The notes below the pieces were generated by a model. It did not search any database. It was not told the DNA's origin and worked only from the letters and a program-made list of their open reading frames with translations. From Acidobacteriota bacterium (GTDB lineage: Bacteria > Acidobacteriota > Terriglobia > Acidiferrales > UBA7541), in the NCBI GenBank assembly GCA_003223295.1, contig QHYM01000113.1, forward strand, positions 1 through 50,631: a DNA stretch of 50,631 nt, written 5' to 3'. Below are positions 1 to 50,631 of the stretch, piece after piece. Made by a program: the position numbers and the translations under genes. Within the stretch, counting starts at the first letter, position 1; each line of letters opens with the position of its first letter.

Positions 1-49
1 CCAGCGCTATGCTGACGAGACTCATCAACCTAAGCATCTGTTTTCTCAT
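1..49 (-). CDS. 5' end of a secreted or membrane protein (truncated by window edge)
   Basis: Only the first 16 codons are inside the window. Read on the minus strand from ATG at 49-47 they give MRKQMLRLMSLVSIAL, a basic N-terminus followed by a hydrophobic run, as at the start of a signal peptide. A Shine-Dalgarno-like AGGAGAG lies about 8 nt upstream (58-64). An ATG at 57-55 hits a stop after three codons and is not the start. The product cannot be named from this fragment. Confidence 0.5.
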   Translation of the reverse strand, partial: MRKQMLRLMSLVSIAL

Positions 50-343
50 GGCCTCATCTCTCCTGAAACATCCGCGGCAGTTTGTCGGTTTTGCCGTATG
101 ACCGCAAATTCTGGTAGTTCTGGGGCCGGTTACTGGAGGTCCGATATTTTCCAGCCTAACACTCCATTCCTGGCAGGCTTCGCTGGGCCACTTCCCTGTT
201 GTCGAATCAGGAAATAGGACCTCGCGAACCGCTCTAGCTTATCTAACACTTCCGGGGCAAAAGAGTTGTAACCACGAGCTAGTACTCAGGGACGCATTTT
301 TCATGGCATCAGACGAAATCAAGCAGGACTTCCAAGAAAAAAA
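50..343. other. Intergenic region, no gene seen
   Basis: This stretch holds the leader of the truncated minus-strand gene at the window edge and ends at the terminator of the FecR-type gene. I see no convincing ORF, RNA gene or repeat in it. A promoter for the truncated gene must lie here or overlap it, but I could not pick out a good -35/-10 pair. Confidence 0.5.
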
Positions 344-369
344 AGCCCGCCCTGAATTCCGGGCGGGCT
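336..369 (-). terminator. Rho-independent terminator of the FecR-domain gene
   Basis: A perfect 9-bp stem (AGCCCGCCC at 344-352 pairing with GGGCGGGCT at 361-369) encloses an 8-nt loop. On the minus strand it is followed by a run of eight T (the A-run 337-344). It lies about 20 nt past the stop codon at 391-389, as expected for an intrinsic terminator of that gene. Confidence 0.92.
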
Positions 370-388
370 GAATTGTCTGAAATTTGAA

Positions 389-2719
389 TTAGCGGTGCGG
401 CCGTCCCCCACCACCACCTCCATGAGATCCGCCGCCGCCACCGCCACTGCTGTGACCGCCTCCGCCGCCGCTGCTATGCCCGCCTCCCCCGCTGTAGCTT
501 CCTCCGCCATGGGATCCGCCGCCACTGTAACTACCACCGCCCCCGCTACCATAGCTACGACTCCCGCCTCCGCCGCTATAACTGCGGCTAGGAGGAGGGG
601 AATAGGAACGAGAAGGTGCCGGGTAACTGTGGCTCGGCGGGGAATAAGTCCGCGGTGAAGAAGAGGAGCCACGGTTCCCGTAAGACGGGTTATTGTAATT
701 CCGCTGCGGCGGCTCATAAGAGCGTCCGCCGCCCGGGGAGGTCGGACGATTGTTATTGTAGTTCGGCGTCGAGGGCCGCACTGACATGTCGCTGCGCGGC
801 TGACCGCCACCACCTGCCCACGGTGGACGATCGCTCATCACACGCCCTGAGTTCTGCGACGGCGCATTGGTCGGGCGGTTCGATCCGACTCCCTGCTGCG
901 GACGATCACTCATTCCGCGAGGTGAGTTCTGCGTTGGGGCATTGGTTGGCCGGTTCGAGCTGGCAAAGCCTTGCGGCGCGCGTCCGCGGTCGGTTTGGTT
1001 TCCCTGCGCTTCCCAGGTCCGCATATTGCTTCCTGGCCGCTGCGAAGAACTATTCCCCGCGGGACCATTCGTGGACCGGTTGGAATTCGGCATCGCCGAA
1101 GGCGGCCGGTTGCGCGAAAGTTCGTTTTGCCGCGAGTTCATTCCTGAATTGCCTGGCGCATTGCCAGCACGATTCTCAAAACTACCATTGACTCTAGTGT
1201 TGCCGTGCACGCCGGAGTTGCCAGCCTGGCCGTTCGCTCGAGCGGCGCCGTTTACCGGCGAATTCCCAAATCGCCCGGCGGTCATGTTGCCGTTCATCCG
1301 CTGCACCGGGGAACGAGAAGCACGGGCATCAGGAACTGTACGCGCCATCACGGCTCGGCTCTGCACGCCGGCAGGCGGCCGGGCTACGTGCCCATTGAAA
1401 TTCGCGCTACCCAACGTGCTGTGCTGCGTCGCATGGATGCCGACGGAGTTGGTCACTCTCGCGCCGTTCAAAGTTGCCTGCGTAACACGTTGGCCTCCGC
1501 GATTGATGCGCTCGCCGTTGACAAATCCGTTGCGCGAAGTGGTCGTAACCGCGCGCAGGTTGTGCGCGTTTACGAAGTTAAAATTCCTGTTGTTAAATAC
1601 GTTCACGTTGCGAATGAACGTATTGTGGACGTTAATCACGGTGATGAAGTTGCGGCTGCAGTGGAACCAGGGGAAGAACGGCTCGCCCCATCCCAGCGGG
1701 AACCAGCCCACACCAAAGCCGACACCGAATCCCCAACCGCCGCCGAGGAAGCCTACGAATGCAGGACCATAGATCGGAGGACCAAAGAACGGTCCGGGGC
1801 ACCAACCCCATCGGCTTCCGATATATGCCCAGCGGCCATAGTGGTAGGGAGCAAAACCCCAAGGCTCATAACCCACCCAACTCCAGCCCCAGGGCTCGAC
1901 CCAGTTCCAGTAACCGTCGCTGTAAGGGGCCCAGTCGGGGCCAACACCGCTGGGATACCAGACATGCCCGTACTCGGGCTCGTCTCGCCAAGCGCCATGG
2001 TCATCCAAGTCGTCATACCCGGGCATGTCTCGCGAAACATAATTTCCAGAAGCCGAGCGATCCTCTTTCAGATCGCGCTCTTGCGCCCAACGATCGAGTC
2101 CGTCGGGACCAGGAGCCCGAACGATGCTGTAGGTGGGATTTTCTGCGCCGTTAAATTCCGCTTGGTCGCCGGCATGCACTTCGTATGTTTTTCCATCCGC
2201 GCTTATCTCCCCGTCACCGCGAATCACAGTAACGCGTGAGGAATCGCCAGCGTCGTTCACGTCGATGCGAAATGCTCCGGCTTGCTTGACCGTAAACGCC
2301 ACGTTAGGCGTGTCGACCTCGTACAGGTCGCCCTGGCGCAGCTCTCGAACACGGAAATTGAGGCTGCCTTCAGGCAGGCGCACCTGGGTGATCCCTTCGT
2401 CGAGGTTCAGGAAAGAAAGCGCAGTCATGCTGCCAAGGTGAAAAGACGCCTGTCCCGCCTGCAATTCCGCGCGGGAGTCCTTGTCCACCCAAACCTTGTC
2501 ACCGATGGTTACGGGGCGGTTGCGGGCGGCGCTTCCCCAGTCACCTTCGCCCCCCGGCTGCAACGAGACGGAGCCCTCCACGATGCTAACGCGCGCAACG
2601 CGCTTGGGAGGATCTTTGTCCTCATCCGCGCGCGTCTGCGGCGCAACCAACATCAAAAGACCGGAAAGACAGAGCAGAAACCCAAACTTGTTTCGGAGGG
2701 AAAATGTGGTCGCCATCAT
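389..2719 (-). CDS. FecR-domain, DUF6600-like secreted protein with Gly/Ser/His-rich tail
   Basis: The product is about 776 aa when started at the ATG pair 2719/2716. The upstream in-frame extension to 2869 is rejected because a signal peptide (LRNKFGFLLCLSGLLMLVA...TRA) begins just after this start. Residues about 35-200 resemble a FecR domain (VEGSVSLQPGGEGDW, GSMTALSFLNLDEG, VRGDGEISADG). They are followed by a Trp/Tyr/Gly-rich DUF6600-like segment (YWNWVEPWGWSWVGYEPWGFAPYHYGRW, here abridged) and an Asn/Arg/Pro-rich low-complexity half with a 25-residue tandem repeat. It ends in GGGGS/GGGGH runs and GRPHR. Proteins of this type are exported. A structural or surface role is inference; no enzymatic motif is visible. 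It is a single gene with its own terminator. Confidence 0.75.
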   Translation of the reverse strand: MMATTFSLRNKFGFLLCLSGLLMLVAPQTRADEDKDPPKRVARVSIVEGSVSLQPGGEGDWGSAARNRPVTIGDKVWVDKDSRAELQAGQASFHLGSMTALSFLNLDEGITQVRLPEGSLNFRVRELRQGDLYEVDTPNVAFTVKQAGAFRIDVNDAGDSSRVTVIRGDGEISADGKTYEVHAGDQAEFNGAENPTYSIVRAPGPDGLDRWAQERDLKEDRSASGNYVSRDMPGYDDLDDHGAWRDEPEYGHVWYPSGVGPDWAPYSDGYWNWVEPWGWSWVGYEPWGFAPYHYGRWAYIGSRWGWCPGPFFGPPIYGPAFVGFLGGGWGFGVGFGVGWFPLGWGEPFFPWFHCSRNFITVINVHNTFIRNVNVFNNRNFNFVNAHNLRAVTTTSRNGFVNGERINRGGQRVTQATLNGARVTNSVGIHATQHSTLGSANFNGHVARPPAGVQSRAVMARTVPDARASRSPVQRMNGNMTAGRFGNSPVNGAARANGQAGNSGVHGNTRVNGSFENRAGNAPGNSGMNSRQNELSRNRPPSAMPNSNRSTNGPAGNSSSQRPGSNMRTWEAQGNQTDRGRAPQGFASSNRPTNAPTQNSPRGMSDRPQQGVGSNRPTNAPSQNSGRVMSDRPPWAGGGGQPRSDMSVRPSTPNYNNNRPTSPGGGRSYEPPQRNYNNPSYGNRGSSSSPRTYSPPSHSYPAPSRSYSPPPSRSYSGGGGSRSYGSGGGGSYSGGGSHGGGSYSGGGGHSSGGGGGHSSGGGGGGSHGGGGGGRPHR
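825..962. repeat. 75-bp tandem repeat inside the FecR-domain gene
   Basis: Two adjacent copies begin at 825 and 900, exactly 75 bp (25 codons) apart. Shared blocks include GGACGATC-CTCAT, GAGTTCTGCG and GCATTGGT-GG-CGGTTCGA. In protein they read NRPTNAP-QNS-R-MSDRP twice. The repeat is in frame, so copy-number change would alter only the length of the disordered region. Confidence 0.8.
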
Positions 2720-3043
2720 GACGAATCCCCTATTCTCGGAAGGGACGTCCGACTTTCGCGTGACCTGCTGGTAAGGTCCTTCCGATGGAAGCCTACACCT
2801 TTCAGGCTCCATCGGGTAGAACCCGTAGAAGAGAAAAAAGTTGCTCACAGCAGCGAATGCCGCAGCCAAGACCCGGGTCGGGCCGGTAACCGAACGCTCC
2901 GAAGGTAACGGCGATCATCCCCTGCTCAACGCCTACTAGCCTCAGGCTTTTGTATCACATAGAGTATAAAGGACTTACGGATAATCCACACCGTCCCGCT
3001 CCCAGGATAGGCAATGGTAGGACTCGCTAGTGGCTCACCACCA
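2720..3043. other. Intergenic region upstream of the FecR-domain gene
   Basis: This gap must contain the minus-strand promoter of the FecR-domain gene. A TATACT hexamer (minus strand, 2968-2963) could be a -10 box, but no good -35 sits 17 nt before it. In-frame extension of the FecR ORF covers part of the region without protein-like composition. No RNA gene or clear terminator for the oxidoreductase operon was found. Confidence 0.4.
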
Positions 3044-3802
3044 TCAGGCGCCGGCAAACCACGCGTAGCCGCCTTCGGGAGACGCTGAGCCCAAGCCTTT
3101 GCCGAACTGTTTGAGGTTGTCGGTCATAGTGAGCCGGGTGATATATTTCACGCTCTTATACCCGAGCTGCCGAGAAACGCGCATGCGAAGAGGTCCGCCA
3201 AATCCAACGGGAAGCTCCCCGCCGTTCATTTCGTATGTCAGCAGAGTTTGCGGATGCAGCGCATCGGCCATGTCGATGCTCTCCCACCAGTCAGTTTGGA
3301 TCGAACGGTAGACGACGTAACGCGCTTGAGGGAGCGCCCCGACTCGTTCCAAGACGTGAGAAAGCGCAACGCCTGTCCATTCGGCGATATAGGACCAGCC
3401 TTCCTCGCACTGAATCATCGTGATGTGGCCGCGGCGAGGAAAGCCCTTAAGCTCCGCCAGCGAGAACGACGCCGGGCGGGCGACCATCCCGTCGACGGCA
3501 ACGCGCCAGTCGGTAAACGCTCCCAGTTGGAAGCGCTTGAAGTCTTCCCCCAAGGGTGCGACCTCGTTTGCGAACGGATTTTTGGAAATCTGGCTTCGAG
3601 AAAACTCACGTGCCAGCGAGTGGCGCGTCAACAACCGCTGCGTTGCGTAGGTCAGCGTTTCGCCGGGCCCGTAGATGCCGCCGGAATCGGGCGGAATCAA
3701 TCCGTAGCGCTTGGCGAGCTTCGCGGCGGCGACGAGCCCCGACGCGCCTGCCGTTACCGTGAGTCCGGTTGTAATCAGTTTACGGCGAGAGAGTTTGCTC
3801 AT
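3044..3802 (-). CDS. Tat-exported molybdopterin-dependent oxidoreductase (sulfite oxidase/YedY-like fold)
   Basis: The product is 252 aa. The N-terminus has a twin-arginine signal (SRRKLITTG, residues 5-13) and a hydrophobic stretch, so export of a folded cofactor-loaded enzyme is expected. The core matches the oxidoreductase molybdopterin-binding domain: FQLGAFTDWRVAVDGMVARP, MIQCEEGWSYIAEWTGV with Cys132 as the likely Mo ligand, and PLRMRVSRQLGYKSVKYI. At 252 aa it has only the catalytic domain and no C-terminal dimerisation domain of classic sulfite oxidases. Its ATG overlaps the stop of the cytochrome gene upstream by 4 nt, so the pair is translationally coupled and that cytochrome is the likely electron partner. 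The substrate is unknown. Confidence 0.85.
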   Translation of the reverse strand: MSKLSRRKLITTGLTVTAGASGLVAAAKLAKRYGLIPPDSGGIYGPGETLTYATQRLLTRHSLAREFSRSQISKNPFANEVAPLGEDFKRFQLGAFTDWRVAVDGMVARPASFSLAELKGFPRRGHITMIQCEEGWSYIAEWTGVALSHVLERVGALPQARYVVYRSIQTDWWESIDMADALHPQTLLTYEMNGGELPVGFGGPLRMRVSRQLGYKSVKYITRLTMTDNLKQFGKGLGSASPEGGYAWFAGA

Positions 3803-4518
3803 ACTCGCTCCAGAGGTTCCGCAGGGCGCCCGGTGATCATGGCACGCATGCGGCTTCGGAATCCCGTTAGAAAAACCATAAAGACGTGTACCAGAAGAAA
3901 AAGCACAAGCGCCCCGGTCAGGAAAAAGTGCAGGGTGCGCGCCGATTGCTGCCCACCCAAAACATTCACCGCGGCCGGAACCACCGATACAAAAGAGGGA
4001 GACATGGCCAGGCCCGTCCAGATGATCATCGGAAACAGAACGAAAATCACCAACAGATACGCCAGGCGCTGCAGCAAGTTATAAGACCAGGCTTCTTCCG
4101 CGCTCGGCCGCTTGAAGCGCAAGTGCTCGAGAATGGAGCCCGCAAGGCTCTTCGGCGAAATGTCAGAGAGAGCGGGAAGCAAATTCCGCCGGAAATGCCC
4201 GTTCAAGAGTCCTGCGACACCGTACAACAAGCCGATCAGCACCAACACCCAGGCCGATTGGAAATGGAGATAGCGGCTCCAACCGTTCTGGTCCGGAAGG
4301 ACGTACCCGTAGCCCGTGGGGACCATATTCCTCGAGGACGGAATCGGTATTTTGAACAGCAGAGGAGTGTTCACGTTGCCGGTCTCCCCCCAATAGAAGC
4401 GCGGGTGCGAGACCACAATTTCCAATCCACTGACAAGTAGGGCCAAAAAGGCAAACGTGATGACCCAGTGCGTGACTCGCACGAGACGCGAGTGGCGCAG
4501 ATGCTGTGCCTCCGCCAT
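3799..4518 (-). CDS. Membrane cytochrome b (b561/hydrogenase-type), partner of the Mo-enzyme
   Basis: The product is 239 aa from the ATG at 4518; a TTG at 4554 would add 12 residues and has no better ribosome site. There are about four membrane helices: VTHWVITFAFLALLVSG, HFQSAWVLVLIGLLYGVAG, LLQRLAYLLVIFVLFPMIIW and HFFLTGALVLFLLVHVFMVF. Histidines in helices 1, 2 and 4 are placed to bind haem b. This is the layout of cytochrome b subunits that pass electrons between quinones and periplasmic oxidoreductases. Its stop overlaps the start of the molybdopterin oxidoreductase (ATGA), forming a two-gene operon. Confidence 0.82.
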   Translation of the reverse strand: MAEAQHLRHSRLVRVTHWVITFAFLALLVSGLEIVVSHPRFYWGETGNVNTPLLFKIPIPSSRNMVPTGYGYVLPDQNGWSRYLHFQSAWVLVLIGLLYGVAGLLNGHFRRNLLPALSDISPKSLAGSILEHLRFKRPSAEEAWSYNLLQRLAYLLVIFVLFPMIIWTGLAMSPSFVSVVPAAVNVLGGQQSARTLHFFLTGALVLFLLVHVFMVFLTGFRSRMRAMITGRPAEPLERV

Positions 4519-4960
4519 TTGCGCAGTTCTACCAATAGCGCGCCGGTTGTGCAAGGAATATCTGAGAAAGGACGCGGAGAAAGCATTGGTATTTCCTTTT
4601 GGAGCGGTTCCTGGTCCGGCACACCTGAACGTTTTTGGCGGCGTTTATCTGTGGTTCTTTGGAGTCCAAACTACTAGCGCACTCATGGTCCGCTATCAGT
4701 TCCGGAAGCTACCTGGTGTAGCGATTACGCTTTCCACAAAAAAATGCTTGACCTTACGCCTTCAGAAATAACGCCATTCATTTCTCGAAGGCAGGCCATA
4801 TCCGGACATGTGCTTCTTCTCATAAAACCCCATTACAAGCAGCATCCATAGCTGTCAATCAAAATGACTCAAAATAGGCGTCATTCTGGCAGTCCGGCCC
4901 TTAGTGTTTGCATAGCTCGCGATTAGTCCGCAGCCCGGAACCGTTCCCGTCACCTTAAAA
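4519..4960. other. Intergenic region, no gene seen
   Basis: The gap lies between the cytochrome b gene and the 3' end of the nucleoside hydrolase, both minus strand. Short plus-strand ORFs here have no ribosome site or protein-like composition. I found no hairpin with a T-run, no tRNA and no clear promoter hexamers. Confidence 0.4.
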
Positions 4961-5950
4961 TCAGCAGAGTGGACTCCTGAGGTATTGGCGCAGGGCCTGG
5001 AAGAGCGCTTGCTTCCAGCGGGCGTTGTCGATGGTCCAGACCACCTTGGTTTTGACGCCCTTGGCGAGCACCAGAGCCCAGACCGCCTTGTTTCGGTCAT
5101 TCCCCGCCACGTTATGGCGGTCGACCACGGTCATGCCCCGGGTGAGCTCGCTCGTCGTTTCGACCTCCACATCGTTCTCCGTTTGGCTTGTCACCACGGA
5201 CGGATCCAGTGCGATAGACATCGCCACCGGATCGGGCAAGGAAATGCCATGCTCCCCCGTTTGCTCGAAATAGGCCTCCTGGGCCCGGCTGTTGCACTCG
5301 ATGGCAAAGCGCGCAATGGGCGTATCAAAGCCCAGCACGCGCTCGATGTCGTCCAGGTGCAGGGCAGCATCGCCGCGGCAAAGGTGCCAGCCGACCAGCT
5401 CCACCGGAAGCCCACTGCGAATCACGATGCGCGCGGCTTCGGGGTCGCACCAGATGTTGTACTCGGCCGCAGGTGTCACGTTGCCCTCGCAGCAGGGCGC
5501 TCCACCCATAATCACGCAGCGAGCCACTTTTGCGGCGATGCCGGGATCGCGCTCCAGCGCCAACGCAATGTTGGTCAGCGGCCCGAGAGTGACCAACACC
5601 AGCCCAGGATTGGCTCCGATGGTCTCGACAATAGTATCCACAGCATGCTTCTTTTCCAACGCGCGGCGAGGCGCTGGGTATCCGTGGTCGCCCAAACCGT
5701 CGTGGCCATGGAACCAGTCCGCGCTTTGGTGCTCCCGCTGAAGCGGCTTCTCCGCACCGACGAAAACCCGAACATCCGACCCGCAAAGTTCCGCGGTGTA
5801 CAGCGCATTTCGCGCCGCTTGTTGCACTCCCACATTTCCGGCGACCGTGGTAATCGCCAGCACGCGAACCTGGGACGAACGCAGCGCCATAATCAAAGCC
5901 ACGGCGTCATCGGAAGCCGTATCGGTGTCGATGAGGAGGAGCGGTTTCAC
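4961..5950 (-). CDS. Nucleoside hydrolase (inosine-uridine preferring family)
   Basis: The product is 329 aa, normal for the family, which cleaves the N-glycosidic bond of ribonucleosides to free base and ribose. The N-terminal calcium-binding signature is clear: LLIDTDTASDDAVALIMAL, with Asp8, Asp10, Asp14 and Asp15 in the DxDxxxDD pattern. Further family blocks are TTVAGNVGVQQAARNALY, VLVTLGPLTNIALAL and IMGGAP...GNVTPAAEYNIWCDPEAA. The C-terminal region has TIDNARW, whose Asp may be the last metal ligand; the His usually just before it seems to be Ile, so base preference may differ. It is a single gene, divergent from the cox operon with 135 bp between. Confidence 0.87.
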   Translation of the reverse strand: MKPLLLIDTDTASDDAVALIMALRSSQVRVLAITTVAGNVGVQQAARNALYTAELCGSDVRVFVGAEKPLQREHQSADWFHGHDGLGDHGYPAPRRALEKKHAVDTIVETIGANPGLVLVTLGPLTNIALALERDPGIAAKVARCVIMGGAPCCEGNVTPAAEYNIWCDPEAARIVIRSGLPVELVGWHLCRGDAALHLDDIERVLGFDTPIARFAIECNSRAQEAYFEQTGEHGISLPDPVAMSIALDPSVVTSQTENDVEVETTSELTRGMTVVDRHNVAGNDRNKAVWALVLAKGVKTKVVWTIDNARWKQALFQALRQYLRSPLC

Positions 5951-6085
5951 GCCGCGTTAGGATAGCAAAGTGGGATGACAAAATCCCTTTGCTCCCGTGG
6001 CCAAAATAAGGCGTATGATTGGTGCGCCCGGACCGGAATTTTGGTATCTTCTGCAACGCTGAATTCGTCCCCGCCGGAGAAGATT

Positions 6086-6550
6086 ATGGACATCACACTC
6101 ACCATCAATGGGAAAAGCTATTCCCAAGACGTAGAACCGCGCCTGCTGCTCATTCATTTCGTGCGCGACGTCGCGGGCCTGACGGGTACGCACATGGGCT
6201 GCGAAACCTCGCTGTGCGGCGCGTGCACCGTGGAGCTGAACGGCAAGGCCATCAAGAGCTGCACCATGTTTGCCGTGCAGGCGAAGGGCGCGGATATCGT
6301 CACCGTGGAAGGTCTCGCGAGCGACGGCAAGCTCGATCCCATGCAGGAAGCGTTCTGGAACGAGCACGGCCTCCAGTGCGGATTCTGCACGCCCGGCATG
6401 ATCATGGCGTCGAAGCAAATCCTCGATCGCAATCCTGCCCCCACCGAAGACGAGATTCGTCATGGGCTCGAGGGCAACGTCTGTCGCTGCACGGGATACC
6501 AGCACATCGTCAACGCAGTGAAAGCCGCCGCAGCGGGCGCGGGAAAGTAG
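6086..6550 (+). CDS. coxS: CO-dehydrogenase-like small subunit, two [2Fe-2S] clusters
   Basis: The product is 154 aa from the ATG at 6086, preceded by GGAG at 6076-6079; an upstream in-frame start at 5975 adds 37 residues with no family similarity. It has the plant-type ferredoxin motif ([22 protein letters not shown] region) and the C-terminal helical cluster motif (CGFCTPGM and [10 protein letters not shown]). These small subunits carry electrons from the molybdenum site to the FAD subunit in xanthine-oxidase-family enzymes. It is the first gene of a tight S-L-M-G operon; that gene order is typical of form II rather than form I CO dehydrogenases. Confidence 0.92.
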
Positions 6551-6559
6551 GAGGCGACC

Positions 6560-8788
6560 ATGGCCACCACGACTGTTAAGACCGAGACTTTTGTTGGCAA
6601 GCGCATCCGCCGCCGCGAGGACCCACGGCTCATCACCGGCACCGCCACGTATGTCGAAGACGTCCAGATGCCGGGCATGCACTACGCTGTGATTCTGCGC
6701 AGCCCGCATGCTGCCGCTCGCATCCGTTCGATTGACACCAAGCAGGCCGTCGCCGCCCCCGGCGTCGTCTGCGTTTTCACTGGCAAAGACATCAAAGGTG
6801 TGGGAGCCGTGCCCTGCGGCATTGCAATGCCGGACTTGCGGGTGCCGCCGCATACCATCCTCGCGACCGACCGCGTCTACTTCGTCGGCCATCCTATCGC
6901 CGTGGTTGTGGCGCGAGACCGTTACCTCGCGCGCGACGCTGCCGATCTGATTGAAGTGGATTACCAGGTTCTGCCCGCCGTCGCCGATCCGGAGAAGGCG
7001 CTCGCGAAAGTCGTCAAGCAGCGCATCGTCAGCCAGCGCCTCGTTCCGATGGCCATGGAGACACGCGGCGTCGTGGCGGAGTGGCACGGCGCGGATCGCC
7101 AGCTCAATCTCTACACCTCGACGCAGATTCCTCACCTGGTGCGCACGCTCGTGGCCGGAATGCTGGGCCTGGAAGAAAATCGCATGCGCGTGATCGCGCC
7201 GGAAGTGGGCGGCGGATTCGGCAGCAAACTGAACGTCTACGCCGAAGAAGCGTTGACGGGCTATGTGTCGATGAAAATTCAAAAGCCCGTCAAGTGGATT
7301 GAATCGCGCCGCGAGAATTTCACCTGCACCATTCATGGCCGCGGCCACGTGGATTTCTACGAAATCGCCGCCAAGCGCGACGGCACCATCCTCGGCATCA
7401 AGCTCAAGCTGATTCAGGACGTTGGCGCGTATCACCAATTGCTGACGCCGCTGATTCCTCAGTTGAGCGTCCTGATGATGCCAGGCCTCTACAACACGCA
7501 GAACATCCGCGCCGATATCGTTGGCGTGTTCACGAATTGCGTGCCCACCGACGCGTATCGCGGCGCGGGGCGCCCCGAGGCCACACACGGCATCGAGCGC
7601 ATGGTGGATATGCTCGCAGCGGAATTGCAGATGGATCCTGCCGAGATTCGGCTAAAGAATTTCGTTACGAAGGACAAGTTCCCGTACCCCACGGCCACCG
7701 GCCTGGTGTATGACTCCGGCGACTACGCCACGCCGCTGAAGAAAGCCCTCGACCTCGTTGGCTACCACAAACTCCGCCAGGAGCAGGCCGACGCACGCAA
7801 GCAAAGTAAATACATGGGCATCGGCATTTCCACGTACGGCGAAATCTGCGCGATTGGTCCTTCCCCCGCAACGCCTGCCGGCGGATGGGAAAGCGCTACG
7901 GTGAAGATTGAGCCGAGTGGAAAAGTCACAATCATGACGGGTGCGTGTCCGCACGGCCAAGGCGAAGAAACTACTTTCGCGCAAATCGCCGCCGACGAAC
8001 TCGGCGTCGGTCTCGACGACATCCTGGTGCTTCGCGGAGACACCGCGGTCGTGCAGTACGGCATCGGAACGTTTGGCAGCCGCGCCACGGCGGTCGGCGG
8101 TTCGGCGCTCTACTACGCCCTGCAAGACTTAAAGGCCAAAATCAAGAAATTCGGCGCGATGCTGCTGGAATCCGAAGACGTCACGCTGACCGGCGGAAAA
8201 GTCATCTGCAACAAAACCGGGAATTCGAAATCACTCCAGGAAATTGCCGGCGCGACCTACCGCGCGCTGAAATTACCTCCAAACACCGAGCCTGGCCTCA
8301 TGGCCACGCGCTTTTGGGAGCCGCCGAATTTCACGTTCCCGTTCGGCGCGCACATCGTGGTCACCGACATTGACGGCGAGACCGGCCAAATCAAAATCCG
8401 CCGCTACGTCGCCGTAGACGATTGCGGCAACATCTTGAACCCACTCATCGTTGATGGCCAGGTGCACGGTGGCGTGGCCCAGGGCCTCGGCCAAGCGCTA
8501 TGGGAGCAAGCCGTTTACGACGACAACGGCCAGCTCATCACCGGAGAATTGATGGACTACGCCGTCCCGCGTTCGCACATGATGCCGTGGATCGAAAGCC
8601 ACCACACGTGCACGCCTTCGCCCGTGAATCCACTCGGCGTAAAGGGCGTTGGTGAAGCAGGCACGATTGGCTGCTCGCCGGCGGTCGTGAATTCCGTGGT
8701 GGACGCGCTTTCTCCGCTGGGTGTTCGTCACATTGACATGCCGCTGACGCCGGAAAAAATCTGGAAACTGCTGGCCACGAAGAACTGA
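6560..8788 (+). CDS. coxL: Form II CO-dehydrogenase-like large (Mo) subunit, xanthine dehydrogenase family
   Basis: The product is 742 aa, close to the usual 760-800. A ribosome site (AGGAGG, 6549-6554) precedes the ATG. The N-terminal substructure domain (KRIRRREDPRLITGTATYVEDV) is followed by molybdopterin-binding domains (EVGGGFGSKLNVYAEE, ACPHGQGEETTFAQIAADELG) and a C-terminal GVKGVGEAGTIG that carries the conserved catalytic Glu. The active-site loop is AYRGAGR (residues 332-338), the signature of form II or uncharacterised homologues. Form I CO dehydrogenases have AYxCSFR with a Cys binding copper. CO oxidation is therefore not assured; another hydroxylation substrate is possible. Confidence 0.9.
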   Translation: MATTTVKTETFVGKRIRRREDPRLITGTATYVEDVQMPGMHYAVILRSPHAAARIRSIDTKQAVAAPGVVCVFTGKDIKGVGAVPCGIAMPDLRVPPHTILATDRVYFVGHPIAVVVARDRYLARDAADLIEVDYQVLPAVADPEKALAKVVKQRIVSQRLVPMAMETRGVVAEWHGADRQLNLYTSTQIPHLVRTLVAGMLGLEENRMRVIAPEVGGGFGSKLNVYAEEALTGYVSMKIQKPVKWIESRRENFTCTIHGRGHVDFYEIAAKRDGTILGIKLKLIQDVGAYHQLLTPLIPQLSVLMMPGLYNTQNIRADIVGVFTNCVPTDAYRGAGRPEATHGIERMVDMLAAELQMDPAEIRLKNFVTKDKFPYPTATGLVYDSGDYATPLKKALDLVGYHKLRQEQADARKQSKYMGIGISTYGEICAIGPSPATPAGGWESATVKIEPSGKVTIMTGACPHGQGEETTFAQIAADELGVGLDDILVLRGDTAVVQYGIGTFGSRATAVGGSALYYALQDLKAKIKKFGAMLLESEDVTLTGGKVICNKTGNSKSLQEIAGATYRALKLPPNTEPGLMATRFWEPPNFTFPFGAHIVVTDIDGETGQIKIRRYVAVDDCGNILNPLIVDGQVHGGVAQGLGQALWEQAVYDDNGQLITGELMDYAVPRSHMMPWIESHHTCTPSPVNPLGVKGVGEAGTIGCSPAVVNSVVDALSPLGVRHIDMPLTPEKIWKLLATKN

Positions 8789-8802
8789 GAGGAGCCACAA
8801 AA

Positions 8803-9657
8803 ATGATTGCGCAAAAATTCGAATACACCGCTCCGAAATCGCTCGACGAGGCGTTGCACCTGCTTGCCAGCGGCGCCAAGCCCATCGCCGGCGGCATGAG
8901 CCTCATCCCCATGATGAAGCTGCGGCTGGCCGCGCCCGAACATCTTGTGGATTTGCGCGCGCTCAAAGACCTGAGCTACATCCGCGAAGCCGGCGGCCAA
9001 CTGCACATTGGCGCGACCGCCTCGCATTACGACGTGGAGAGCTCGGCGTTGCTGCGCCAGAAGTGTCCTTTACTCACCGAAACTGCGGCAGCTATCGGCG
9101 ACGTACAGGTGCGTAACATGGGCACGATCGGTGGCAGCGTCGCGCACGCCGATCCCGCGGCTGATTATCCCGCCGCGCTTCAGGCGCTCGAGGCCAAGTT
9201 TGTCCTCCAAGGCGCAAAATCGGAACGCGTCGTGGGCGCCACCGACTTCTTCGTCGACGCCTTCACCACAGCGCTTGAACCAGGTGAAATTCTTCGCGAA
9301 GTGATCGTGCCCATTGACGACGCGCGCACCGGCACGAGCTATCAGAAGATGGCACAGCCCGCGAGCGGATTCGCGATTGTCGGCGTCGCCGCGCGCGTGC
9401 GCCAAAACGCGGGCAAAATTTCCTTCGCGCGCCTTGGCATCACTGGACTTTCGAATCGCGCCTATCGCGCTAGTGCTTCTGAAAAGGCTCTGGAAGGCAA
9501 GAGTTCCACGCCTGCCGACATTCAAAGCGCCGCCGCGCTCGTCGCGCAAGGCATTGATGCCAACTCCGATCTGCACGCCTCCGCGGATTACCGGCGGCAT
9601 CTCGCGGTCGTTCACGCCTCGCGCGCGCTCAAGACCGCGCTCTCGAGAATTGCGTGA
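8803..9657 (+). CDS. coxM: CO-dehydrogenase-like medium subunit, FAD-binding
   Basis: The product is 284 aa, the normal size. The two FAD-pyrophosphate motifs are present: AGGMSLIPMMKLRLAAPEHLVDL (first) and MGTIGGSVAHADPAADYPAAL (second). The C-terminal CO-dehydrogenase flavoprotein domain follows. It accepts electrons from the iron-sulfur subunit and passes them to the respiratory chain. A GAGGAG ribosome site sits 9 nt upstream (8789-8794). Its TGA overlaps the GTG of the next gene. Confidence 0.92.
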   Translation: MIAQKFEYTAPKSLDEALHLLASGAKPIAGGMSLIPMMKLRLAAPEHLVDLRALKDLSYIREAGGQLHIGATASHYDVESSALLRQKCPLLTETAAAIGDVQVRNMGTIGGSVAHADPAADYPAALQALEAKFVLQGAKSERVVGATDFFVDAFTTALEPGEILREVIVPIDDARTGTSYQKMAQPASGFAIVGVAARVRQNAGKISFARLGITGLSNRAYRASASEKALEGKSSTPADIQSAAALVAQGIDANSDLHASADYRRHLAVVHASRALKTALSRIA

Positions 9658-10139
9658 AGATTTCCGGCTCTTACGTACTGCCCATTGCGCCTGAGCGCGC
9701 GTATCAAATCCTTCAGGATCCCGCGATTCTCGCACAGGCCATGCCCGGGTGCGAAAGCCTCGAAAAAATCGGCCCCGACGAATACGGCATGAAGATGAAG
9801 GTGCTTCTGGCCGCGCTGTCCGGGCAATTTGAGGGCAGAGTCCGCATCACCGACCAGTCGCCTCCCTCCAGCTTCCGATTGATTGTCGAGGGTTCCGGCC
9901 GTATCGGCTTCCTGAAAGGCGAGGGCCTCTTGCGGCTCTCCCCGGCCGCCACCATCCGGGTTCTCTCGGCGGCTCCTTCAGAGGCTCCCTCAACCGTTGT
10001 TTCCTACGAAGGCGACGCCCAGGTCGGCGGCACGATGGCCGCGGTCGGCCAACGGCTGATTGATGGCACCGCCAAAATGATGATCAAGAAATTCTTCGAC
10101 AAACTCGCTTCCCTTGCTTCCCTTCCCGCATCGCCATGA
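9654..10139 (+). CDS. coxG: CoxG-like SRPBCC protein
   Basis: The product is 161 aa, started at GTG 9654, which overlaps the coxM stop by 4 nt (GTGA). The sequence shows the SRPBCC/CoxG pattern: ISGSYVLPIAPERAYQILQDPAILAQAMPGCESLEKIGPDEYGMKMKVLLAALSGQFEGRV (abridged here), then a strand-rich core and a C-terminal amphipathic helix ending KKFFDKLASLASLPASP. CoxG proteins are linked to maturation or membrane anchoring of CO dehydrogenase. This one is short and lacks a clear C-terminal membrane segment, so simple membrane anchoring is less likely. Confidence 0.85.
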   Translation: MKISGSYVLPIAPERAYQILQDPAILAQAMPGCESLEKIGPDEYGMKMKVLLAALSGQFEGRVRITDQSPPSSFRLIVEGSGRIGFLKGEGLLRLSPAATIRVLSAAPSEAPSTVVSYEGDAQVGGTMAAVGQRLIDGTAKMMIKKFFDKLASLASLPASP

Positions 10140-10202
10140 TGCTTGCTCTTGGCAGGCTCGCTTCCGCGCAGTACGATGCTAGAGCTGCAACCGGAGGTCG
10201 CC

Positions 10203-10400
10203 ATGGCCAGGAAAAGCAGGCTCACGCGAGTCGCTGTGAAAATCGGCACCGCCATGGGTCGCGCCGATCGCAAAGCTCATCAAATCGCCAAGGCCGGCGT
10301 TCTTGCCAAAAAAGAACTCGCCGACATTTCGAAGCAGGTCGACGCGCTCAAGCGTCAATTGCTGAAAACCACCAAGCGCCTCAAGCGCGCCCTTGCGTAG
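10203..10400 (+). CDS. Small basic coiled-coil-like protein, function unknown
   Basis: The product is 65 aa with a very high Lys/Arg content (for example KKELADISKQVDALKRQLLKTTKRLKRALA as two abutting stretches). A strong ribosome site (CGGAGG, 10192-10197) lies 5 nt before the ATG, which supports a real gene; longer ORFs covering it start in poorer context. Leucine spacing in the second half is compatible with a short coiled coil. It follows coxG by 63 bp and may be cotranscribed. I do not recognise the family; binding to nucleic acid or an acidic partner is only a guess from charge. Confidence 0.6.
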   Translation: MARKSRLTRVAVKIGTAMGRADRKAHQIAKAGVLAKKELADISKQVDALKRQLLKTTKRLKRALA

Positions 10401-10642
10401 ATTACTGACTCACAAATCAAACCAGATCGAAGGGGCCCCAGGTTCAAACTGCGAAGCCAGGGCCGAGTCCACCCTTCTATACTTTCCCGAAAAGCGCCGC
10501 AGTGATATTCTCTCCGCGATCTCATGATCGCAAATAAATTGCGCGACTCCGGGCCACTCGCTACTCGCTTGAATATCGAATTGGACAGTGCGACGGCCGG
10601 CGCGACCCGGATCACATTGCTGCGAGGTTACTCCGTCATCGT

Positions 10643-12601
10643 ATGAACAGACTTCCTAGGAAAGCCTCATTGATGTTGATACTTGCGATTTGTGCGACAG
10701 GTGCGGCAGCACAGTCCAGCTATGACCTGCGCTCGCCCGGCGGCAGGATTGAAGTCCGAATCCGGACCGCTAATGGCCTCCGCTACGACGTCCTGTTCCA
10801 AGGAAAGGCGCTGCTGCAAGACTGCACTCTCTCGCTGAACATCGACCACAAAATGCTGGGGACCGCAGCAAAAGTTCTTCATTCGAAAGAGAGCAGCACG
10901 GACCGCGTTCTAGTGCCAGTGGTCCGTCAGAAATTTGCGAAGATTCGCGAGAATTACAAGGAACTGCGCCTCGAAATGGAAGGTGGTTACGCGGTGGTCT
11001 TTCGCGCCTACAACGAAGGCGTGGCGTATCGCTTCGAAACATCCCTTCCTCAGCCACAAGCTAAAGTGTATGCAGAGGAAGCCAACTTCAACTTCCCCGG
11101 CGATTTCATGGTCTACTACCCGCAGGAAGACAGCTTCTTTTCCCACAACGAACGCAGGTATGTTCCGCAACGTTTGACGCAGATTGCCCCTGCATTCATC
11201 GCCACCTTGCCCGCCGTGGTGGATGTGGGAGACGGTGCAAAGGTCGCCATCGCGGAATCCGATGTCGAAGATTATCCTGGCCTGTGGTTGCGAGGCACTG
11301 GTGGAAATGGAGTCTCCGCGGTTTTCCCTCCGTATCCTCTGAAAGAAAAGCTCGAGAACGACCGCGATCTCAAGGTTGTCGAAAACGCCGACTACATTGC
11401 CGTCACGAATGGAACTCGCACGTTTCCGTGGCGGCTGATGGGCATTGCGGAAAAGGACGGCGACCTGCTAACCAACCAATTGACGTGGCTCCTGGCGAAG
11501 CCTTCAGACCTGTCAGACACCTCATGGATCAAGCCGGGCAAGGTGGCGTGGGATTGGTGGAATGCCAACAACATCTACGGAGTGGACTTCAAAGCCGGAA
11601 TCAATACTCAGACCTACAAGTTCTATATCGACTTCGCCGCAAAGTACCGCATTCCCTATATCATTCTGGACGAAGGCTGGTACAAGCTGGGAAACGTGCT
11701 TGAAGCCGTTCCTGAAGTCAACATGGAGGAATTGACCGCCTACGCCAAGCAGAAAAACGTGGGAATCATTCTCTGGGTGATCTGGAAAACGCTCGACGAT
11801 CAGCTCGAACCGGCGCTCGACCAATTTGCGAAATGGGGCGTCAAGGGGATCAAGGTCGACTTCATGCAGCGCAGCGATCAGCTACTGATCAACTACTACC
11901 ACAAGGTCAGCCGTGAAACCGCTAAGCGCAAAATGCTTGTTGATTTTCACGGAGATCAAAAGCCCGCTACGATGACGCGCACGTGGCCCAACTTGATCAA
12001 TGTAGAAGGTGTCCGAGGTCTGGAATGGAGCAAGTGGAGTGCGGAAACCGAGCCGAAACACAACATCACTCTGCCGTTCACGCGGATGTTCCTCGGCCCA
12101 ATGGACTACACCCCGGGCGCGATGCTGAACGCCCAGAAGGACAGTTTCGCTGCCATCTTCCATCGCCCGATGAGTCTGGGCACGCGCTGCCATCAACTGG
12201 CGATGTACGTGGTTTACGATGCCCCTTTGCAGATGCTCTCGGACAGTCCCTCCAACTATCTGCGCGAACCGGAAATCATGGACTTTCTCGGCCCCGTGCC
12301 GACCGAATGGGATGACACGAAGGTGTTGGACGCGCGCATCGCGGAGTACCTAGTAGTGGCCCGCAGAAATGGGTCGGACTGGTACGTCGGCGCTCTGACC
12401 GACTGGACGCCGCGGGAGCTTGCGGTGGACTTTTCTTTTTTGCCGGAAGGCAACTTCCAGATGGAGGCTTTCCAGGACGGCGTGAATGCCGATCGGATGG
12501 GAAGCGACTATAAGATGCTAAAGGTCCAGGTGCGCAAAACAACGAAACTCAAAATCAAGCTAGCACCTGGCGGCGGTTGGGCAGCAAGGGTAACTCCTTA
12601 G
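10643..12601 (+). CDS. Glycoside hydrolase family 97, probable periplasmic alpha-galactosidase/alpha-glucosidase
   Basis: The product is 652 aa, the usual GH97 length, with a signal peptide (MNRLPRKASLMLILAICATGAAAQ). The N-terminal beta-sandwich (YDLRSPGGRIEVRI...LRYDVLFQGKALL) precedes the (beta/alpha)8 barrel with WDWWNANNIYGVDFKAGINT, IPYIILDEGWY, GVKGIKVDFMQRSDQ and LINVEGVRGLEW. Asp406 in KVDFM occupies the position that acts as nucleophile in the retaining GH97 subgroup, while the inverting SusB-type subgroup lacks it. I therefore favour a retaining alpha-galactosidase-like enzyme. It stands alone, with no transporter or polysaccharide-utilisation genes nearby. The ribosome site is weak (GAGG about 16 nt upstream). 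Confidence 0.86.
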   Translation: MNRLPRKASLMLILAICATGAAAQSSYDLRSPGGRIEVRIRTANGLRYDVLFQGKALLQDCTLSLNIDHKMLGTAAKVLHSKESSTDRVLVPVVRQKFAKIRENYKELRLEMEGGYAVVFRAYNEGVAYRFETSLPQPQAKVYAEEANFNFPGDFMVYYPQEDSFFSHNERRYVPQRLTQIAPAFIATLPAVVDVGDGAKVAIAESDVEDYPGLWLRGTGGNGVSAVFPPYPLKEKLENDRDLKVVENADYIAVTNGTRTFPWRLMGIAEKDGDLLTNQLTWLLAKPSDLSDTSWIKPGKVAWDWWNANNIYGVDFKAGINTQTYKFYIDFAAKYRIPYIILDEGWYKLGNVLEAVPEVNMEELTAYAKQKNVGIILWVIWKTLDDQLEPALDQFAKWGVKGIKVDFMQRSDQLLINYYHKVSRETAKRKMLVDFHGDQKPATMTRTWPNLINVEGVRGLEWSKWSAETEPKHNITLPFTRMFLGPMDYTPGAMLNAQKDSFAAIFHRPMSLGTRCHQLAMYVVYDAPLQMLSDSPSNYLREPEIMDFLGPVPTEWDDTKVLDARIAEYLVVARRNGSDWYVGALTDWTPRELAVDFSFLPEGNFQMEAFQDGVNADRMGSDYKMLKVQVRKTTKLKIKLAPGGGWAARVTP

Positions 12602-12638
12602 AAGCTGTCTGATCCGCCTTTCTCTCTGTTCCGTGAAC

Positions 12639-12941
12639 CTAGCCAGATTTGCCGCGCCAGTTGCCCTTTGGGCCGAGCAGCTCCAAACCTATGGCAAAAA
12701 CATTTTCACGGACGCGCTGGCGGTAGACGACGCGCGCTTCGGACTGCAGGTCTCCCTCCAGGGACTTAATCACCACGGACTCGTTGGCCCACCAAACCTT
12801 CCTGGTCAGCACGCGCGCCCCCCGCTCACTGATGTTTTCGGTTAAGGCCAGTTCGGTGGTGAACGCGCGCTCTGGGCTAGTCAGCATCACGGCCACAGCT
12901 GCCGTGGTTCTTTTGTCATAGCGTCCCGGTGGTACCGTCAT
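12639..12941 (-). CDS. Single-domain PilZ protein with complete c-di-GMP motif
   Basis: From the ATG at 12941 the product is 100 aa and forms one PilZ domain. Both parts of the c-di-GMP binding consensus are present: RYDKR (RxxxR, residues 7-11) and NISERG (NxSxxG). The rest is strand-rich (GARVLTRKVWWANESVVIKSLEGDLQSEARVVYRQRV). The ORF stays open upstream to 13292, but that extension is Arg/Pro-rich and spans a nucleotide repeat, so I place the start at the internal ATG although it lacks a ribosome site. It lies just downstream of cheX on the same strand, so c-di-GMP input to the neighbouring chemosensory system is plausible. Confidence 0.75.
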   Translation of the reverse strand: MTVPPGRYDKRTTAAVAVMLTSPERAFTTELALTENISERGARVLTRKVWWANESVVIKSLEGDLQSEARVVYRQRVRENVFAIGLELLGPKGNWRGKSG

Positions 12942-12942
12942 C

Positions 12943-13152
12943 GGAGGGAAGGAACGACAGACGGGCACGACATTGCGGCTGCTGTCCGGATCGGCAATGT
13001 AGTCCCGTACAAGCCAGCAGAGGTTAGGATGCGCGCTGCTGCGGCGTGGCGCTAGTGTTCTGGCGGACGGGTTTGGGCCGGGAAGCCGTCGGCTGCCCGG
13101 TACTGCCCAAAGGTCCCTATCGTAGGAGGGCCGGGGCGACAGACGGGCACGA
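12943..13152. repeat. Pair of 28-nt direct repeats upstream of the PilZ gene
   Basis: Copies lie at 12943-12970 and 13125-13152, 182 bp apart. They share GGAGGG, GG and the 16-mer CGACAGACGGGCACGA and differ only at two dinucleotides (24 of 28 identical). The first copy ends one base before the PilZ start codon. The second copy overlaps an inverted repeat, GGGCAC (13145-13150) with GTGCCC (13159-13164). The function is unknown. Confidence 0.7.
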
Positions 13153-13192
13153 GATGTTGTGCCCCAACAAGGTAGCTGGAGACTGGCGCGGG

Positions 13193-13696
13193 TCAGTCCA
13201 GCGCGGGGACGGCGGTGCGTTCCGAGCGGCGGCGGTGCAGATAGCGCATGGCGATATTCAGGAAAATGTCGCCGCAGGACGTCTCGATGCAAATCACCAG
13301 CGCTTCCGTGTCCGCGCTGCCGGCGAGGCCGGATTCATTCATGTGCACTTCGGGCGGAAACACTTTGAAATGAAAACCCTGGTCGTTCAGCAGGGTCACG
13401 GAGTTTCCGATGACCATGTTCGCCAGTTCGCAAACTGTTTCGCGCACCACTTGCTCGCTGGCCTCCACTTCCGAGCCGGCCAACACGCTCGCCACCTTCA
13501 CCGCAACTTCTCGGGAAAGATCCAAAATTACGCGCCCTTCAATGTCCCCTTTGATGAGCATCAGCGCCGCCACGCCCTTCGGCCGATAGGCGTTCTCATC
13601 CATCTCCACGTCCACGATTTTTGTCGGCCCCTGCAACGACTCGGCGAAAACCGCGTCCGCCGCGTTGATAAACGGCTGGATTAATTCCATTCTCAT
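13193..13696 (-). CDS. cheX: CheX-type CheY-P phosphatase
   Basis: The product is about 167 aa. It begins MELIQPFINAADAVF, typical of CheX, and has a CheC/CheX catalytic signature Glu90-x-x-Asn93 in ETVCELANMVIGN. CheX removes phosphate from CheY-type receivers to end signalling. Its ATG overlaps the TGA of the upstream receiver gene by 4 nt (13696-13693), so receiver and putative phosphatase are translationally coupled; that receiver is the likely substrate. It is the last of the tightly packed chemosensory cluster I genes. Confidence 0.85.
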   Translation of the reverse strand: MRMELIQPFINAADAVFAESLQGPTKIVDVEMDENAYRPKGVAALMLIKGDIEGRVILDLSREVAVKVASVLAGSEVEASEQVVRETVCELANMVIGNSVTLLNDQGFHFKVFPPEVHMNESGLAGSADTEALVICIETSCGDIFLNIAMRYLHRRRSERTAVPALD

Positions 13697-14145
13697 GAGC
13701 GGCTCTCCCCTGCCAGCGCGACCGGCGCGCCTGTGGCGTTGGGATCGTCACTCAGCACGTAGCGGAGAATTTCGTACAAAACTTCCGGCTTCACCGGCTT
13801 CTGCACGAAATGCTTCGCGCCCTTCTGCAGCGCTGCCAGAATGTTCTCCTGGTATCCGACGGACGACACCATCACAATGCGCGCCTCGGCATGCTGGCGC
13901 ACGATGCGCTCTACCGCTTCGATGCCTTCCATCTGCGGCATGGTGATGTCCATGAGCACAATGTCCGGCTTGATGCGGTTGTACTCCGCGATGGCGGTCA
14001 GCCCGTCGCCGGCTTCGCCAGCCAGCTCGCCGCCGAACATCTCGATCATTTTGATGAGGTTCTTGCGCGCGAAGACGGAATCGTCCACTACGAGGTAGCG
14101 GACCGGTTGATTGTCTTTTCTCAACAGCGCGGCAAATTGCTTCAT
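13693..14145 (-). CDS. CheY-like single-domain response regulator
   Basis: The product is 150 aa from ATG 14145, chosen because AAGGAGAAGGCC lies immediately upstream; the longer frame to 14292 adds an Arg/Lys-rich segment overlapping cheB. It has the acidic pocket Asp21/Asp22 (YLVVDDS), phospho-acceptor Asp66 (VLMDITMP), Ser/Thr region (MVSSVGY) and Lys (VQKPVKPE). There is no output domain, so it should act by protein contact like CheY. It sits between cheB and cheX in the cluster I operon. Confidence 0.88.
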   Translation of the reverse strand: MKQFAALLRKDNQPVRYLVVDDSVFARKNLIKMIEMFGGELAGEAGDGLTAIAEYNRIKPDIVLMDITMPQMEGIEAVERIVRQHAEARIVMVSSVGYQENILAALQKGAKHFVQKPVKPEVLYEILRYVLSDDPNATGAPVALAGESRS

Positions 14146-14173
14146 GGCCTTCTCCTTGTCCCAACGCGCGTTT

Positions 14174-15334
14174 TCATGAGCGATGGGATGGTACGGGTGT
14201 GTTCTCTGATTTTTCGTGTCGATCAATTTTTTCCGGCTTCTCGGATTTCTCGTCTTTCTCCGCTTTCTCCCCAGGATCTTTGTCCGCGCCATAATGGTTC
14301 ACCAGAAACGGCCCCAGCCCCTCCAGCGGAATCACTTTGTTGGCGTAGCCCTTAAGAATGGCCGCGCGCGGCATCCCGCTGACTACGCAGGTGTCTTCAC
14401 TTTGCGCGATGGTCATGCCCCCTGCGCTTTTGATCGCGCCCAGGCCTTCAGCGCCGTCGTCACCCATCCCGGTCATCAAAACGCCCACGGCGAGAAGCCC
14501 AAATTCCTGTGCCACCGAGTGAAAGAGCACATCCGCGGAGGGGCGGTGGCCATTGACCGGTGGACCATCCGACAAAGCCACCATGTCGCCGCGCGGCATG
14601 CGGCGCACCATAATGTGGCGATTCCCGGGGCAAATCAGAACACGGCCCGCGAGAAGGAGATCGCCGGAGCGCGCTTCGTGCACTTCGAGCGGGCAGCATT
14701 CGTCCAGGCGCTTGGCAAACATTTCGGTAAAGCCTTCCGGCATGTGCTGCACGACGAGGATGGTAGAAAGAAAATCGCTTGGGATTTGCGACAGCATGAA
14801 TTGCAGCGCGTTGGGCCCTCCCGTGGAAATTCCGACCGCGATAACGCGGCGGGGTGGCAGCGCGGGGCGGCTTGCTTTTGTGAGTCTGGGCAGTTCTTCC
14901 TTGACAGTGACAGGAGGGAGCTTGCGCTTAGCCGCGTGCTTGGCGACCTTGATTTTCGCGATCAGCTGGTCGGCAATTTCCTCGAGGCGCCCCGCGGCGG
15001 CATCTCTTGGTTTTGCGAGAAAATCCACGGCGCCGAGCGCCAGAGCTTTCAGCGTGGCGTAGCCGCCCTCTTTGGAATGCGTGCTGAAAAGGATGATGGG
15101 CAGCGGTGCGCGGTGCATGATGAGGCGCAGCATTTCCATGCCGTCCATGCGCGGCATTTCGAGATCGAGCGTAACAACATCGGGCTGGAGTTCCTCGATC
15201 TTCTTGAGCGCGAAAGCGCCATCCATCGCCGTGCCGACAACCTCTATGGAGGAGTCACGCGCGAGGATCGCGGGAATCAGCTTCCGCATGAGCGCGGAAT
15301 CGTCTACGACGAGGACTCGGATGCGCTCGCTCAT
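14174..15334 (-). CDS. cheB: Chemotaxis methylesterase CheB (cluster I)
   Basis: The product is 386 aa. Its N-terminal receiver has Asp57 in VVTLDLEMP, followed by a linker and a methylesterase domain. Catalytic residues are visible in GISTGGPNALQ (Ser), VVQHMPEGFTEMFAKRL (His) and MTGMGDDGAEGLGA (Asp). It demethylates or deamidates chemoreceptor glutamates when phosphorylated by CheA. The last 40 residues are an unusual Lys/Glu/Asp-rich tail (ADKDPGEKAEKDEKSEKPEK) not found in classical CheB. Its ATG overlaps the cheA stop (ATGA). Confidence 0.93.
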   Translation of the reverse strand: MSERIRVLVVDDSALMRKLIPAILARDSSIEVVGTAMDGAFALKKIEELQPDVVTLDLEMPRMDGMEMLRLIMHRAPLPIILFSTHSKEGGYATLKALALGAVDFLAKPRDAAAGRLEEIADQLIAKIKVAKHAAKRKLPPVTVKEELPRLTKASRPALPPRRVIAVGISTGGPNALQFMLSQIPSDFLSTILVVQHMPEGFTEMFAKRLDECCPLEVHEARSGDLLLAGRVLICPGNRHIMVRRMPRGDMVALSDGPPVNGHRPSADVLFHSVAQEFGLLAVGVLMTGMGDDGAEGLGAIKSAGGMTIAQSEDTCVVSGMPRAAILKGYANKVIPLEGLGPFLVNHYGADKDPGEKAEKDEKSEKPEKIDRHEKSENTPVPSHRS

Positions 15335-17427
15335 GCGATCGCTCCCAGAGGCGTGGCGCGCGAGAGGCGCGAAAGAATCGCCGGAACATTCAGAATCAGA
15401 ACGACGGTCCCATCGCCGAGGATGGAGGCGCCGCTCACGAGGTCACTGGAGACAATTTCTCCCGGCAGCGCCTTGATGACCAACTCTTCTTCGCCCACCA
15501 GGCTGTCGACGACGAGGCCAAAACGCTTCTCCGCAGCACCAATCACGATGACAAAATTTTTTTTCTTGGCGGGTTGGGAATCGATACTGCGCAGCCGGCT
15601 CAAATGATTCAAACGCACGAGCGTGAGGATTTGCTCTCGGAGACGCAAAACCTCGCGCTGATCCACTTTGTGAATCTCATGGTCAGTGATGCGCGTAATT
15701 TCAACGACGGAGGACAACGGCACGGCAAAAAGCCGACCGCCAACGCGGAAAAGAAGCGTCTGAATGCTGGCGAGCGTGAGAGGGACGCGAAGCTGAAACG
15801 TAGTGCCGCGGCCCTTTTGCGAGCCGACGTGAATGGTTCCTTTGAGGCGCTCCATCACGGTTCGCACGACGTCCATGCCGATGCCGCGGCCGGAGACCTC
15901 GGTCACCTCCGTGGCCGTGCTGAAGCCGGATTCGAAAATCAAGTTCAGCGCGTCCTGGTCGCTCAGGCGTTGCGCTTCTTCGGCCTTGACAATTCCCTTT
16001 TGCACAGCGCGGGCGCGGACCAGGGCAAGATCGATGCCCCGGCCATCATCGCGGACTTCGATCACCACCTGCGTGCCCTGATGATAGGCATTCAAATAGA
16101 CGGTGCCGCGAGCAGGCTTTCCAGCAGACAGTCGTTCTTCCGCTGATCCAACACCATGATCGACGGCGTTTCGAACGAGGTGCATCAGAGGTTCGGCGAG
16201 GGCATCGAGAATGCCCTTATCGAGGTCGGTGTTCTGCCCGGAGATTTCCAGCGCAACATCCTTCCCACAGGTCTTGGCGACATCGCGAACGATGCGCGGA
16301 AAGCGCCGGAAGAGCTGCTCGACGGGAACCATGCGAATTTTCAGCACGCACTTGTGCAACTCGTCCAGAATGCGCGCCTGAAAAGCCATGGCGTCGGCAA
16401 GTTTGGCGCGCACGGGGTCACGCGCGTGCTGCTTATCGAATTCCGTGAGTGTGCGGTTGAGCATGGACTTGCCAATAATCAACTCGCCCACCAGATTCAT
16501 GACCGCATCGATGCGGGCGGCGTCCACGCGGAGCGTGCTCTCGGCCACCGCGACGGCCGCGGAACCAGCATTCGTTCGTTTAGCCGCGCGGTCGCTCTCA
16601 ATCCCTTGTGCGCCATCAGCAACAACCTTGGCGGCCTGAGCCTCGAGCAAGTCGCCGAGCAGTTCATGCTCGGGCATCTGTGAAGCGGTGATCTTTTCTA
16701 TGTGGACTTCGGAAACAATCGAAGGAATGCGGCAGCGGTGGAGCAGCTTTTCCTCGGATTGTGGGCTGGCGAGCGCGGCCTCGACGACTACGATGGTGGC
16801 TGCCGCCACGTTGTCCTCGGGGCGCAGAGCGATGACCGTGCCGCTTCCATGAAGAACGTTGCGAATGAGCTGAAAAGCTGCTGCGCGCATCAAGCTATTT
16901 GGATCAATGCGAAGAGCAATGTTGTAAACGGGGTCCCCGCGGTGGACCGCCTCGGAAATCATGAGCTGCTCGTATTCCGTCCAAGCAAACTGTCCAGGAG
17001 CCTGCGCAACGTCAGGAACAGATCCCGCGGCGGCCCCCGGCGCTTGCAGCAGGCGCCGGATCATAGCGTGAAGGGCGCTCATGCTCGGCAGTTTCGCATT
17101 TTTCTGGTAAGCAGCCAGCATCGCGTCGAAACTGTCGGCAGCGGCAAGCACGACTTCGGGAACCTCCTTGCCATGGATGCCGGTAACCTGGGGCGTAAGC
17201 ACGTCTTCGAGTTCGTGTGCAAGTTCGCTGAGTTTGTGGAGGCCGCACGCTGCGGAATCGCCTTTCAACGTATGCACAATGCGACGAACACGTCGAATCA
17301 CTTCCTCGTCTGACGGGCGGGCCTCGAGTTCGAGACCGGCTTCGTTGAGGGATTGCAACAGCTCCGCGGCGCTCTCAAAGAAGAGCGCACGCAGCTCGTT
17401 GTTGCGATCCTCGGGTTGACGGCTCAC
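15331..17427 (-). CDS. cheA: Chemotaxis histidine kinase CheA (cluster I)
   Basis: The product is 698 aa from GTG 17427, which overlaps the cheR stop by 4 nt (GTGA); the open frame to 17550 lies within cheR and is discarded. The HPt domain has phospho-His52 (IVHTLKGDSAACG). A middle region of about 230 residues follows (P2-like). Then come the dimerisation domain, an HATPase with N-box HLVRNAVDHGV and glycine boxes (VRDDGRGIDL, VSGRGIGMDVV), and a C-terminal CheW-like domain (TLLFRVGGRLFAVPLSSVVEI). It phosphorylates the neighbouring CheB and the CheY-like receiver in response to the mcp product. Confidence 0.94.
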   Translation of the reverse strand: MSRQPEDRNNELRALFFESAAELLQSLNEAGLELEARPSDEEVIRRVRRIVHTLKGDSAACGLHKLSELAHELEDVLTPQVTGIHGKEVPEVVLAAADSFDAMLAAYQKNAKLPSMSALHAMIRRLLQAPGAAAGSVPDVAQAPGQFAWTEYEQLMISEAVHRGDPVYNIALRIDPNSLMRAAAFQLIRNVLHGSGTVIALRPEDNVAAATIVVVEAALASPQSEEKLLHRCRIPSIVSEVHIEKITASQMPEHELLGDLLEAQAAKVVADGAQGIESDRAAKRTNAGSAAVAVAESTLRVDAARIDAVMNLVGELIIGKSMLNRTLTEFDKQHARDPVRAKLADAMAFQARILDELHKCVLKIRMVPVEQLFRRFPRIVRDVAKTCGKDVALEISGQNTDLDKGILDALAEPLMHLVRNAVDHGVGSAEERLSAGKPARGTVYLNAYHQGTQVVIEVRDDGRGIDLALVRARAVQKGIVKAEEAQRLSDQDALNLIFESGFSTATEVTEVSGRGIGMDVVRTVMERLKGTIHVGSQKGRGTTFQLRVPLTLASIQTLLFRVGGRLFAVPLSSVVEITRITDHEIHKVDQREVLRLREQILTLVRLNHLSRLRSIDSQPAKKKNFVIVIGAAEKRFGLVVDSLVGEEELVIKALPGEIVSSDLVSGASILGDGTVVLILNVPAILSRLSRATPLGAIA

Positions 17428-18332
17428 GTCGCAGCCTCGATGCGTTGATAAGCAGTACCGTTGTTTTCGTGAACCATGCGGAATTTCTGGGTCAGGCCGA
17501 ACAAACTTTCCGCATGACCGACGAAGAGATAGCCGCCAGGGTTCATGCAATGCCAGAACTTTTCAATTAACCTCTTCTGCTCAGCCTCATCGAAATAGAT
17601 CATGACGTTGCGGCAGAGGATGATGTCGTTGCGGCGCGGCAAGAATTCCGTCTTGAGATTGTGGAAGTCGAACTGAATCAGTTCCTTCAATTGCCGCTTG
17701 ACTGCGTATTTGTCGCCGGATTTTTCGAAATAGCGCAGGCGGCAGGTGTAGTCCACAGGTTCCATCTGCTGCTCGGTGTAAAGCCCCTCCTGTCCAAGGC
17801 GCAGGCTCGCGTAACTGATGTCCGAAGCGACGATTTCGACTTTCCAGGGCGGAGGGATAAGCGGCTTCGGTGAAGGCATTTCGAAAGGCAGTGGATTGCG
17901 CAGGTAGTAGTAAGCCAGCGCGTCGCAAATCAGAATTGCGACGGTGTAAGGCTCCTGACCGGAGGAGCAACCCGCACTCCAAACGCGGAGAGTGTAATCG
18001 CGGCGCTCCTGCTTGCGGCGAAGAAGCTCCTCGAGTACGGATTTCTGGAGAAGTTCGAGCTGCGGCTTATTGCGGAAAAAACTGGTTTCGTTGACCGTTA
18101 GATTTTCGAGCAGCAAAGCCAACTCCGCGCGTCCTTCTCTGCTGGTCAACAGGCGGTAATACGAATAAAAGGAATCGAGCTGGCAGGCTTTGAGGCGACG
18201 CTGCAAGCGGTCTTTCAAGAAATGGGAGCGGCGTTCATCAAAGAACATGCCGCATTCCTGGTAGACCAATGTTTGCAGGAGCTTCAATTCCGCTTCCGTG
18301 AGTTGAATCTGGGCGGTGGTGATCGTTCCCAT
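17424..18332 (-). CDS. cheR: Chemotaxis methyltransferase CheR (cluster I)
   Basis: The product is 302 aa. The all-alpha N-terminal domain (LTEAELKLLQTLVYQECGMFF) precedes a Rossmann methyltransferase domain. Its SAM-binding residues lie in LRVWSAGCSSGQEPYTVAI, followed by IVASDIS, ILCRNVMIYFD and GGYLFVGHAESL. It methylates glutamates on the chemoreceptor, opposing CheB. A linker (LRNPLPFEMPSPKPLIPPPW) inside the methyltransferase fold is longer than usual. The gene lies 42 bp after cheW and overlaps cheA. No clear ribosome site precedes its ATG. Confidence 0.93.
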   Translation of the reverse strand: MGTITTAQIQLTEAELKLLQTLVYQECGMFFDERRSHFLKDRLQRRLKACQLDSFYSYYRLLTSREGRAELALLLENLTVNETSFFRNKPQLELLQKSVLEELLRRKQERRDYTLRVWSAGCSSGQEPYTVAILICDALAYYYLRNPLPFEMPSPKPLIPPPWKVEIVASDISYASLRLGQEGLYTEQQMEPVDYTCRLRYFEKSGDKYAVKRQLKELIQFDFHNLKTEFLPRRNDIILCRNVMIYFDEAEQKRLIEKFWHCMNPGGYLFVGHAESLFGLTQKFRMVHENNGTAYQRIEAAT

Positions 18333-18374
18333 GGCGTGCGTGTACGACGGACCGTCAGCAAAAGTGAAAAAGAA

Positions 18375-18851
18375 TTACCTGACGGTAGCGACGGGTTCCG
18401 CGACCTCCTCGAGGCGTTTGTATTCGGGACGCTGCAGGAGCTTTGAAATATCCAAAAGGATGATGAGGCGGCCCTTCAGTTTGCCGACGCCGGTGACGTA
18501 ACCGGATTCGCCTTCGGCGAAAACCGTTCCGGGGGCTTCGATATCCGACGGCGGAATCTTGAGCACTTCGGAAGCTGCATTTACGATCAGTCCAACCAGT
18601 TTGTTCTCCAACTCAACCACGAGAATACGGTTCTTTTTGTCGGGTTGAATTTCCGCCTGACCGAAGCGCTTGCGCAGGTCCATCACCGGAATGATTTTGC
18701 CGCGAAGGTTTATAACCCCCTCGATGAGGTCGGGGGCACTGGGCACTGTTGTGATCTCCGGGACGCGGACAATCTCGCGCACGGAGGCGATGCGCACACC
18801 GTACGTTTCGTTGCCGATCCGGAAACCAACTACCTGAAGGTCTTTTTCCAT
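18375..18851 (-). CDS. cheW: Chemotaxis coupling protein CheW (cluster I)
   Basis: The product is 158 aa from ATG 18851, with GGAG 8 nt upstream; a TTG one codon earlier is less likely. It is a single CheW domain: LQVVGFRIGNETYGVRIASVREI, INLRGKIIPVMDLRKRFG and VGLIVNAASEVL. CheW joins the receptor signalling tip to CheA. It is 18 bp downstream of the mcp gene in the cluster I operon. Confidence 0.94.
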   Translation of the reverse strand: MEKDLQVVGFRIGNETYGVRIASVREIVRVPEITTVPSAPDLIEGVINLRGKIIPVMDLRKRFGQAEIQPDKKNRILVVELENKLVGLIVNAASEVLKIPPSDIEAPGTVFAEGESGYVTGVGKLKGRLIILLDISKLLQRPEYKRLEEVAEPVATVR

Positions 18852-18869
18852 CAAAAAGTCTCCGGTCCC

Positions 18870-20882
18870 TTAGGAACGCGCCAGTTCGGCGTATGCAACC
18901 TCATGCTCGCGATCTTCCCCCGAACCACGGCGCTTAGCTCCGGCTTCTCCGCGGTGAAGACGCTGCTGGCCGTTGCGGTCAAGAGCAAAGCGGTCCATGC
19001 TGTCGAGCAAATTGCGGGAAAGCTTCAACATTTGTTCGGCAGCAGCAGACAGCTCCGTGGAGCTGGAAGCGGATTGCTGCACCAGTTCGCGCATCTTGTC
19101 CATGGCTCGGACAACGGCTTGCGCGCCGGAAGCCTGTTCTTCGACCGCGGAGTTAATTTCCTGAGTGATTTCCGTGAGCCGGCTGGTGGCCTTGGCAATT
19201 TGCGCAGAACCCACGGACTGTTCATTGGTAGCGGCGCCAATTTCCTGAGAGAACTTGTAGACTTCGGTAACGACGTTGGAAATCTTGTGCAAGGCGGAGC
19301 CGAGATCGTTGCCGAGGTTCAGGCCTTCCTCAACAATGCGCGTGCTGCGCTCCATGTTTTCCACGGCCTGGCGTGCTTCGCGCTGGATGCTTTGAATGAG
19401 GTCGGCAATTTCCTTTGTGGACTGCGTGGATTTTTCCGCCAGCTTGCGAACTTCGTCCGCGACCACGGCGAACCCGAGGCCGTGTTCGCCGGCGCGCGCC
19501 GCCTCGATCGCCGCGTTGAGCGCCAGCAGGTTAGTCTGCTCGGCCAGGTCGTCGATGACTTCAATAATCTTGCCGATGTCATCCGCGCGATGGCCAAGGA
19601 TGTTGATAATTTCCGCCGAAGACTGAATGGCCTGGTTGGTGCGGTTGAGGCCGTCCGTGGCCTTTTCCATGGTCTGGATGCCGGTAACGACTTCTTCCCG
19701 CGAGCGGTTGGCGATGTCCAGCAGGACTTTTGCCGTGTCCGCGACGCGCTGAATCGAAGTAACCATCTGATCGATGGATGCGGAGGTTTCCGCGACGCTG
19801 GAAGCCTGGACCTGGGTATTCTTCACCACGTTTTGCACGTTAATACTCATTTCGTGCATCGTGCTGGTGACTTCCTCGATAGCCGAAGAGGCCTGCACGC
19901 TGACCTTGGCGGATTCGTCCGCGGCTCCAGCCACCTGATTGGAACCGGCGGAAACCTGACCAGCGGAATCACGGGTGGAGCGCACCAGCTGCTGCAAGCC
20001 ATGGGACATGCGCACGAAAGCATTGCCAAGGGTGTCGCGCTTGGAGCGCGGAACCACTTCAACGGTCAGGTCACCTTCAGCAACGGCCATGGAGACGCTG
20101 GCCATCTCCTTTAGGTAAGCCACCATGTTGTTGAACGTGGTGGCGAGAGCGCCGATTTCGTCGTTGCGATGAATATCAATGTTCTGATCGAGGTCGCCGG
20201 AGTCACCAATCTCTCGCGTGACGGTCATGAGATGGTTCAAGGGCTCGCTGATGGAGCGCGCCGTGTAGAAAGCGATCAACACGCCGGCTACAAGCGCGAT
20301 CAGAGTGCCGCCGATGGTCAGGAAAAGGCTGACGTTGCTGGCAGTATCCGCGGACTTCGTGGTTTGGTCCTTGAACTTGGAGATTTCGTCGCTGGTTTGA
20401 TCGAGAACGGAAGAAGACTTGGCCAACCAGGAGGAAGGATCCTTCTGGAGATAAAAAATCTGCAGGTCAGAAACGGTGGCGTCGCCGGAGTCCACTTGAT
20501 GACGCTTGGCAATCAAAGGCTTCGCGAAATTGTCCGCCCAACTCACTTCGGTGCTTTCGACTTGAATCAGAGCGGTGTGGACGGCATCGTTGGCGACCTG
20601 CGCTTCTCCGCGCTTGATGAGGTCGGACATGTCGGTAAGACCCTTGTTGACCTTCTCTTCGTCGCGGGGATCACCGCTCAGGAGAAAGTTGTTCATGTTG
20701 AGGCGGTTCATCATGATCTGGTTGCGCACAGACTCGATGGTGGTCTTGCTATCGAGGGCCATGCCGGCATTGTTGCGTGCCGATTTCGCCACCAGACCGC
20801 TAATGATATTCACCATCATGAGGACACAGAAAATGGCCAGAATCAGGCCGAAACCCGCGTATAGCTTCTTTCCAATCGTCAT
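18870..20882 (-). CDS. mcp: Methyl-accepting chemotaxis protein (cluster I)
   Basis: The product is 670 aa. TM1 (residues about 7-30) and TM2 (about 187-210, LFLTIGGTLIALVAGVLIAFY) enclose a helical periplasmic sensor of about 155 residues, consistent with a four-helix bundle. A HAMP domain and a second HAMP-like segment follow (AVAEGDLTVEVVPRSKRDTLG), then a long cytoplasmic coiled coil with the hairpin tip [19 protein letters not shown] and [14 protein letters not shown]. There is no C-terminal NWETF-like tether for CheR/CheB. A GGAGG site precedes the ATG by about 9 nt. It shares an operon with the tonB-like gene upstream. Confidence 0.94.
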   Translation of the reverse strand: MTIGKKLYAGFGLILAIFCVLMMVNIISGLVAKSARNNAGMALDSKTTIESVRNQIMMNRLNMNNFLLSGDPRDEEKVNKGLTDMSDLIKRGEAQVANDAVHTALIQVESTEVSWADNFAKPLIAKRHQVDSGDATVSDLQIFYLQKDPSSWLAKSSSVLDQTSDEISKFKDQTTKSADTASNVSLFLTIGGTLIALVAGVLIAFYTARSISEPLNHLMTVTREIGDSGDLDQNIDIHRNDEIGALATTFNNMVAYLKEMASVSMAVAEGDLTVEVVPRSKRDTLGNAFVRMSHGLQQLVRSTRDSAGQVSAGSNQVAGAADESAKVSVQASSAIEEVTSTMHEMSINVQNVVKNTQVQASSVAETSASIDQMVTSIQRVADTAKVLLDIANRSREEVVTGIQTMEKATDGLNRTNQAIQSSAEIINILGHRADDIGKIIEVIDDLAEQTNLLALNAAIEAARAGEHGLGFAVVADEVRKLAEKSTQSTKEIADLIQSIQREARQAVENMERSTRIVEEGLNLGNDLGSALHKISNVVTEVYKFSQEIGAATNEQSVGSAQIAKATSRLTEITQEINSAVEEQASGAQAVVRAMDKMRELVQQSASSSTELSAAAEQMLKLSRNLLDSMDRFALDRNGQQRLHRGEAGAKRRGSGEDREHEVAYAELARS

Positions 20883-20962
20883 TGCGAATTGCCTCCACTC
20901 CCATCATCAGCAGCCTGAGTTTGCGCCGCGTCCGTCCAAAAGTTTATTTCCCTCCCCAGATG

Positions 20963-21310
20963 CTACTCAGCGGCACGAAACTCAAATTCCACAATCTGCG
21001 TCGTTTCTTCCGGAGCTGCCGCGAACTTCCATTCCTTCAGGGCATCCTGGCAGGCCTGCACGAGCAACGGATGTCCCCCCACCACGCGTGTGGTCTTGAC
21101 ATGTCCGTCCGGGCTGATCACTACTTCGATCTTGACCTTGCCGGCGACATTCATCCGCCGCGCGAGTTCCGGGTAGACCGGGGCGACCTTGGTCTTCACT
21201 TTGCGTTTTGATTCATCGGTGTTTCCGGTCTGTGCCCGCCCCGAAACACCTGACAAAATGAGAAGCGCACCTGCAGCGAGCGCCAACTTCTTCAACTTAC
21301 TGAATCTCAT
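20963..21310 (-). CDS. Small TonB C-terminal-domain protein, first gene of chemosensory operon I
   Basis: The product is 115 aa from ATG 21310, with GGGGA 9 nt upstream. A signal peptide or anchor (FSKLKKLALAAGALLILSGVSGRAQ) is followed by a TonB C-terminal domain: KVAPVYPELARRMNVAGKVKIEVVISPDGHVKTTRVV ... ACQDALKEWKFAAAP (abridged). It lacks the long Pro-rich spacer of classical TonB, so if cleaved it would be a small periplasmic protein. It precedes mcp by 80 bp on the same strand and follows the sigma-54 type promoter at 21369-21354. A link between an envelope protein and chemosensing is implied but its role is unknown. Confidence 0.82.
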   Translation of the reverse strand: MRFSKLKKLALAAGALLILSGVSGRAQTGNTDESKRKVKTKVAPVYPELARRMNVAGKVKIEVVISPDGHVKTTRVVGGHPLLVQACQDALKEWKFAAAPEETTQIVEFEFRAAE

Positions 21311-21353
21311 CAACACATCCCCTTTGAGGATAGAAATACCCCGGCAGGAGAAA

Positions 21354-21369
21354 GGCACGTCGGATGCCA
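21354..21369 (-). promoter_or_regulatory. Sigma-54 type promoter P2 of chemosensory operon I
   Basis: On the minus strand the sequence is TGGCATCCGACGTGCC. The invariant GG and GC are separated by exactly 10 nt, as sigma-54 needs. The start of transcription would be near 21343, about 33 nt before the tonB-like ATG. It matches the two other promoters of this island at TGGC and CGTGC. Confidence 0.72.
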
Positions 21370-21489
21370 TGGCAGCTTTTGCTGGAAGAAGTTGCAAACA
21401 GCCGTCGAAGAAACGCCATAACCAATAGACAGCGAGCGAGTTAGCTTTAGGCTGGAGGAAATACGACCGACGCAAAGAAGATGCTTCGA

Positions 21490-21665
21490 GTCTCAGGTAC
21501 CGGCGGCAGGATGGCGGGGGGTCTCAGGCTGAGACGAGGACCGGGGTTCCCAGGTGCCGAAGCCGTAGGCAAGTTCGCAACACGGTACGGGGCGGTCATT
21601 GACTCAGAATGAGACTAACAGGTAGGTTGGAAACTACGGGTTAGGCATCGCTCGCAAATTGAGAC
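21490..21665. promoter_or_regulatory. Cluster of TGAGAC/GTCTCA operator-like sites between the divergent operons
   Basis: A perfect palindrome GTCTCAGGCTGAGAC lies at 21521-21535. A second near-palindromic copy, CTCAGAATGAGAC, is at 21603-21615, and half-sites are at 21490-21495 (GTCTCA) and 21660-21665 (TGAGAC). They lie 150-270 bp upstream of the inferred start of operon I and right before the kinase operon, so they could serve both as enhancer and as autoregulatory site. The remaining intergenic sequence (21370-21489) shows no gene. Confidence 0.6.
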
Positions 21666-24049
21666 GCAAGGTACTTCCCTCTTTGTCACTAAACGCCGAG
21701 AAAGCTACACGATCACGAGGACGAACTCCTTCAGCCGGAAAGGCGACACTGCGTTCGGCCGCTGCTCGTCACGCGAACGAGTTGATGGATCTCGCGGTCG
21801 AGGCAGCACAATCCCGGCATCTTCCCCGCTTCCTTGAACAGTTCGCGTTGCGCTCGGCCCAGATGCTGGATGCCTCTTGGGGCGCCGTAGCCGTGTACCG
21901 GGGCCGCGACACGGAATTCTATGAGATCCCGGGAAAGCGGGGGCCCACTTCTCCCTCTTCTGCGGCATGGCTGCTCGCGAATGCGCGCGAGATTCGAAAC
22001 GAGATGGAAACCCGCGCACTTCCGAAGGAAATGGCCGCCAGCTTGGCGAGCGCGGACGAACCGGGGACCGCGGTTTTCGTTCGAATCGCATCGAGCGACA
22101 AGGAAAAACTCGGAACGCTTTGTTTGTTCCGCAAGAGAAAGACTTTAACACCAGAGGAGAAACGACTTCTGCGGGCTCTGGCGAGCCACGCGGCGCTTTC
22201 GCTCGAGAACTTCCAGCGCTTTTCGCAACTGGAGAGGTCCAAGCGGCAGTGGGTGGAAGATATCGACGCGATCAGCGATTACATCGTGGTGCACGACCGC
22301 TCGTGGAAAATTGTGAGGACTAACCGATCGCTGGCGTCGTATCTGGGAGTTCCGCCCGTAGCGCTCGTGGGCGAGGCGATGAGCAGCCTGCGACAGATTG
22401 CGGAAGCGGGAAGCGACCTGCCGTGCCCGTTCTGCCGCGATACGCAGCGCACGCGGGAAGAATACGTGGCCGCGTCGCCGGAGCGAATTTTCCTGATTTC
22501 CACGTCGCGCACTCCGGGAGTAACGGATGACGACTCGAGAACTATCCATGTCCTCAAGGACATCACCGACCGGCGGGAAGCAGAGCGGCGGTATCGCGAG
22601 CTGTTTGACAGCATTCAGGAAGGATTGTTTTTTGCGACGCCGGAGGGGAGATTCCTGGACGTGAATGACGCGATGGTGCGGATGCTGGGTTATGCGTCGC
22701 GCGAGGAATTACTCCGGGCTGACGTAAGCCCGCACCTCTATCCTGCCCCCGAGGCACGCGAGAAATTCCTGACGGCGCTGGCGGAAAAGGGTGTCTTGCG
22801 CAATTACGAGGAAACGCTCCGGCGGAAAGATGGCACACTGCTTCATACGCTGCAGAACATCACTGCGGTACATGACGCGCGAGGGTGCATCGTGCAGATT
22901 CGCGGGCTGATGTTGGACGTGACCGAGCAAAAATCGTTTCAAGCCCAGTTGCAGCGCGAGCGGGACTTTAACCAAAAAATCCTGAATACCACGCAGAGCA
23001 TGATCCTGGTGCTCGATACCGCGGGATTAATCAGCTACGCGAACCGGCGCTGCTATGAAGCGGGCTATCAGGAGAGCGAGTTGATCGGTCACCGGCTGGT
23101 GGACTGGGTAGAGGTTTCTCACCAGGCGGACTTCGATGCCGCGCTGGAGACCACGGCGAACGGGCATCAAGTGGAAAACCTGGAATTGCGCGCGAAACGA
23201 AGCGATGGCTCCATGGGGCATTTCTCCATTAGCTTGAGCCCGATGCGCGACGAGCAGAATACAGTCAACAGCGTTGTGGTGGTGATGACTGATATTACCG
23301 ACGCCGTGTTGCTGCAAGCGAAGCTGGCGCACAGCGAAAAAATGGCCACCATCGGCCGGCTGGTTTCCGGAGTGGCGCATGAAGTGAACAACCCGCTGGC
23401 AGCGATTCTTGGTTTTACGGATTTGCTGCTGGAGAATCCGGAAGTGCCCGCGTCCGCGCAAGAGGATTTGAAGATCATTCTGCAGGAAACCCAGCGGACG
23501 AAAGACATCGTTCAGGATTTGCTCAGCTTCGCACGGCAGCGTCCGGTGCAACGCGAATTGGTGCAAGTCCATGGTGTTCTGCGGCAGACCATCAAGTTGC
23601 GTAGCTACGATTTTGCGAGCCACGGCGTGGAAGTGACCGAGGAGTTTGAAGAAGGGCTACCGCCGGCTTTGGGAGACGTACAGCAGTTGCAGCAAGTCTT
23701 CCTGAACATCCTGAACAACGCCTATGATGCGGTGCAGGAGACAGGGCGACGCGGCCGGATCAAGATTCTCACGCGGCGGCTAGGGGAAATGATTGAGGTA
23801 GCCATCAGCGACAACGGCACGGGAATCGCGGACCCACAACGGATTTTTGATCCGTTCTACACGACGAAACAAGCGGGAAAAGGTACCGGCCTGGGATTGA
23901 GCATTTGCTATGGGATAGTGCGCGCGCATGGCGGCGAGATTCAATGCTGGAACAATGAAGATGGCGCGGGAAGCACGTTTGTGGTGCGGATTCCCGTGGC
24001 GACGGAAAGCGCGCTGGCGGCCTTGGCTGCAAAGGAGGCGGGGCGATGA
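21659..24049 (+). CDS. GAF/PAS sensor histidine kinase
   Basis: The product is up to 796 aa. The start is uncertain: TTG 21659 has no ribosome site and overlaps a TGAGAC half-site, and ATG 21785 (MDLAVEAAQSRH) is an alternative. Domains in order: GAF (residues about 45-190), then three PAS domains (about 205-305, 310-430 and 435-555). The HisKA domain has His574 (GRLVSGVAHEVNNPLAAILG). The HATPase has DNGTGIADPQRIFDPFYTTK and [15 protein letters not shown]. No membrane segment is visible, so it should be cytoplasmic. The ATGA overlap with the next gene makes a kinase-receiver-NtrC cassette. Confidence 0.9.
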   Translation: MRRKVLPSLSLNAEKATRSRGRTPSAGKATLRSAAARHANELMDLAVEAAQSRHLPRFLEQFALRSAQMLDASWGAVAVYRGRDTEFYEIPGKRGPTSPSSAAWLLANAREIRNEMETRALPKEMAASLASADEPGTAVFVRIASSDKEKLGTLCLFRKRKTLTPEEKRLLRALASHAALSLENFQRFSQLERSKRQWVEDIDAISDYIVVHDRSWKIVRTNRSLASYLGVPPVALVGEAMSSLRQIAEAGSDLPCPFCRDTQRTREEYVAASPERIFLISTSRTPGVTDDDSRTIHVLKDITDRREAERRYRELFDSIQEGLFFATPEGRFLDVNDAMVRMLGYASREELLRADVSPHLYPAPEAREKFLTALAEKGVLRNYEETLRRKDGTLLHTLQNITAVHDARGCIVQIRGLMLDVTEQKSFQAQLQRERDFNQKILNTTQSMILVLDTAGLISYANRRCYEAGYQESELIGHRLVDWVEVSHQADFDAALETTANGHQVENLELRAKRSDGSMGHFSISLSPMRDEQNTVNSVVVVMTDITDAVLLQAKLAHSEKMATIGRLVSGVAHEVNNPLAAILGFTDLLLENPEVPASAQEDLKIILQETQRTKDIVQDLLSFARQRPVQRELVQVHGVLRQTIKLRSYDFASHGVEVTEEFEEGLPPALGDVQQLQQVFLNILNNAYDAVQETGRRGRIKILTRRLGEMIEVAISDNGTGIADPQRIFDPFYTTKQAGKGTGLGLSICYGIVRAHGGEIQCWNNEDGAGSTFVVRIPVATESALAALAAKEAGR

Positions 24050-24444
24050 ACCCTGGGCCTGCTCTTACCACCAAGCTGCCTATTCTGCTGATTGAGGACG
24101 AGCCCTCCGTGATTGCGTTTTTGCGCGCGGCGCTGGAGCGGCGCGGATACGCGGTGGTGGATGCCTCCTCGGGGGAGGAAGGGCTGAAGCAGCTTTCCAA
24201 CGGGCGGTATGCCGGGGTAATCTCCGACATTCGAATGCCGGGGGCGGTAAACGGCGCGGAAGTGCATGAATGGATCCAGAAAAACCGGCCGGAGTTGAAG
24301 TCGCGAATCATTTTGATCAGCGGGGACACAGCCAATAGTGAAACGCAGACATTCCTGGCGCAAAGCGGGACGCCCTGCATCGAGAAACCGTTTCGAGTGC
24401 AGCAATTGATCGCGACGGTGGAGAAGACCTTCGGAAAACCATGA
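24046..24444 (+). CDS. Single-domain receiver protein in kinase-NtrC cassette
   Basis: The product is 132 aa: a receiver domain with acidic residues in LLIEDEPS, phospho-acceptor Asp61 (VISDIRMPG), LISGDTA and the conserved Lys in CIEKPF. There is no output domain. It overlaps the kinase gene upstream (ATGA) and the NtrC-type gene downstream (ATGA at 24441), so all three are made together. It may compete with the NtrC receiver for phosphate or relay it. Confidence 0.9.
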   Translation: MNPGPALTTKLPILLIEDEPSVIAFLRAALERRGYAVVDASSGEEGLKQLSNGRYAGVISDIRMPGAVNGAEVHEWIQKNRPELKSRIILISGDTANSETQTFLAQSGTPCIEKPFRVQQLIATVEKTFGKP

Positions 24445-25850
24445 GCGACGAGATGAAAACACGGTTACTGGTTGTGGATGACGAGCAGAGCATCCGCCGC
24501 CTGTGCATGACGATCGGCAACACGCTCGGATATGTTTGCGTGGAGGCGGAGAGCGCCGAAGCGGCGCTGGGGCGGCTGGAATCCGATGGGCCTGACCTCA
24601 TCCTGACGGACTTGAAATTGCCAGCCATGTCCGGCGTCGAACTTCTGAAGCAAGCGAAAAGGCTCCTGCCCCATACGGAAGTGGCCATCATGACTGGTCA
24701 TGGCTCCATCGAATCCGCCGTTGATGCCATGAAGTTGGGAGCGTACGACTACATCGAGAAGCCCTTTCGTGTTGAAAAGATGCGCCTGCTGCTGCAGCGC
24801 ATGGCGGAGAAAGTCCACCTGGTCACCGAAAATGAGTTCTTGCGGGAGCGAGTGACCACCGCGGATAAGCTCGACGGCATTATCGGCAGTTCGGCGCACA
24901 TTCAAGACGTGATGCGCATGATTTCCAGGCTCAAAGATACGCGCACACCGGTATTGGTTTCGGGCGAGAGCGGGACCGGCAAAGAGCTGGTGGCGCGCGC
25001 AATTCACTTCCGGGGCTCGATGGCCCAGACCCCGTTTGTGGCGGTGGACTGCGGCTCACTGGTTCCCACGCTGATGGAGAGCGAACTTTTCGGATACGAA
25101 AAGGGCGCTTTAACCGGCGCCACGAAATCGAAGGCGGGCCTGTTTCACGCAGCGCGTGGCGGCACGTTCTTCCTCGACGAAATCGGCGAGCTTCCTTTGG
25201 AAATGCAGGCAAAGCTGCTGCGGGTCCTGCAAGAAAAGGAAGTGCGTCCCGTGGGCAGCAACGAGCGGGAGACCGTGGACGTGCGGGTCATCGCGGCCAC
25301 CAATCGCGACCTGGAAGCTGCCTATCGCGCGGGGACGTTTCGAAAGGACCTGTATTTCCGGTTGAATGTGGTGACCGTGCACCTCCCGCCCCTGCGGGAC
25401 CGCCGGTCAGATATTCCTGTGCTGGTGCATCATTTCCTCGACCGGTACGCAAAAGCCTCGCAAATTCAGGTAACGCCGGCGGCGATGAAGAGCCTCCTGC
25501 AATATGATTGGCCGGGAAATGTGCGTGAGCTGGAAAACTGCATCGCGCGCGCCGTGACCCTCGGTGATGGCATGACCATCGACGTGGCCGACCTTCCTCC
25601 CGCAATCCGAGCCGAGCAGGCCGAGGGCGGGTCTGTCCGGACTCCGGAGTCCAGTTCCCTCTCCACTACGGCGCTGGCCGAGATGGAGCGAATGACCATT
25701 CTTCGCGTGTTTGAGCAGGCCAACGGAGACAAAGCGCTGGCGGGAAAAATGCTGGGCATCAGCCGCGCCACCCTTTATCGCAAACTGAAGCGCTACAACA
25801 TCCCGTTAAAGGGCGGCGACAGCGAAGCTGCGTCGACGACACCCTCGTAA
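24441..25850 (+). CDS. NtrC-family sigma-54 transcription activator (GALTGA variant)
   Basis: The product is 469 aa with the full NtrC architecture: receiver with Asp57 (LILTDLKLP), AAA+ domain with Walker A GESGTGKE near residue 175 and Walker [11 protein letters not shown], and a Fis-type helix-turn-helix at the end ([21 protein letters not shown]). The sigma-54 contact loop reads GALTGA (residues 222-227) instead of GAFTGA. It should use ATP to open sigma-54 promoters after phosphorylation by the adjacent kinase. It is the only such activator seen in the window and lies between the operons that carry sigma-54 type promoters. Confidence 0.93.
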
Positions 25851-25954
25851 AGTCATCCCCAGCCCGCTGCGCTTGCCAGCCAAGCGCGCATAAAATCGGT
25901 GCCGCACCCCGGCGAGCGCATTCCCGCGGCGCATTCTTGCCGGGATGCGCTGCG

Positions 25955-26022
25955 TCTCATGCAACAGCATGAGATAGCGGATCCGGGTTAACACCTGAGA
26001 CGGCATCGTTTCAGGGTGAGAC
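25955..26022. promoter_or_regulatory. Enhancer-like palindrome and TGAGAC sites upstream of P1
   Basis: A perfect inverted repeat TCTCATGC-AACA-GCATGAGA occupies 25955-25974. TGAGAC follows at 25996-26001 and again at 26017-26022, exactly 21 bp (two helical turns) apart; the second is part of TTCAGGGTGAGAC. The TGAGAC pair lies about 109-135 bp before the inferred transcription start near 26131, a normal distance for a sigma-54 activator. Confidence 0.6.
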
Positions 26023-26104
26023 ATCGGCGCTCGTTTCGAACCGCGGGAAAATTCTAAGTCCTTCTGTTTCTTCACCTTCACCAACCATCATCTTTGCATT
26101 TCTT

Positions 26105-26120
26105 TGGCTTGCGGCGTGCA
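26105..26120 (+). promoter_or_regulatory. Sigma-54 type promoter P1 of the PilZ-unknown-H-box operon
   Basis: The sequence TGGCTTGCGGCGTGCA has GG (26106-26107) and GC (26118-26119) separated by 10 nt. Transcription would start near 26131, about 80 nt before the first gene. It shares TGGC and CGTGC with the promoters at 21369-21354 and 28867-28882. Confidence 0.72.
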
Positions 26121-26212
26121 CATTTGTCGTCGGCAGTCTGCGCCTGTTGTAGCGAGGAGTGTCTCTGGTCCCGTTGCGACAAGGCTGATTCACAGCAAAG
26201 TTGCGAGGCGAA

Positions 26213-26566
26213 GTGGGAAGAACCAGCGGCTCGGCATTAGTAGCAAATGAAAAGAGTTGCGCGGAGCAGCTAGCGCGCTTCTTCCCGCAAGCCAGCGCCG
26301 TGCGCGTCCCGGTGCAGGTGACATCACCGCGGGGCGGCGCCACGAATTTGAGGGAGGCGACCATCGTCGAGTTCAGTAGTGGGCGCCACGCCATTTTTCT
26401 TTCGACGCTGCCGCTGGAGTTTGGCGACCGGGTACGGCTCGAAGCAAGGCCGCAGGGTTTTCAGGCAGAGGCCACTGTTGACGCTGTGCAGTATCACGAA
26501 GGACGCAAAGCGGTGGCCGTGCGGTTTTTGCAAGGCTCCTGCGACTGGGTGATGAAACGACCGTGA
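26213..26566 (+). CDS. PilZ-like domain protein lacking the RxxxR motif
   Basis: The product is 117 aa from GTG 26213, with GAGG 4 nt upstream; a TTG at 26201 would add four residues. Residues about 30-110 resemble a PilZ beta-barrel: VRVPVQVTSPRGG, ATIVEFSSGRHAIFLSTLPLEFGDRVRLEA and EATVDAVQYHEGRKAVAVRFL. The arginine pair of RxxxR is absent and the second motif reads EFSSGR, so c-di-GMP binding is doubtful and a protein-interaction role is more likely. Its stop overlaps the GTG start of the next gene (GTGA). It is the first gene after P1. Confidence 0.65.
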   Translation: MGRTSGSALVANEKSCAEQLARFFPQASAVRVPVQVTSPRGGATNLREATIVEFSSGRHAIFLSTLPLEFGDRVRLEARPQGFQAEATVDAVQYHEGRKAVAVRFLQGSCDWVMKRP

Positions 26567-28044
26567 ACAAGACGACGACATTGAATATCCCTGCCCCCAC
26601 ACGGCCTGAGAACCCTCGTCTGGCGCAATGGAAAGAGGCGCGCGAGGTGTTTCCGATCTATCTGGCTCTTGCCAAGCAGCAGGAAATAGACATTCCATTT
26701 CCGCAAGCGAAACGGAATCTCCCCGAGAAGCCGGACGTAGACCTTTTCACGCAAGTGCATGACTGGCTGGATGCCATGGACCAGAAAGTGATGGCCCATC
26801 AGCTCCGGCATCTCCTGCAAATGACCACGCTGAACGCCAGCGAAACCAGCTTGCGCGCCCTGATCCGGCGCCACCTGCGCAAATCGAAAAAGAGCAACCC
26901 GGACCGCGACAAGATTGACTTTCTGCTGGTTCAACACTTCGCGCTGTGCGCCCCGGCGAAGATCTACCACAAGCAAATTGAACTCGGCGACGTGGCCCAG
27001 GTGATGCAGCCTGTGCTCGGCGAGGTAGATCCCGCTCCTCTGGACTGGTGCGCGCCGCTGGAAAAGATGATCACGGCGTTGCGCGGTTTCCGCAGCCTGC
27101 GGGAAATCCTGAAAACCAGTTTCATTGAGGAAGGCCGCAAGGTCAAAGAGTCAGCTGGCGGGATGTTTTATGATCCCGCGGCTCTGCTAGCGTTCATCCG
27201 ATTTAACTTTCTACTCCGCCGGACGTTAATCGAGTTGATGCACGCGGACTTGATCGCCATCCGCGCAGGAGTGGATCAATTGCAAGCCGCCGGCGCTCGC
27301 ACTATCGATTGTCACCATGCCGGACTCCTTGGCGGCGAGCCGCTCGGTAAGATTCGGAAGATTGCCGACGAGTGGAAACAGCCTTTCCAGAAAGAGTACA
27401 CGGAACGCACTGTCAGCCAGGCCTTCGAGAACCTGCTGGGGCTGCGGGGTGACGTGGAGCAAGCGCTCGCAAAAGCAGCCGGGAGTTCCGCCCAAAACGG
27501 TGCTCAAAAAGGACCAATTGACGCTTCGAAGCAGGCCCTCGGTGCGAAGAAAGCCGTGCCGGCGCCTGGATCTTCCCTCCCCAAAGGCAAGCAAAAAGAA
27601 GCACGGGAGACTCCATCGAAGGCTGGAGCTGCTCCCGCGGGAGTGCTGGATTTTGAAACCTGCATGGAGCAGATTTGGGAACAGTTGATTGCTTCACCTC
27701 CTTCCCGCGGGCGATCGATGACCACGGTGAAAATCGGGGGCGCCCGCATTCTGCTGTCGTCCTGGGAAGTCACCGCATTTGTGAGCGAAGACGGACCATC
27801 CGCGGAAGATTTGCGCCGCGCCGTCGTTGCGCGCGTGCTGGTAGCTGCAGCGATGGAATCGGCCAAGGAAACGGGAAACGCCACGTCGCTCGACCGGGCC
27901 ATGAACATGGCGCGCGTGGAAGTGACGCGCTTGCAGGAACGGGTGGACGTGGCGAAGCAGGCAAAGGATACAGAAGCCGCCGTAAATCTCGGCATCAGCA
28001 CGAAACGTTTGCTTTCGACACTGGATGAAGCAGAAAAGCTGTAA
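26563..28044 (+). CDS. Unrecognised 493-aa cytoplasmic protein of the chemosensory island
   Basis: I do not recognise a family. There is no signal peptide or membrane segment. The first 300 residues look alpha-helical (LAQWKEAREVFPIYLALAKQQ, LRALIRRHLRKSKKS, LAFIRFNFLLRRTLIELMHADLIAIRAGVDQL with fewer strands). A Ser/Gly/Pro/Lys-rich linker follows at about 305-355, then a C-terminal module of about 130 residues with strands (MTTVKIGGARILLSSWEVTAF) and a helical end (LQERVDVAKQAKDTEAAVNL). It is translationally coupled to the PilZ-like gene before it and overlaps the H-box protein gene after it. Start is GTG 26563. Confidence 0.8.
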   Translation: MNKTTTLNIPAPTRPENPRLAQWKEAREVFPIYLALAKQQEIDIPFPQAKRNLPEKPDVDLFTQVHDWLDAMDQKVMAHQLRHLLQMTTLNASETSLRALIRRHLRKSKKSNPDRDKIDFLLVQHFALCAPAKIYHKQIELGDVAQVMQPVLGEVDPAPLDWCAPLEKMITALRGFRSLREILKTSFIEEGRKVKESAGGMFYDPAALLAFIRFNFLLRRTLIELMHADLIAIRAGVDQLQAAGARTIDCHHAGLLGGEPLGKIRKIADEWKQPFQKEYTERTVSQAFENLLGLRGDVEQALAKAAGSSAQNGAQKGPIDASKQALGAKKAVPAPGSSLPKGKQKEARETPSKAGAAPAGVLDFETCMEQIWEQLIASPPSRGRSMTTVKIGGARILLSSWEVTAFVSEDGPSAEDLRRAVVARVLVAAAMESAKETGNATSLDRAMNMARVEVTRLQERVDVAKQAKDTEAAVNLGISTKRLLSTLDEAEKL

Positions 28045-28786
28045 CTGGCATGAACAAACGGTTTTGCCTGAACGGACAAATACTCCTGGGAGCGGGTTTT
28101 CTTTGCAACACGCCAACGTAGTCATACTCACGGATGAAACTGAATTTGCCCGGCTGCTGACGGCTTGCTGGCAAGCGGAGCGCCAGGCTCCGGTCGTCAC
28201 GGTTCTGACCAGCGATCTGTGGCAGGAACAAGAAGCCCCAGCACGCGACCTGGTGGTCGTGGGTCCCGTGCGTGAAGGAAAGCTGACAACTGTTCTGCGG
28301 TCACTCGATCCCGCCACCGCGGTCATCTTGTGCGCTCCAGCGGATTCCAAAGAATTCAGTCAATTACGGACCAAATATCCGCGGCTTGTGCATGTGCCCG
28401 TGCGCGAAGATTGGGCGCAAACCTTGCTGCTCGTGGCAGGCGAATCGCTACGCCGTGTCGAAGCCGTGCGGCTGGTTCGCCAGGCGGAGCGAGTTGCCGC
28501 CAAAAACGAGAATCACGCCACCCTTGGGCGCTACATGCTGGAGATGAAGCACAGCGTCAACAACGCCTTGACCTCCATGCTGGGAAACGCGGAACTCCTT
28601 CTGCTGGAACCCGGGCAGCTCTCCTCGCAGTCGCTCGCCCAGATCAAAACCATCCACAGCATGGCTCTGCGAATTAACGAGGTTATGCAACGTTTCTCAT
28701 CGCTGGCTTCGGAGATGCAAGAGGCTGAGAATGCTTCTCAAGCTGAGACGGAACAGACCGGCTCGCCGATTTCCCCGCGCCGCTGA
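28025..28786 (+). CDS. Kinase-like protein with H-box helix but no ATPase domain
   Basis: The product is 253 aa from ATG 28025, inside the end of the previous gene. A TTG at 28103 with GGGAG 10 nt upstream is a serious alternative and would start right at the first domain. The N-terminal half resembles a degenerate receiver (NVVILTDETEFARLLTACWQ, RDLVVVGPV, AVILCAP) without a phospho-acceptor Asp. The C-terminal half resembles a HisKA hairpin: LGRYMLEMKHSVNNALTSMLGNAELLL, with His in the H-box pattern HxxNN. No HATPase domain follows. It could take phosphate from another kinase or act as a dimeric scaffold; both are inference. Confidence 0.68.
   Translation: MKQKSCNWHEQTVLPERTNTPGSGFSLQHANVVILTDETEFARLLTACWQAERQAPVVTVLTSDLWQEQEAPARDLVVVGPVREGKLTTVLRSLDPATAVILCAPADSKEFSQLRTKYPRLVHVPVREDWAQTLLLVAGESLRRVEAVRLVRQAERVAAKNENHATLGRYMLEMKHSVNNALTSMLGNAELLLLEPGQLSSQSLAQIKTIHSMALRINEVMQRFSSLASEMQEAENASQAETEQTGSPISPRR
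28726..28749. promoter_or_regulatory. Triple TGAGAA/TTCTCA/TGAGAC hexamer array upstream of P3
   Basis: Three hexamers, TGAGAA (28726-28731), TTCTCA (28735-28740) and TGAGAC (28744-28749), alternate in orientation with 3-nt spacers. They lie in the last codons of the H-box protein gene, about 145-168 bp before the inferred start of the cluster II transcript. The coding sequence there is Glu/Ala/Gln-rich, so part of the pattern could be chance. Confidence 0.5.
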
Positions 28787-28866
28787 TTTCTCCTTGGGCT
28801 CCTGAAACCTATTCAGAAACAAAGACTTAGCATCACACGACACAACCACACAGGGAATCCCGAAGC

Positions 28867-28882
28867 TGGCTGCTCACGTGCA
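28867..28882 (+). promoter_or_regulatory. Sigma-54 type promoter P3 of chemosensory operon II
   Basis: The sequence TGGCTGCTCACGTGCA has GG (28868-28869) and GC (28880-28881) 10 nt apart. Transcription would begin near 28893, 27 nt before the GTG start at 28920. The GTG at 28878 that opens the longer reading frame lies inside the -12 element, so it cannot be the start from this promoter. Confidence 0.72.
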
Positions 28883-28919
28883 CCTCTTCTCGGTGGAGAA
28901 GTATGGGGAGATTGCGGCT

Positions 28920-29282
28920 GTGCAAAAAAAAGTCCTGATCGTTGATGACTCACCAGCCGAAATCAAGCTGATGCAAAGCCTTTTGGAGAAGGAAGGCTAT
29001 TGGCCGGTGGGGCTGAACGACCCCAAGCGCGTGGAGGAAGCCATCGCTCATGAGCGCCCCAGCGTAATCCTGCTGGATATCGTAATGCCGGATCGCAATG
29101 GATACCAGGTCTGCCGCGACCTGAAGGGGAATTCGGAATTCAACTCCATCCCCGTGATCATGGTGACCTCCAAGTCTTCTGCGAGCGACAAGTTCTGGGG
29201 CGAGCAGCAGGGCGCGGATGGATATGTGACCAAACCATTCACGCGCGACGAGTTGCTTCGCGCCGTCCGGCGGTTTGCGTGA
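28920..29282 (+). CDS. CheY/PilH-like single-domain response regulator (cluster II)
   Basis: The product is 120 aa from GTG 28920, with GGGGAG 9 nt upstream; the longer frame from 28878 overlaps the promoter and is rejected. It is a receiver only: IVDDSPAEIKLMQ, phospho-acceptor Asp53 (ILLDIVMPDRNGYQVC), MVTSKSS and YVTKPFTRDELL. The RNGYQVCRDLKG and FWGEQQGADGYVTKPF features resemble PilH/PilG receivers of pilus systems. It is the first gene of the cluster II operon and is followed by a cheW gene. Confidence 0.9.
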   Translation: MQKKVLIVDDSPAEIKLMQSLLEKEGYWPVGLNDPKRVEEAIAHERPSVILLDIVMPDRNGYQVCRDLKGNSEFNSIPVIMVTSKSSASDKFWGEQQGADGYVTKPFTRDELLRAVRRFA

Positions 29283-29307
29283 GTGTTTTTCGGAGACTGA
29301 GCAGGCA

Positions 29308-29835
29308 ATGAACGACGATTTTCATCTCGAACCTCTTCCGGCTGACGCCGAGACTGGCGACTTGCTGGAAGCACTCGGGCCGATTGAGGACCGCCCTCCG
29401 GAATCGCAGTACTGCGTCTTTCGCAGCGGGCGCGAACGCTTCTGCCTCCCGGTGCTGGATGTGGAAGAAGTGCTGGATTGGCCGCTGGTGACCAAGGTGC
29501 CGCTGAGCCCCGCCTATCTCCTGGGAATTTTCAATTTGCGAGGCGTGATTGTGCCTTTGATTGACATCGCCATTACTGAAGGACGCCGTCCCGGGCTGCT
29601 TCCCAAACACGTGGTTGTCGCTTCGTTGCGGAGCGAGAGCCAACTTGAAGATGTTCGCATCGGGATCACCGCGGACGAAGTGATTGGAACGTATTCGGTG
29701 AAGAACGAGGATTTTCTCGAGCAGGCCCCCGAGAACGTGCCGCATTGCATTGGAATGCTGCGTCACGACGACCGGCTCGCGCTGGTCATCGATCTGCGCC
29801 GGCTGCTTGAAGTGTTTCCGGGTCCCAGCATTTGA
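29308..29835 (+). CDS. CheW/PilI-like coupling protein (cluster II)
   Basis: The product is 175 aa from ATG 29308; a TTG at 29275 overlapping the previous gene is possible but adds no conserved sequence. An acidic N-terminal extension of about 35 residues precedes a CheW domain (QYCVFRSGRERFCLPVLDVEEVL, LLGIFNLRGVIVPLIDIAI, VRIGITADEVIGTY). Its position between the receiver and the mcp gene matches pilI in Pil-Chp systems. It should couple the cluster II receptor to the hybrid CheA. Confidence 0.88.
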   Translation: MNDDFHLEPLPADAETGDLLEALGPIEDRPPESQYCVFRSGRERFCLPVLDVEEVLDWPLVTKVPLSPAYLLGIFNLRGVIVPLIDIAITEGRRPGLLPKHVVVASLRSESQLEDVRIGITADEVIGTYSVKNEDFLEQAPENVPHCIGMLRHDDRLALVIDLRRLLEVFPGPSI

Positions 29836-29895
29836 AGTGACGGGAGACAGCGCCGTGGATGGCGCGAGCTCCGCTGAAAGGATTTGGAGGGTGGC

Positions 29896-31320
29896 ATGAA
29901 ATCGCGATTGAGTTCGACAATCTGGACGTTAGTCCTGTTTAACGGCTTCGCCTTTGTGGCCGTTCTGTGGCTGGCGTTCGGTGCCGGGAAAAAGGCGGGC
30001 GAAGCCTCGGGGTTCGATTTTGGTTCTCCGGGCATTGTCGGCGCCCTGCTGGTGGCGCTCGTTATGTCGGTGATCCTCGCATGGCGTTTTGGAGCGCTGC
30101 TGGGGCCGGTGCAGGCTCTTGCGGACTTCTCCGAGCGGCTGGCCGCTGGTGATCCTCGCGCGCGCGCCGAAGTCAATGCGAGCAACGAGCTTGGCTACAT
30201 CGCGGACAATTTGAATCGCGCGGTTGCTAAAGTCTCGAAGGCCACGAGCAACCAGGACGCCAACGATGCCCTGCAGAGGAGCATCACCGACCTGCTGACC
30301 GTCATCAACCAGGTGGCGCGCGGCGACTTGACCCTGCGTGGCAAAGTCACCAACGACGCTCTGGGCAACGTGACGGACTCCATCAACTACATGCTCGACA
30401 ACTTCACCAAAGTGCTCGAGCGCGTGCGCAAGGCGGCCATGGAAGTAAACGCCTGCTCGAACAACATTCTCGTAGCCGCGGATGAAATGCAGGCTGGTGC
30501 GACCCAGCAGGACCAGGAAATCACCAACACTTCAAGCGCCGTCGAAGAGCTGACCGTCTCGATGAAGCAGGTGTCCAACAACGCGGAAGCCAGCGCCGAA
30601 GCAGCGCGCCGCGCTCTAGACGCCGCCGAACAAGGCAACCGCGCGGTGCGCGACACGCTGGAAGGCATGCAGCGCATTCGTGCTTCTGTGCAAGCCACGG
30701 CAAAGAAAATCAAGTCGCTGGGCGACCGGTCGCTGGAGATTTCGGAAATCATCAACGTGATCAACGACATCACCGAGCAAACCAACCTGCTGGCTTTGAA
30801 CGCCGCGATCGAAGCGGCGCGCGCCGGTGAAGCAGGCCGCGGGTTCGCAGTCGTTGCCGACGAAGTCCGCAAGCTGGCGGAACACAGCCGCAGCGCCACG
30901 AAAGACATCGCAGCTCTGATCAAGGCGATTCAGGCCGAAACGAACGAGGCCGTGGTGGTCATGGAAGAAGGCACCAAGGAAGTGGAAGGCGGAGCGTCTT
31001 TGGCGGACCAGGCCGGCAGAGCCCTCGACGCCATTTCCAACGTCGTTCGCCAGTCGGCGGAACTTGTCCAGGAAATTTCGCTGGCTTCGAAACAGCAGGT
31101 TCGCGGAACAGAAGGCGTGGCGCACGCGATGCAGATTATTTCCAACATCACGCGACAGACTTCGCAGGGCACCCGCGGAACGGTGGCAACCGTGAGCCAG
31201 CTCGTCAAACTTTCGGATCAGCTGAACGAAGCCCTGGCGCAGTTCCGTGCAGGAACCAAGGTCGCGGCGTTAGCTCCAGCGGAATCCGATCGGCCCGTCC
31301 CAGCGGGAGCAGTTCGTTAA
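29896..31320 (+). CDS. Methyl-accepting protein without a sensor domain (cluster II, PilJ position)
   Basis: The product is 474 aa from ATG 29896, with GGAGG 5 nt upstream; the frame from 29884 adds only four residues. Two membrane helices (about 8-29 and 43-63) are separated by about 15 residues ([14 protein letters not shown]), so there is almost no periplasmic domain. HAMP-like segments follow ([23 protein letters not shown] and [21 protein letters not shown]). The signalling hairpin has [19 protein letters not shown] and [14 protein letters not shown]. It probably senses through the membrane or a partner protein. Gene position equals pilJ. Confidence 0.92.
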
Positions 31321-31382
31321 TCGTCTACTCTCTTGCCGGCTCTGCGGAGCAAGCAGGAGCGTAGCCTAAAAACGGGAAAACG

Positions 31383-32267
31383 ATGAGCGAGCGCCAGGGA
31401 CCAGGCCACGGGCTGAGCGAACACGAATTGAGTGAGATCCGCATGCTAATCGAAGAGCGGACAGGGATTTGCTTCGATGAATCGCGTGAGCGGTTTTTCT
31501 CCACGCGTGTGCGGGAACACTTGCGCGCCAAGGGCCTGCAACGTGGAACCGACTTGCTGCGCAGCATGCGCAAATCCAACGTGGAGTACGAGGCGCTGCT
31601 CGAAAGATTGTTGACCCAGGAAACCAGTTTTTTCCGCTATCCCGGAGTCTACGAAGCTTTTGAAAAGCGCGTCTTGCCGGAAATGCACGTGAAGAAATTC
31701 TGGAAGAACCCGCGGACGCTGCGCATCTGGAGCGCGGGCTGCTCGACGGGCGAAGAGCCGTATTCGATCGCCATTACTATCGCGGATTCCTTGTCCTTTG
31801 CGGACTCCTGGAACGTGGAAATCTTGGCCACCGACGTTGGGCGGCACGCGCTGAAGCATGCTGAGCGCGGAGTTTACTCGGGGCGAAGCATCGCCAGCGT
31901 GAACGAGAAGCAGCTCGCCAATCACTTCTCTGCCCTGGAGAAAGGGCAGCAGATCAAGCCGCGACTGCGGAAGATGGTCTCGTTCGCACAGATGAATCTG
32001 GCTTCTCCTGTTTATCTTGGGCGCATGGACGCGATTTTCTGCATGAACGTGCTGATTTATTTTTCCGAGGAACGCCGCCGCGCGCTCGTGCAGCGTTTCT
32101 ATGAAACGCTCGAGCCCGGTGGATATTTGTTTCTAGGGCACTCGGAATCGATTTCGAAAATGCCTGTGAAGTTTCAAGCGATCGTGCTGACCGACTGCAT
32201 TTTGTACCGCAAGCCGACCGCCGACGAATTGCTGAAGCCGGAACTGGTAACGGAGGGACGCGCGTGA
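31383..32267 (+). CDS. cheR: Chemotaxis methyltransferase CheR/PilK-like (cluster II)
   Basis: The product is 294 aa. The N-terminal helical domain (LSEHELSEIRMLIEERTGICFDE) precedes the SAM-dependent methyltransferase domain with LRIWSAGCSTGEEPYSIAI, VEILATDVGRHAL, IFCMNVLIYFSEE and GGYLFLGHSESI. It methylates the cluster II receptor. It differs clearly from the cluster I CheR, so the two systems look like separate lineages rather than a recent duplication. The stop overlaps the GTG of the hybrid cheA gene by 4 nt. Confidence 0.93.
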   Translation: MSERQGPGHGLSEHELSEIRMLIEERTGICFDESRERFFSTRVREHLRAKGLQRGTDLLRSMRKSNVEYEALLERLLTQETSFFRYPGVYEAFEKRVLPEMHVKKFWKNPRTLRIWSAGCSTGEEPYSIAITIADSLSFADSWNVEILATDVGRHALKHAERGVYSGRSIASVNEKQLANHFSALEKGQQIKPRLRKMVSFAQMNLASPVYLGRMDAIFCMNVLIYFSEERRRALVQRFYETLEPGGYLFLGHSESISKMPVKFQAIVLTDCILYRKPTADELLKPELVTEGRA

Positions 32268-35248
32268 GTGCCCCCGAGCGCGCAGCCGTCGAAGTCTTCC
32301 TTCAGGAAGCCGCTGAGCACCTGCAGTATTTGCGCGAATACGTCAGTGTGTTGCAGGACGTGGAACCGCAGCACGAGGACCTCGAACGGCTTTACATTGC
32401 CGCGCACACGCTGAGCGGAACCTCGGCAAGTTACGAGTTTCCGCGATTTTCCGAAATCGCGGGAAAACTCGCGCACGTGTTTCAATACGCGTTGAACGCG
32501 CCTTTGGGCGAAGACCTGCATGGGCCGCTGACCGAATTTCTTTCCGATGGTATCTCGCTGCTTGAAACCGACCTTCTGGAAATTAGCGACACGGGCCAGG
32601 AAAACTTCGAAGACGTTGACGCCTTCAAGGATCGCTATCGCTTCGCGTTTCCCACGGAGCCTCCGCCGCTGAATCTTGCGCAGCCAGGAACTCCCACGCA
32701 GGCCGACGTTGAAGAGTCCGAGGAGCCCACGCCTGCCGCTGCGACCGGGTCCTATTTCGACGCGCTTCCCTCCGACGATGAAGTGCCTGATGAGATTCTT
32801 GAGTTTTTCCAGCCGGAAGCGGAAGAGCACCTGCAAGTCGTCAGCGACTGCTTGATTTCGCTGGAAGCCAACAACAATCCCGAAGAAATCAACAAGCTGT
32901 TCCGCGCGATTCACACGATCAAGGGCTCGGCGGCCCAAGTGGGGCTGAGGCGGCTCGGCGGCATCGCGCACCGCGTGGAAGATTTGATTGGCCGGCTGCG
33001 TGATGGCGAAATCGAGCCGTCGCCCGCGGTCGTGGACCTGTGCCTCGAGTCTGTGGACGTTTTGAAGAAAACTCTCCATCGCCAATGGCCTGGCGAGACA
33101 GAAATGCGCGCGGGCATCGATTCCCTGCTCGGGCGCATTGCGGAGTTTGCTCCACTCGAACCGGAAGAAGCGGAAGCGCAACCCGCACCTGCCGAAGCGC
33201 CCAAACCGCAGCAATTCGTAGAAAAGTTGGCTGCGTCGCAAGCCGCTGCGCCAGGGAAAAAGTCTCCGAAGCAAGTTGCCGCCGCAGCCGCGGCAAAATC
33301 CGTTCGAATCGCGCTCGGCCGCCTGGACCGTATGATGAACACGGTGGGCGAGTTGGTCATCAACCGCACGCGCATGGTGGGCCGCGTCGGAGAACTGGAA
33401 AAGCTCGTCGATACCCTGAGTTTTTCGAAAGAGCGGCTCCAGGGCAAAGTCGGGGAGTTTCAGGAAAAGTACGAATTCAATCGCATCAGTCCCCACCGGA
33501 ATCCGGCCCCTTGGAGCCCGCAATCGGCACAGAAACCGAAGCTGCTTTCCAGCGCGGCGGCCGGTGAGAATTCGTTCTGGTCCGAATTCAGCGAACTAGA
33601 AATGGACCGCTACGACGACGTCAATATTTTGTCGCGTTCTATGGCCGAAATCTCCGCGGACGTGAACGAAGTGCTTTCGCAACTGCAAGGCTTCATCGGG
33701 CGCGTCGAGGGCGATATCGACGAGTTCACCAAACTCGCGCATCACCTGCAAGATGAGATTACCGCAGCGCGCATGGTGCCTATCGGAACGCTGTATTCCC
33801 GGGTGTCGCGCGCGGTGCGGGACGCGGCAAAATCAACCGGCAAGGATGTTGAACTCGAACTTACAGGAAGCGAAACGGAACTCGACAACAACATCATCCA
33901 GCAGATTTCCGATCCCCTCGTCCATCTCGTCCGTAACTCCGTCGCGCATGGAGTCGAGCCCAGAAACGATCGTGTTGCCGCCGGTAAACCGGCCAACGGA
34001 AAAATCATGCTGCGCGCGTATCACCGCGGCAACCATATCTACATCGAGGTTGAAGACGACGGCCGTGGGATTGACTACCAGCGCGTGAAGCAGAGTGCCA
34101 TCGAGCGCGGCCTGGTTTCCGTAGAAACCGCGGACCGGCTCACGGAACGCGACATGCGCGAGATGCTCTTCCATCCCGGCTTTTCCACTGCTCCCGTAAA
34201 GACTGAGCTGGCCGGGCGCGGTGTTGGTCTCGACGTGGTGCGCGCCAACTTGAACGCGCTAAATGGCGAAATCGAGATTCAGAGCGCCACCGGCCAAGGC
34301 ACAAAGTTCACGCTCAAGGTTCCCCTGACGCTGATCATCTCCCCGGCGCTCTTTGTGCGCTGCGGCGCGACCAATTTCGCTTTGCCCTTGGCCGTCGTCG
34401 AGGAAATCCGCCGCCTGCGCGCAGACGAAATCGAGGACGTTGGCGGCAAATTGCTGACCAAGGTGCGGGACGTGGTCACCGAAGTGATTCGCCTGGATAC
34501 CTATCTCGGCCTGCCTCCGCTTGAACCGGTTAATGGATTTTTCCGCATGGTCGTGGCCAATGCGGGAAATCGTCAAATCGGTCTGGTAGTCGAAGAAGTT
34601 CTCGGCAAAGACGAAATCGTGATCAAGAACCTCGGCGAATATCTCCGCCGCGTGAAGCTTTTCCCCGGCACCACCATCGCGCCCGACGGCAGCCTGATTC
34701 TGCTGATTGATTTGAACCGCATGGTGGCCGCGGAACCGAACGAGCACCGGGCGCTCCAGGCAAACGCCAGCGCCGCGCGCATTTTTGCGCCGGGCTCTGC
34801 CGCTGTGGCACGAGGCACCATTCCTTCCGAAGCGATCGATCGCATCGCGCAGGAGCGCGTTGTCGTCGTGGCCGACGACTCCATCAGCGTACGCAAATTC
34901 GTCGGACGCATGCTCGAGAAGAACGGCTACCGCGTGAAGCTGGCCGCCGACGGCCTCGAGGCCGCGGAACTTGTGTCACAGCACGGCTGCCATCTGGTCA
35001 TTACTGACCTGGAGATGCCGCGCATGACGGGTTACGAACTGATGGTGCAATTGCGCCAGAGCCCGTCCACGCGCCGCATTCCGGTGATGGTGGTGACTTC
35101 GCGCGCCGGCGCCAAGCACCGCGGACGCGCCATGAAAGAAGGCGCTTCCGCCTTCTTGACCAAGCCGGTACAGGAGGATCAGTTGATCGCGGCTGTCGAA
35201 CAACTTATGGGAACGGAGGCACCACGCCCGGCTGCGCCCGTGGCGTAA
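32264..35248 (+). CDS. Hybrid CheA/ChpA-like kinase with two HPt domains and a C-terminal receiver
   Basis: The product is 994 aa from GTG 32264, overlapping cheR (GTGA). Domains in order: an N-terminal HPt (His48 in IAAHTLSGTSAS), a second HPt (His217 in RAIHTIKGSAAQVG), an Ala/Pro/Glu linker, and a dimerisation domain (about 340-520). Then come an HATPase with LVRNSVAHGVEPRND, VEDDGRGIDY and LAGRGVGLDVV, a CheW-like domain (about 690-830), and a receiver with Asp915 (LVITDLEMPRMTGYEL). ChpA of Pil-Chp systems has the same HPt-kinase-CheW-receiver plan with more HPt domains. The receiver can act as phosphate sink or relay. Confidence 0.93.
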   Translation: MSAPERAAVEVFLQEAAEHLQYLREYVSVLQDVEPQHEDLERLYIAAHTLSGTSASYEFPRFSEIAGKLAHVFQYALNAPLGEDLHGPLTEFLSDGISLLETDLLEISDTGQENFEDVDAFKDRYRFAFPTEPPPLNLAQPGTPTQADVEESEEPTPAAATGSYFDALPSDDEVPDEILEFFQPEAEEHLQVVSDCLISLEANNNPEEINKLFRAIHTIKGSAAQVGLRRLGGIAHRVEDLIGRLRDGEIEPSPAVVDLCLESVDVLKKTLHRQWPGETEMRAGIDSLLGRIAEFAPLEPEEAEAQPAPAEAPKPQQFVEKLAASQAAAPGKKSPKQVAAAAAAKSVRIALGRLDRMMNTVGELVINRTRMVGRVGELEKLVDTLSFSKERLQGKVGEFQEKYEFNRISPHRNPAPWSPQSAQKPKLLSSAAAGENSFWSEFSELEMDRYDDVNILSRSMAEISADVNEVLSQLQGFIGRVEGDIDEFTKLAHHLQDEITAARMVPIGTLYSRVSRAVRDAAKSTGKDVELELTGSETELDNNIIQQISDPLVHLVRNSVAHGVEPRNDRVAAGKPANGKIMLRAYHRGNHIYIEVEDDGRGIDYQRVKQSAIERGLVSVETADRLTERDMREMLFHPGFSTAPVKTELAGRGVGLDVVRANLNALNGEIEIQSATGQGTKFTLKVPLTLIISPALFVRCGATNFALPLAVVEEIRRLRADEIEDVGGKLLTKVRDVVTEVIRLDTYLGLPPLEPVNGFFRMVVANAGNRQIGLVVEEVLGKDEIVIKNLGEYLRRVKLFPGTTIAPDGSLILLIDLNRMVAAEPNEHRALQANASAARIFAPGSAAVARGTIPSEAIDRIAQERVVVVADDSISVRKFVGRMLEKNGYRVKLAADGLEAAELVSQHGCHLVITDLEMPRMTGYELMVQLRQSPSTRRIPVMVVTSRAGAKHRGRAMKEGASAFLTKPVQEDQLIAAVEQLMGTEAPRPAAPVA

Positions 35249-35255
35249 GAGCAAC

Positions 35256-36383
35256 ATGGTAACCCCTTCCAAGAAGCTCCGCGTGCTCGTGGTGGACGAC
35301 TCCACCTTCATGCGCAAAGTACTGGAGAACATTTACAACGGCGACGGGCAGATCCAAGTCGTTGGCAGCGCCAAGGATGGGCGCGAAGCCGTCTCGATGG
35401 CGGAATCGCTGAAGCCCGATGTCATCTCCATGGACATCAACATGCCACATGTGGATGGCCTGCAAGCGACCGCGGAGATCATGACCACGAATCCGCGGCC
35501 CATCGTCATCGTCAGCTCCGAATCGCGCGAAGGCGCGGCCAGCACTCTCCGCGCGCTCGAGCTTGGCGCCATCGAATTCGTCGCCAAACCATCGAGCGGC
35601 ATCGACCTGGACATGCAAAGCGTGAAGGAAGAACTTCTACGCAAAGTACGCATGGCCGCCAAAGTTCGCGTCGTGCGCACGGCCACGCGATTGGCCTCCA
35701 CGATTCAAAACTCCAGCGGAAATGCAAAGTCAGCCTCAGCGCCGAAGGCCGCTCCTCGCCCGGCAGCTGGCAGCGGCAGTGATCAGCGCTTTCCTGTCGT
35801 GGTTTTAGTGGCCTCCACTGGCGGCCCGGCGACAGTCATGCGCATCGCTCCCGGCTTCACGCGCGACTTCCCTGCTGCCGTAATCCTAGTGCAGCACATG
35901 CCCGCGACGTTTACATCGCAATACGCCGCGCAACTCGCGGAATTCACAGAGATCCGCGTGAAGGAGGCGGAGGCGAATGAGTCTCTCGCACCGGGCACGC
36001 TTTACATTTGTCCCGGCGGACAACACCTTCGCGTAACGCCCACGGGAAGAATCCAGCTCGAAGGCGCATCCGGCCGCATCAACGGATACCTGCCCAACAT
36101 GGACGTCACTATGGAATCGGTTGCCGCCTACGCCGGGCCCTTGAGCATCGCCGCAGTGCTCACAGGTATGGGCAACGACGGTACCAACGGTGCACGGGCT
36201 ATTAGGACAGCCGGCGGTCTTGTCCTGGCGCAAGACGAAGCGACCTGCGTGATTTTTGGGATGCCTGCGGAAGCCATCAAAGCGGGGGTGGTGGATCAAG
36301 TCCTCGGCATTGACGACGTTTACCAAGCCATTGAAAAGCGCGTTGTGGGGATTTGCAAACCCACCCCCGCGGGAGTTCGCTGA
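35256..36383 (+). CDS. cheB: Chemotaxis methylesterase CheB/ChpB-like (cluster II)
   Basis: The product is 375 aa. The receiver has Asp60 (VISMDINMPHVDGL); an Ala/Ser/Pro linker (about 145-175) leads to the methylesterase domain. Catalytic Ser, His and Asp are in VASTGGPATVM, VQHMPATFTSQYAAQL and LTGMGNDGTNGARA. Unlike ChpB of Pseudomonas it keeps the receiver, so phosphorylation control is likely. Its TGA shares one base with the ATG of the next gene (TGATG). Confidence 0.93.
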   Translation: MVTPSKKLRVLVVDDSTFMRKVLENIYNGDGQIQVVGSAKDGREAVSMAESLKPDVISMDINMPHVDGLQATAEIMTTNPRPIVIVSSESREGAASTLRALELGAIEFVAKPSSGIDLDMQSVKEELLRKVRMAAKVRVVRTATRLASTIQNSSGNAKSASAPKAAPRPAAGSGSDQRFPVVVLVASTGGPATVMRIAPGFTRDFPAAVILVQHMPATFTSQYAAQLAEFTEIRVKEAEANESLAPGTLYICPGGQHLRVTPTGRIQLEGASGRINGYLPNMDVTMESVAAYAGPLSIAAVLTGMGNDGTNGARAIRTAGGLVLAQDEATCVIFGMPAEAIKAGVVDQVLGIDDVYQAIEKRVVGICKPTPAGVR

Positions 36384-36952
36384 TGCCTTTACCGGCCCCG
36401 CCGAAGCCCGGCTCTTTGCGCGCGGAGCAAATTATCCTCTTTCGCATTGGCGAACAGATTCTTGCGCTGTCTTCTTCCTCTGTTCAGGAAGTACGCGGCG
36501 CGGACAGCCTCACCGGTGGAGCGACGGAAATCGCAGCGCCGGGGGTCGAAAAGGTTCGCCAATTCGTAAGGCGGGGCCCCCATACGCTGTTTCTCGTGAG
36601 CGGCGCGGCGCACTTTGGACTATCCGCTCGCGAAGGAATCCTAGCTTTCGTGCTGCGCAACACGCGGACGGCTCTGCTGGTCGATAGCATCGAGAAAATG
36701 ACGGCCATGACGCGGCTGCAAGCCTTGCCGCTTTCGTTCTGCCACGAGGAGCGGCAATGGTACCGCGGGTTGACGGCGCTTGATCAAACCGTCGTTCCGG
36801 TCGTGCGCCCCGAAGGTTTCCTGTCGGACGATGAGTTGATGATGCTGGATGCCGCGCTCCCTGCTCCGGAGGTTTTGGGCGAGGGGACAGAAGTAGCGGA
36901 AGCCACAGAAGCAGAGGAAGACAGCGACTTAGGCACGGAATTGAATGAATAG
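36383..36952 (+). CDS. Divergent CheW-like protein (ChpC position)
   Basis: The product is 189 aa from ATG 36383, which overlaps the cheB stop by 1 nt. It has a CheW-like pattern (EQIILFRIGEQILALSSSSVQEVRG, TALLVDSIEKMTAM, YRGLTALDQTVVPVVRPEGFL) but with an unusual middle (FVRRGPHTLFLVSGAAHFGLS). The C-terminus is a Glu-rich tail (VAEATEAEEDSDLGTELNE). It is weakly conserved and could couple a different receptor set or be an adaptor for the PATAN protein. Confidence 0.7.
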   Translation: MPLPAPPKPGSLRAEQIILFRIGEQILALSSSSVQEVRGADSLTGGATEIAAPGVEKVRQFVRRGPHTLFLVSGAAHFGLSAREGILAFVLRNTRTALLVDSIEKMTAMTRLQALPLSFCHEERQWYRGLTALDQTVVPVVRPEGFLSDDELMMLDAALPAPEVLGEGTEVAEATEAEEDSDLGTELNE

Positions 36953-36967
36953 ATTGCCTTAAACGCA

Positions 36968-37477
36968 ATGACCGTCTCTAGCGAACTCGAACTAAAGTCT
37001 TTCGTCCTGCTGCGGCTGGGCGAACGACGATTTGCGGTCGCCGCCGACCAGACTGCTGAGCTGGTCGCGCCAAGCCGCGTTTTTCGCTTCCCCCACAGGA
37101 CTGCCAAGATTGAGGGCGTGATTTTGCGGCGCGGAAGAATTGTTCCGGTCTGCGACATAGCGGAAACGTTGATCGGGAAATATCTGTCCTCGCGGCGCTT
37201 TTACCTGATTGCGCTGCGCCGCTATGGGCAAAAGACCGAATGGGTAGCTCTCCCGGTTACCGGAGAATGCGAATTGATCTACGCCGAGCTGACCGCGGCG
37301 AGCCCGTCCGATGAGCCGCACGTTGCTGGATGGCTTTCGCACGCTGGCGACGTCATTGAAGTTTTGAACTTGGGCGCGCTAACTCCGGGCCCGGAGGAAT
37401 TCCCCTCGCACTCACCAACTCAGAGCCACCTGGCGAGCCAGTCACCACGCGGGAGTGAAGCGGAGGCCAGACCATGA
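36968..37477 (+). CDS. CheW-like protein, third coupling protein of cluster II
   Basis: The product is 169 aa. CheW features are SFVLLRLGERRFAVAADQTAELV, KIEGVILRRGRIVPVCDIAETL and VALPVTGECELI. The last 30 residues are Ser/Pro/Glu-rich and probably disordered. Its stop overlaps the start of the PATAN gene by 4 nt (ATGA). Two adjacent CheW-like genes after cheB suggest several receptor or adaptor arrays feed the single hybrid kinase. Confidence 0.8.
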   Translation: MTVSSELELKSFVLLRLGERRFAVAADQTAELVAPSRVFRFPHRTAKIEGVILRRGRIVPVCDIAETLIGKYLSSRRFYLIALRRYGQKTEWVALPVTGECELIYAELTAASPSDEPHVAGWLSHAGDVIEVLNLGALTPGPEEFPSHSPTQSHLASQSPRGSEAEARP

Positions 37478-38247
37478 TCCCCGCCCCCCGCGCCATCAAG
37501 ATTCTCCTGATCGACAGCAACGTGTATTTTGCCAAGCGCCTTGGCGACGCCTTGAAGCGTGAAGGTTTTGAAGTAGCCACCAGCACGCAGGCAGCTTTCG
37601 CACTTACGGCCCTTGAATACGACGTCCCGGGCGCCATTCTCTGCGCCACCAACATGCGCGAGATGGGCGCGCTCGAAATCGCGCGCATCATCCGCTCCGA
37701 TGCCAAAAACGCCAATCTTCCCATCGTGGCGTTGGGCGACGGCAGCCAGCGCGCGCTGATGGAAGCGTTCCAGGCGGGATGCGACGATTACATCGACCGC
37801 AGCCGCCAGCCCGGCGTCATCGCCTCCCACGTGAAACAGATCATCATTAGCAAAATGGAGGGCTTCCAGCCCACACAGATGCTCGCGCAATCCGATACCA
37901 GTCTGAGCGGCAACTTGACGCACCACGACCTCACCGGTGTGATGCAAATGCTTGGCCACGCGCACCAGACCGGTGCGTTGCATGTCAACGCGGGTGACAC
38001 CGACGCGGTTCTCTTTTACGAAGGGGGAGAAATTTCGCACGCCGAATGCGGCACTCTGTTTGGCGACGAAGCCGTCATCTACATCCTGAAGAACTGCGTC
38101 AACGGAAACAAGGGCGTCTACAAATTCGTCTACGGCACCACTTCGACGCAGCACACCGTGCTGCGCTCGGCAACCGATTTGATGCTCGATGCCATGCACG
38201 AGGTGGATGAAAGCTCCCGCGACATGGCGGACAAGGAAGCGCAATGA
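37474..38247 (+). CDS. Pseudo-receiver plus PATAN (DUF4388) domain protein
   Basis: The product is 257 aa. Residues 8-128 keep the receiver fold (KILLIDSNVYFAKRLGDALKREGF), but the phospho-acceptor site reads AILCATNM with Ala near residue 58 in place of Asp. The conserved Lys is also not evident (DYIDRSRQPG). Residues about 145-240 are a PATAN/DUF4388 domain (LSGNLTHHDLTGVMQMLGHAHQTGALHVNAG, LFYEGGEISHAECGTLFGDEAV). PATAN proteins act with pilus or gliding chemosensory systems, and cyanobacterial examples contact the pilus motor. This one likely signals without phosphorylation. It overlaps both neighbours by 4 nt. Confidence 0.85.
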   Translation: MIPAPRAIKILLIDSNVYFAKRLGDALKREGFEVATSTQAAFALTALEYDVPGAILCATNMREMGALEIARIIRSDAKNANLPIVALGDGSQRALMEAFQAGCDDYIDRSRQPGVIASHVKQIIISKMEGFQPTQMLAQSDTSLSGNLTHHDLTGVMQMLGHAHQTGALHVNAGDTDAVLFYEGGEISHAECGTLFGDEAVIYILKNCVNGNKGVYKFVYGTTSTQHTVLRSATDLMLDAMHEVDESSRDMADKEAQ

Positions 38248-39035
38248 GCGAAGCTATGACCATTCCTCCTCTGGACGACGCGCCGGCGAAGCGCGTGCCG
38301 ACCGCTTATTTCATCGACGACAGCGCCACCATGCGCGAAGTCATCAAGATTGCTTTTCGCCGCGAGAACATACACGTGATTACCTGCGCCGATGCCGCTT
38401 CGGCCCTCGCGCAATTCGAACAAACTCGCCCAGACGTGGTCATCACCGACGTGATCATGCCGGACCAGGACGGCTACTCCGTTTGCAGCCAGATTAAAGA
38501 GAACCCCGATCTCAGGGGCACTCCGGTTCTGCTCATGTCCGGAGTGGTGAATAAGAGTGTCGCGGACAAAGCTGTCTCCGTAAAAGCCGATGAGCTGATT
38601 CGCAAGCCATTTCAGCCCCAGGAATTGATTAACCGTGTGAAGGGCCTGCTGGAACCCAAGAGTCCAACGCCTGCGCCGGCAGCGGACCGCACCGCCTCCG
38701 CGAATGCACTAAGCAATCTTTTTGCGCCTGCACCGCCCGCTCCGCGCTCCATTGCCCCTCCTGCGGCTCCGCCTGCATCCGCAGAACCGGCCTGGCCCCG
38801 CGCGCTGGCCGAAGCTTTTGCGCCGCGTCCGCCAGCGCAGGCGCCCACCGATACTCAGCCCAATGCAGCGCCTCCCGCGCGACCGCTTCCTTCCGCCCAC
38901 GAAGTGCAAAAGCTGCGCGTGGAAATCGCGCACCTCGAGTTGCTTGTCAAAAAGCTGCAAACCGAGCTTCAAATCGAGCGGCAATATAATCAGGCGCTCG
39001 AAACTCAGATAAAAACCCTCGCCGAATTCGAATAG
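38244..39035 (+). CDS. Response regulator with Pro/Ala linker and C-terminal coiled coil
   Basis: The product is 263 aa. The receiver (residues 18-140) is intact: YFIDDSATMREVIKIAF, Asp69 (VVITDVIMPDQDGYSV), LLMSGVV and LIRKPFQPQELI. A Pro/Ala-rich disordered linker of about 75 residues leads to a C-terminal coiled coil (VQKLRVEIAHLELLVKKLQTELQIERQYNQAL as heptads), suggesting dimerisation or tethering. There is no DNA-binding domain. It is the last gene of the cluster II operon and pairs with the pseudo-receiver upstream; it may be the phosphorylated partner of that protein. Confidence 0.87.
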   Translation: MSEAMTIPPLDDAPAKRVPTAYFIDDSATMREVIKIAFRRENIHVITCADAASALAQFEQTRPDVVITDVIMPDQDGYSVCSQIKENPDLRGTPVLLMSGVVNKSVADKAVSVKADELIRKPFQPQELINRVKGLLEPKSPTPAPAADRTASANALSNLFAPAPPAPRSIAPPAAPPASAEPAWPRALAEAFAPRPPAQAPTDTQPNAAPPARPLPSAHEVQKLRVEIAHLELLVKKLQTELQIERQYNQALETQIKTLAEFE

Positions 39036-39084
39036 AGGCGATCTTCTCGCCCACACCTTAGCAGCTTGAAGTCTCGCCACCCTC

Positions 39085-39125
39085 CTCTTGACAATCAAGA
39101 GAGAGAGCGTATTCTTCCTCTTGAT
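39085..39125 (+). promoter_or_regulatory. Probable promoter and operator of the PadR-ADOP operon
   Basis: TTGACA at 39088-39093 and TATTCT at 39110-39115 (16-nt spacer) form a sigma-70 type promoter. A perfect inverted repeat CTCTTGA-CAA-TCAAGAG (39085-39101) overlaps the -35 box, and a further CTCTTGA half-site lies at 39119-39125. PadR proteins often repress their own operon through such sites. Confidence 0.65.
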
Positions 39126-39144
39126 CGTCAGGGGGAACGCATTC

Positions 39145-39477
39145 ATGTCCGACAAGCCGAGTGATCTCATCCAGGGCACTCTGGATATGCTCATTCTGAA
39201 AACCTTGGCCCTCGAACCCATGCACGGATACGGGATCGCCGTCCGTCTCGAACAGATGAGCAAGGGTGTTTTTCGCGTCAATGCAGGTTCGCTCTTTGTT
39301 GCCTTTCAGCGGCTGCAACGCGCCGGGCTGATCAAGGGTGAATGGAAAGCCACCGAGAACAGTAGGCGCGCCAAGTATTACGCCCTGACAGAGCAAGGGC
39401 GAAAGCGGTTAAGTAGTGAAACGCGGGAATGGGGAAGACAAGTGGCGGCCATCGCGAGAATCTTGGAGGCGTCGTAA
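39145..39477 (+). CDS. PadR-family transcriptional regulator
   Basis: The product is 110 aa from ATG 39145, with GGGGGA 7 nt upstream; the frame from 39088 starts inside the promoter and is discarded. The winged-helix PadR domain is clear: LIQGTLDMLILKTLALEPMHGYGIAVRLEQM, NAGSLFVAFQRLQRAGLIKGEW and RAKYYALTEQGRKRL. It lacks the long C-terminal helix domain of larger PadR proteins. PadR genes of this short type commonly precede ADOP permease genes in Acidobacteriota, as here (5 bp gap). Confidence 0.92.
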   Translation: MSDKPSDLIQGTLDMLILKTLALEPMHGYGIAVRLEQMSKGVFRVNAGSLFVAFQRLQRAGLIKGEWKATENSRRAKYYALTEQGRKRLSSETREWGRQVAAIARILEAS

Positions 39478-39482
39478 GAACC

Positions 39483-42191
39483 ATGTCACTCCTGCGAAAC
39501 CTAGCAGATGGATTGCGATCGCTGTTAGGAAAGGAACGCGCTGGCCAGGAGCTCGATGAAGAACTACACGGCTTCCTCGAAATGGCGGCCGAAGAGAAGA
39601 TGAACCAAGGCTTAAGCCGCCAGGATGCGCTTCGCGCTGTGCGCCTTGAGCGGGGAAGTCTCGAAGTTACCAAGGAAGTCGTCCGCACTGCCGGCTGGGA
39701 ATCCTTTCTGGAGACGGGCTGGCGGGACATGCGCTTCGCTGCTCGCAGGCTGTGGAAGAATCCTGGCTTCACGGTTGTCGCCGTATTGACGCTGGCGCTC
39801 GGCATCGGCGCCCACAGCGCGATTTTCTCTGTCGTTAACTCCGTACTCCTGCAGCCGCTTCCGTATAAAGATCCCGGCAAACTCGTTTTTGTCTGGAGCA
39901 CAATGATCTCGCAAGGCGTGCCCATCAGCGGCTTGGCGGCGCCCGACTTCCGCGAATTTCGCGATCGCAATCGAGTCTTCTCCGGGATGGCGGCGTACAC
40001 CTATGCGGGCTTCAACCTCGAGCTCCCCGGCGAAGAACCGTCACGCCTGCAGGGCGCGGCGATTTCGGCAAACCTGTTTTCGGTTCTGGGCGTAAATCCG
40101 ATCTTAGGGCGCATGTTTCTGCCGGAAGAGGAGCAATGGGGACGCCACCGGTCCGTGCTGCTCGGCTACGCGTTCTGGCAAACCAAATTCGGTGGAAATC
40201 GTGACATTGTGGGCCGCAATCTGCGGCTGAACAGCCAGGAATATACGGTCGCCGGCGTCCTGCCAAAGGGCATGCCGTTCTTTGACGACCTTCCCCGGGT
40301 GGATTTGTGGGTTCCTTTATCTTACGCACCAAACGACGAAATGAACACCCGCGGAAATCATTACCTCAACGTGATTGCGCGTCTGAAGCCAGCTACAAAT
40401 CTGAAAGCCACCGCGACCGAATTGTCCGGCATCGCCAGCCAGCTTGAGCAGCAGTTTCCCGAAAATAAGGGAATCGGCGCGAAAGTCGTGCCGGTGCGCG
40501 AGCAATTAGTCGGCGACGTCCGCTCCGCTCTGCTGATCCTGTTAGGTGCCGTTGCATTCGTCCTGCTGATCGCCTGCGCCAATATCGCCAATCTTATGCT
40601 CACTCGAGCGACGGCGCGCCAACAAGAATTTGCCGTGCGCTCCGCGATGGGCGCCGGCCGCGGACGCCTCCTGACGCAACTTCTCATCGAAGGCTTTCCG
40701 ATCGCCATTCTTGGTGGAATCGGGGGCTTGTTGCTCGCCGCCTGGGGCATTAGTGTCCTGGAATCGCTGATCCCTAACGACCTGCCGCGCTTCAACCCCA
40801 TCGCCGTCAACTCCGGCGTTTTGCTTTTCTGCGCTGGCGCCTCCCTGCTGACTACCTTGCTCTTCTCCATCGCGCCGGCACTTTTTGCCTCTAAAGCTGA
40901 TATCCAGGACACGCTACGCGAGGGTACTCGCAGTGGCTCTGAAAACCTCGGATCGCGTCGTCTGCGTGGTCTATTGGTCGTTTCGGAAATCGCTGGGGCG
41001 TTGCTTCTTCTCATCGGCGCCGGCCTGCTCATCCGGACCTTCGGCGCTATGCGTCACGCCGATGCCGGCTTTGCCGCCGAAAATGTTCTGACCATGCGTA
41101 TTCCGCTATCGGAGGCCGACTTCCCCAGCGGCCACGAGGACGCCGAACTTCAGTTCTATCGCGACCTGAGCCAGCGAGTGAACGCATTGCCCGGCGTAAA
41201 GGAATCAGGCATCACCTCGGCCTTGCCCCTAGGCTTTGGTGGCGGTTGGGGAAAGAACATCGATGTCCTGGGCCACACCCCGCCCACTTCCCTCGACCAA
41301 GTTCCGGCGGTGCGATTCGAGTTGAGCACGCCTGGCTACTTTCCCACGATTAAGGCGCGCCTTAGAGATGGTCGTCTCTTCACTTGGGCCGACAACCAAG
41401 CCGCTCCGGGAGTGGCGATCATCAATGAGCGCCTCGCCCAGCAGTTTTTTCCGAACGAGAACCCTATTGGCAAATCCATTCGTATGCGTCCTCCCCTTGC
41501 TCTTCTGCCGCTGGAGTTCCGCAAACCGGAAGACCAGCCAGCGACGAGAACCATCGTCGGCGTGATCGCAGACATCAAGAATCAAGCCATCAACCTACCG
41601 GCGTTTCCCACGGTGTACGCGCCGTACGCACAGTATAAGAATGAAGGTTGGGGGCTAACTATACTCACCGTGCGGACCGCCGGCGACCCGCTTGCTGCCT
41701 CTCAAATGGTCCGCGACCAAATCCATTCCTTGTTGCCAAACCAACCCGTCTTCGAAGTCGTCAGCATGGAACAACTGCTGGCGCGCTCGCTTTCCCGTAC
41801 GCGCTTCAGCATGACGCTGCTGAGCATCTTTGCGGGACTGGCGCTCGTGCTCTCCGCCGTGGGCATCTACGGAGTGATGGCCTACAGCGTCGCCCAGCGC
41901 ACGCGCGAGATCGGTATTCGCCTCGCCCTCGGCGCCAGCCGGCAGGACGTCCTCGCCATGGTGCTCCTGCGCGGCGGGAAGCTCGCTACCTTTGGCATGC
42001 TGCTCGGTCTCGCCGGCGCACTCGGCTTGAGCTATCTGCTGCGCAGCCAGTTTTATGGGGTCAGCCCTGCAGACCCGGCAACCTACATCGGCGTTGCCCT
42101 CCTTCTCGGCTTCGTCGCGCTCGTCGCCAGCTACATTCCCGCGCGTCGGGCCACTGGGGTTGATCCGATGGTCGCACTTCGTTACGAATGA
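39483..42191 (+). CDS. ADOP-family MacB/FtsX-like permease, copy 1
   Basis: The product is 902 aa from ATG 39483. It begins with the ADOP prefix domain (GQELDEELHGFLEMAAEEKM...DALRAVRLERGSLEVTKEVV), then has two MacB-type periplasmic core plus FtsX units. TM1 is NPGFTVVAVLTLALGIGAHSAIFSVVN. FtsX helices lie near residues 370-400, 425-445 and 460-480, and again in the last 150 residues. It ends PARRATGVDPMVALRYE, typical of this family. No ATPase gene is adjacent, hence 'orphan'. The transported substrate is unknown; lipids, peptides or antibiotics are possible by analogy with MacB. Confidence 0.92.
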   Translation: MSLLRNLADGLRSLLGKERAGQELDEELHGFLEMAAEEKMNQGLSRQDALRAVRLERGSLEVTKEVVRTAGWESFLETGWRDMRFAARRLWKNPGFTVVAVLTLALGIGAHSAIFSVVNSVLLQPLPYKDPGKLVFVWSTMISQGVPISGLAAPDFREFRDRNRVFSGMAAYTYAGFNLELPGEEPSRLQGAAISANLFSVLGVNPILGRMFLPEEEQWGRHRSVLLGYAFWQTKFGGNRDIVGRNLRLNSQEYTVAGVLPKGMPFFDDLPRVDLWVPLSYAPNDEMNTRGNHYLNVIARLKPATNLKATATELSGIASQLEQQFPENKGIGAKVVPVREQLVGDVRSALLILLGAVAFVLLIACANIANLMLTRATARQQEFAVRSAMGAGRGRLLTQLLIEGFPIAILGGIGGLLLAAWGISVLESLIPNDLPRFNPIAVNSGVLLFCAGASLLTTLLFSIAPALFASKADIQDTLREGTRSGSENLGSRRLRGLLVVSEIAGALLLLIGAGLLIRTFGAMRHADAGFAAENVLTMRIPLSEADFPSGHEDAELQFYRDLSQRVNALPGVKESGITSALPLGFGGGWGKNIDVLGHTPPTSLDQVPAVRFELSTPGYFPTIKARLRDGRLFTWADNQAAPGVAIINERLAQQFFPNENPIGKSIRMRPPLALLPLEFRKPEDQPATRTIVGVIADIKNQAINLPAFPTVYAPYAQYKNEGWGLTILTVRTAGDPLAASQMVRDQIHSLLPNQPVFEVVSMEQLLARSLSRTRFSMTLLSIFAGLALVLSAVGIYGVMAYSVAQRTREIGIRLALGASRQDVLAMVLLRGGKLATFGMLLGLAGALGLSYLLRSQFYGVSPADPATYIGVALLLGFVALVASYIPARRATGVDPMVALRYE

Positions 42192-42197
42192 GGGCAC

Positions 42198-44840
42198 ATG
42201 TCACTGCTGCGAAGTCTATCAGACGGATTGCGATCGCTGTTTCGAAAGAAACGCATCGGCCAGGAACTCGACGAAGAACTAAACGGGTTCCTGGAGATGG
42301 CGGCCGAAGAAAAGATGAAGCAGCGGATGAGCCGCAAGGATGCGCTTCGAGCCGTGCGCTTGGAACGGGGGAGTCTCGAAGTTGCAAAGGAAGTCGTTCA
42401 CTCCGCCGGTTGGGAATCCTTTGTGGAAACTTGCTGGCAGGATCTGCGCTTCGCCATCCGCATGCTCCGCAAGTCTCCCAGCTTCACCGCCGTCGCCGTC
42501 CTCACGCTGGCCCTCGGCATCGGCACAAGCTCATCCGTTTTCAGTGTGGTCGACCGAATTCTGTTCCGGAGCCTGCCGTACCCCCAGGACAACCGTTTAG
42601 TCTCTTTCGGCCTGCTCGCCCCTATAGAACGTGATGAATTCATGCTCGGATCGAGCTACGTCGATTTAGGAAAGCAATTCGGGCCCTTTGAGTTACTTAC
42701 GGCGATGGCACCCGGGGCTACCCGCTGTGATTTAACCGAGCAGAACGGCATTCGGCTGGACTGCGCCTCCGTCGAACAGACTTTTCTGGTTACCTTTGGC
42801 ATTCAACCGGTGCTCGGCCGCAATTTCCTCCCGGACGAGGATCGTCCGAATGTGCCCCGGGTCGCTCTCCTTGGTTATTCGCTTTGGAAAAGTCGGTTTG
42901 GGGGCGATCCAGAAATTCTTGGCAAAACAATCTCGCTAGATGGCAAGGCCACGCGGGTCGTTGGTGTTCTTCCTTCGAACTTCGAAATGCCCACGCTGAG
43001 CTCAGCTGATATCCTGCTCCCGCTGGCCCTGGACGAAGACCGCCAGCGCCGAGCGAATCCGGGAATGGTCCTTCGAACTTTTGCCCGCTTGAAGCCTGGA
43101 ATCGATGTACGCGAAGCAACCGCCGCTCTGCAGCCCTGGTTTCAACAAGCGCTGCGAGGCGCTCCGCCTGTGTTCCGAAAGGAAATCCGCTTCTCCGTGC
43201 GAACATTGCGCGAACGGCAAGTCGGCGGCGCCCGCCTGGCTTCATGGCTCCTGTTTGGCGCGGTGCTTGCTTTTCTTACCGTCGCATGCACCAATGTTGC
43301 CAACCTCCTTCTCGCTCGGGCCACCGGTCGCCAACGCGAACTCGCCGTTCGCGCGGCACTTGGCGCAGGCCGCAGCCGGTTAGTTCGCCAGACCCTGACG
43401 GAGAGCTTGCTCCTTGGAGTTTTGGGCGGAACTGCGGGCTCCTGGTTTGCTTATTTCCTGTTACGTTTGTTCGTGTCCATCGCGCCTCAGGGCATTCCGC
43501 GGTTGGAACAAGCTCGGATGGATTTGCGAGTAGCCGCGTTCGCGGTCGGAATCACGTTGATTTCCGCCGTAATCTTCGGTCTTGCTCCAGCGCTTCAATA
43601 TCCCACGCCGGAATCTCTCATTGGGAAGGATGTTCCTGGAACCACGCGCAACGTTCTGCGGCAAATACTGGTAGCGACGCAGATTGCGATCTCGCTAGTT
43701 CTTCTCGCGGGCGCAAGCCTCTTGCTCCGCAGCCTCTGGAACCTGGACAACATTCGCCTGGGAATGCAAACCGAGAACGTCGTAACGGAATACATATCGC
43801 TGGGCCAGTCCCGCTACCCCACTCCGGAGAAGCAACTCGCGTTTTTCGCCGAACTCGAAAAGCGGGTAAAACGCCTGCCCGGAGCGATTTCAATCGCCTT
43901 GAGTGACTCCTTGCCACCGTATGGACAAATGCGCTCCACTATTTTCGCAGGCATCGAAGTTGCTGGTCGCCCCCTTTTCAGCCAAGGCACTGGCGGACCG
44001 GTAGGATGGCGAGCCGTCACTGGAGAGTATTTCTCGGCGTTGTCCATTTCTATTCTTCAAGGAAGGGCGTTCCAAAAAAGTGATCTCGCTCCGAGTGAGA
44101 ACTCTATCATCCTCAACGAAACACTCGCTCGGGAGCTCTTTCCAAATGGCAATGCCATCGGCCAGCAGCTACGGTTGTTTCGCATCCCAGGTCCGTGGCG
44201 CACGGTTATTGGTATTGCCGCAGACGTGAAGAACGATGGGCTCACAGCTCATACTGGACCTGAGTTCTACCTTCCTTGGAAAAATGATCCCGTCGAGTCA
44301 TTCAATACCGCCTACGTGACAGTGCGCACACAAATGAATTCAAAATCTGTAGCCACATGGATGCGCGAGGAAACGCACGGCGTGGATTCGGCTGTTCCGG
44401 TCACAATCGAAGCCATGAGCCACCGAGTTAGCAAACTGACAGCACGGCCTCGCTTCAATGCCCTGCTGCTGTCGCTCTTTGCTGGTATGGGCGTGCTTCT
44501 CGCCGCGATTGGCATCTACGGCGTTGTGAATTTTCTGGTCGAGCAAAGGACGCGCGAAATTGGCGTGCGCATGGCTTTGGGCGCCACTCCGCAAGGTATC
44601 TTGAAAATGGTGCTCGCGAACATCGCCCGATGGACGATTGCCGGAGCCGCGCTCGGTCTCCTCGGTGCCTGGGTGTGCGGGCGTCTGATGCAATCCCTGT
44701 TATTCGATGTGCGAGCACACGACCCTACGCTTCTCGGCTTGGCCCTCGCTTTGCTGATGGTTGTCGCGTTGGCGGCGGCCTTGATTCCCGCGCGGCAGGC
44801 AACGAGGGTCGACCCGATGATTGCCTTGCGTTACGAGTGA
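42198..44840 (+). CDS. ADOP-family MacB/FtsX-like permease, copy 2
   Basis: The product is 880 aa with the same architecture as copy 1: prefix domain, two MacB core/FtsX units and the ending PARQATRVDPMIALRYE. The first 100 residues are nearly the same as copy 1 (GQELDEELNGFLEMAAEEKMKQ, ALRAVRLERGSLEVAKEVV), while periplasmic domains have diverged strongly. This suggests tandem duplication with different substrates or partners. It begins 7 bp after copy 1 (ribosome site GAGGG) and is surely cotranscribed with it and PadR. Confidence 0.92.
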   Translation: MSLLRSLSDGLRSLFRKKRIGQELDEELNGFLEMAAEEKMKQRMSRKDALRAVRLERGSLEVAKEVVHSAGWESFVETCWQDLRFAIRMLRKSPSFTAVAVLTLALGIGTSSSVFSVVDRILFRSLPYPQDNRLVSFGLLAPIERDEFMLGSSYVDLGKQFGPFELLTAMAPGATRCDLTEQNGIRLDCASVEQTFLVTFGIQPVLGRNFLPDEDRPNVPRVALLGYSLWKSRFGGDPEILGKTISLDGKATRVVGVLPSNFEMPTLSSADILLPLALDEDRQRRANPGMVLRTFARLKPGIDVREATAALQPWFQQALRGAPPVFRKEIRFSVRTLRERQVGGARLASWLLFGAVLAFLTVACTNVANLLLARATGRQRELAVRAALGAGRSRLVRQTLTESLLLGVLGGTAGSWFAYFLLRLFVSIAPQGIPRLEQARMDLRVAAFAVGITLISAVIFGLAPALQYPTPESLIGKDVPGTTRNVLRQILVATQIAISLVLLAGASLLLRSLWNLDNIRLGMQTENVVTEYISLGQSRYPTPEKQLAFFAELEKRVKRLPGAISIALSDSLPPYGQMRSTIFAGIEVAGRPLFSQGTGGPVGWRAVTGEYFSALSISILQGRAFQKSDLAPSENSIILNETLARELFPNGNAIGQQLRLFRIPGPWRTVIGIAADVKNDGLTAHTGPEFYLPWKNDPVESFNTAYVTVRTQMNSKSVATWMREETHGVDSAVPVTIEAMSHRVSKLTARPRFNALLLSLFAGMGVLLAAIGIYGVVNFLVEQRTREIGVRMALGATPQGILKMVLANIARWTIAGAALGLLGAWVCGRLMQSLLFDVRAHDPTLLGLALALLMVVALAAALIPARQATRVDPMIALRYE

Positions 44841-45136
44841 CCTTGGAGCCACTCGCGCAGACTGCGTGAAGGTATTTTCGTAGCTCATGGCTCTTTCAGA
44901 GCCACGAAGGATGAAAGTGAGCCTGGGGAACAAAGCTTTGTTTTCAAGGAGATAGGCGGCTATTTTCGTACGAGTAGTCTCAGCCTGCCTGCTGGCGTCT
45001 CACGGTCCACTCGAATCGGAAGCCTGTTTGTCACTGAGAAATCTGTTCGTGCGGCCAGGTTGACGCTCACACACGGATTCTGTAGCCTCACCTTACGGCT
45101 TTTCTCTGCAAGTAGCTTGGGTCTGGGGGATCCTCG

Positions 45137-45559
45137 ATGGGCTTGAAGAATGGCTCCGCGATTTCGCGCCGTGAATTTGCCCGACGAGCCGCCTTTGTTT
45201 CGGCCGCCGCTTCCCTTTCGCCTGCCGACCTCCTCACCCGAGAAACTCCGGCTTTCGCCGCTGCGTCCCCTTTGCAAACGCCCAGTGGGCCGAAGCTTTC
45301 GCCAGAAAGCCAAACCGAAATGGAGTCGCGCCTTCAGGCGGTTTTCGCTCAATATGGTTCTCGGCTCAACGATGCCCAGAAGGCGGATCTGCGTAGGATC
45401 GCCGCTGAGGGCCAGGCAGGGCTGGATCGCTTGCGCGCCTATCCGATCGATAATAGCGACGGTCCGGCCCTTTATCTGAAACCTTTGATGGAACGCGAGA
45501 AAAAACCTTCGCCGATGCCCGCCAAAGCGAAATCTGCCGGCGCGCCAAAGAACTCCTGA
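45137..45559 (+). CDS. Small Tat-signal protein upstream of an amidase
   Basis: The product is 140 aa. It has a twin-arginine signal (SRREFARRAAFVSAAASLSP) followed by a short helical region (SPESQTEMESRLQAVFAQYGSRLNDAQKADLRRIAAEGQAGLDRLRAY, abridged by domain) and a Lys/Pro/Ala-rich tail (KPSPMPAKAKSAGAPKNS). No cofactor or catalytic motif is visible. A Tat signal on so small a protein suggests it is exported folded or as partner of another protein. It precedes the amidase gene by 11 bp. I do not recognise a characterised family. Confidence 0.72.
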   Translation: MGLKNGSAISRREFARRAAFVSAAASLSPADLLTRETPAFAAASPLQTPSGPKLSPESQTEMESRLQAVFAQYGSRLNDAQKADLRRIAAEGQAGLDRLRAYPIDNSDGPALYLKPLMEREKKPSPMPAKAKSAGAPKNS

Positions 45560-45570
45560 GGAGCCTCTCG

Positions 45571-46974
45571 ATGCCTGGCGAAGAGATTTTCTATCTCCCG
45601 GTTACGGAACTCGCGAAACGCATCGAGTCCAAGAAGATTTCTCCCGTCGAATTGACGCAGATGTATCTCGGCCGCAGCCAGAAATTCGGGCCGCGCTTCA
45701 ATGCATATGCGACGTTGACCCCAGAAATTGCACTCGAGCAAGCCAAAGCGGCGGAGAAAGATATTCAGCGCGGTCACTACCGCGGCCCGCTGCACGGCAT
45801 TCCCTACGCGGCGAAGGATCTCCTCGCGGTGAAAGGCATCCCCACAAGCTGGGGCGCAAAACCCTACGCCAATCAAGTTTTCGAATACAACGCCACCGTG
45901 ATTGACCACTTAAAAAATGTCGGTGCGGTGATGATCGGCAAAGCCTCGATGATTGAGCTTGCCGGTGGGTCGGGCTACCGCTTCGCTTCCGCGTCCTTGC
46001 AAGGCGAAGCCAAGAATCCCTGGGATCCTACCTGCTGGACGTGCGGCTCCTCTTCTGGCTCTGGAGCTATTGTTGCCGCGGGGCTTGCTGCCTTTGCCAT
46101 CGGCACGGAAACCTGGGGCTCCATCATTTGCCCATCGGCGTTTTGCGGCGTTAGCGGGCTGCGCCCCACCTACGGCCGGGTCAGCCGGTACGGCGCCATG
46201 GCTCTGGCTCCTTCCATGGACAAAATCGGGCCCATGGCCCGCAGCGCTGAAGACTGCGCGCGGATTTTTGCCGCCATTGCCGGCCACGACCCGAAAGACC
46301 GCGGCACCATTGCCATCGATAAGGCCGCCTTCACTTATTCGCCTTCCGTGGCACAGCGCTCGCTCCGCGTTGCATGGCTCAGCAACGCCTGGAAATCGTT
46401 GGAACCCCCGGTAGCAAAACCGGTCGCGGCGGCAAAGGCGGTCTTGAAAAAAGTATTCGCCGGCATGAAAGAGGTCGCGCTACCTACCGGTCCGTGGGAA
46501 GACGCGGGCTCTCTCATCGTGTCCGTGGAGGCGGCCGCTTCTTTCCGCTCACTGATTCGCTCCGGAAAGATCAGTGAACTCACGGATCCGCTCGGGCAGA
46601 TTTCCGGCTATTTGAACGAACAGTATTCCGCCGCCGACTACCAACAAGCCCTCAAGGTGCGCGAAATCCTTCAGAGGAAAATGGACGCGATTTTTGAAAG
46701 CTTCGACGTGCTGGTAGCTCCGTCGCAGCCGGTCCCCGCGACGCCGCTCACCCTCAATCTTGAAACTGGTCTATCTTTCCCCGATCCGCTGGGCGCGATC
46801 GGCAACCTCTGCGGGCTGCCCGCGCTGTCCGTTCCCTGTGGTTTCACAGAAAAGAATCTTCCGATTGGGTTTCAATTCATGGCCGGAGCGGGCGACGACA
46901 TCGCGGCGATTCAAGCCGCGCGGACGTTCCAGCAACACACCGAGTGGCACCAGCGGCATCCGAGAATTCATTAG
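45571..46974 (+). CDS. Amidase signature family enzyme (GatA-like)
   Basis: The product is 467 aa, the usual size. The catalytic Ser-cisSer-Lys triad is visible: Lys in YAAKDLLAVKGIPTSWG, the Ser pair in TCGSSSGSGAIVAAGLAAFAIG and in GTETWGSIICPSAF. GLRPTYGRVSRYGAMALAPSMDKIGPMAR is the conserved core following it, given here as two motifs. These enzymes hydrolyse amide bonds. Absence of gatB/gatC nearby argues against the tRNA-dependent amidotransferase and for a catabolic or processing amidase. It has no signal of its own but follows a Tat-signal gene, so joint export is conceivable. Confidence 0.87.
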   Translation: MPGEEIFYLPVTELAKRIESKKISPVELTQMYLGRSQKFGPRFNAYATLTPEIALEQAKAAEKDIQRGHYRGPLHGIPYAAKDLLAVKGIPTSWGAKPYANQVFEYNATVIDHLKNVGAVMIGKASMIELAGGSGYRFASASLQGEAKNPWDPTCWTCGSSSGSGAIVAAGLAAFAIGTETWGSIICPSAFCGVSGLRPTYGRVSRYGAMALAPSMDKIGPMARSAEDCARIFAAIAGHDPKDRGTIAIDKAAFTYSPSVAQRSLRVAWLSNAWKSLEPPVAKPVAAAKAVLKKVFAGMKEVALPTGPWEDAGSLIVSVEAAASFRSLIRSGKISELTDPLGQISGYLNEQYSAADYQQALKVREILQRKMDAIFESFDVLVAPSQPVPATPLTLNLETGLSFPDPLGAIGNLCGLPALSVPCGFTEKNLPIGFQFMAGAGDDIAAIQAARTFQQHTEWHQRHPRIH

Positions 46975-47023
46975 GCAAAATTTGGGATCGCCAGTGCTCC
47001 TCTTGAAAAACCCGGACCAGGGC

Positions 47024-49105
47024 TCAATAGTTCCTCAGAAGTTCATGAACGGTGCGCAGGAGTGCGCTACGGGTGAATGGTTTTGCCAGCAGGCGCACCG
47101 TCGGATCCGAGCGCAGAGACTCCGCTGCGGCTCTTTCGCTGTACCCAGACATGTACAGCATGCGTAGCTTCGGCCGTTGCTCCTTCAAGCGCGCGGCAAG
47201 CTCCTGGCCAGTCATCCGCGGCATCACCATATCAGTAATCAGCAGATCGATCGCGGCCTGGTGCTTCTCGACAAGTCCCAGGGCCTCCGTGCCGTCGCGC
47301 GCCTCGATGACGGTGTAGCCACCGGATTCGAGGAATTCGCGCGCGACTTCACGCACGTCGTGCTCGTCTTCCGTGAGCAAAATGGTTTCTGTTCCGCGTG
47401 GCGCCTCGGAAGAAGTCGGCGCCGGAATCGCCCGGTCCACGGGCTGGTCGACTCGCGGAAAATAAATCTTGAAGGTCGTTCCCCGGCCCAATTCGCTGTA
47501 GACCCAGATGAAGCCGCCGCTCTGCTTGACTACGCCGTAGACCGTGGCCAGGCCCAGGCCCGTGCCTTTGCCTTGCGCCTTCGTGGTGAAGAACGGCTCA
47601 AAAATGTGCGCTTGCGTCTCCAGGCTCATGCCCGTGCCTGTGTCGGAGACGCACAGAAGCACATAGTGGCCTTGGCGGACAATCGGATGCTTGTCGTTGT
47701 AAACGCTGTCCAATTCGGGGTTGGAGGTTTCGATGATCAACTTTCCCCCATCCGGCATGGCGTCGCGCGCGTTGACCACGAGGTTCATGATGATTTGTTC
47801 CATCTGGCTGGCGTCGGCGCGAATGGCGCCCAGAGAGTGCGAAGTTCGCATGACCAACTCGATGTCTTCACCAATCAGCCGCGGGAGCAGCCGTCCCATC
47901 TCACTGACGACATCATTCAGATTCATAACGTTGGGCTGCAAAATTTGCAGCCGGCTGAAGGCCAGAAGCTGGCGCGTCAGACCGGAAGCGCGATCCGCGG
48001 CCCGTTCGATCTGCTCAACCTTTCTGGAATACTCGCTGGCGGGCGGCAGCTCATTGCGGAGAAGCTCCGTGTGGCCTTTGATAACCATCAAAAGATTGTT
48101 GAAATCGTGCGCCACTCCGCCGGCCAAGCGGCCCACCGCTTCCATTTTCTGAGATTGGCGGAGCTGCTGCTCAAGAATGTGCCGCCCGCTGACGTCCTGC
48201 GCGACGATAAGGCGGACTCTCTTGCCCGAATACTCCAGCTTATGAACCGTGGTTTCGACTTCGATAATCTTTCCGTCCTTCTTCCGGTGTTTCCAATGCT
48301 CGCGGTACAGCCCGTCGCCGCTTTCTTCCTTGAGGTAACTGAGCATTTTGATTTTCTCTTCCTCGGGCGGAAAATCAAGAATGGTCATGCTTTTGAACTC
48401 TTCCTGCGAGTAGCCGTACACGCGAACGGCCGCTTCATTCACTTCCAGAAATCGCAGAGTATCGTGGTCGACGACCCAAGTGGGAAGCGGATTGTGACTG
48501 AAGAGCAGCCGGAACATCTCTTCCTTTTTTCGAAGGGCATCCTCGGCGCGGCGCCGCTCGATGGCCAAGGCGATGTGTCCGCCCACAGAACTCAGAAACT
48601 CCAGGTCGCGCTGGTCGTAGGCTTTCTCGTTTTCGTACTGCTGGACGACGAGAACTCCAATCGTTTCCGTCGGGGTCTTGAGCGGAACACCCAGCCGAGC
48701 GGGCGAAGGCGCGCCAACCAGCTCCACTTCCCCGGCGGCGGCAAGCCTGTCGAATTCACTTTGCGGAATGAGCATGGGCGTGCCCTTGCGGAAAACGTAC
48801 CCCGTGCAGCTATGCCCGACTTTTTGCGGCGGAGGCGGTGCAGGATCCACCTGGTCAACAAAAAATGGAAAGCCAAATGTATCTGTGACGGCGTCGTACA
48901 GCGCGACAAAGCAATTCTCCGCAGGAAGAACCTTTTTCAATGCCCGATGAATGCCGGCGAGTAATTCGTCCAGGTTCGCAGTCTGGTTGAGCCCATGAAC
49001 AATCTCGGAGATAACTCGGCGCTCCGCCTCCATTCGATAGACCAAACAGGAGAGCTGTTCCGGGCTGATGGTCGTGCCTTGCTCAGGAATCGTGGGCAGT
49101 GCCAT
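47024..49105 (-). CDS. Hybrid histidine kinase: GAF-PAS-HisKA-HATPase-receiver
   Basis: The product is 693 aa without membrane segments. Domains in order: GAF (about 30-185, with [10 protein letters not shown] and [19 protein letters not shown]), PAS (about 195-310, [19 protein letters not shown]), HisKA with His333 ([20 protein letters not shown]), HATPase ([35 protein letters not shown]), and a C-terminal receiver with Asp near residue 625 ([16 protein letters not shown]). It lacks an output domain, so phosphate must pass to an unlinked protein. It is a single gene, convergent with the amidase. Its kinase core resembles the kinase at 21659. Confidence 0.92.
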
Positions 49106-49431
49106 GGGATTGCCGCGCTTGACGCCGCTCTGTACCGGTCACACCGCGGGCAAGAATGCGCGCTTCGTCCTCCGGATGTTATGCGTTTACCGCTCCGCCG
49201 TTGCCGATGCAGGGGACTTGCTGCTTTTATGATACGGGACTCGAGCGAGCGCGTGCGTTAATGATGGAGTTGCTGTCACCAAAGAATGAACGGACAAGCA
49301 GTCAACAACGCGGCGCGGAGGCGTCCAGCTCTTCAAGAAGAGCCGGCTTGATGTGCTCCCGTGCTTCTTTCCCGCCCGGCTTTTGGATTGTGCGATATTG
49401 GTTCGTGACACCCTGAGGAGGCGACTACACT
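49106..49431. other. Divergent intergenic region, promoters not resolved
   Basis: The region separates the minus-strand hybrid kinase from the plus-strand DUF421 gene and must hold both promoters. I see the DUF421 ribosome site GAGGAGG (49415-49421) but no strong -35/-10 pair, no TGAGAC palindrome and no sigma-54 element of the type found at the chemosensory operons. Confidence 0.4.
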
Positions 49432-50019
49432 ATGCATGACATTTGGAAGGATATGTTCGTGCTTGGCGTTCCCTTGTTGGAAAAAATCCTGCGCCCGATT
49501 GTGGTCTATGCATTCCTGGTTATCAGCCTGCGACTGTCCGGCAAACGCGAACTCGTCCAGCTCAATCCCTTCGACTTGGTCGTTCTGCTGACGCTATCCA
49601 ACACGGTCCAAAACGCAATCATTGGCGAAGACAATACGGTTCTGGGCGGGATCATCGCCGCTACTTCCCTGCTCTTCACCAACTATCTCGTAGTGCGTTT
49701 TCTCTATGATCATCGGAAGCTCGATCAGTTGGTCGAGGGCAGGGCGGACGTGTTGATCGAAGACGGAAAGGTCAGGCCACAGCATCTCAAGAAGGAACTC
49801 ATCACCCTGGCGCAATTGGAAGCGGCGGCCCGCAAGCAGGGCTTTGATTCTCTCGCTGAAGTCAATCAGTGCGTTCTCGAGCCGGGAGGGACGCTGACTT
49901 TTCTCGGAAAGAAGCCCGCCACCGAGGATGTTCGCCACCAGGAATTGCTCGGCAAAATGGAACGGCTGGCGCAGGAAATCGCGCTGCTGCGTGGTTCGCA
50001 ACCGCCAGCCCGCGCTTGA
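49432..50019 (+). CDS. DUF421 (YetF-like) membrane protein
   Basis: The product is 195 aa. Three membrane helices lie in the first 90 residues (IVVYAFLVISLRLSGKREL, FDLVVLLTLSNTVQNAIIG, IIAATSLLFTNYLVVRFLY), followed by the DUF421 cytoplasmic domain (VLIEDGKVRPQHLKKELITLAQLEAAARKQGFDSLAEVNQCVLEPGGTL, in parts). The RLSGKRELVQLNPFDLVVLL motif is the family hallmark. GAGGAGG lies 10 nt before the ATG. YetF-like proteins are spore- or envelope-associated in Bacillus, but their biochemical function is not established. It converges with the DUF4337 gene with no gap. Confidence 0.87.
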   Translation: MHDIWKDMFVLGVPLLEKILRPIVVYAFLVISLRLSGKRELVQLNPFDLVVLLTLSNTVQNAIIGEDNTVLGGIIAATSLLFTNYLVVRFLYDHRKLDQLVEGRADVLIEDGKVRPQHLKKELITLAQLEAAARKQGFDSLAEVNQCVLEPGGTLTFLGKKPATEDVRHQELLGKMERLAQEIALLRGSQPPARA

Positions 50020-50559
50020 TCAGTGAACCAAGAACCCTGTCGATGCAAATACTATGCCAGCAACCCCGAACAACATTCCGACAAACCAGAAACTCTTGCG
50101 CTTGGTCAGGAGCGAGATCGAACAAATGACTAATCCGATCTCGAGGAGCACCTCTCCTCCATCAAACCTATCCGCTTTGCGCCCCGCAAGGTCGCGCTCG
50201 GATTCCAATTCCATCGCTTCTTTGCGGGCATCCGTCTTGTCTTCCTTGTAATGCTCCAAGAGCTTCGCGTATTTCTCTCGTAATTCGTTGCCAACCTGCT
50301 TATTCAACGGTTCGGAGAGTGTCATCAGGTCGAACGTTTGCTCGGCGCCGCGGAGGTTGACGCTCTTCGCGTCGTACTGCGTCCAACGGCTGGCGGCCTG
50401 ACTTTGTTTCAGCAGTTCCTCGGTGTGCGTGCGGTGCCCGAGCAAGGATGCGGCCGCGACGAGCACGGCCATAATCGACACAGTGATGGAAACGGGAAGG
50501 ACCAACGGATGGTCTTCGTGCATGTGATGCGCTTCGGGAAGTTCGATGCCTTCAGGCAT
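50020..50559 (-). CDS. DUF4337-like membrane protein
   Basis: The product is 179 aa. It has a short His/Glu-rich start (PEGIELPEAHHMHEDHP), a membrane helix (VLPVSITVSIMAVLVAAASLL), a helical extracytoplasmic or cytoplasmic stalk of about 80 residues (RTHTEELLKQSQAASRWTQYDAKS and following), and two helices near the end (GEVLLEIGLVICSISLLT, WFVGMLFGVAGIVFASTG). This is the layout of DUF4337 proteins; no function is known. GGGAG lies 9 nt before the ATG. Its stop abuts the end of the DUF421 gene. Confidence 0.82.
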   Translation of the reverse strand: MPEGIELPEAHHMHEDHPLVLPVSITVSIMAVLVAAASLLGHRTHTEELLKQSQAASRWTQYDAKSVNLRGAEQTFDLMTLSEPLNKQVGNELREKYAKLLEHYKEDKTDARKEAMELESERDLAGRKADRFDGGEVLLEIGLVICSISLLTKRKSFWFVGMLFGVAGIVFASTGFLVH

Positions 50560-50582
50560 TGCTTTCGCTCCCTTGGATGGAA

Positions 50583-50631
50583 TCAGGCGGGCTCGGCGGC
50601 GATGGATTGCAATGCTTCGCGAGCGGCGGCT
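50583..50631 (-). CDS. 3' end of a minus-strand gene (truncated by window edge)
   Basis: An open frame enters from the right edge on the minus strand and stops at TGA 50585-50583, giving the C-terminal residues AAREALQSIAAEPA. It would lie 23 bp before the DUF4337 gene in the same direction, consistent with an operon. The fragment is too short to identify and could be a chance open frame. Confidence 0.35.
   Translation of the reverse strand, partial: AAAREALQSIAAEPA

Follow-up and report, generated by a model that had tools for sequence, protein, structure and literature searches.

We give about an even chance to the reading that the three-gene operon described here is a non-catalytic adaptor module under sigma-54 control that serves a chemosensory system of the type IV pilus type, resembling FimL in action with no kinship claimed. 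The operon encodes a PilZ-like protein, a 493-aa protein and a HisKA-like protein, and it lies in a 50,631-nt stretch of DNA (the window) from an Acidoferrales-type genome, a group of uncultured soil bacteria. As the original prediction had it, three open reading frames are present on the same strand (26201/26213–26566, 26563–28044 and 28025–28786 as called), with an HK-RR-NtrC cassette to their left and a CheY-CheW-MCP-CheR-CheA-CheB cluster to their right. The genes are as follows, with gene 3 given from its corrected start.

21659–24049, cassette kinase.
24441–25850, plus strand, NtrC-type sigma-54 activator (REC, Sigma54_activat and HTH_8 by domain matches), the last gene of the cassette.
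26201–26566, plus strand, gene 1, small PilZ-like protein without the [DN]xSxxG motif; start TTG 26201 or GTG 26213.
26563–28044, plus strand, gene 2, 493-aa protein of an undescribed family.
28103–28786, plus strand, gene 3, an N-terminal region and a HisKA-like (DHp) region, no HATPase; TTG start, His codon at 28550–28552.
28878–29282, plus strand, stand-alone response regulator (CheY/PilG-like) by domain match; start probably GTG 28920.
29275–29835, plus strand, CheW by domain match.
29884–31320, plus strand, MCP by domain match.
31383–32267, plus strand, CheR by domain match.
32264–35248, plus strand, hybrid CheA with two Hpt stretches, H-kinase_dim, HATPase_c, CheW and REC.
35256–36383, plus strand, CheB by domain match.
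37474–38247, DUF4388 gene; we take this domain to be PATAN.

The right-hand cluster has the gene set of the Pil-Chp/Tfp class: MCP, CheW, CheR, CheB, a hybrid CheA with Hpt and REC, and a stand-alone CheY-like protein. It shares these components with Pil-Chp of Pseudomonas aeruginosa, as it does the extra CheW-like proteins and response regulators. The genome itself, which is 95% complete, has eight matches to the T2SSE-family (PilB/PilT/GspE) ATPases, seven of them above the cut-off, and none to the FlhA family. There are also differences. We found two Hpt stretches in CheA, whereas ChpA is described as having 8 potential Hpt domains, and the cluster here comes with a sigma-54 cassette and the three-gene operon, while a second, divergent che cluster lies alongside.

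The operon co-occurs strongly with the Pil-Chp-like cluster in the neighborhood survey that the original prediction had called for. All 35 close loci keep the three-gene order as far as their contigs reach and adjoin the same Che operon, and both the order and the neighbor are also kept in most loci of other genera. The prediction depended on the genes not being scattered, and the operon is not, although the 493-aa protein does have a paralog and remote relatives in other neighborhoods. Genes 1 and 3 are jointly missing in 5 of the 50 loci, where the 493-aa gene is still present; searches of those five genomes gave no matches for gene 1 and only generic HisKA matches for gene 3. In another genome (G023) a PilZ-like relative stands alone, without the other two operon genes beside it, and G084 has all three genes, with the middle one lacking its C-domain and the right-hand Che cluster mostly missing. 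The tree that we used was built from the 493-aa protein and NtrC; its long branches L077, L081, L058, L057 and L076 are unsure. We set aside a tree that included MCP and CheR because L027, L075 and L082 were probably represented in it by left-cluster MCP and CheR.

Two overlaps had been proposed between the genes, and only one of them stands. The junction of genes 1 and 2 is the GTGA at 26563, and 32 of 33 orthologs have GTGA, ATGA or TTGA there. The 20-nt overlap of genes 2 and 3 at 28025 is ruled out by a conserved start at TTG 28103 (TTG in 34 and GTG in 2 of 36 sequences), so that a 58-nt gap follows gene 2. A GGGAG-like Shine-Dalgarno sequence precedes most of these starts, and 20 of the 36 sequences have no alternative in-frame start further upstream.

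The operon and the Che operon were also predicted to have a promoter type in common. This held: both are preceded by sigma-54-like -24/-12 sites that are kept in orthologs, and dyads with the consensus GTYTCA-N3-TGAGAC lie upstream of the sigma-54-like sites.

21353–21370, minus strand, sigma-54-like -24/-12 site ATGGCATCCGACGTGCCT that serves the che cluster on the left, which is divergent.
21521–21535, no strand assigned, dyad GTCTCAGGCTGAGAC of the divergent region, a candidate activator site.
26008–26022, plus strand, dyad GTTTCAGGGTGAGAC of the three-gene operon, 96 nt before its -24 element and a candidate activator site.
26104–26121, plus strand, sigma-54-like -24/-12 site TTGGCTTGCGGCGTGCAC of the three-gene operon.
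28735–28749, plus strand, dyad TTCTCAAGCTGAGAC, candidate activator site of the Che operon, within gene 3 and coding for SQAET.
28866–28883, plus strand, sigma-54-like -24/-12 site CTGGCTGCTCACGTGCAC of the Che operon, conserved in orthologs.

The operon site reads TTGG-N10-GC in all 34 sequences compared (the window and 33 close loci), and its dyad lies at -87 to -98 with at most one mismatch in 46 of 49 rows. Before the CheY-like gene a sigma-54-like site is present in all 34 close loci that hold the gene. GTG 28878 falls inside this site, so the gene probably starts at GTG 28920. Of the 30 close loci holding the region, 27 have a similar site for the left cluster; L012, L018 and L027 do not. 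The GG-N10-GC promoter with an upstream dyad at a fixed distance, as seen here, is the arrangement of a sigma-54/enhancer-binding-protein regulon. The dyad occurs in all 36 genomes of the genus, with 177 strand matches vs 11 for the reversed pattern. A loose scan restricted to the window performed at chance level. A scan for sigma-70 promoters and terminators gave nothing useful.

The dyad inside gene 3 is exact in 38 of 44 sequences, has one mismatch in five and is absent in one. The codons that it covers differ from those in the rest of the same genes: Ser is TCT in 41/45 (7.8% elsewhere), the third base is T in 44/45 (16.8%) and Glu is GAG in 44/45 (43.8%). Judged by this codon usage, the 3' end of gene 3 is constrained at the DNA level. 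The same dyad precedes the gene for a membrane GGDEF protein (a diguanylate cyclase), which may provide another link to c-di-GMP, and further dyads precede an RsbR/STAS gene.

No member of the operon belongs to a characterized family, as had been stated. The 493-aa protein belongs to an undescribed family, and nothing came near any cut-off in Pfam, NCBIfam or PDB sequences. It has an all-helical N-domain (about residues 16–312), a variable linker and a C-domain (about 361–493) made of a beta hairpin and helices. The N-domain, modeled with a pLDDT of 89, has no clear fold match in the PDB: Foldseek gave no match at E 0.001 or better for it or for the whole model, and the best VIA match had Z 6.1 over 73 residues at 3.0 A. 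The C-domain did match designed helical repeats and common three-helix arrangements in the PDB (Z up to 11.3, 105 residues, 4.2 A), and we read these as a generic arrangement. A column search found no residues of the 493-aa protein that are lost in step with genes 1 and 3.

A full-length paralog with 31% identity (locus L056 in genome G265) has a different neighborhood, and the 19 loci with the paralog or remote relatives have no CheA, CheW or MCP alongside, so the core domain is not specific to chemosensory systems. Across the phylum, a single-protein query gave matches in 12 of 396 genomes and an alignment of close relatives in only 6; the remote spread of the family is therefore poorly measured.

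Gene 3 had been called an H-box protein. The similarity to HisKA is real, with 31 of 32 members matching at E up to 1 (best E 2e-6), the window's own protein at E 1.2e-4 and 22.5 bits, below the curated 26.9. The His is not family-wide: the phosphoacceptor position is His in 25 and Pro in 7 of the 32 aligned members, and Asn in L034. On the tree the His changes at least three times while the operon stays. It is present in 35 of the 36 close sequences, a set that leaves out the window itself (L001), so these near relatives may carry out phosphotransfer. None of the 32 members matched HATPase_c. In kinases an acidic residue follows the phosphoacceptor His; here the next residue is Ser, Asn, Thr, Gly or Ile. 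Compared with receivers, the N-terminal part gave an hhalign probability of 0.9%, in an alignment covering its first half only, and a pseudo-receiver there is unproven. The missing kinase domain and the change of His to Pro in 7 of 32 weaken the case for phosphotransfer by gene 3. Pseudo-histidine kinases are similar in having a HisKA-like region, no catalytic domain and, in some members, no His. The contrast is in frequency, since one survey describes the His as absent in only 0.9% of HisKA domains (PMC12632262), and in gene 3 it changes repeatedly with the operon kept.

Alternatively, the operon could feed back on the regulator. The HisKA-like protein would then form mixed DHp dimers with the cassette kinase and tune the NtrC-type activator, with the PilZ-like and 493-aa proteins as modulators. 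RetS-GacS is a precedent for mixed DHp dimers between kinases. The gene 3 profile matches the cassette kinase in 15 of the loci searched (E 1.1e-7 in the window, calculated for this small set), the operon and both che clusters have one promoter type and dyad in common, and two remote 493-aa relatives (L059 and L062) directly adjoin a small DHp protein, which in L059 carries HisKA and HATPase_c. However, other HisKA proteins score equally well or better genome-wide in several of the 8 genomes searched, and the cassette kinase is retained in the five loci without gene 3. We consider this explanation rather unlikely.

It is also unlikely, in our judgment, that the operon belongs to the regulon but does another job at the cell surface, such as the control of exopolysaccharide or the envelope. 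The dyads before the diguanylate cyclase and RsbR/STAS genes would fit such a function, as would the unrelated neighborhoods of the 493-aa paralog and remote relatives; what argues against it is that the operon always adjoins this Che operon in the 35 close loci and usually does so in other genera.

Gene 1 had been called PilZ-like. The window's protein does have a sub-threshold Pfam match (E 0.18; 12.6 bits against a curated cut-off of 22.5), but none of the 35 other aligned members matches, counting matches at E up to 1 for all 36. The [DN]xSxxG motif is in 0 of the 36 gene 1 proteins vs 9 of 12 PilZ domains from the same genome, and this absence weakens the case for c-di-GMP sensing. The other c-di-GMP motif, RxxxR, has no fixed place either: R...R strings occur in 19 of the 36, at positions that differ among members. 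In a single comparison with the genome's own PilZ domains (12 of its 39 PilZ matches served as reference), the gene 1 profile gave an hhalign probability of 2.4% and E 0.02. PlpA of Myxococcus xanthus is described as a stand-alone PilZ protein that controls surface motility (PMC8316039). Gene 1 is likewise small, stand-alone and PilZ-type, but at this hhalign probability its kinship to PilZ is unproven and the motif is missing.

The operon had been proposed to link a second messenger to phosphotransfer, and this is not supported, given the missing [DN]xSxxG, the missing HATPase and, in some members, the Pro or Asn in place of His. The least likely explanation that we weighed is a relay in which gene 3 takes phosphate from the hybrid CheA and hands it on under c-di-GMP control by the PilZ-like protein: the His of near relatives, the HisKA similarity and the dyad-bearing GGDEF gene speak for it, and the same losses, together with the residue after the His, which is not the kinase-type acid, speak against it.

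Two proteins that look like degraded signaling domains, with an undescribed middle family, are probably a protein-binding add-on and not a new relay of phosphate or second messenger. As we see this adaptor module, the operon would be a transcription unit accessory to the Pil-Chp-like system, a chemosensory system of the type IV pilus kind. A single enhancer-binding protein, together with sigma-54 polymerase, would switch on the operon and the neighboring che clusters; the activator would most simply be the NtrC-type protein of the adjacent cassette, predicted to act at the GTYTCA-N3-TGAGAC dyads. The helical 493-aa protein, of a new family, would be the core and bind either the chemosensory machinery itself or its output. 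Its two partners, the PilZ-like and HisKA-like proteins, would act jointly through binding, without catalysis: the first would need no c-di-GMP binding, and a DHp-type dimer would need no phosphate. Much as FimL does in Pseudomonas, the three proteins together may tether or tune a response regulator or kinase at the machinery of the pilus. Several observations speak against this reading: the His of near relatives, the solitary PilZ-like relative in G023, the G084 locus with its mostly missing Che cluster, the 19 loci without chemosensory neighbors and the dyads before the RsbR/STAS gene.

FimL of Pseudomonas aeruginosa is described as having phosphotransfer-like domains without His, with Gln at both phosphoacceptor sites, and as serving the pilus chemosensory system, where it helps position PilG at the pole (PMC3019171, PMC10519157). 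Gene 3 is comparable in its phosphotransfer-like domain, in the loss of His in some members and in its place beside a pilus-type chemosensory cluster. The domains differ, being Hpt-like in FimL and HisKA/DHp-like in gene 3, and the 493-aa protein is helical and without a match; we do not claim homology to FimL. In the open-licence literature, the titles and abstract beginnings on Acidobacteria pilus/chemosensory systems or sigma-54/chemotaxis have nothing on this operon, and there were no papers on Acidoferrales motility or on pseudo-histidine kinases with chemosensory systems.

Acidobacteriota are abundant in soil, and to our knowledge little is known about the steering of pili by chemosensory arrays outside Pseudomonas, Myxococcus and cyanobacteria. 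It is possible, though we hold this only tentatively, that the operon represents a new kind of signaling adaptor, non-catalytic and serving the chemosensory systems of type IV pili, in which an undescribed helical family (possibly a new fold) is combined with a degraded PilZ and a degraded histidine-kinase dimer. Its origin would be separate from that of FimL, and its last gene would also serve as an enhancer of the following chemosensory operon. The dyad in gene 3 is a clear candidate for an activator site that lies inside a coding sequence and would be retained after gene loss. The 493-aa protein becomes a family with a testable role. A second phosphotransfer-like protein without His on such a system, unrelated to FimL, would suggest that these arrays need a tethering partner.

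The three genes lie on contig 309 of a 6.0-Mb genome, and the nearest relatives in the contig scan were gp2 Acidobacteria and Candidatus Acidoferrales / Acidiferrum records. The original prediction placed them between a regulatory cassette and a pilus-type chemosensory cluster, which is what we find for these plus-strand ORFs:

14174-20882, minus strand: a second che cluster (MCP, CheR, CheA, CheB), adjoining the cassette and divergent; it carries a sigma-54-like site and dyads of its own
21659-25850: kinase-RR-NtrC cassette, left of the operon
26201/26213-26566, plus strand: gene 1, PilZ-like
26563-28044, plus strand: gene 2, the 493-aa protein
28103-28786, plus strand: gene 3, HisKA-like
28878-36383: response regulator-CheW-MCP-CheR-CheA-CheB cluster, right of the operon

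In the right cluster, CheA combines two Hpt stretches with H-kinase_dim, HATPase_c, CheW and receiver domains. The cluster core is followed by a pair of CheW-like proteins, a DUF4388-bearing receiver and one more receiver. FlhA had no match in the window's own genome and the T2SSE ATPase had eight, seven above the cut-off, so the chemosensory target is likely a type IV pilus. GTG 28878 sits within the -12 box, which makes GTG 28920 the probable start of the CheY-like gene. In one locus outside the genus (L055), a small secreted-looking ORF precedes the MCP of the divergent left cluster. The operon might feed back on the cassette kinase, which we consider unlikely.

We surveyed genome neighborhoods for co-occurrence with the Pil-Chp-like cluster. 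A pattern scan of genome contigs with the 493-aa protein gave 35 close loci (58–86% identity), which, judged by identity, correspond to the genus of our order-level sample. All 35 have the order HK, RR, NtrC, gene 1, gene 2, gene 3, CheY-like, CheW, MCP, CheR, CheA, CheB, as far as their contigs extend; gene 3 of L034 was missing from the neighbor listing and was recovered by profile search, and the L010 regulator, listed as RR_B, was placed by separate analysis. In the tree, L017, a record titled Betaproteobacteria, groups with close loci of Acidobacteria and is probably mislabeled. Gene 2 matched in 69 of 95 genomes of the order-level sample (genus 36/36, other family genomes 28/53, remainder 5/6, these five being remote relatives only) and in 12 of 396 in the phylum sample, four of them, including the window's own, at E < 1e-50. 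Other genera, and a different family of the class, have this order as well (L055, L058, L072-L074, L076-L081, L089), with some of these loci lacking genes 1 and 3 and L077 lacking the cassette on the stretch available. L075 and L088 are interrupted by contig or stretch ends.

Both flanks of gene 2 are visible in 50 loci (window, L002-L034, L055, L057, L058, L072-L082, L088, L089). Genes 1 and 3 are both present in 45 of these, counting L075 although a contig end cuts its gene 3, both absent in five (L058, L076, L078, L079, L082) and never found one alone. The genomes of those five have no gene 1 match, and the gene 3 profile finds only generic HisKA matches there (<= 47 bits, vs 290–345 in three positive genomes). 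Gene 2 lies between genes 1 and 3, so the joint absence of these two where gene 2 persists suggests that they act as a pair on a gene 2 core. Four changes of presence are needed on the tree, some on long branches, and the L082 genome is 6% contaminated and misses most of the right cluster. Against the pair stand a solitary gene 1 relative in another genome (G023) and G084 (L057 / L147), where the right che cluster is CheR only and gene 2 has no C-domain, yet genes 1 and 3 are kept. In G084 several kb separate NtrC from gene 1.

The predicted GTGA overlap at 26563, which joins the end of gene 1 to the start of gene 2, was borne out; among 33 orthologs the junction is GTGA in 28, ATGA in 3, TTGA in 1 and CTAG in 1. 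The 20-nt overlap predicted at 28025 was not: ATG 28025 is ruled out as the gene 3 start by a start codon conserved in 36/36 sequences (window plus 35 orthologs; TTG 34, GTG 2) ahead of a conserved stretch entering VxILTD. A GGGAG-like motif precedes it in most of the 36, and 20 of them have no other in-frame upstream start. In the window this start is TTG 28103, 58 nt past the gene 2 stop. The junction and the gap point to tight coupling of genes 1 and 2, with gene 3 following closely.

The shared promoter type also stood up. TTGG-N10-GC lies upstream of gene 1 in 34/34 (window and 33 close loci), and TGG-N10-GC directly before the CheY-like gene in all 34 close loci that contain this gene and 11 of 13 others (exceptions L077 and L078; L057 and remote loci excluded). 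In the DNA alignment these sigma-54-like boxes stand out as conserved islands. Upstream of the operon's -24 box, at -87 to -98, sits the dyad GTYTCA-N3-TGAGAC; 46 of the 49 rows have it with 0–1 mismatch, all but L003, L081 and L088. Further upstream, 25955-25974 is a perfect inverted repeat, TCTCATGCAACAGCATGAGA. The dyad recurs in the divergent region, close to a sigma-54-like site on the minus strand. For the Che operon the dyad reads TCTCA-N3-TGAGA: of 44 loci, 38 match exactly, five have one mismatch and L078 lacks it. An adjacency rule leaves L027, L072, L077 and L080 out of the 44; another scan found an exact copy in L072 and in L080, and none in L027 or L077. This copy lies within the gene 3 coding sequence and encodes SQxET, with skewed codons: Ser TCT in 41/45 (65/829 in the rest of the same gene 3 sequences), third base T at x in 44/45 (1054/6257) and Glu GAG in 44/45 (367/837). 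L074 has no motif match and is outside the 45. Where gene 3 is missing, the gap holds the dyad exactly in L058 and L079 and with one mismatch in L076; L078 has none. The simplest reading is a candidate activator site held within gene 3.

A loose two-mismatch scan of the 50-kb window was at chance level (6 found vs 5.8 expected); the case for this putative site is carried by position and conservation. All 36 genus-sample genomes have the dyad (1–4 forward matches apiece; 177 strand matches vs 11 for the reversed pattern, palindromes counted on both strands). We examined 16 surrounding stretches of further dyads. Nine precede a membrane-type GGDEF protein (L130, L132-L136, L142, L143, L145; own-genome copy on contig 274 near 13224), all nine with a GG-N10-GC-type site 206–210 nt downstream of the dyad start; one protein was scanned (E 2.5e-38), the motif is in 4/4 checked and the rest were assigned by a common N-terminus. 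Three precede an RsbR/STAS gene (L137, L139, L141, one scanned; own genome contig 456 near 21291), with no clear sigma-54 site found, and four are in other places. The regulon may therefore include a diguanylate cyclase. That the co-regulated operon has an unrelated role seems quite unlikely to us.

The "H-box protein" of the original prediction does show HisKA similarity (31 of 32 aligned gene 3 members, none with HATPase), but its His is not family-wide. The His (codon 28550-28552 in the window) is kept in 35 of 36 close sequences, with Asn in L034, and is Pro in 7 of the 32 in alignment A4 (L072, L073, L074, L077, L081, L088, L089), at least three changes on the tree. Its surroundings (LTS, GN, MxLR and Q/ERxxSL stretches) are largely kept where the His is gone, which argues that the dimer-like part is selected even without it. 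HisKA domains without the His were only 0.9% in one survey (PMC12632262). The N-part begins like a receiver but has an invariant Gly-Pro (32/32) that would occupy the place of the phosphorylated Asp; profile comparison with receivers gave no convincing match. A true phosphate relay in this genus, where the His is nearly always kept, we regard as improbable.

"PilZ-like" survives for gene 1 as a weak Pfam match of the window protein (E 0.18); none of the other aligned members matches (n = 36 overall), and [DN]xSxxG is absent from 36/36 and present in 9 of 12 own-genome PilZ domains used as comparison. Profiles against those 12 were weak either way, and gene 1 is not among the genome's 39 PilZ matches at E 0.001.

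The gene 2 protein has no match in Pfam, NCBIfam or PDB sequences, and eight relatives from other neighborhoods have none in Pfam. Mean pLDDT is 78 for the full-length model and 89 for the N-domain alone (pTM 0.85). Neither model had a Foldseek match in the PDB at E 0.001 or better. The best VIA-align hit of the N-domain (Z 6.1 across 73 residues) does not indicate kinship, and the fold may be new. CheA, CheW and MCP matches are missing from the surroundings of 19 loci, one with a paralog (L056, 31% identity over the full length, E 1.3e-57) and the others with remote relatives (L059-L071, L083-L087). In two of them a small DHp protein lies directly 3' of the remote relative (L059 9298-11493, L062 8211-10495), possibly an ancestral kinase pair; that of L059 has HisKA and HATPase_c.

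We give about an even chance to the operon working by the logic of Pseudomonas FimL with other parts. Both putative phosphoacceptor positions of FimL are Gln, and the protein helps place PilG (PMC3019171, PMC10519157). In FimL and the operon alike, a phosphotransfer-like element at a pilus-type chemosensory system can lack the phosphoacceptor His; the operon differs in its parts. Gene 3 would be a phosphotransfer-like, HisKA-like dimer able to do without its His, gene 1 a degenerate small domain and gene 2 a new helical core, the three proteins probably being co-expressed with the chemosensory array. We found no account of the three-gene operon in the open-licence literature. Chemosensory clusters and sigma-54 control of these kinds are known, and conserved intragenic sigma-54 sites have been described before (PMC4591121); the three genes add a new variant, and gene 2 a new protein family.
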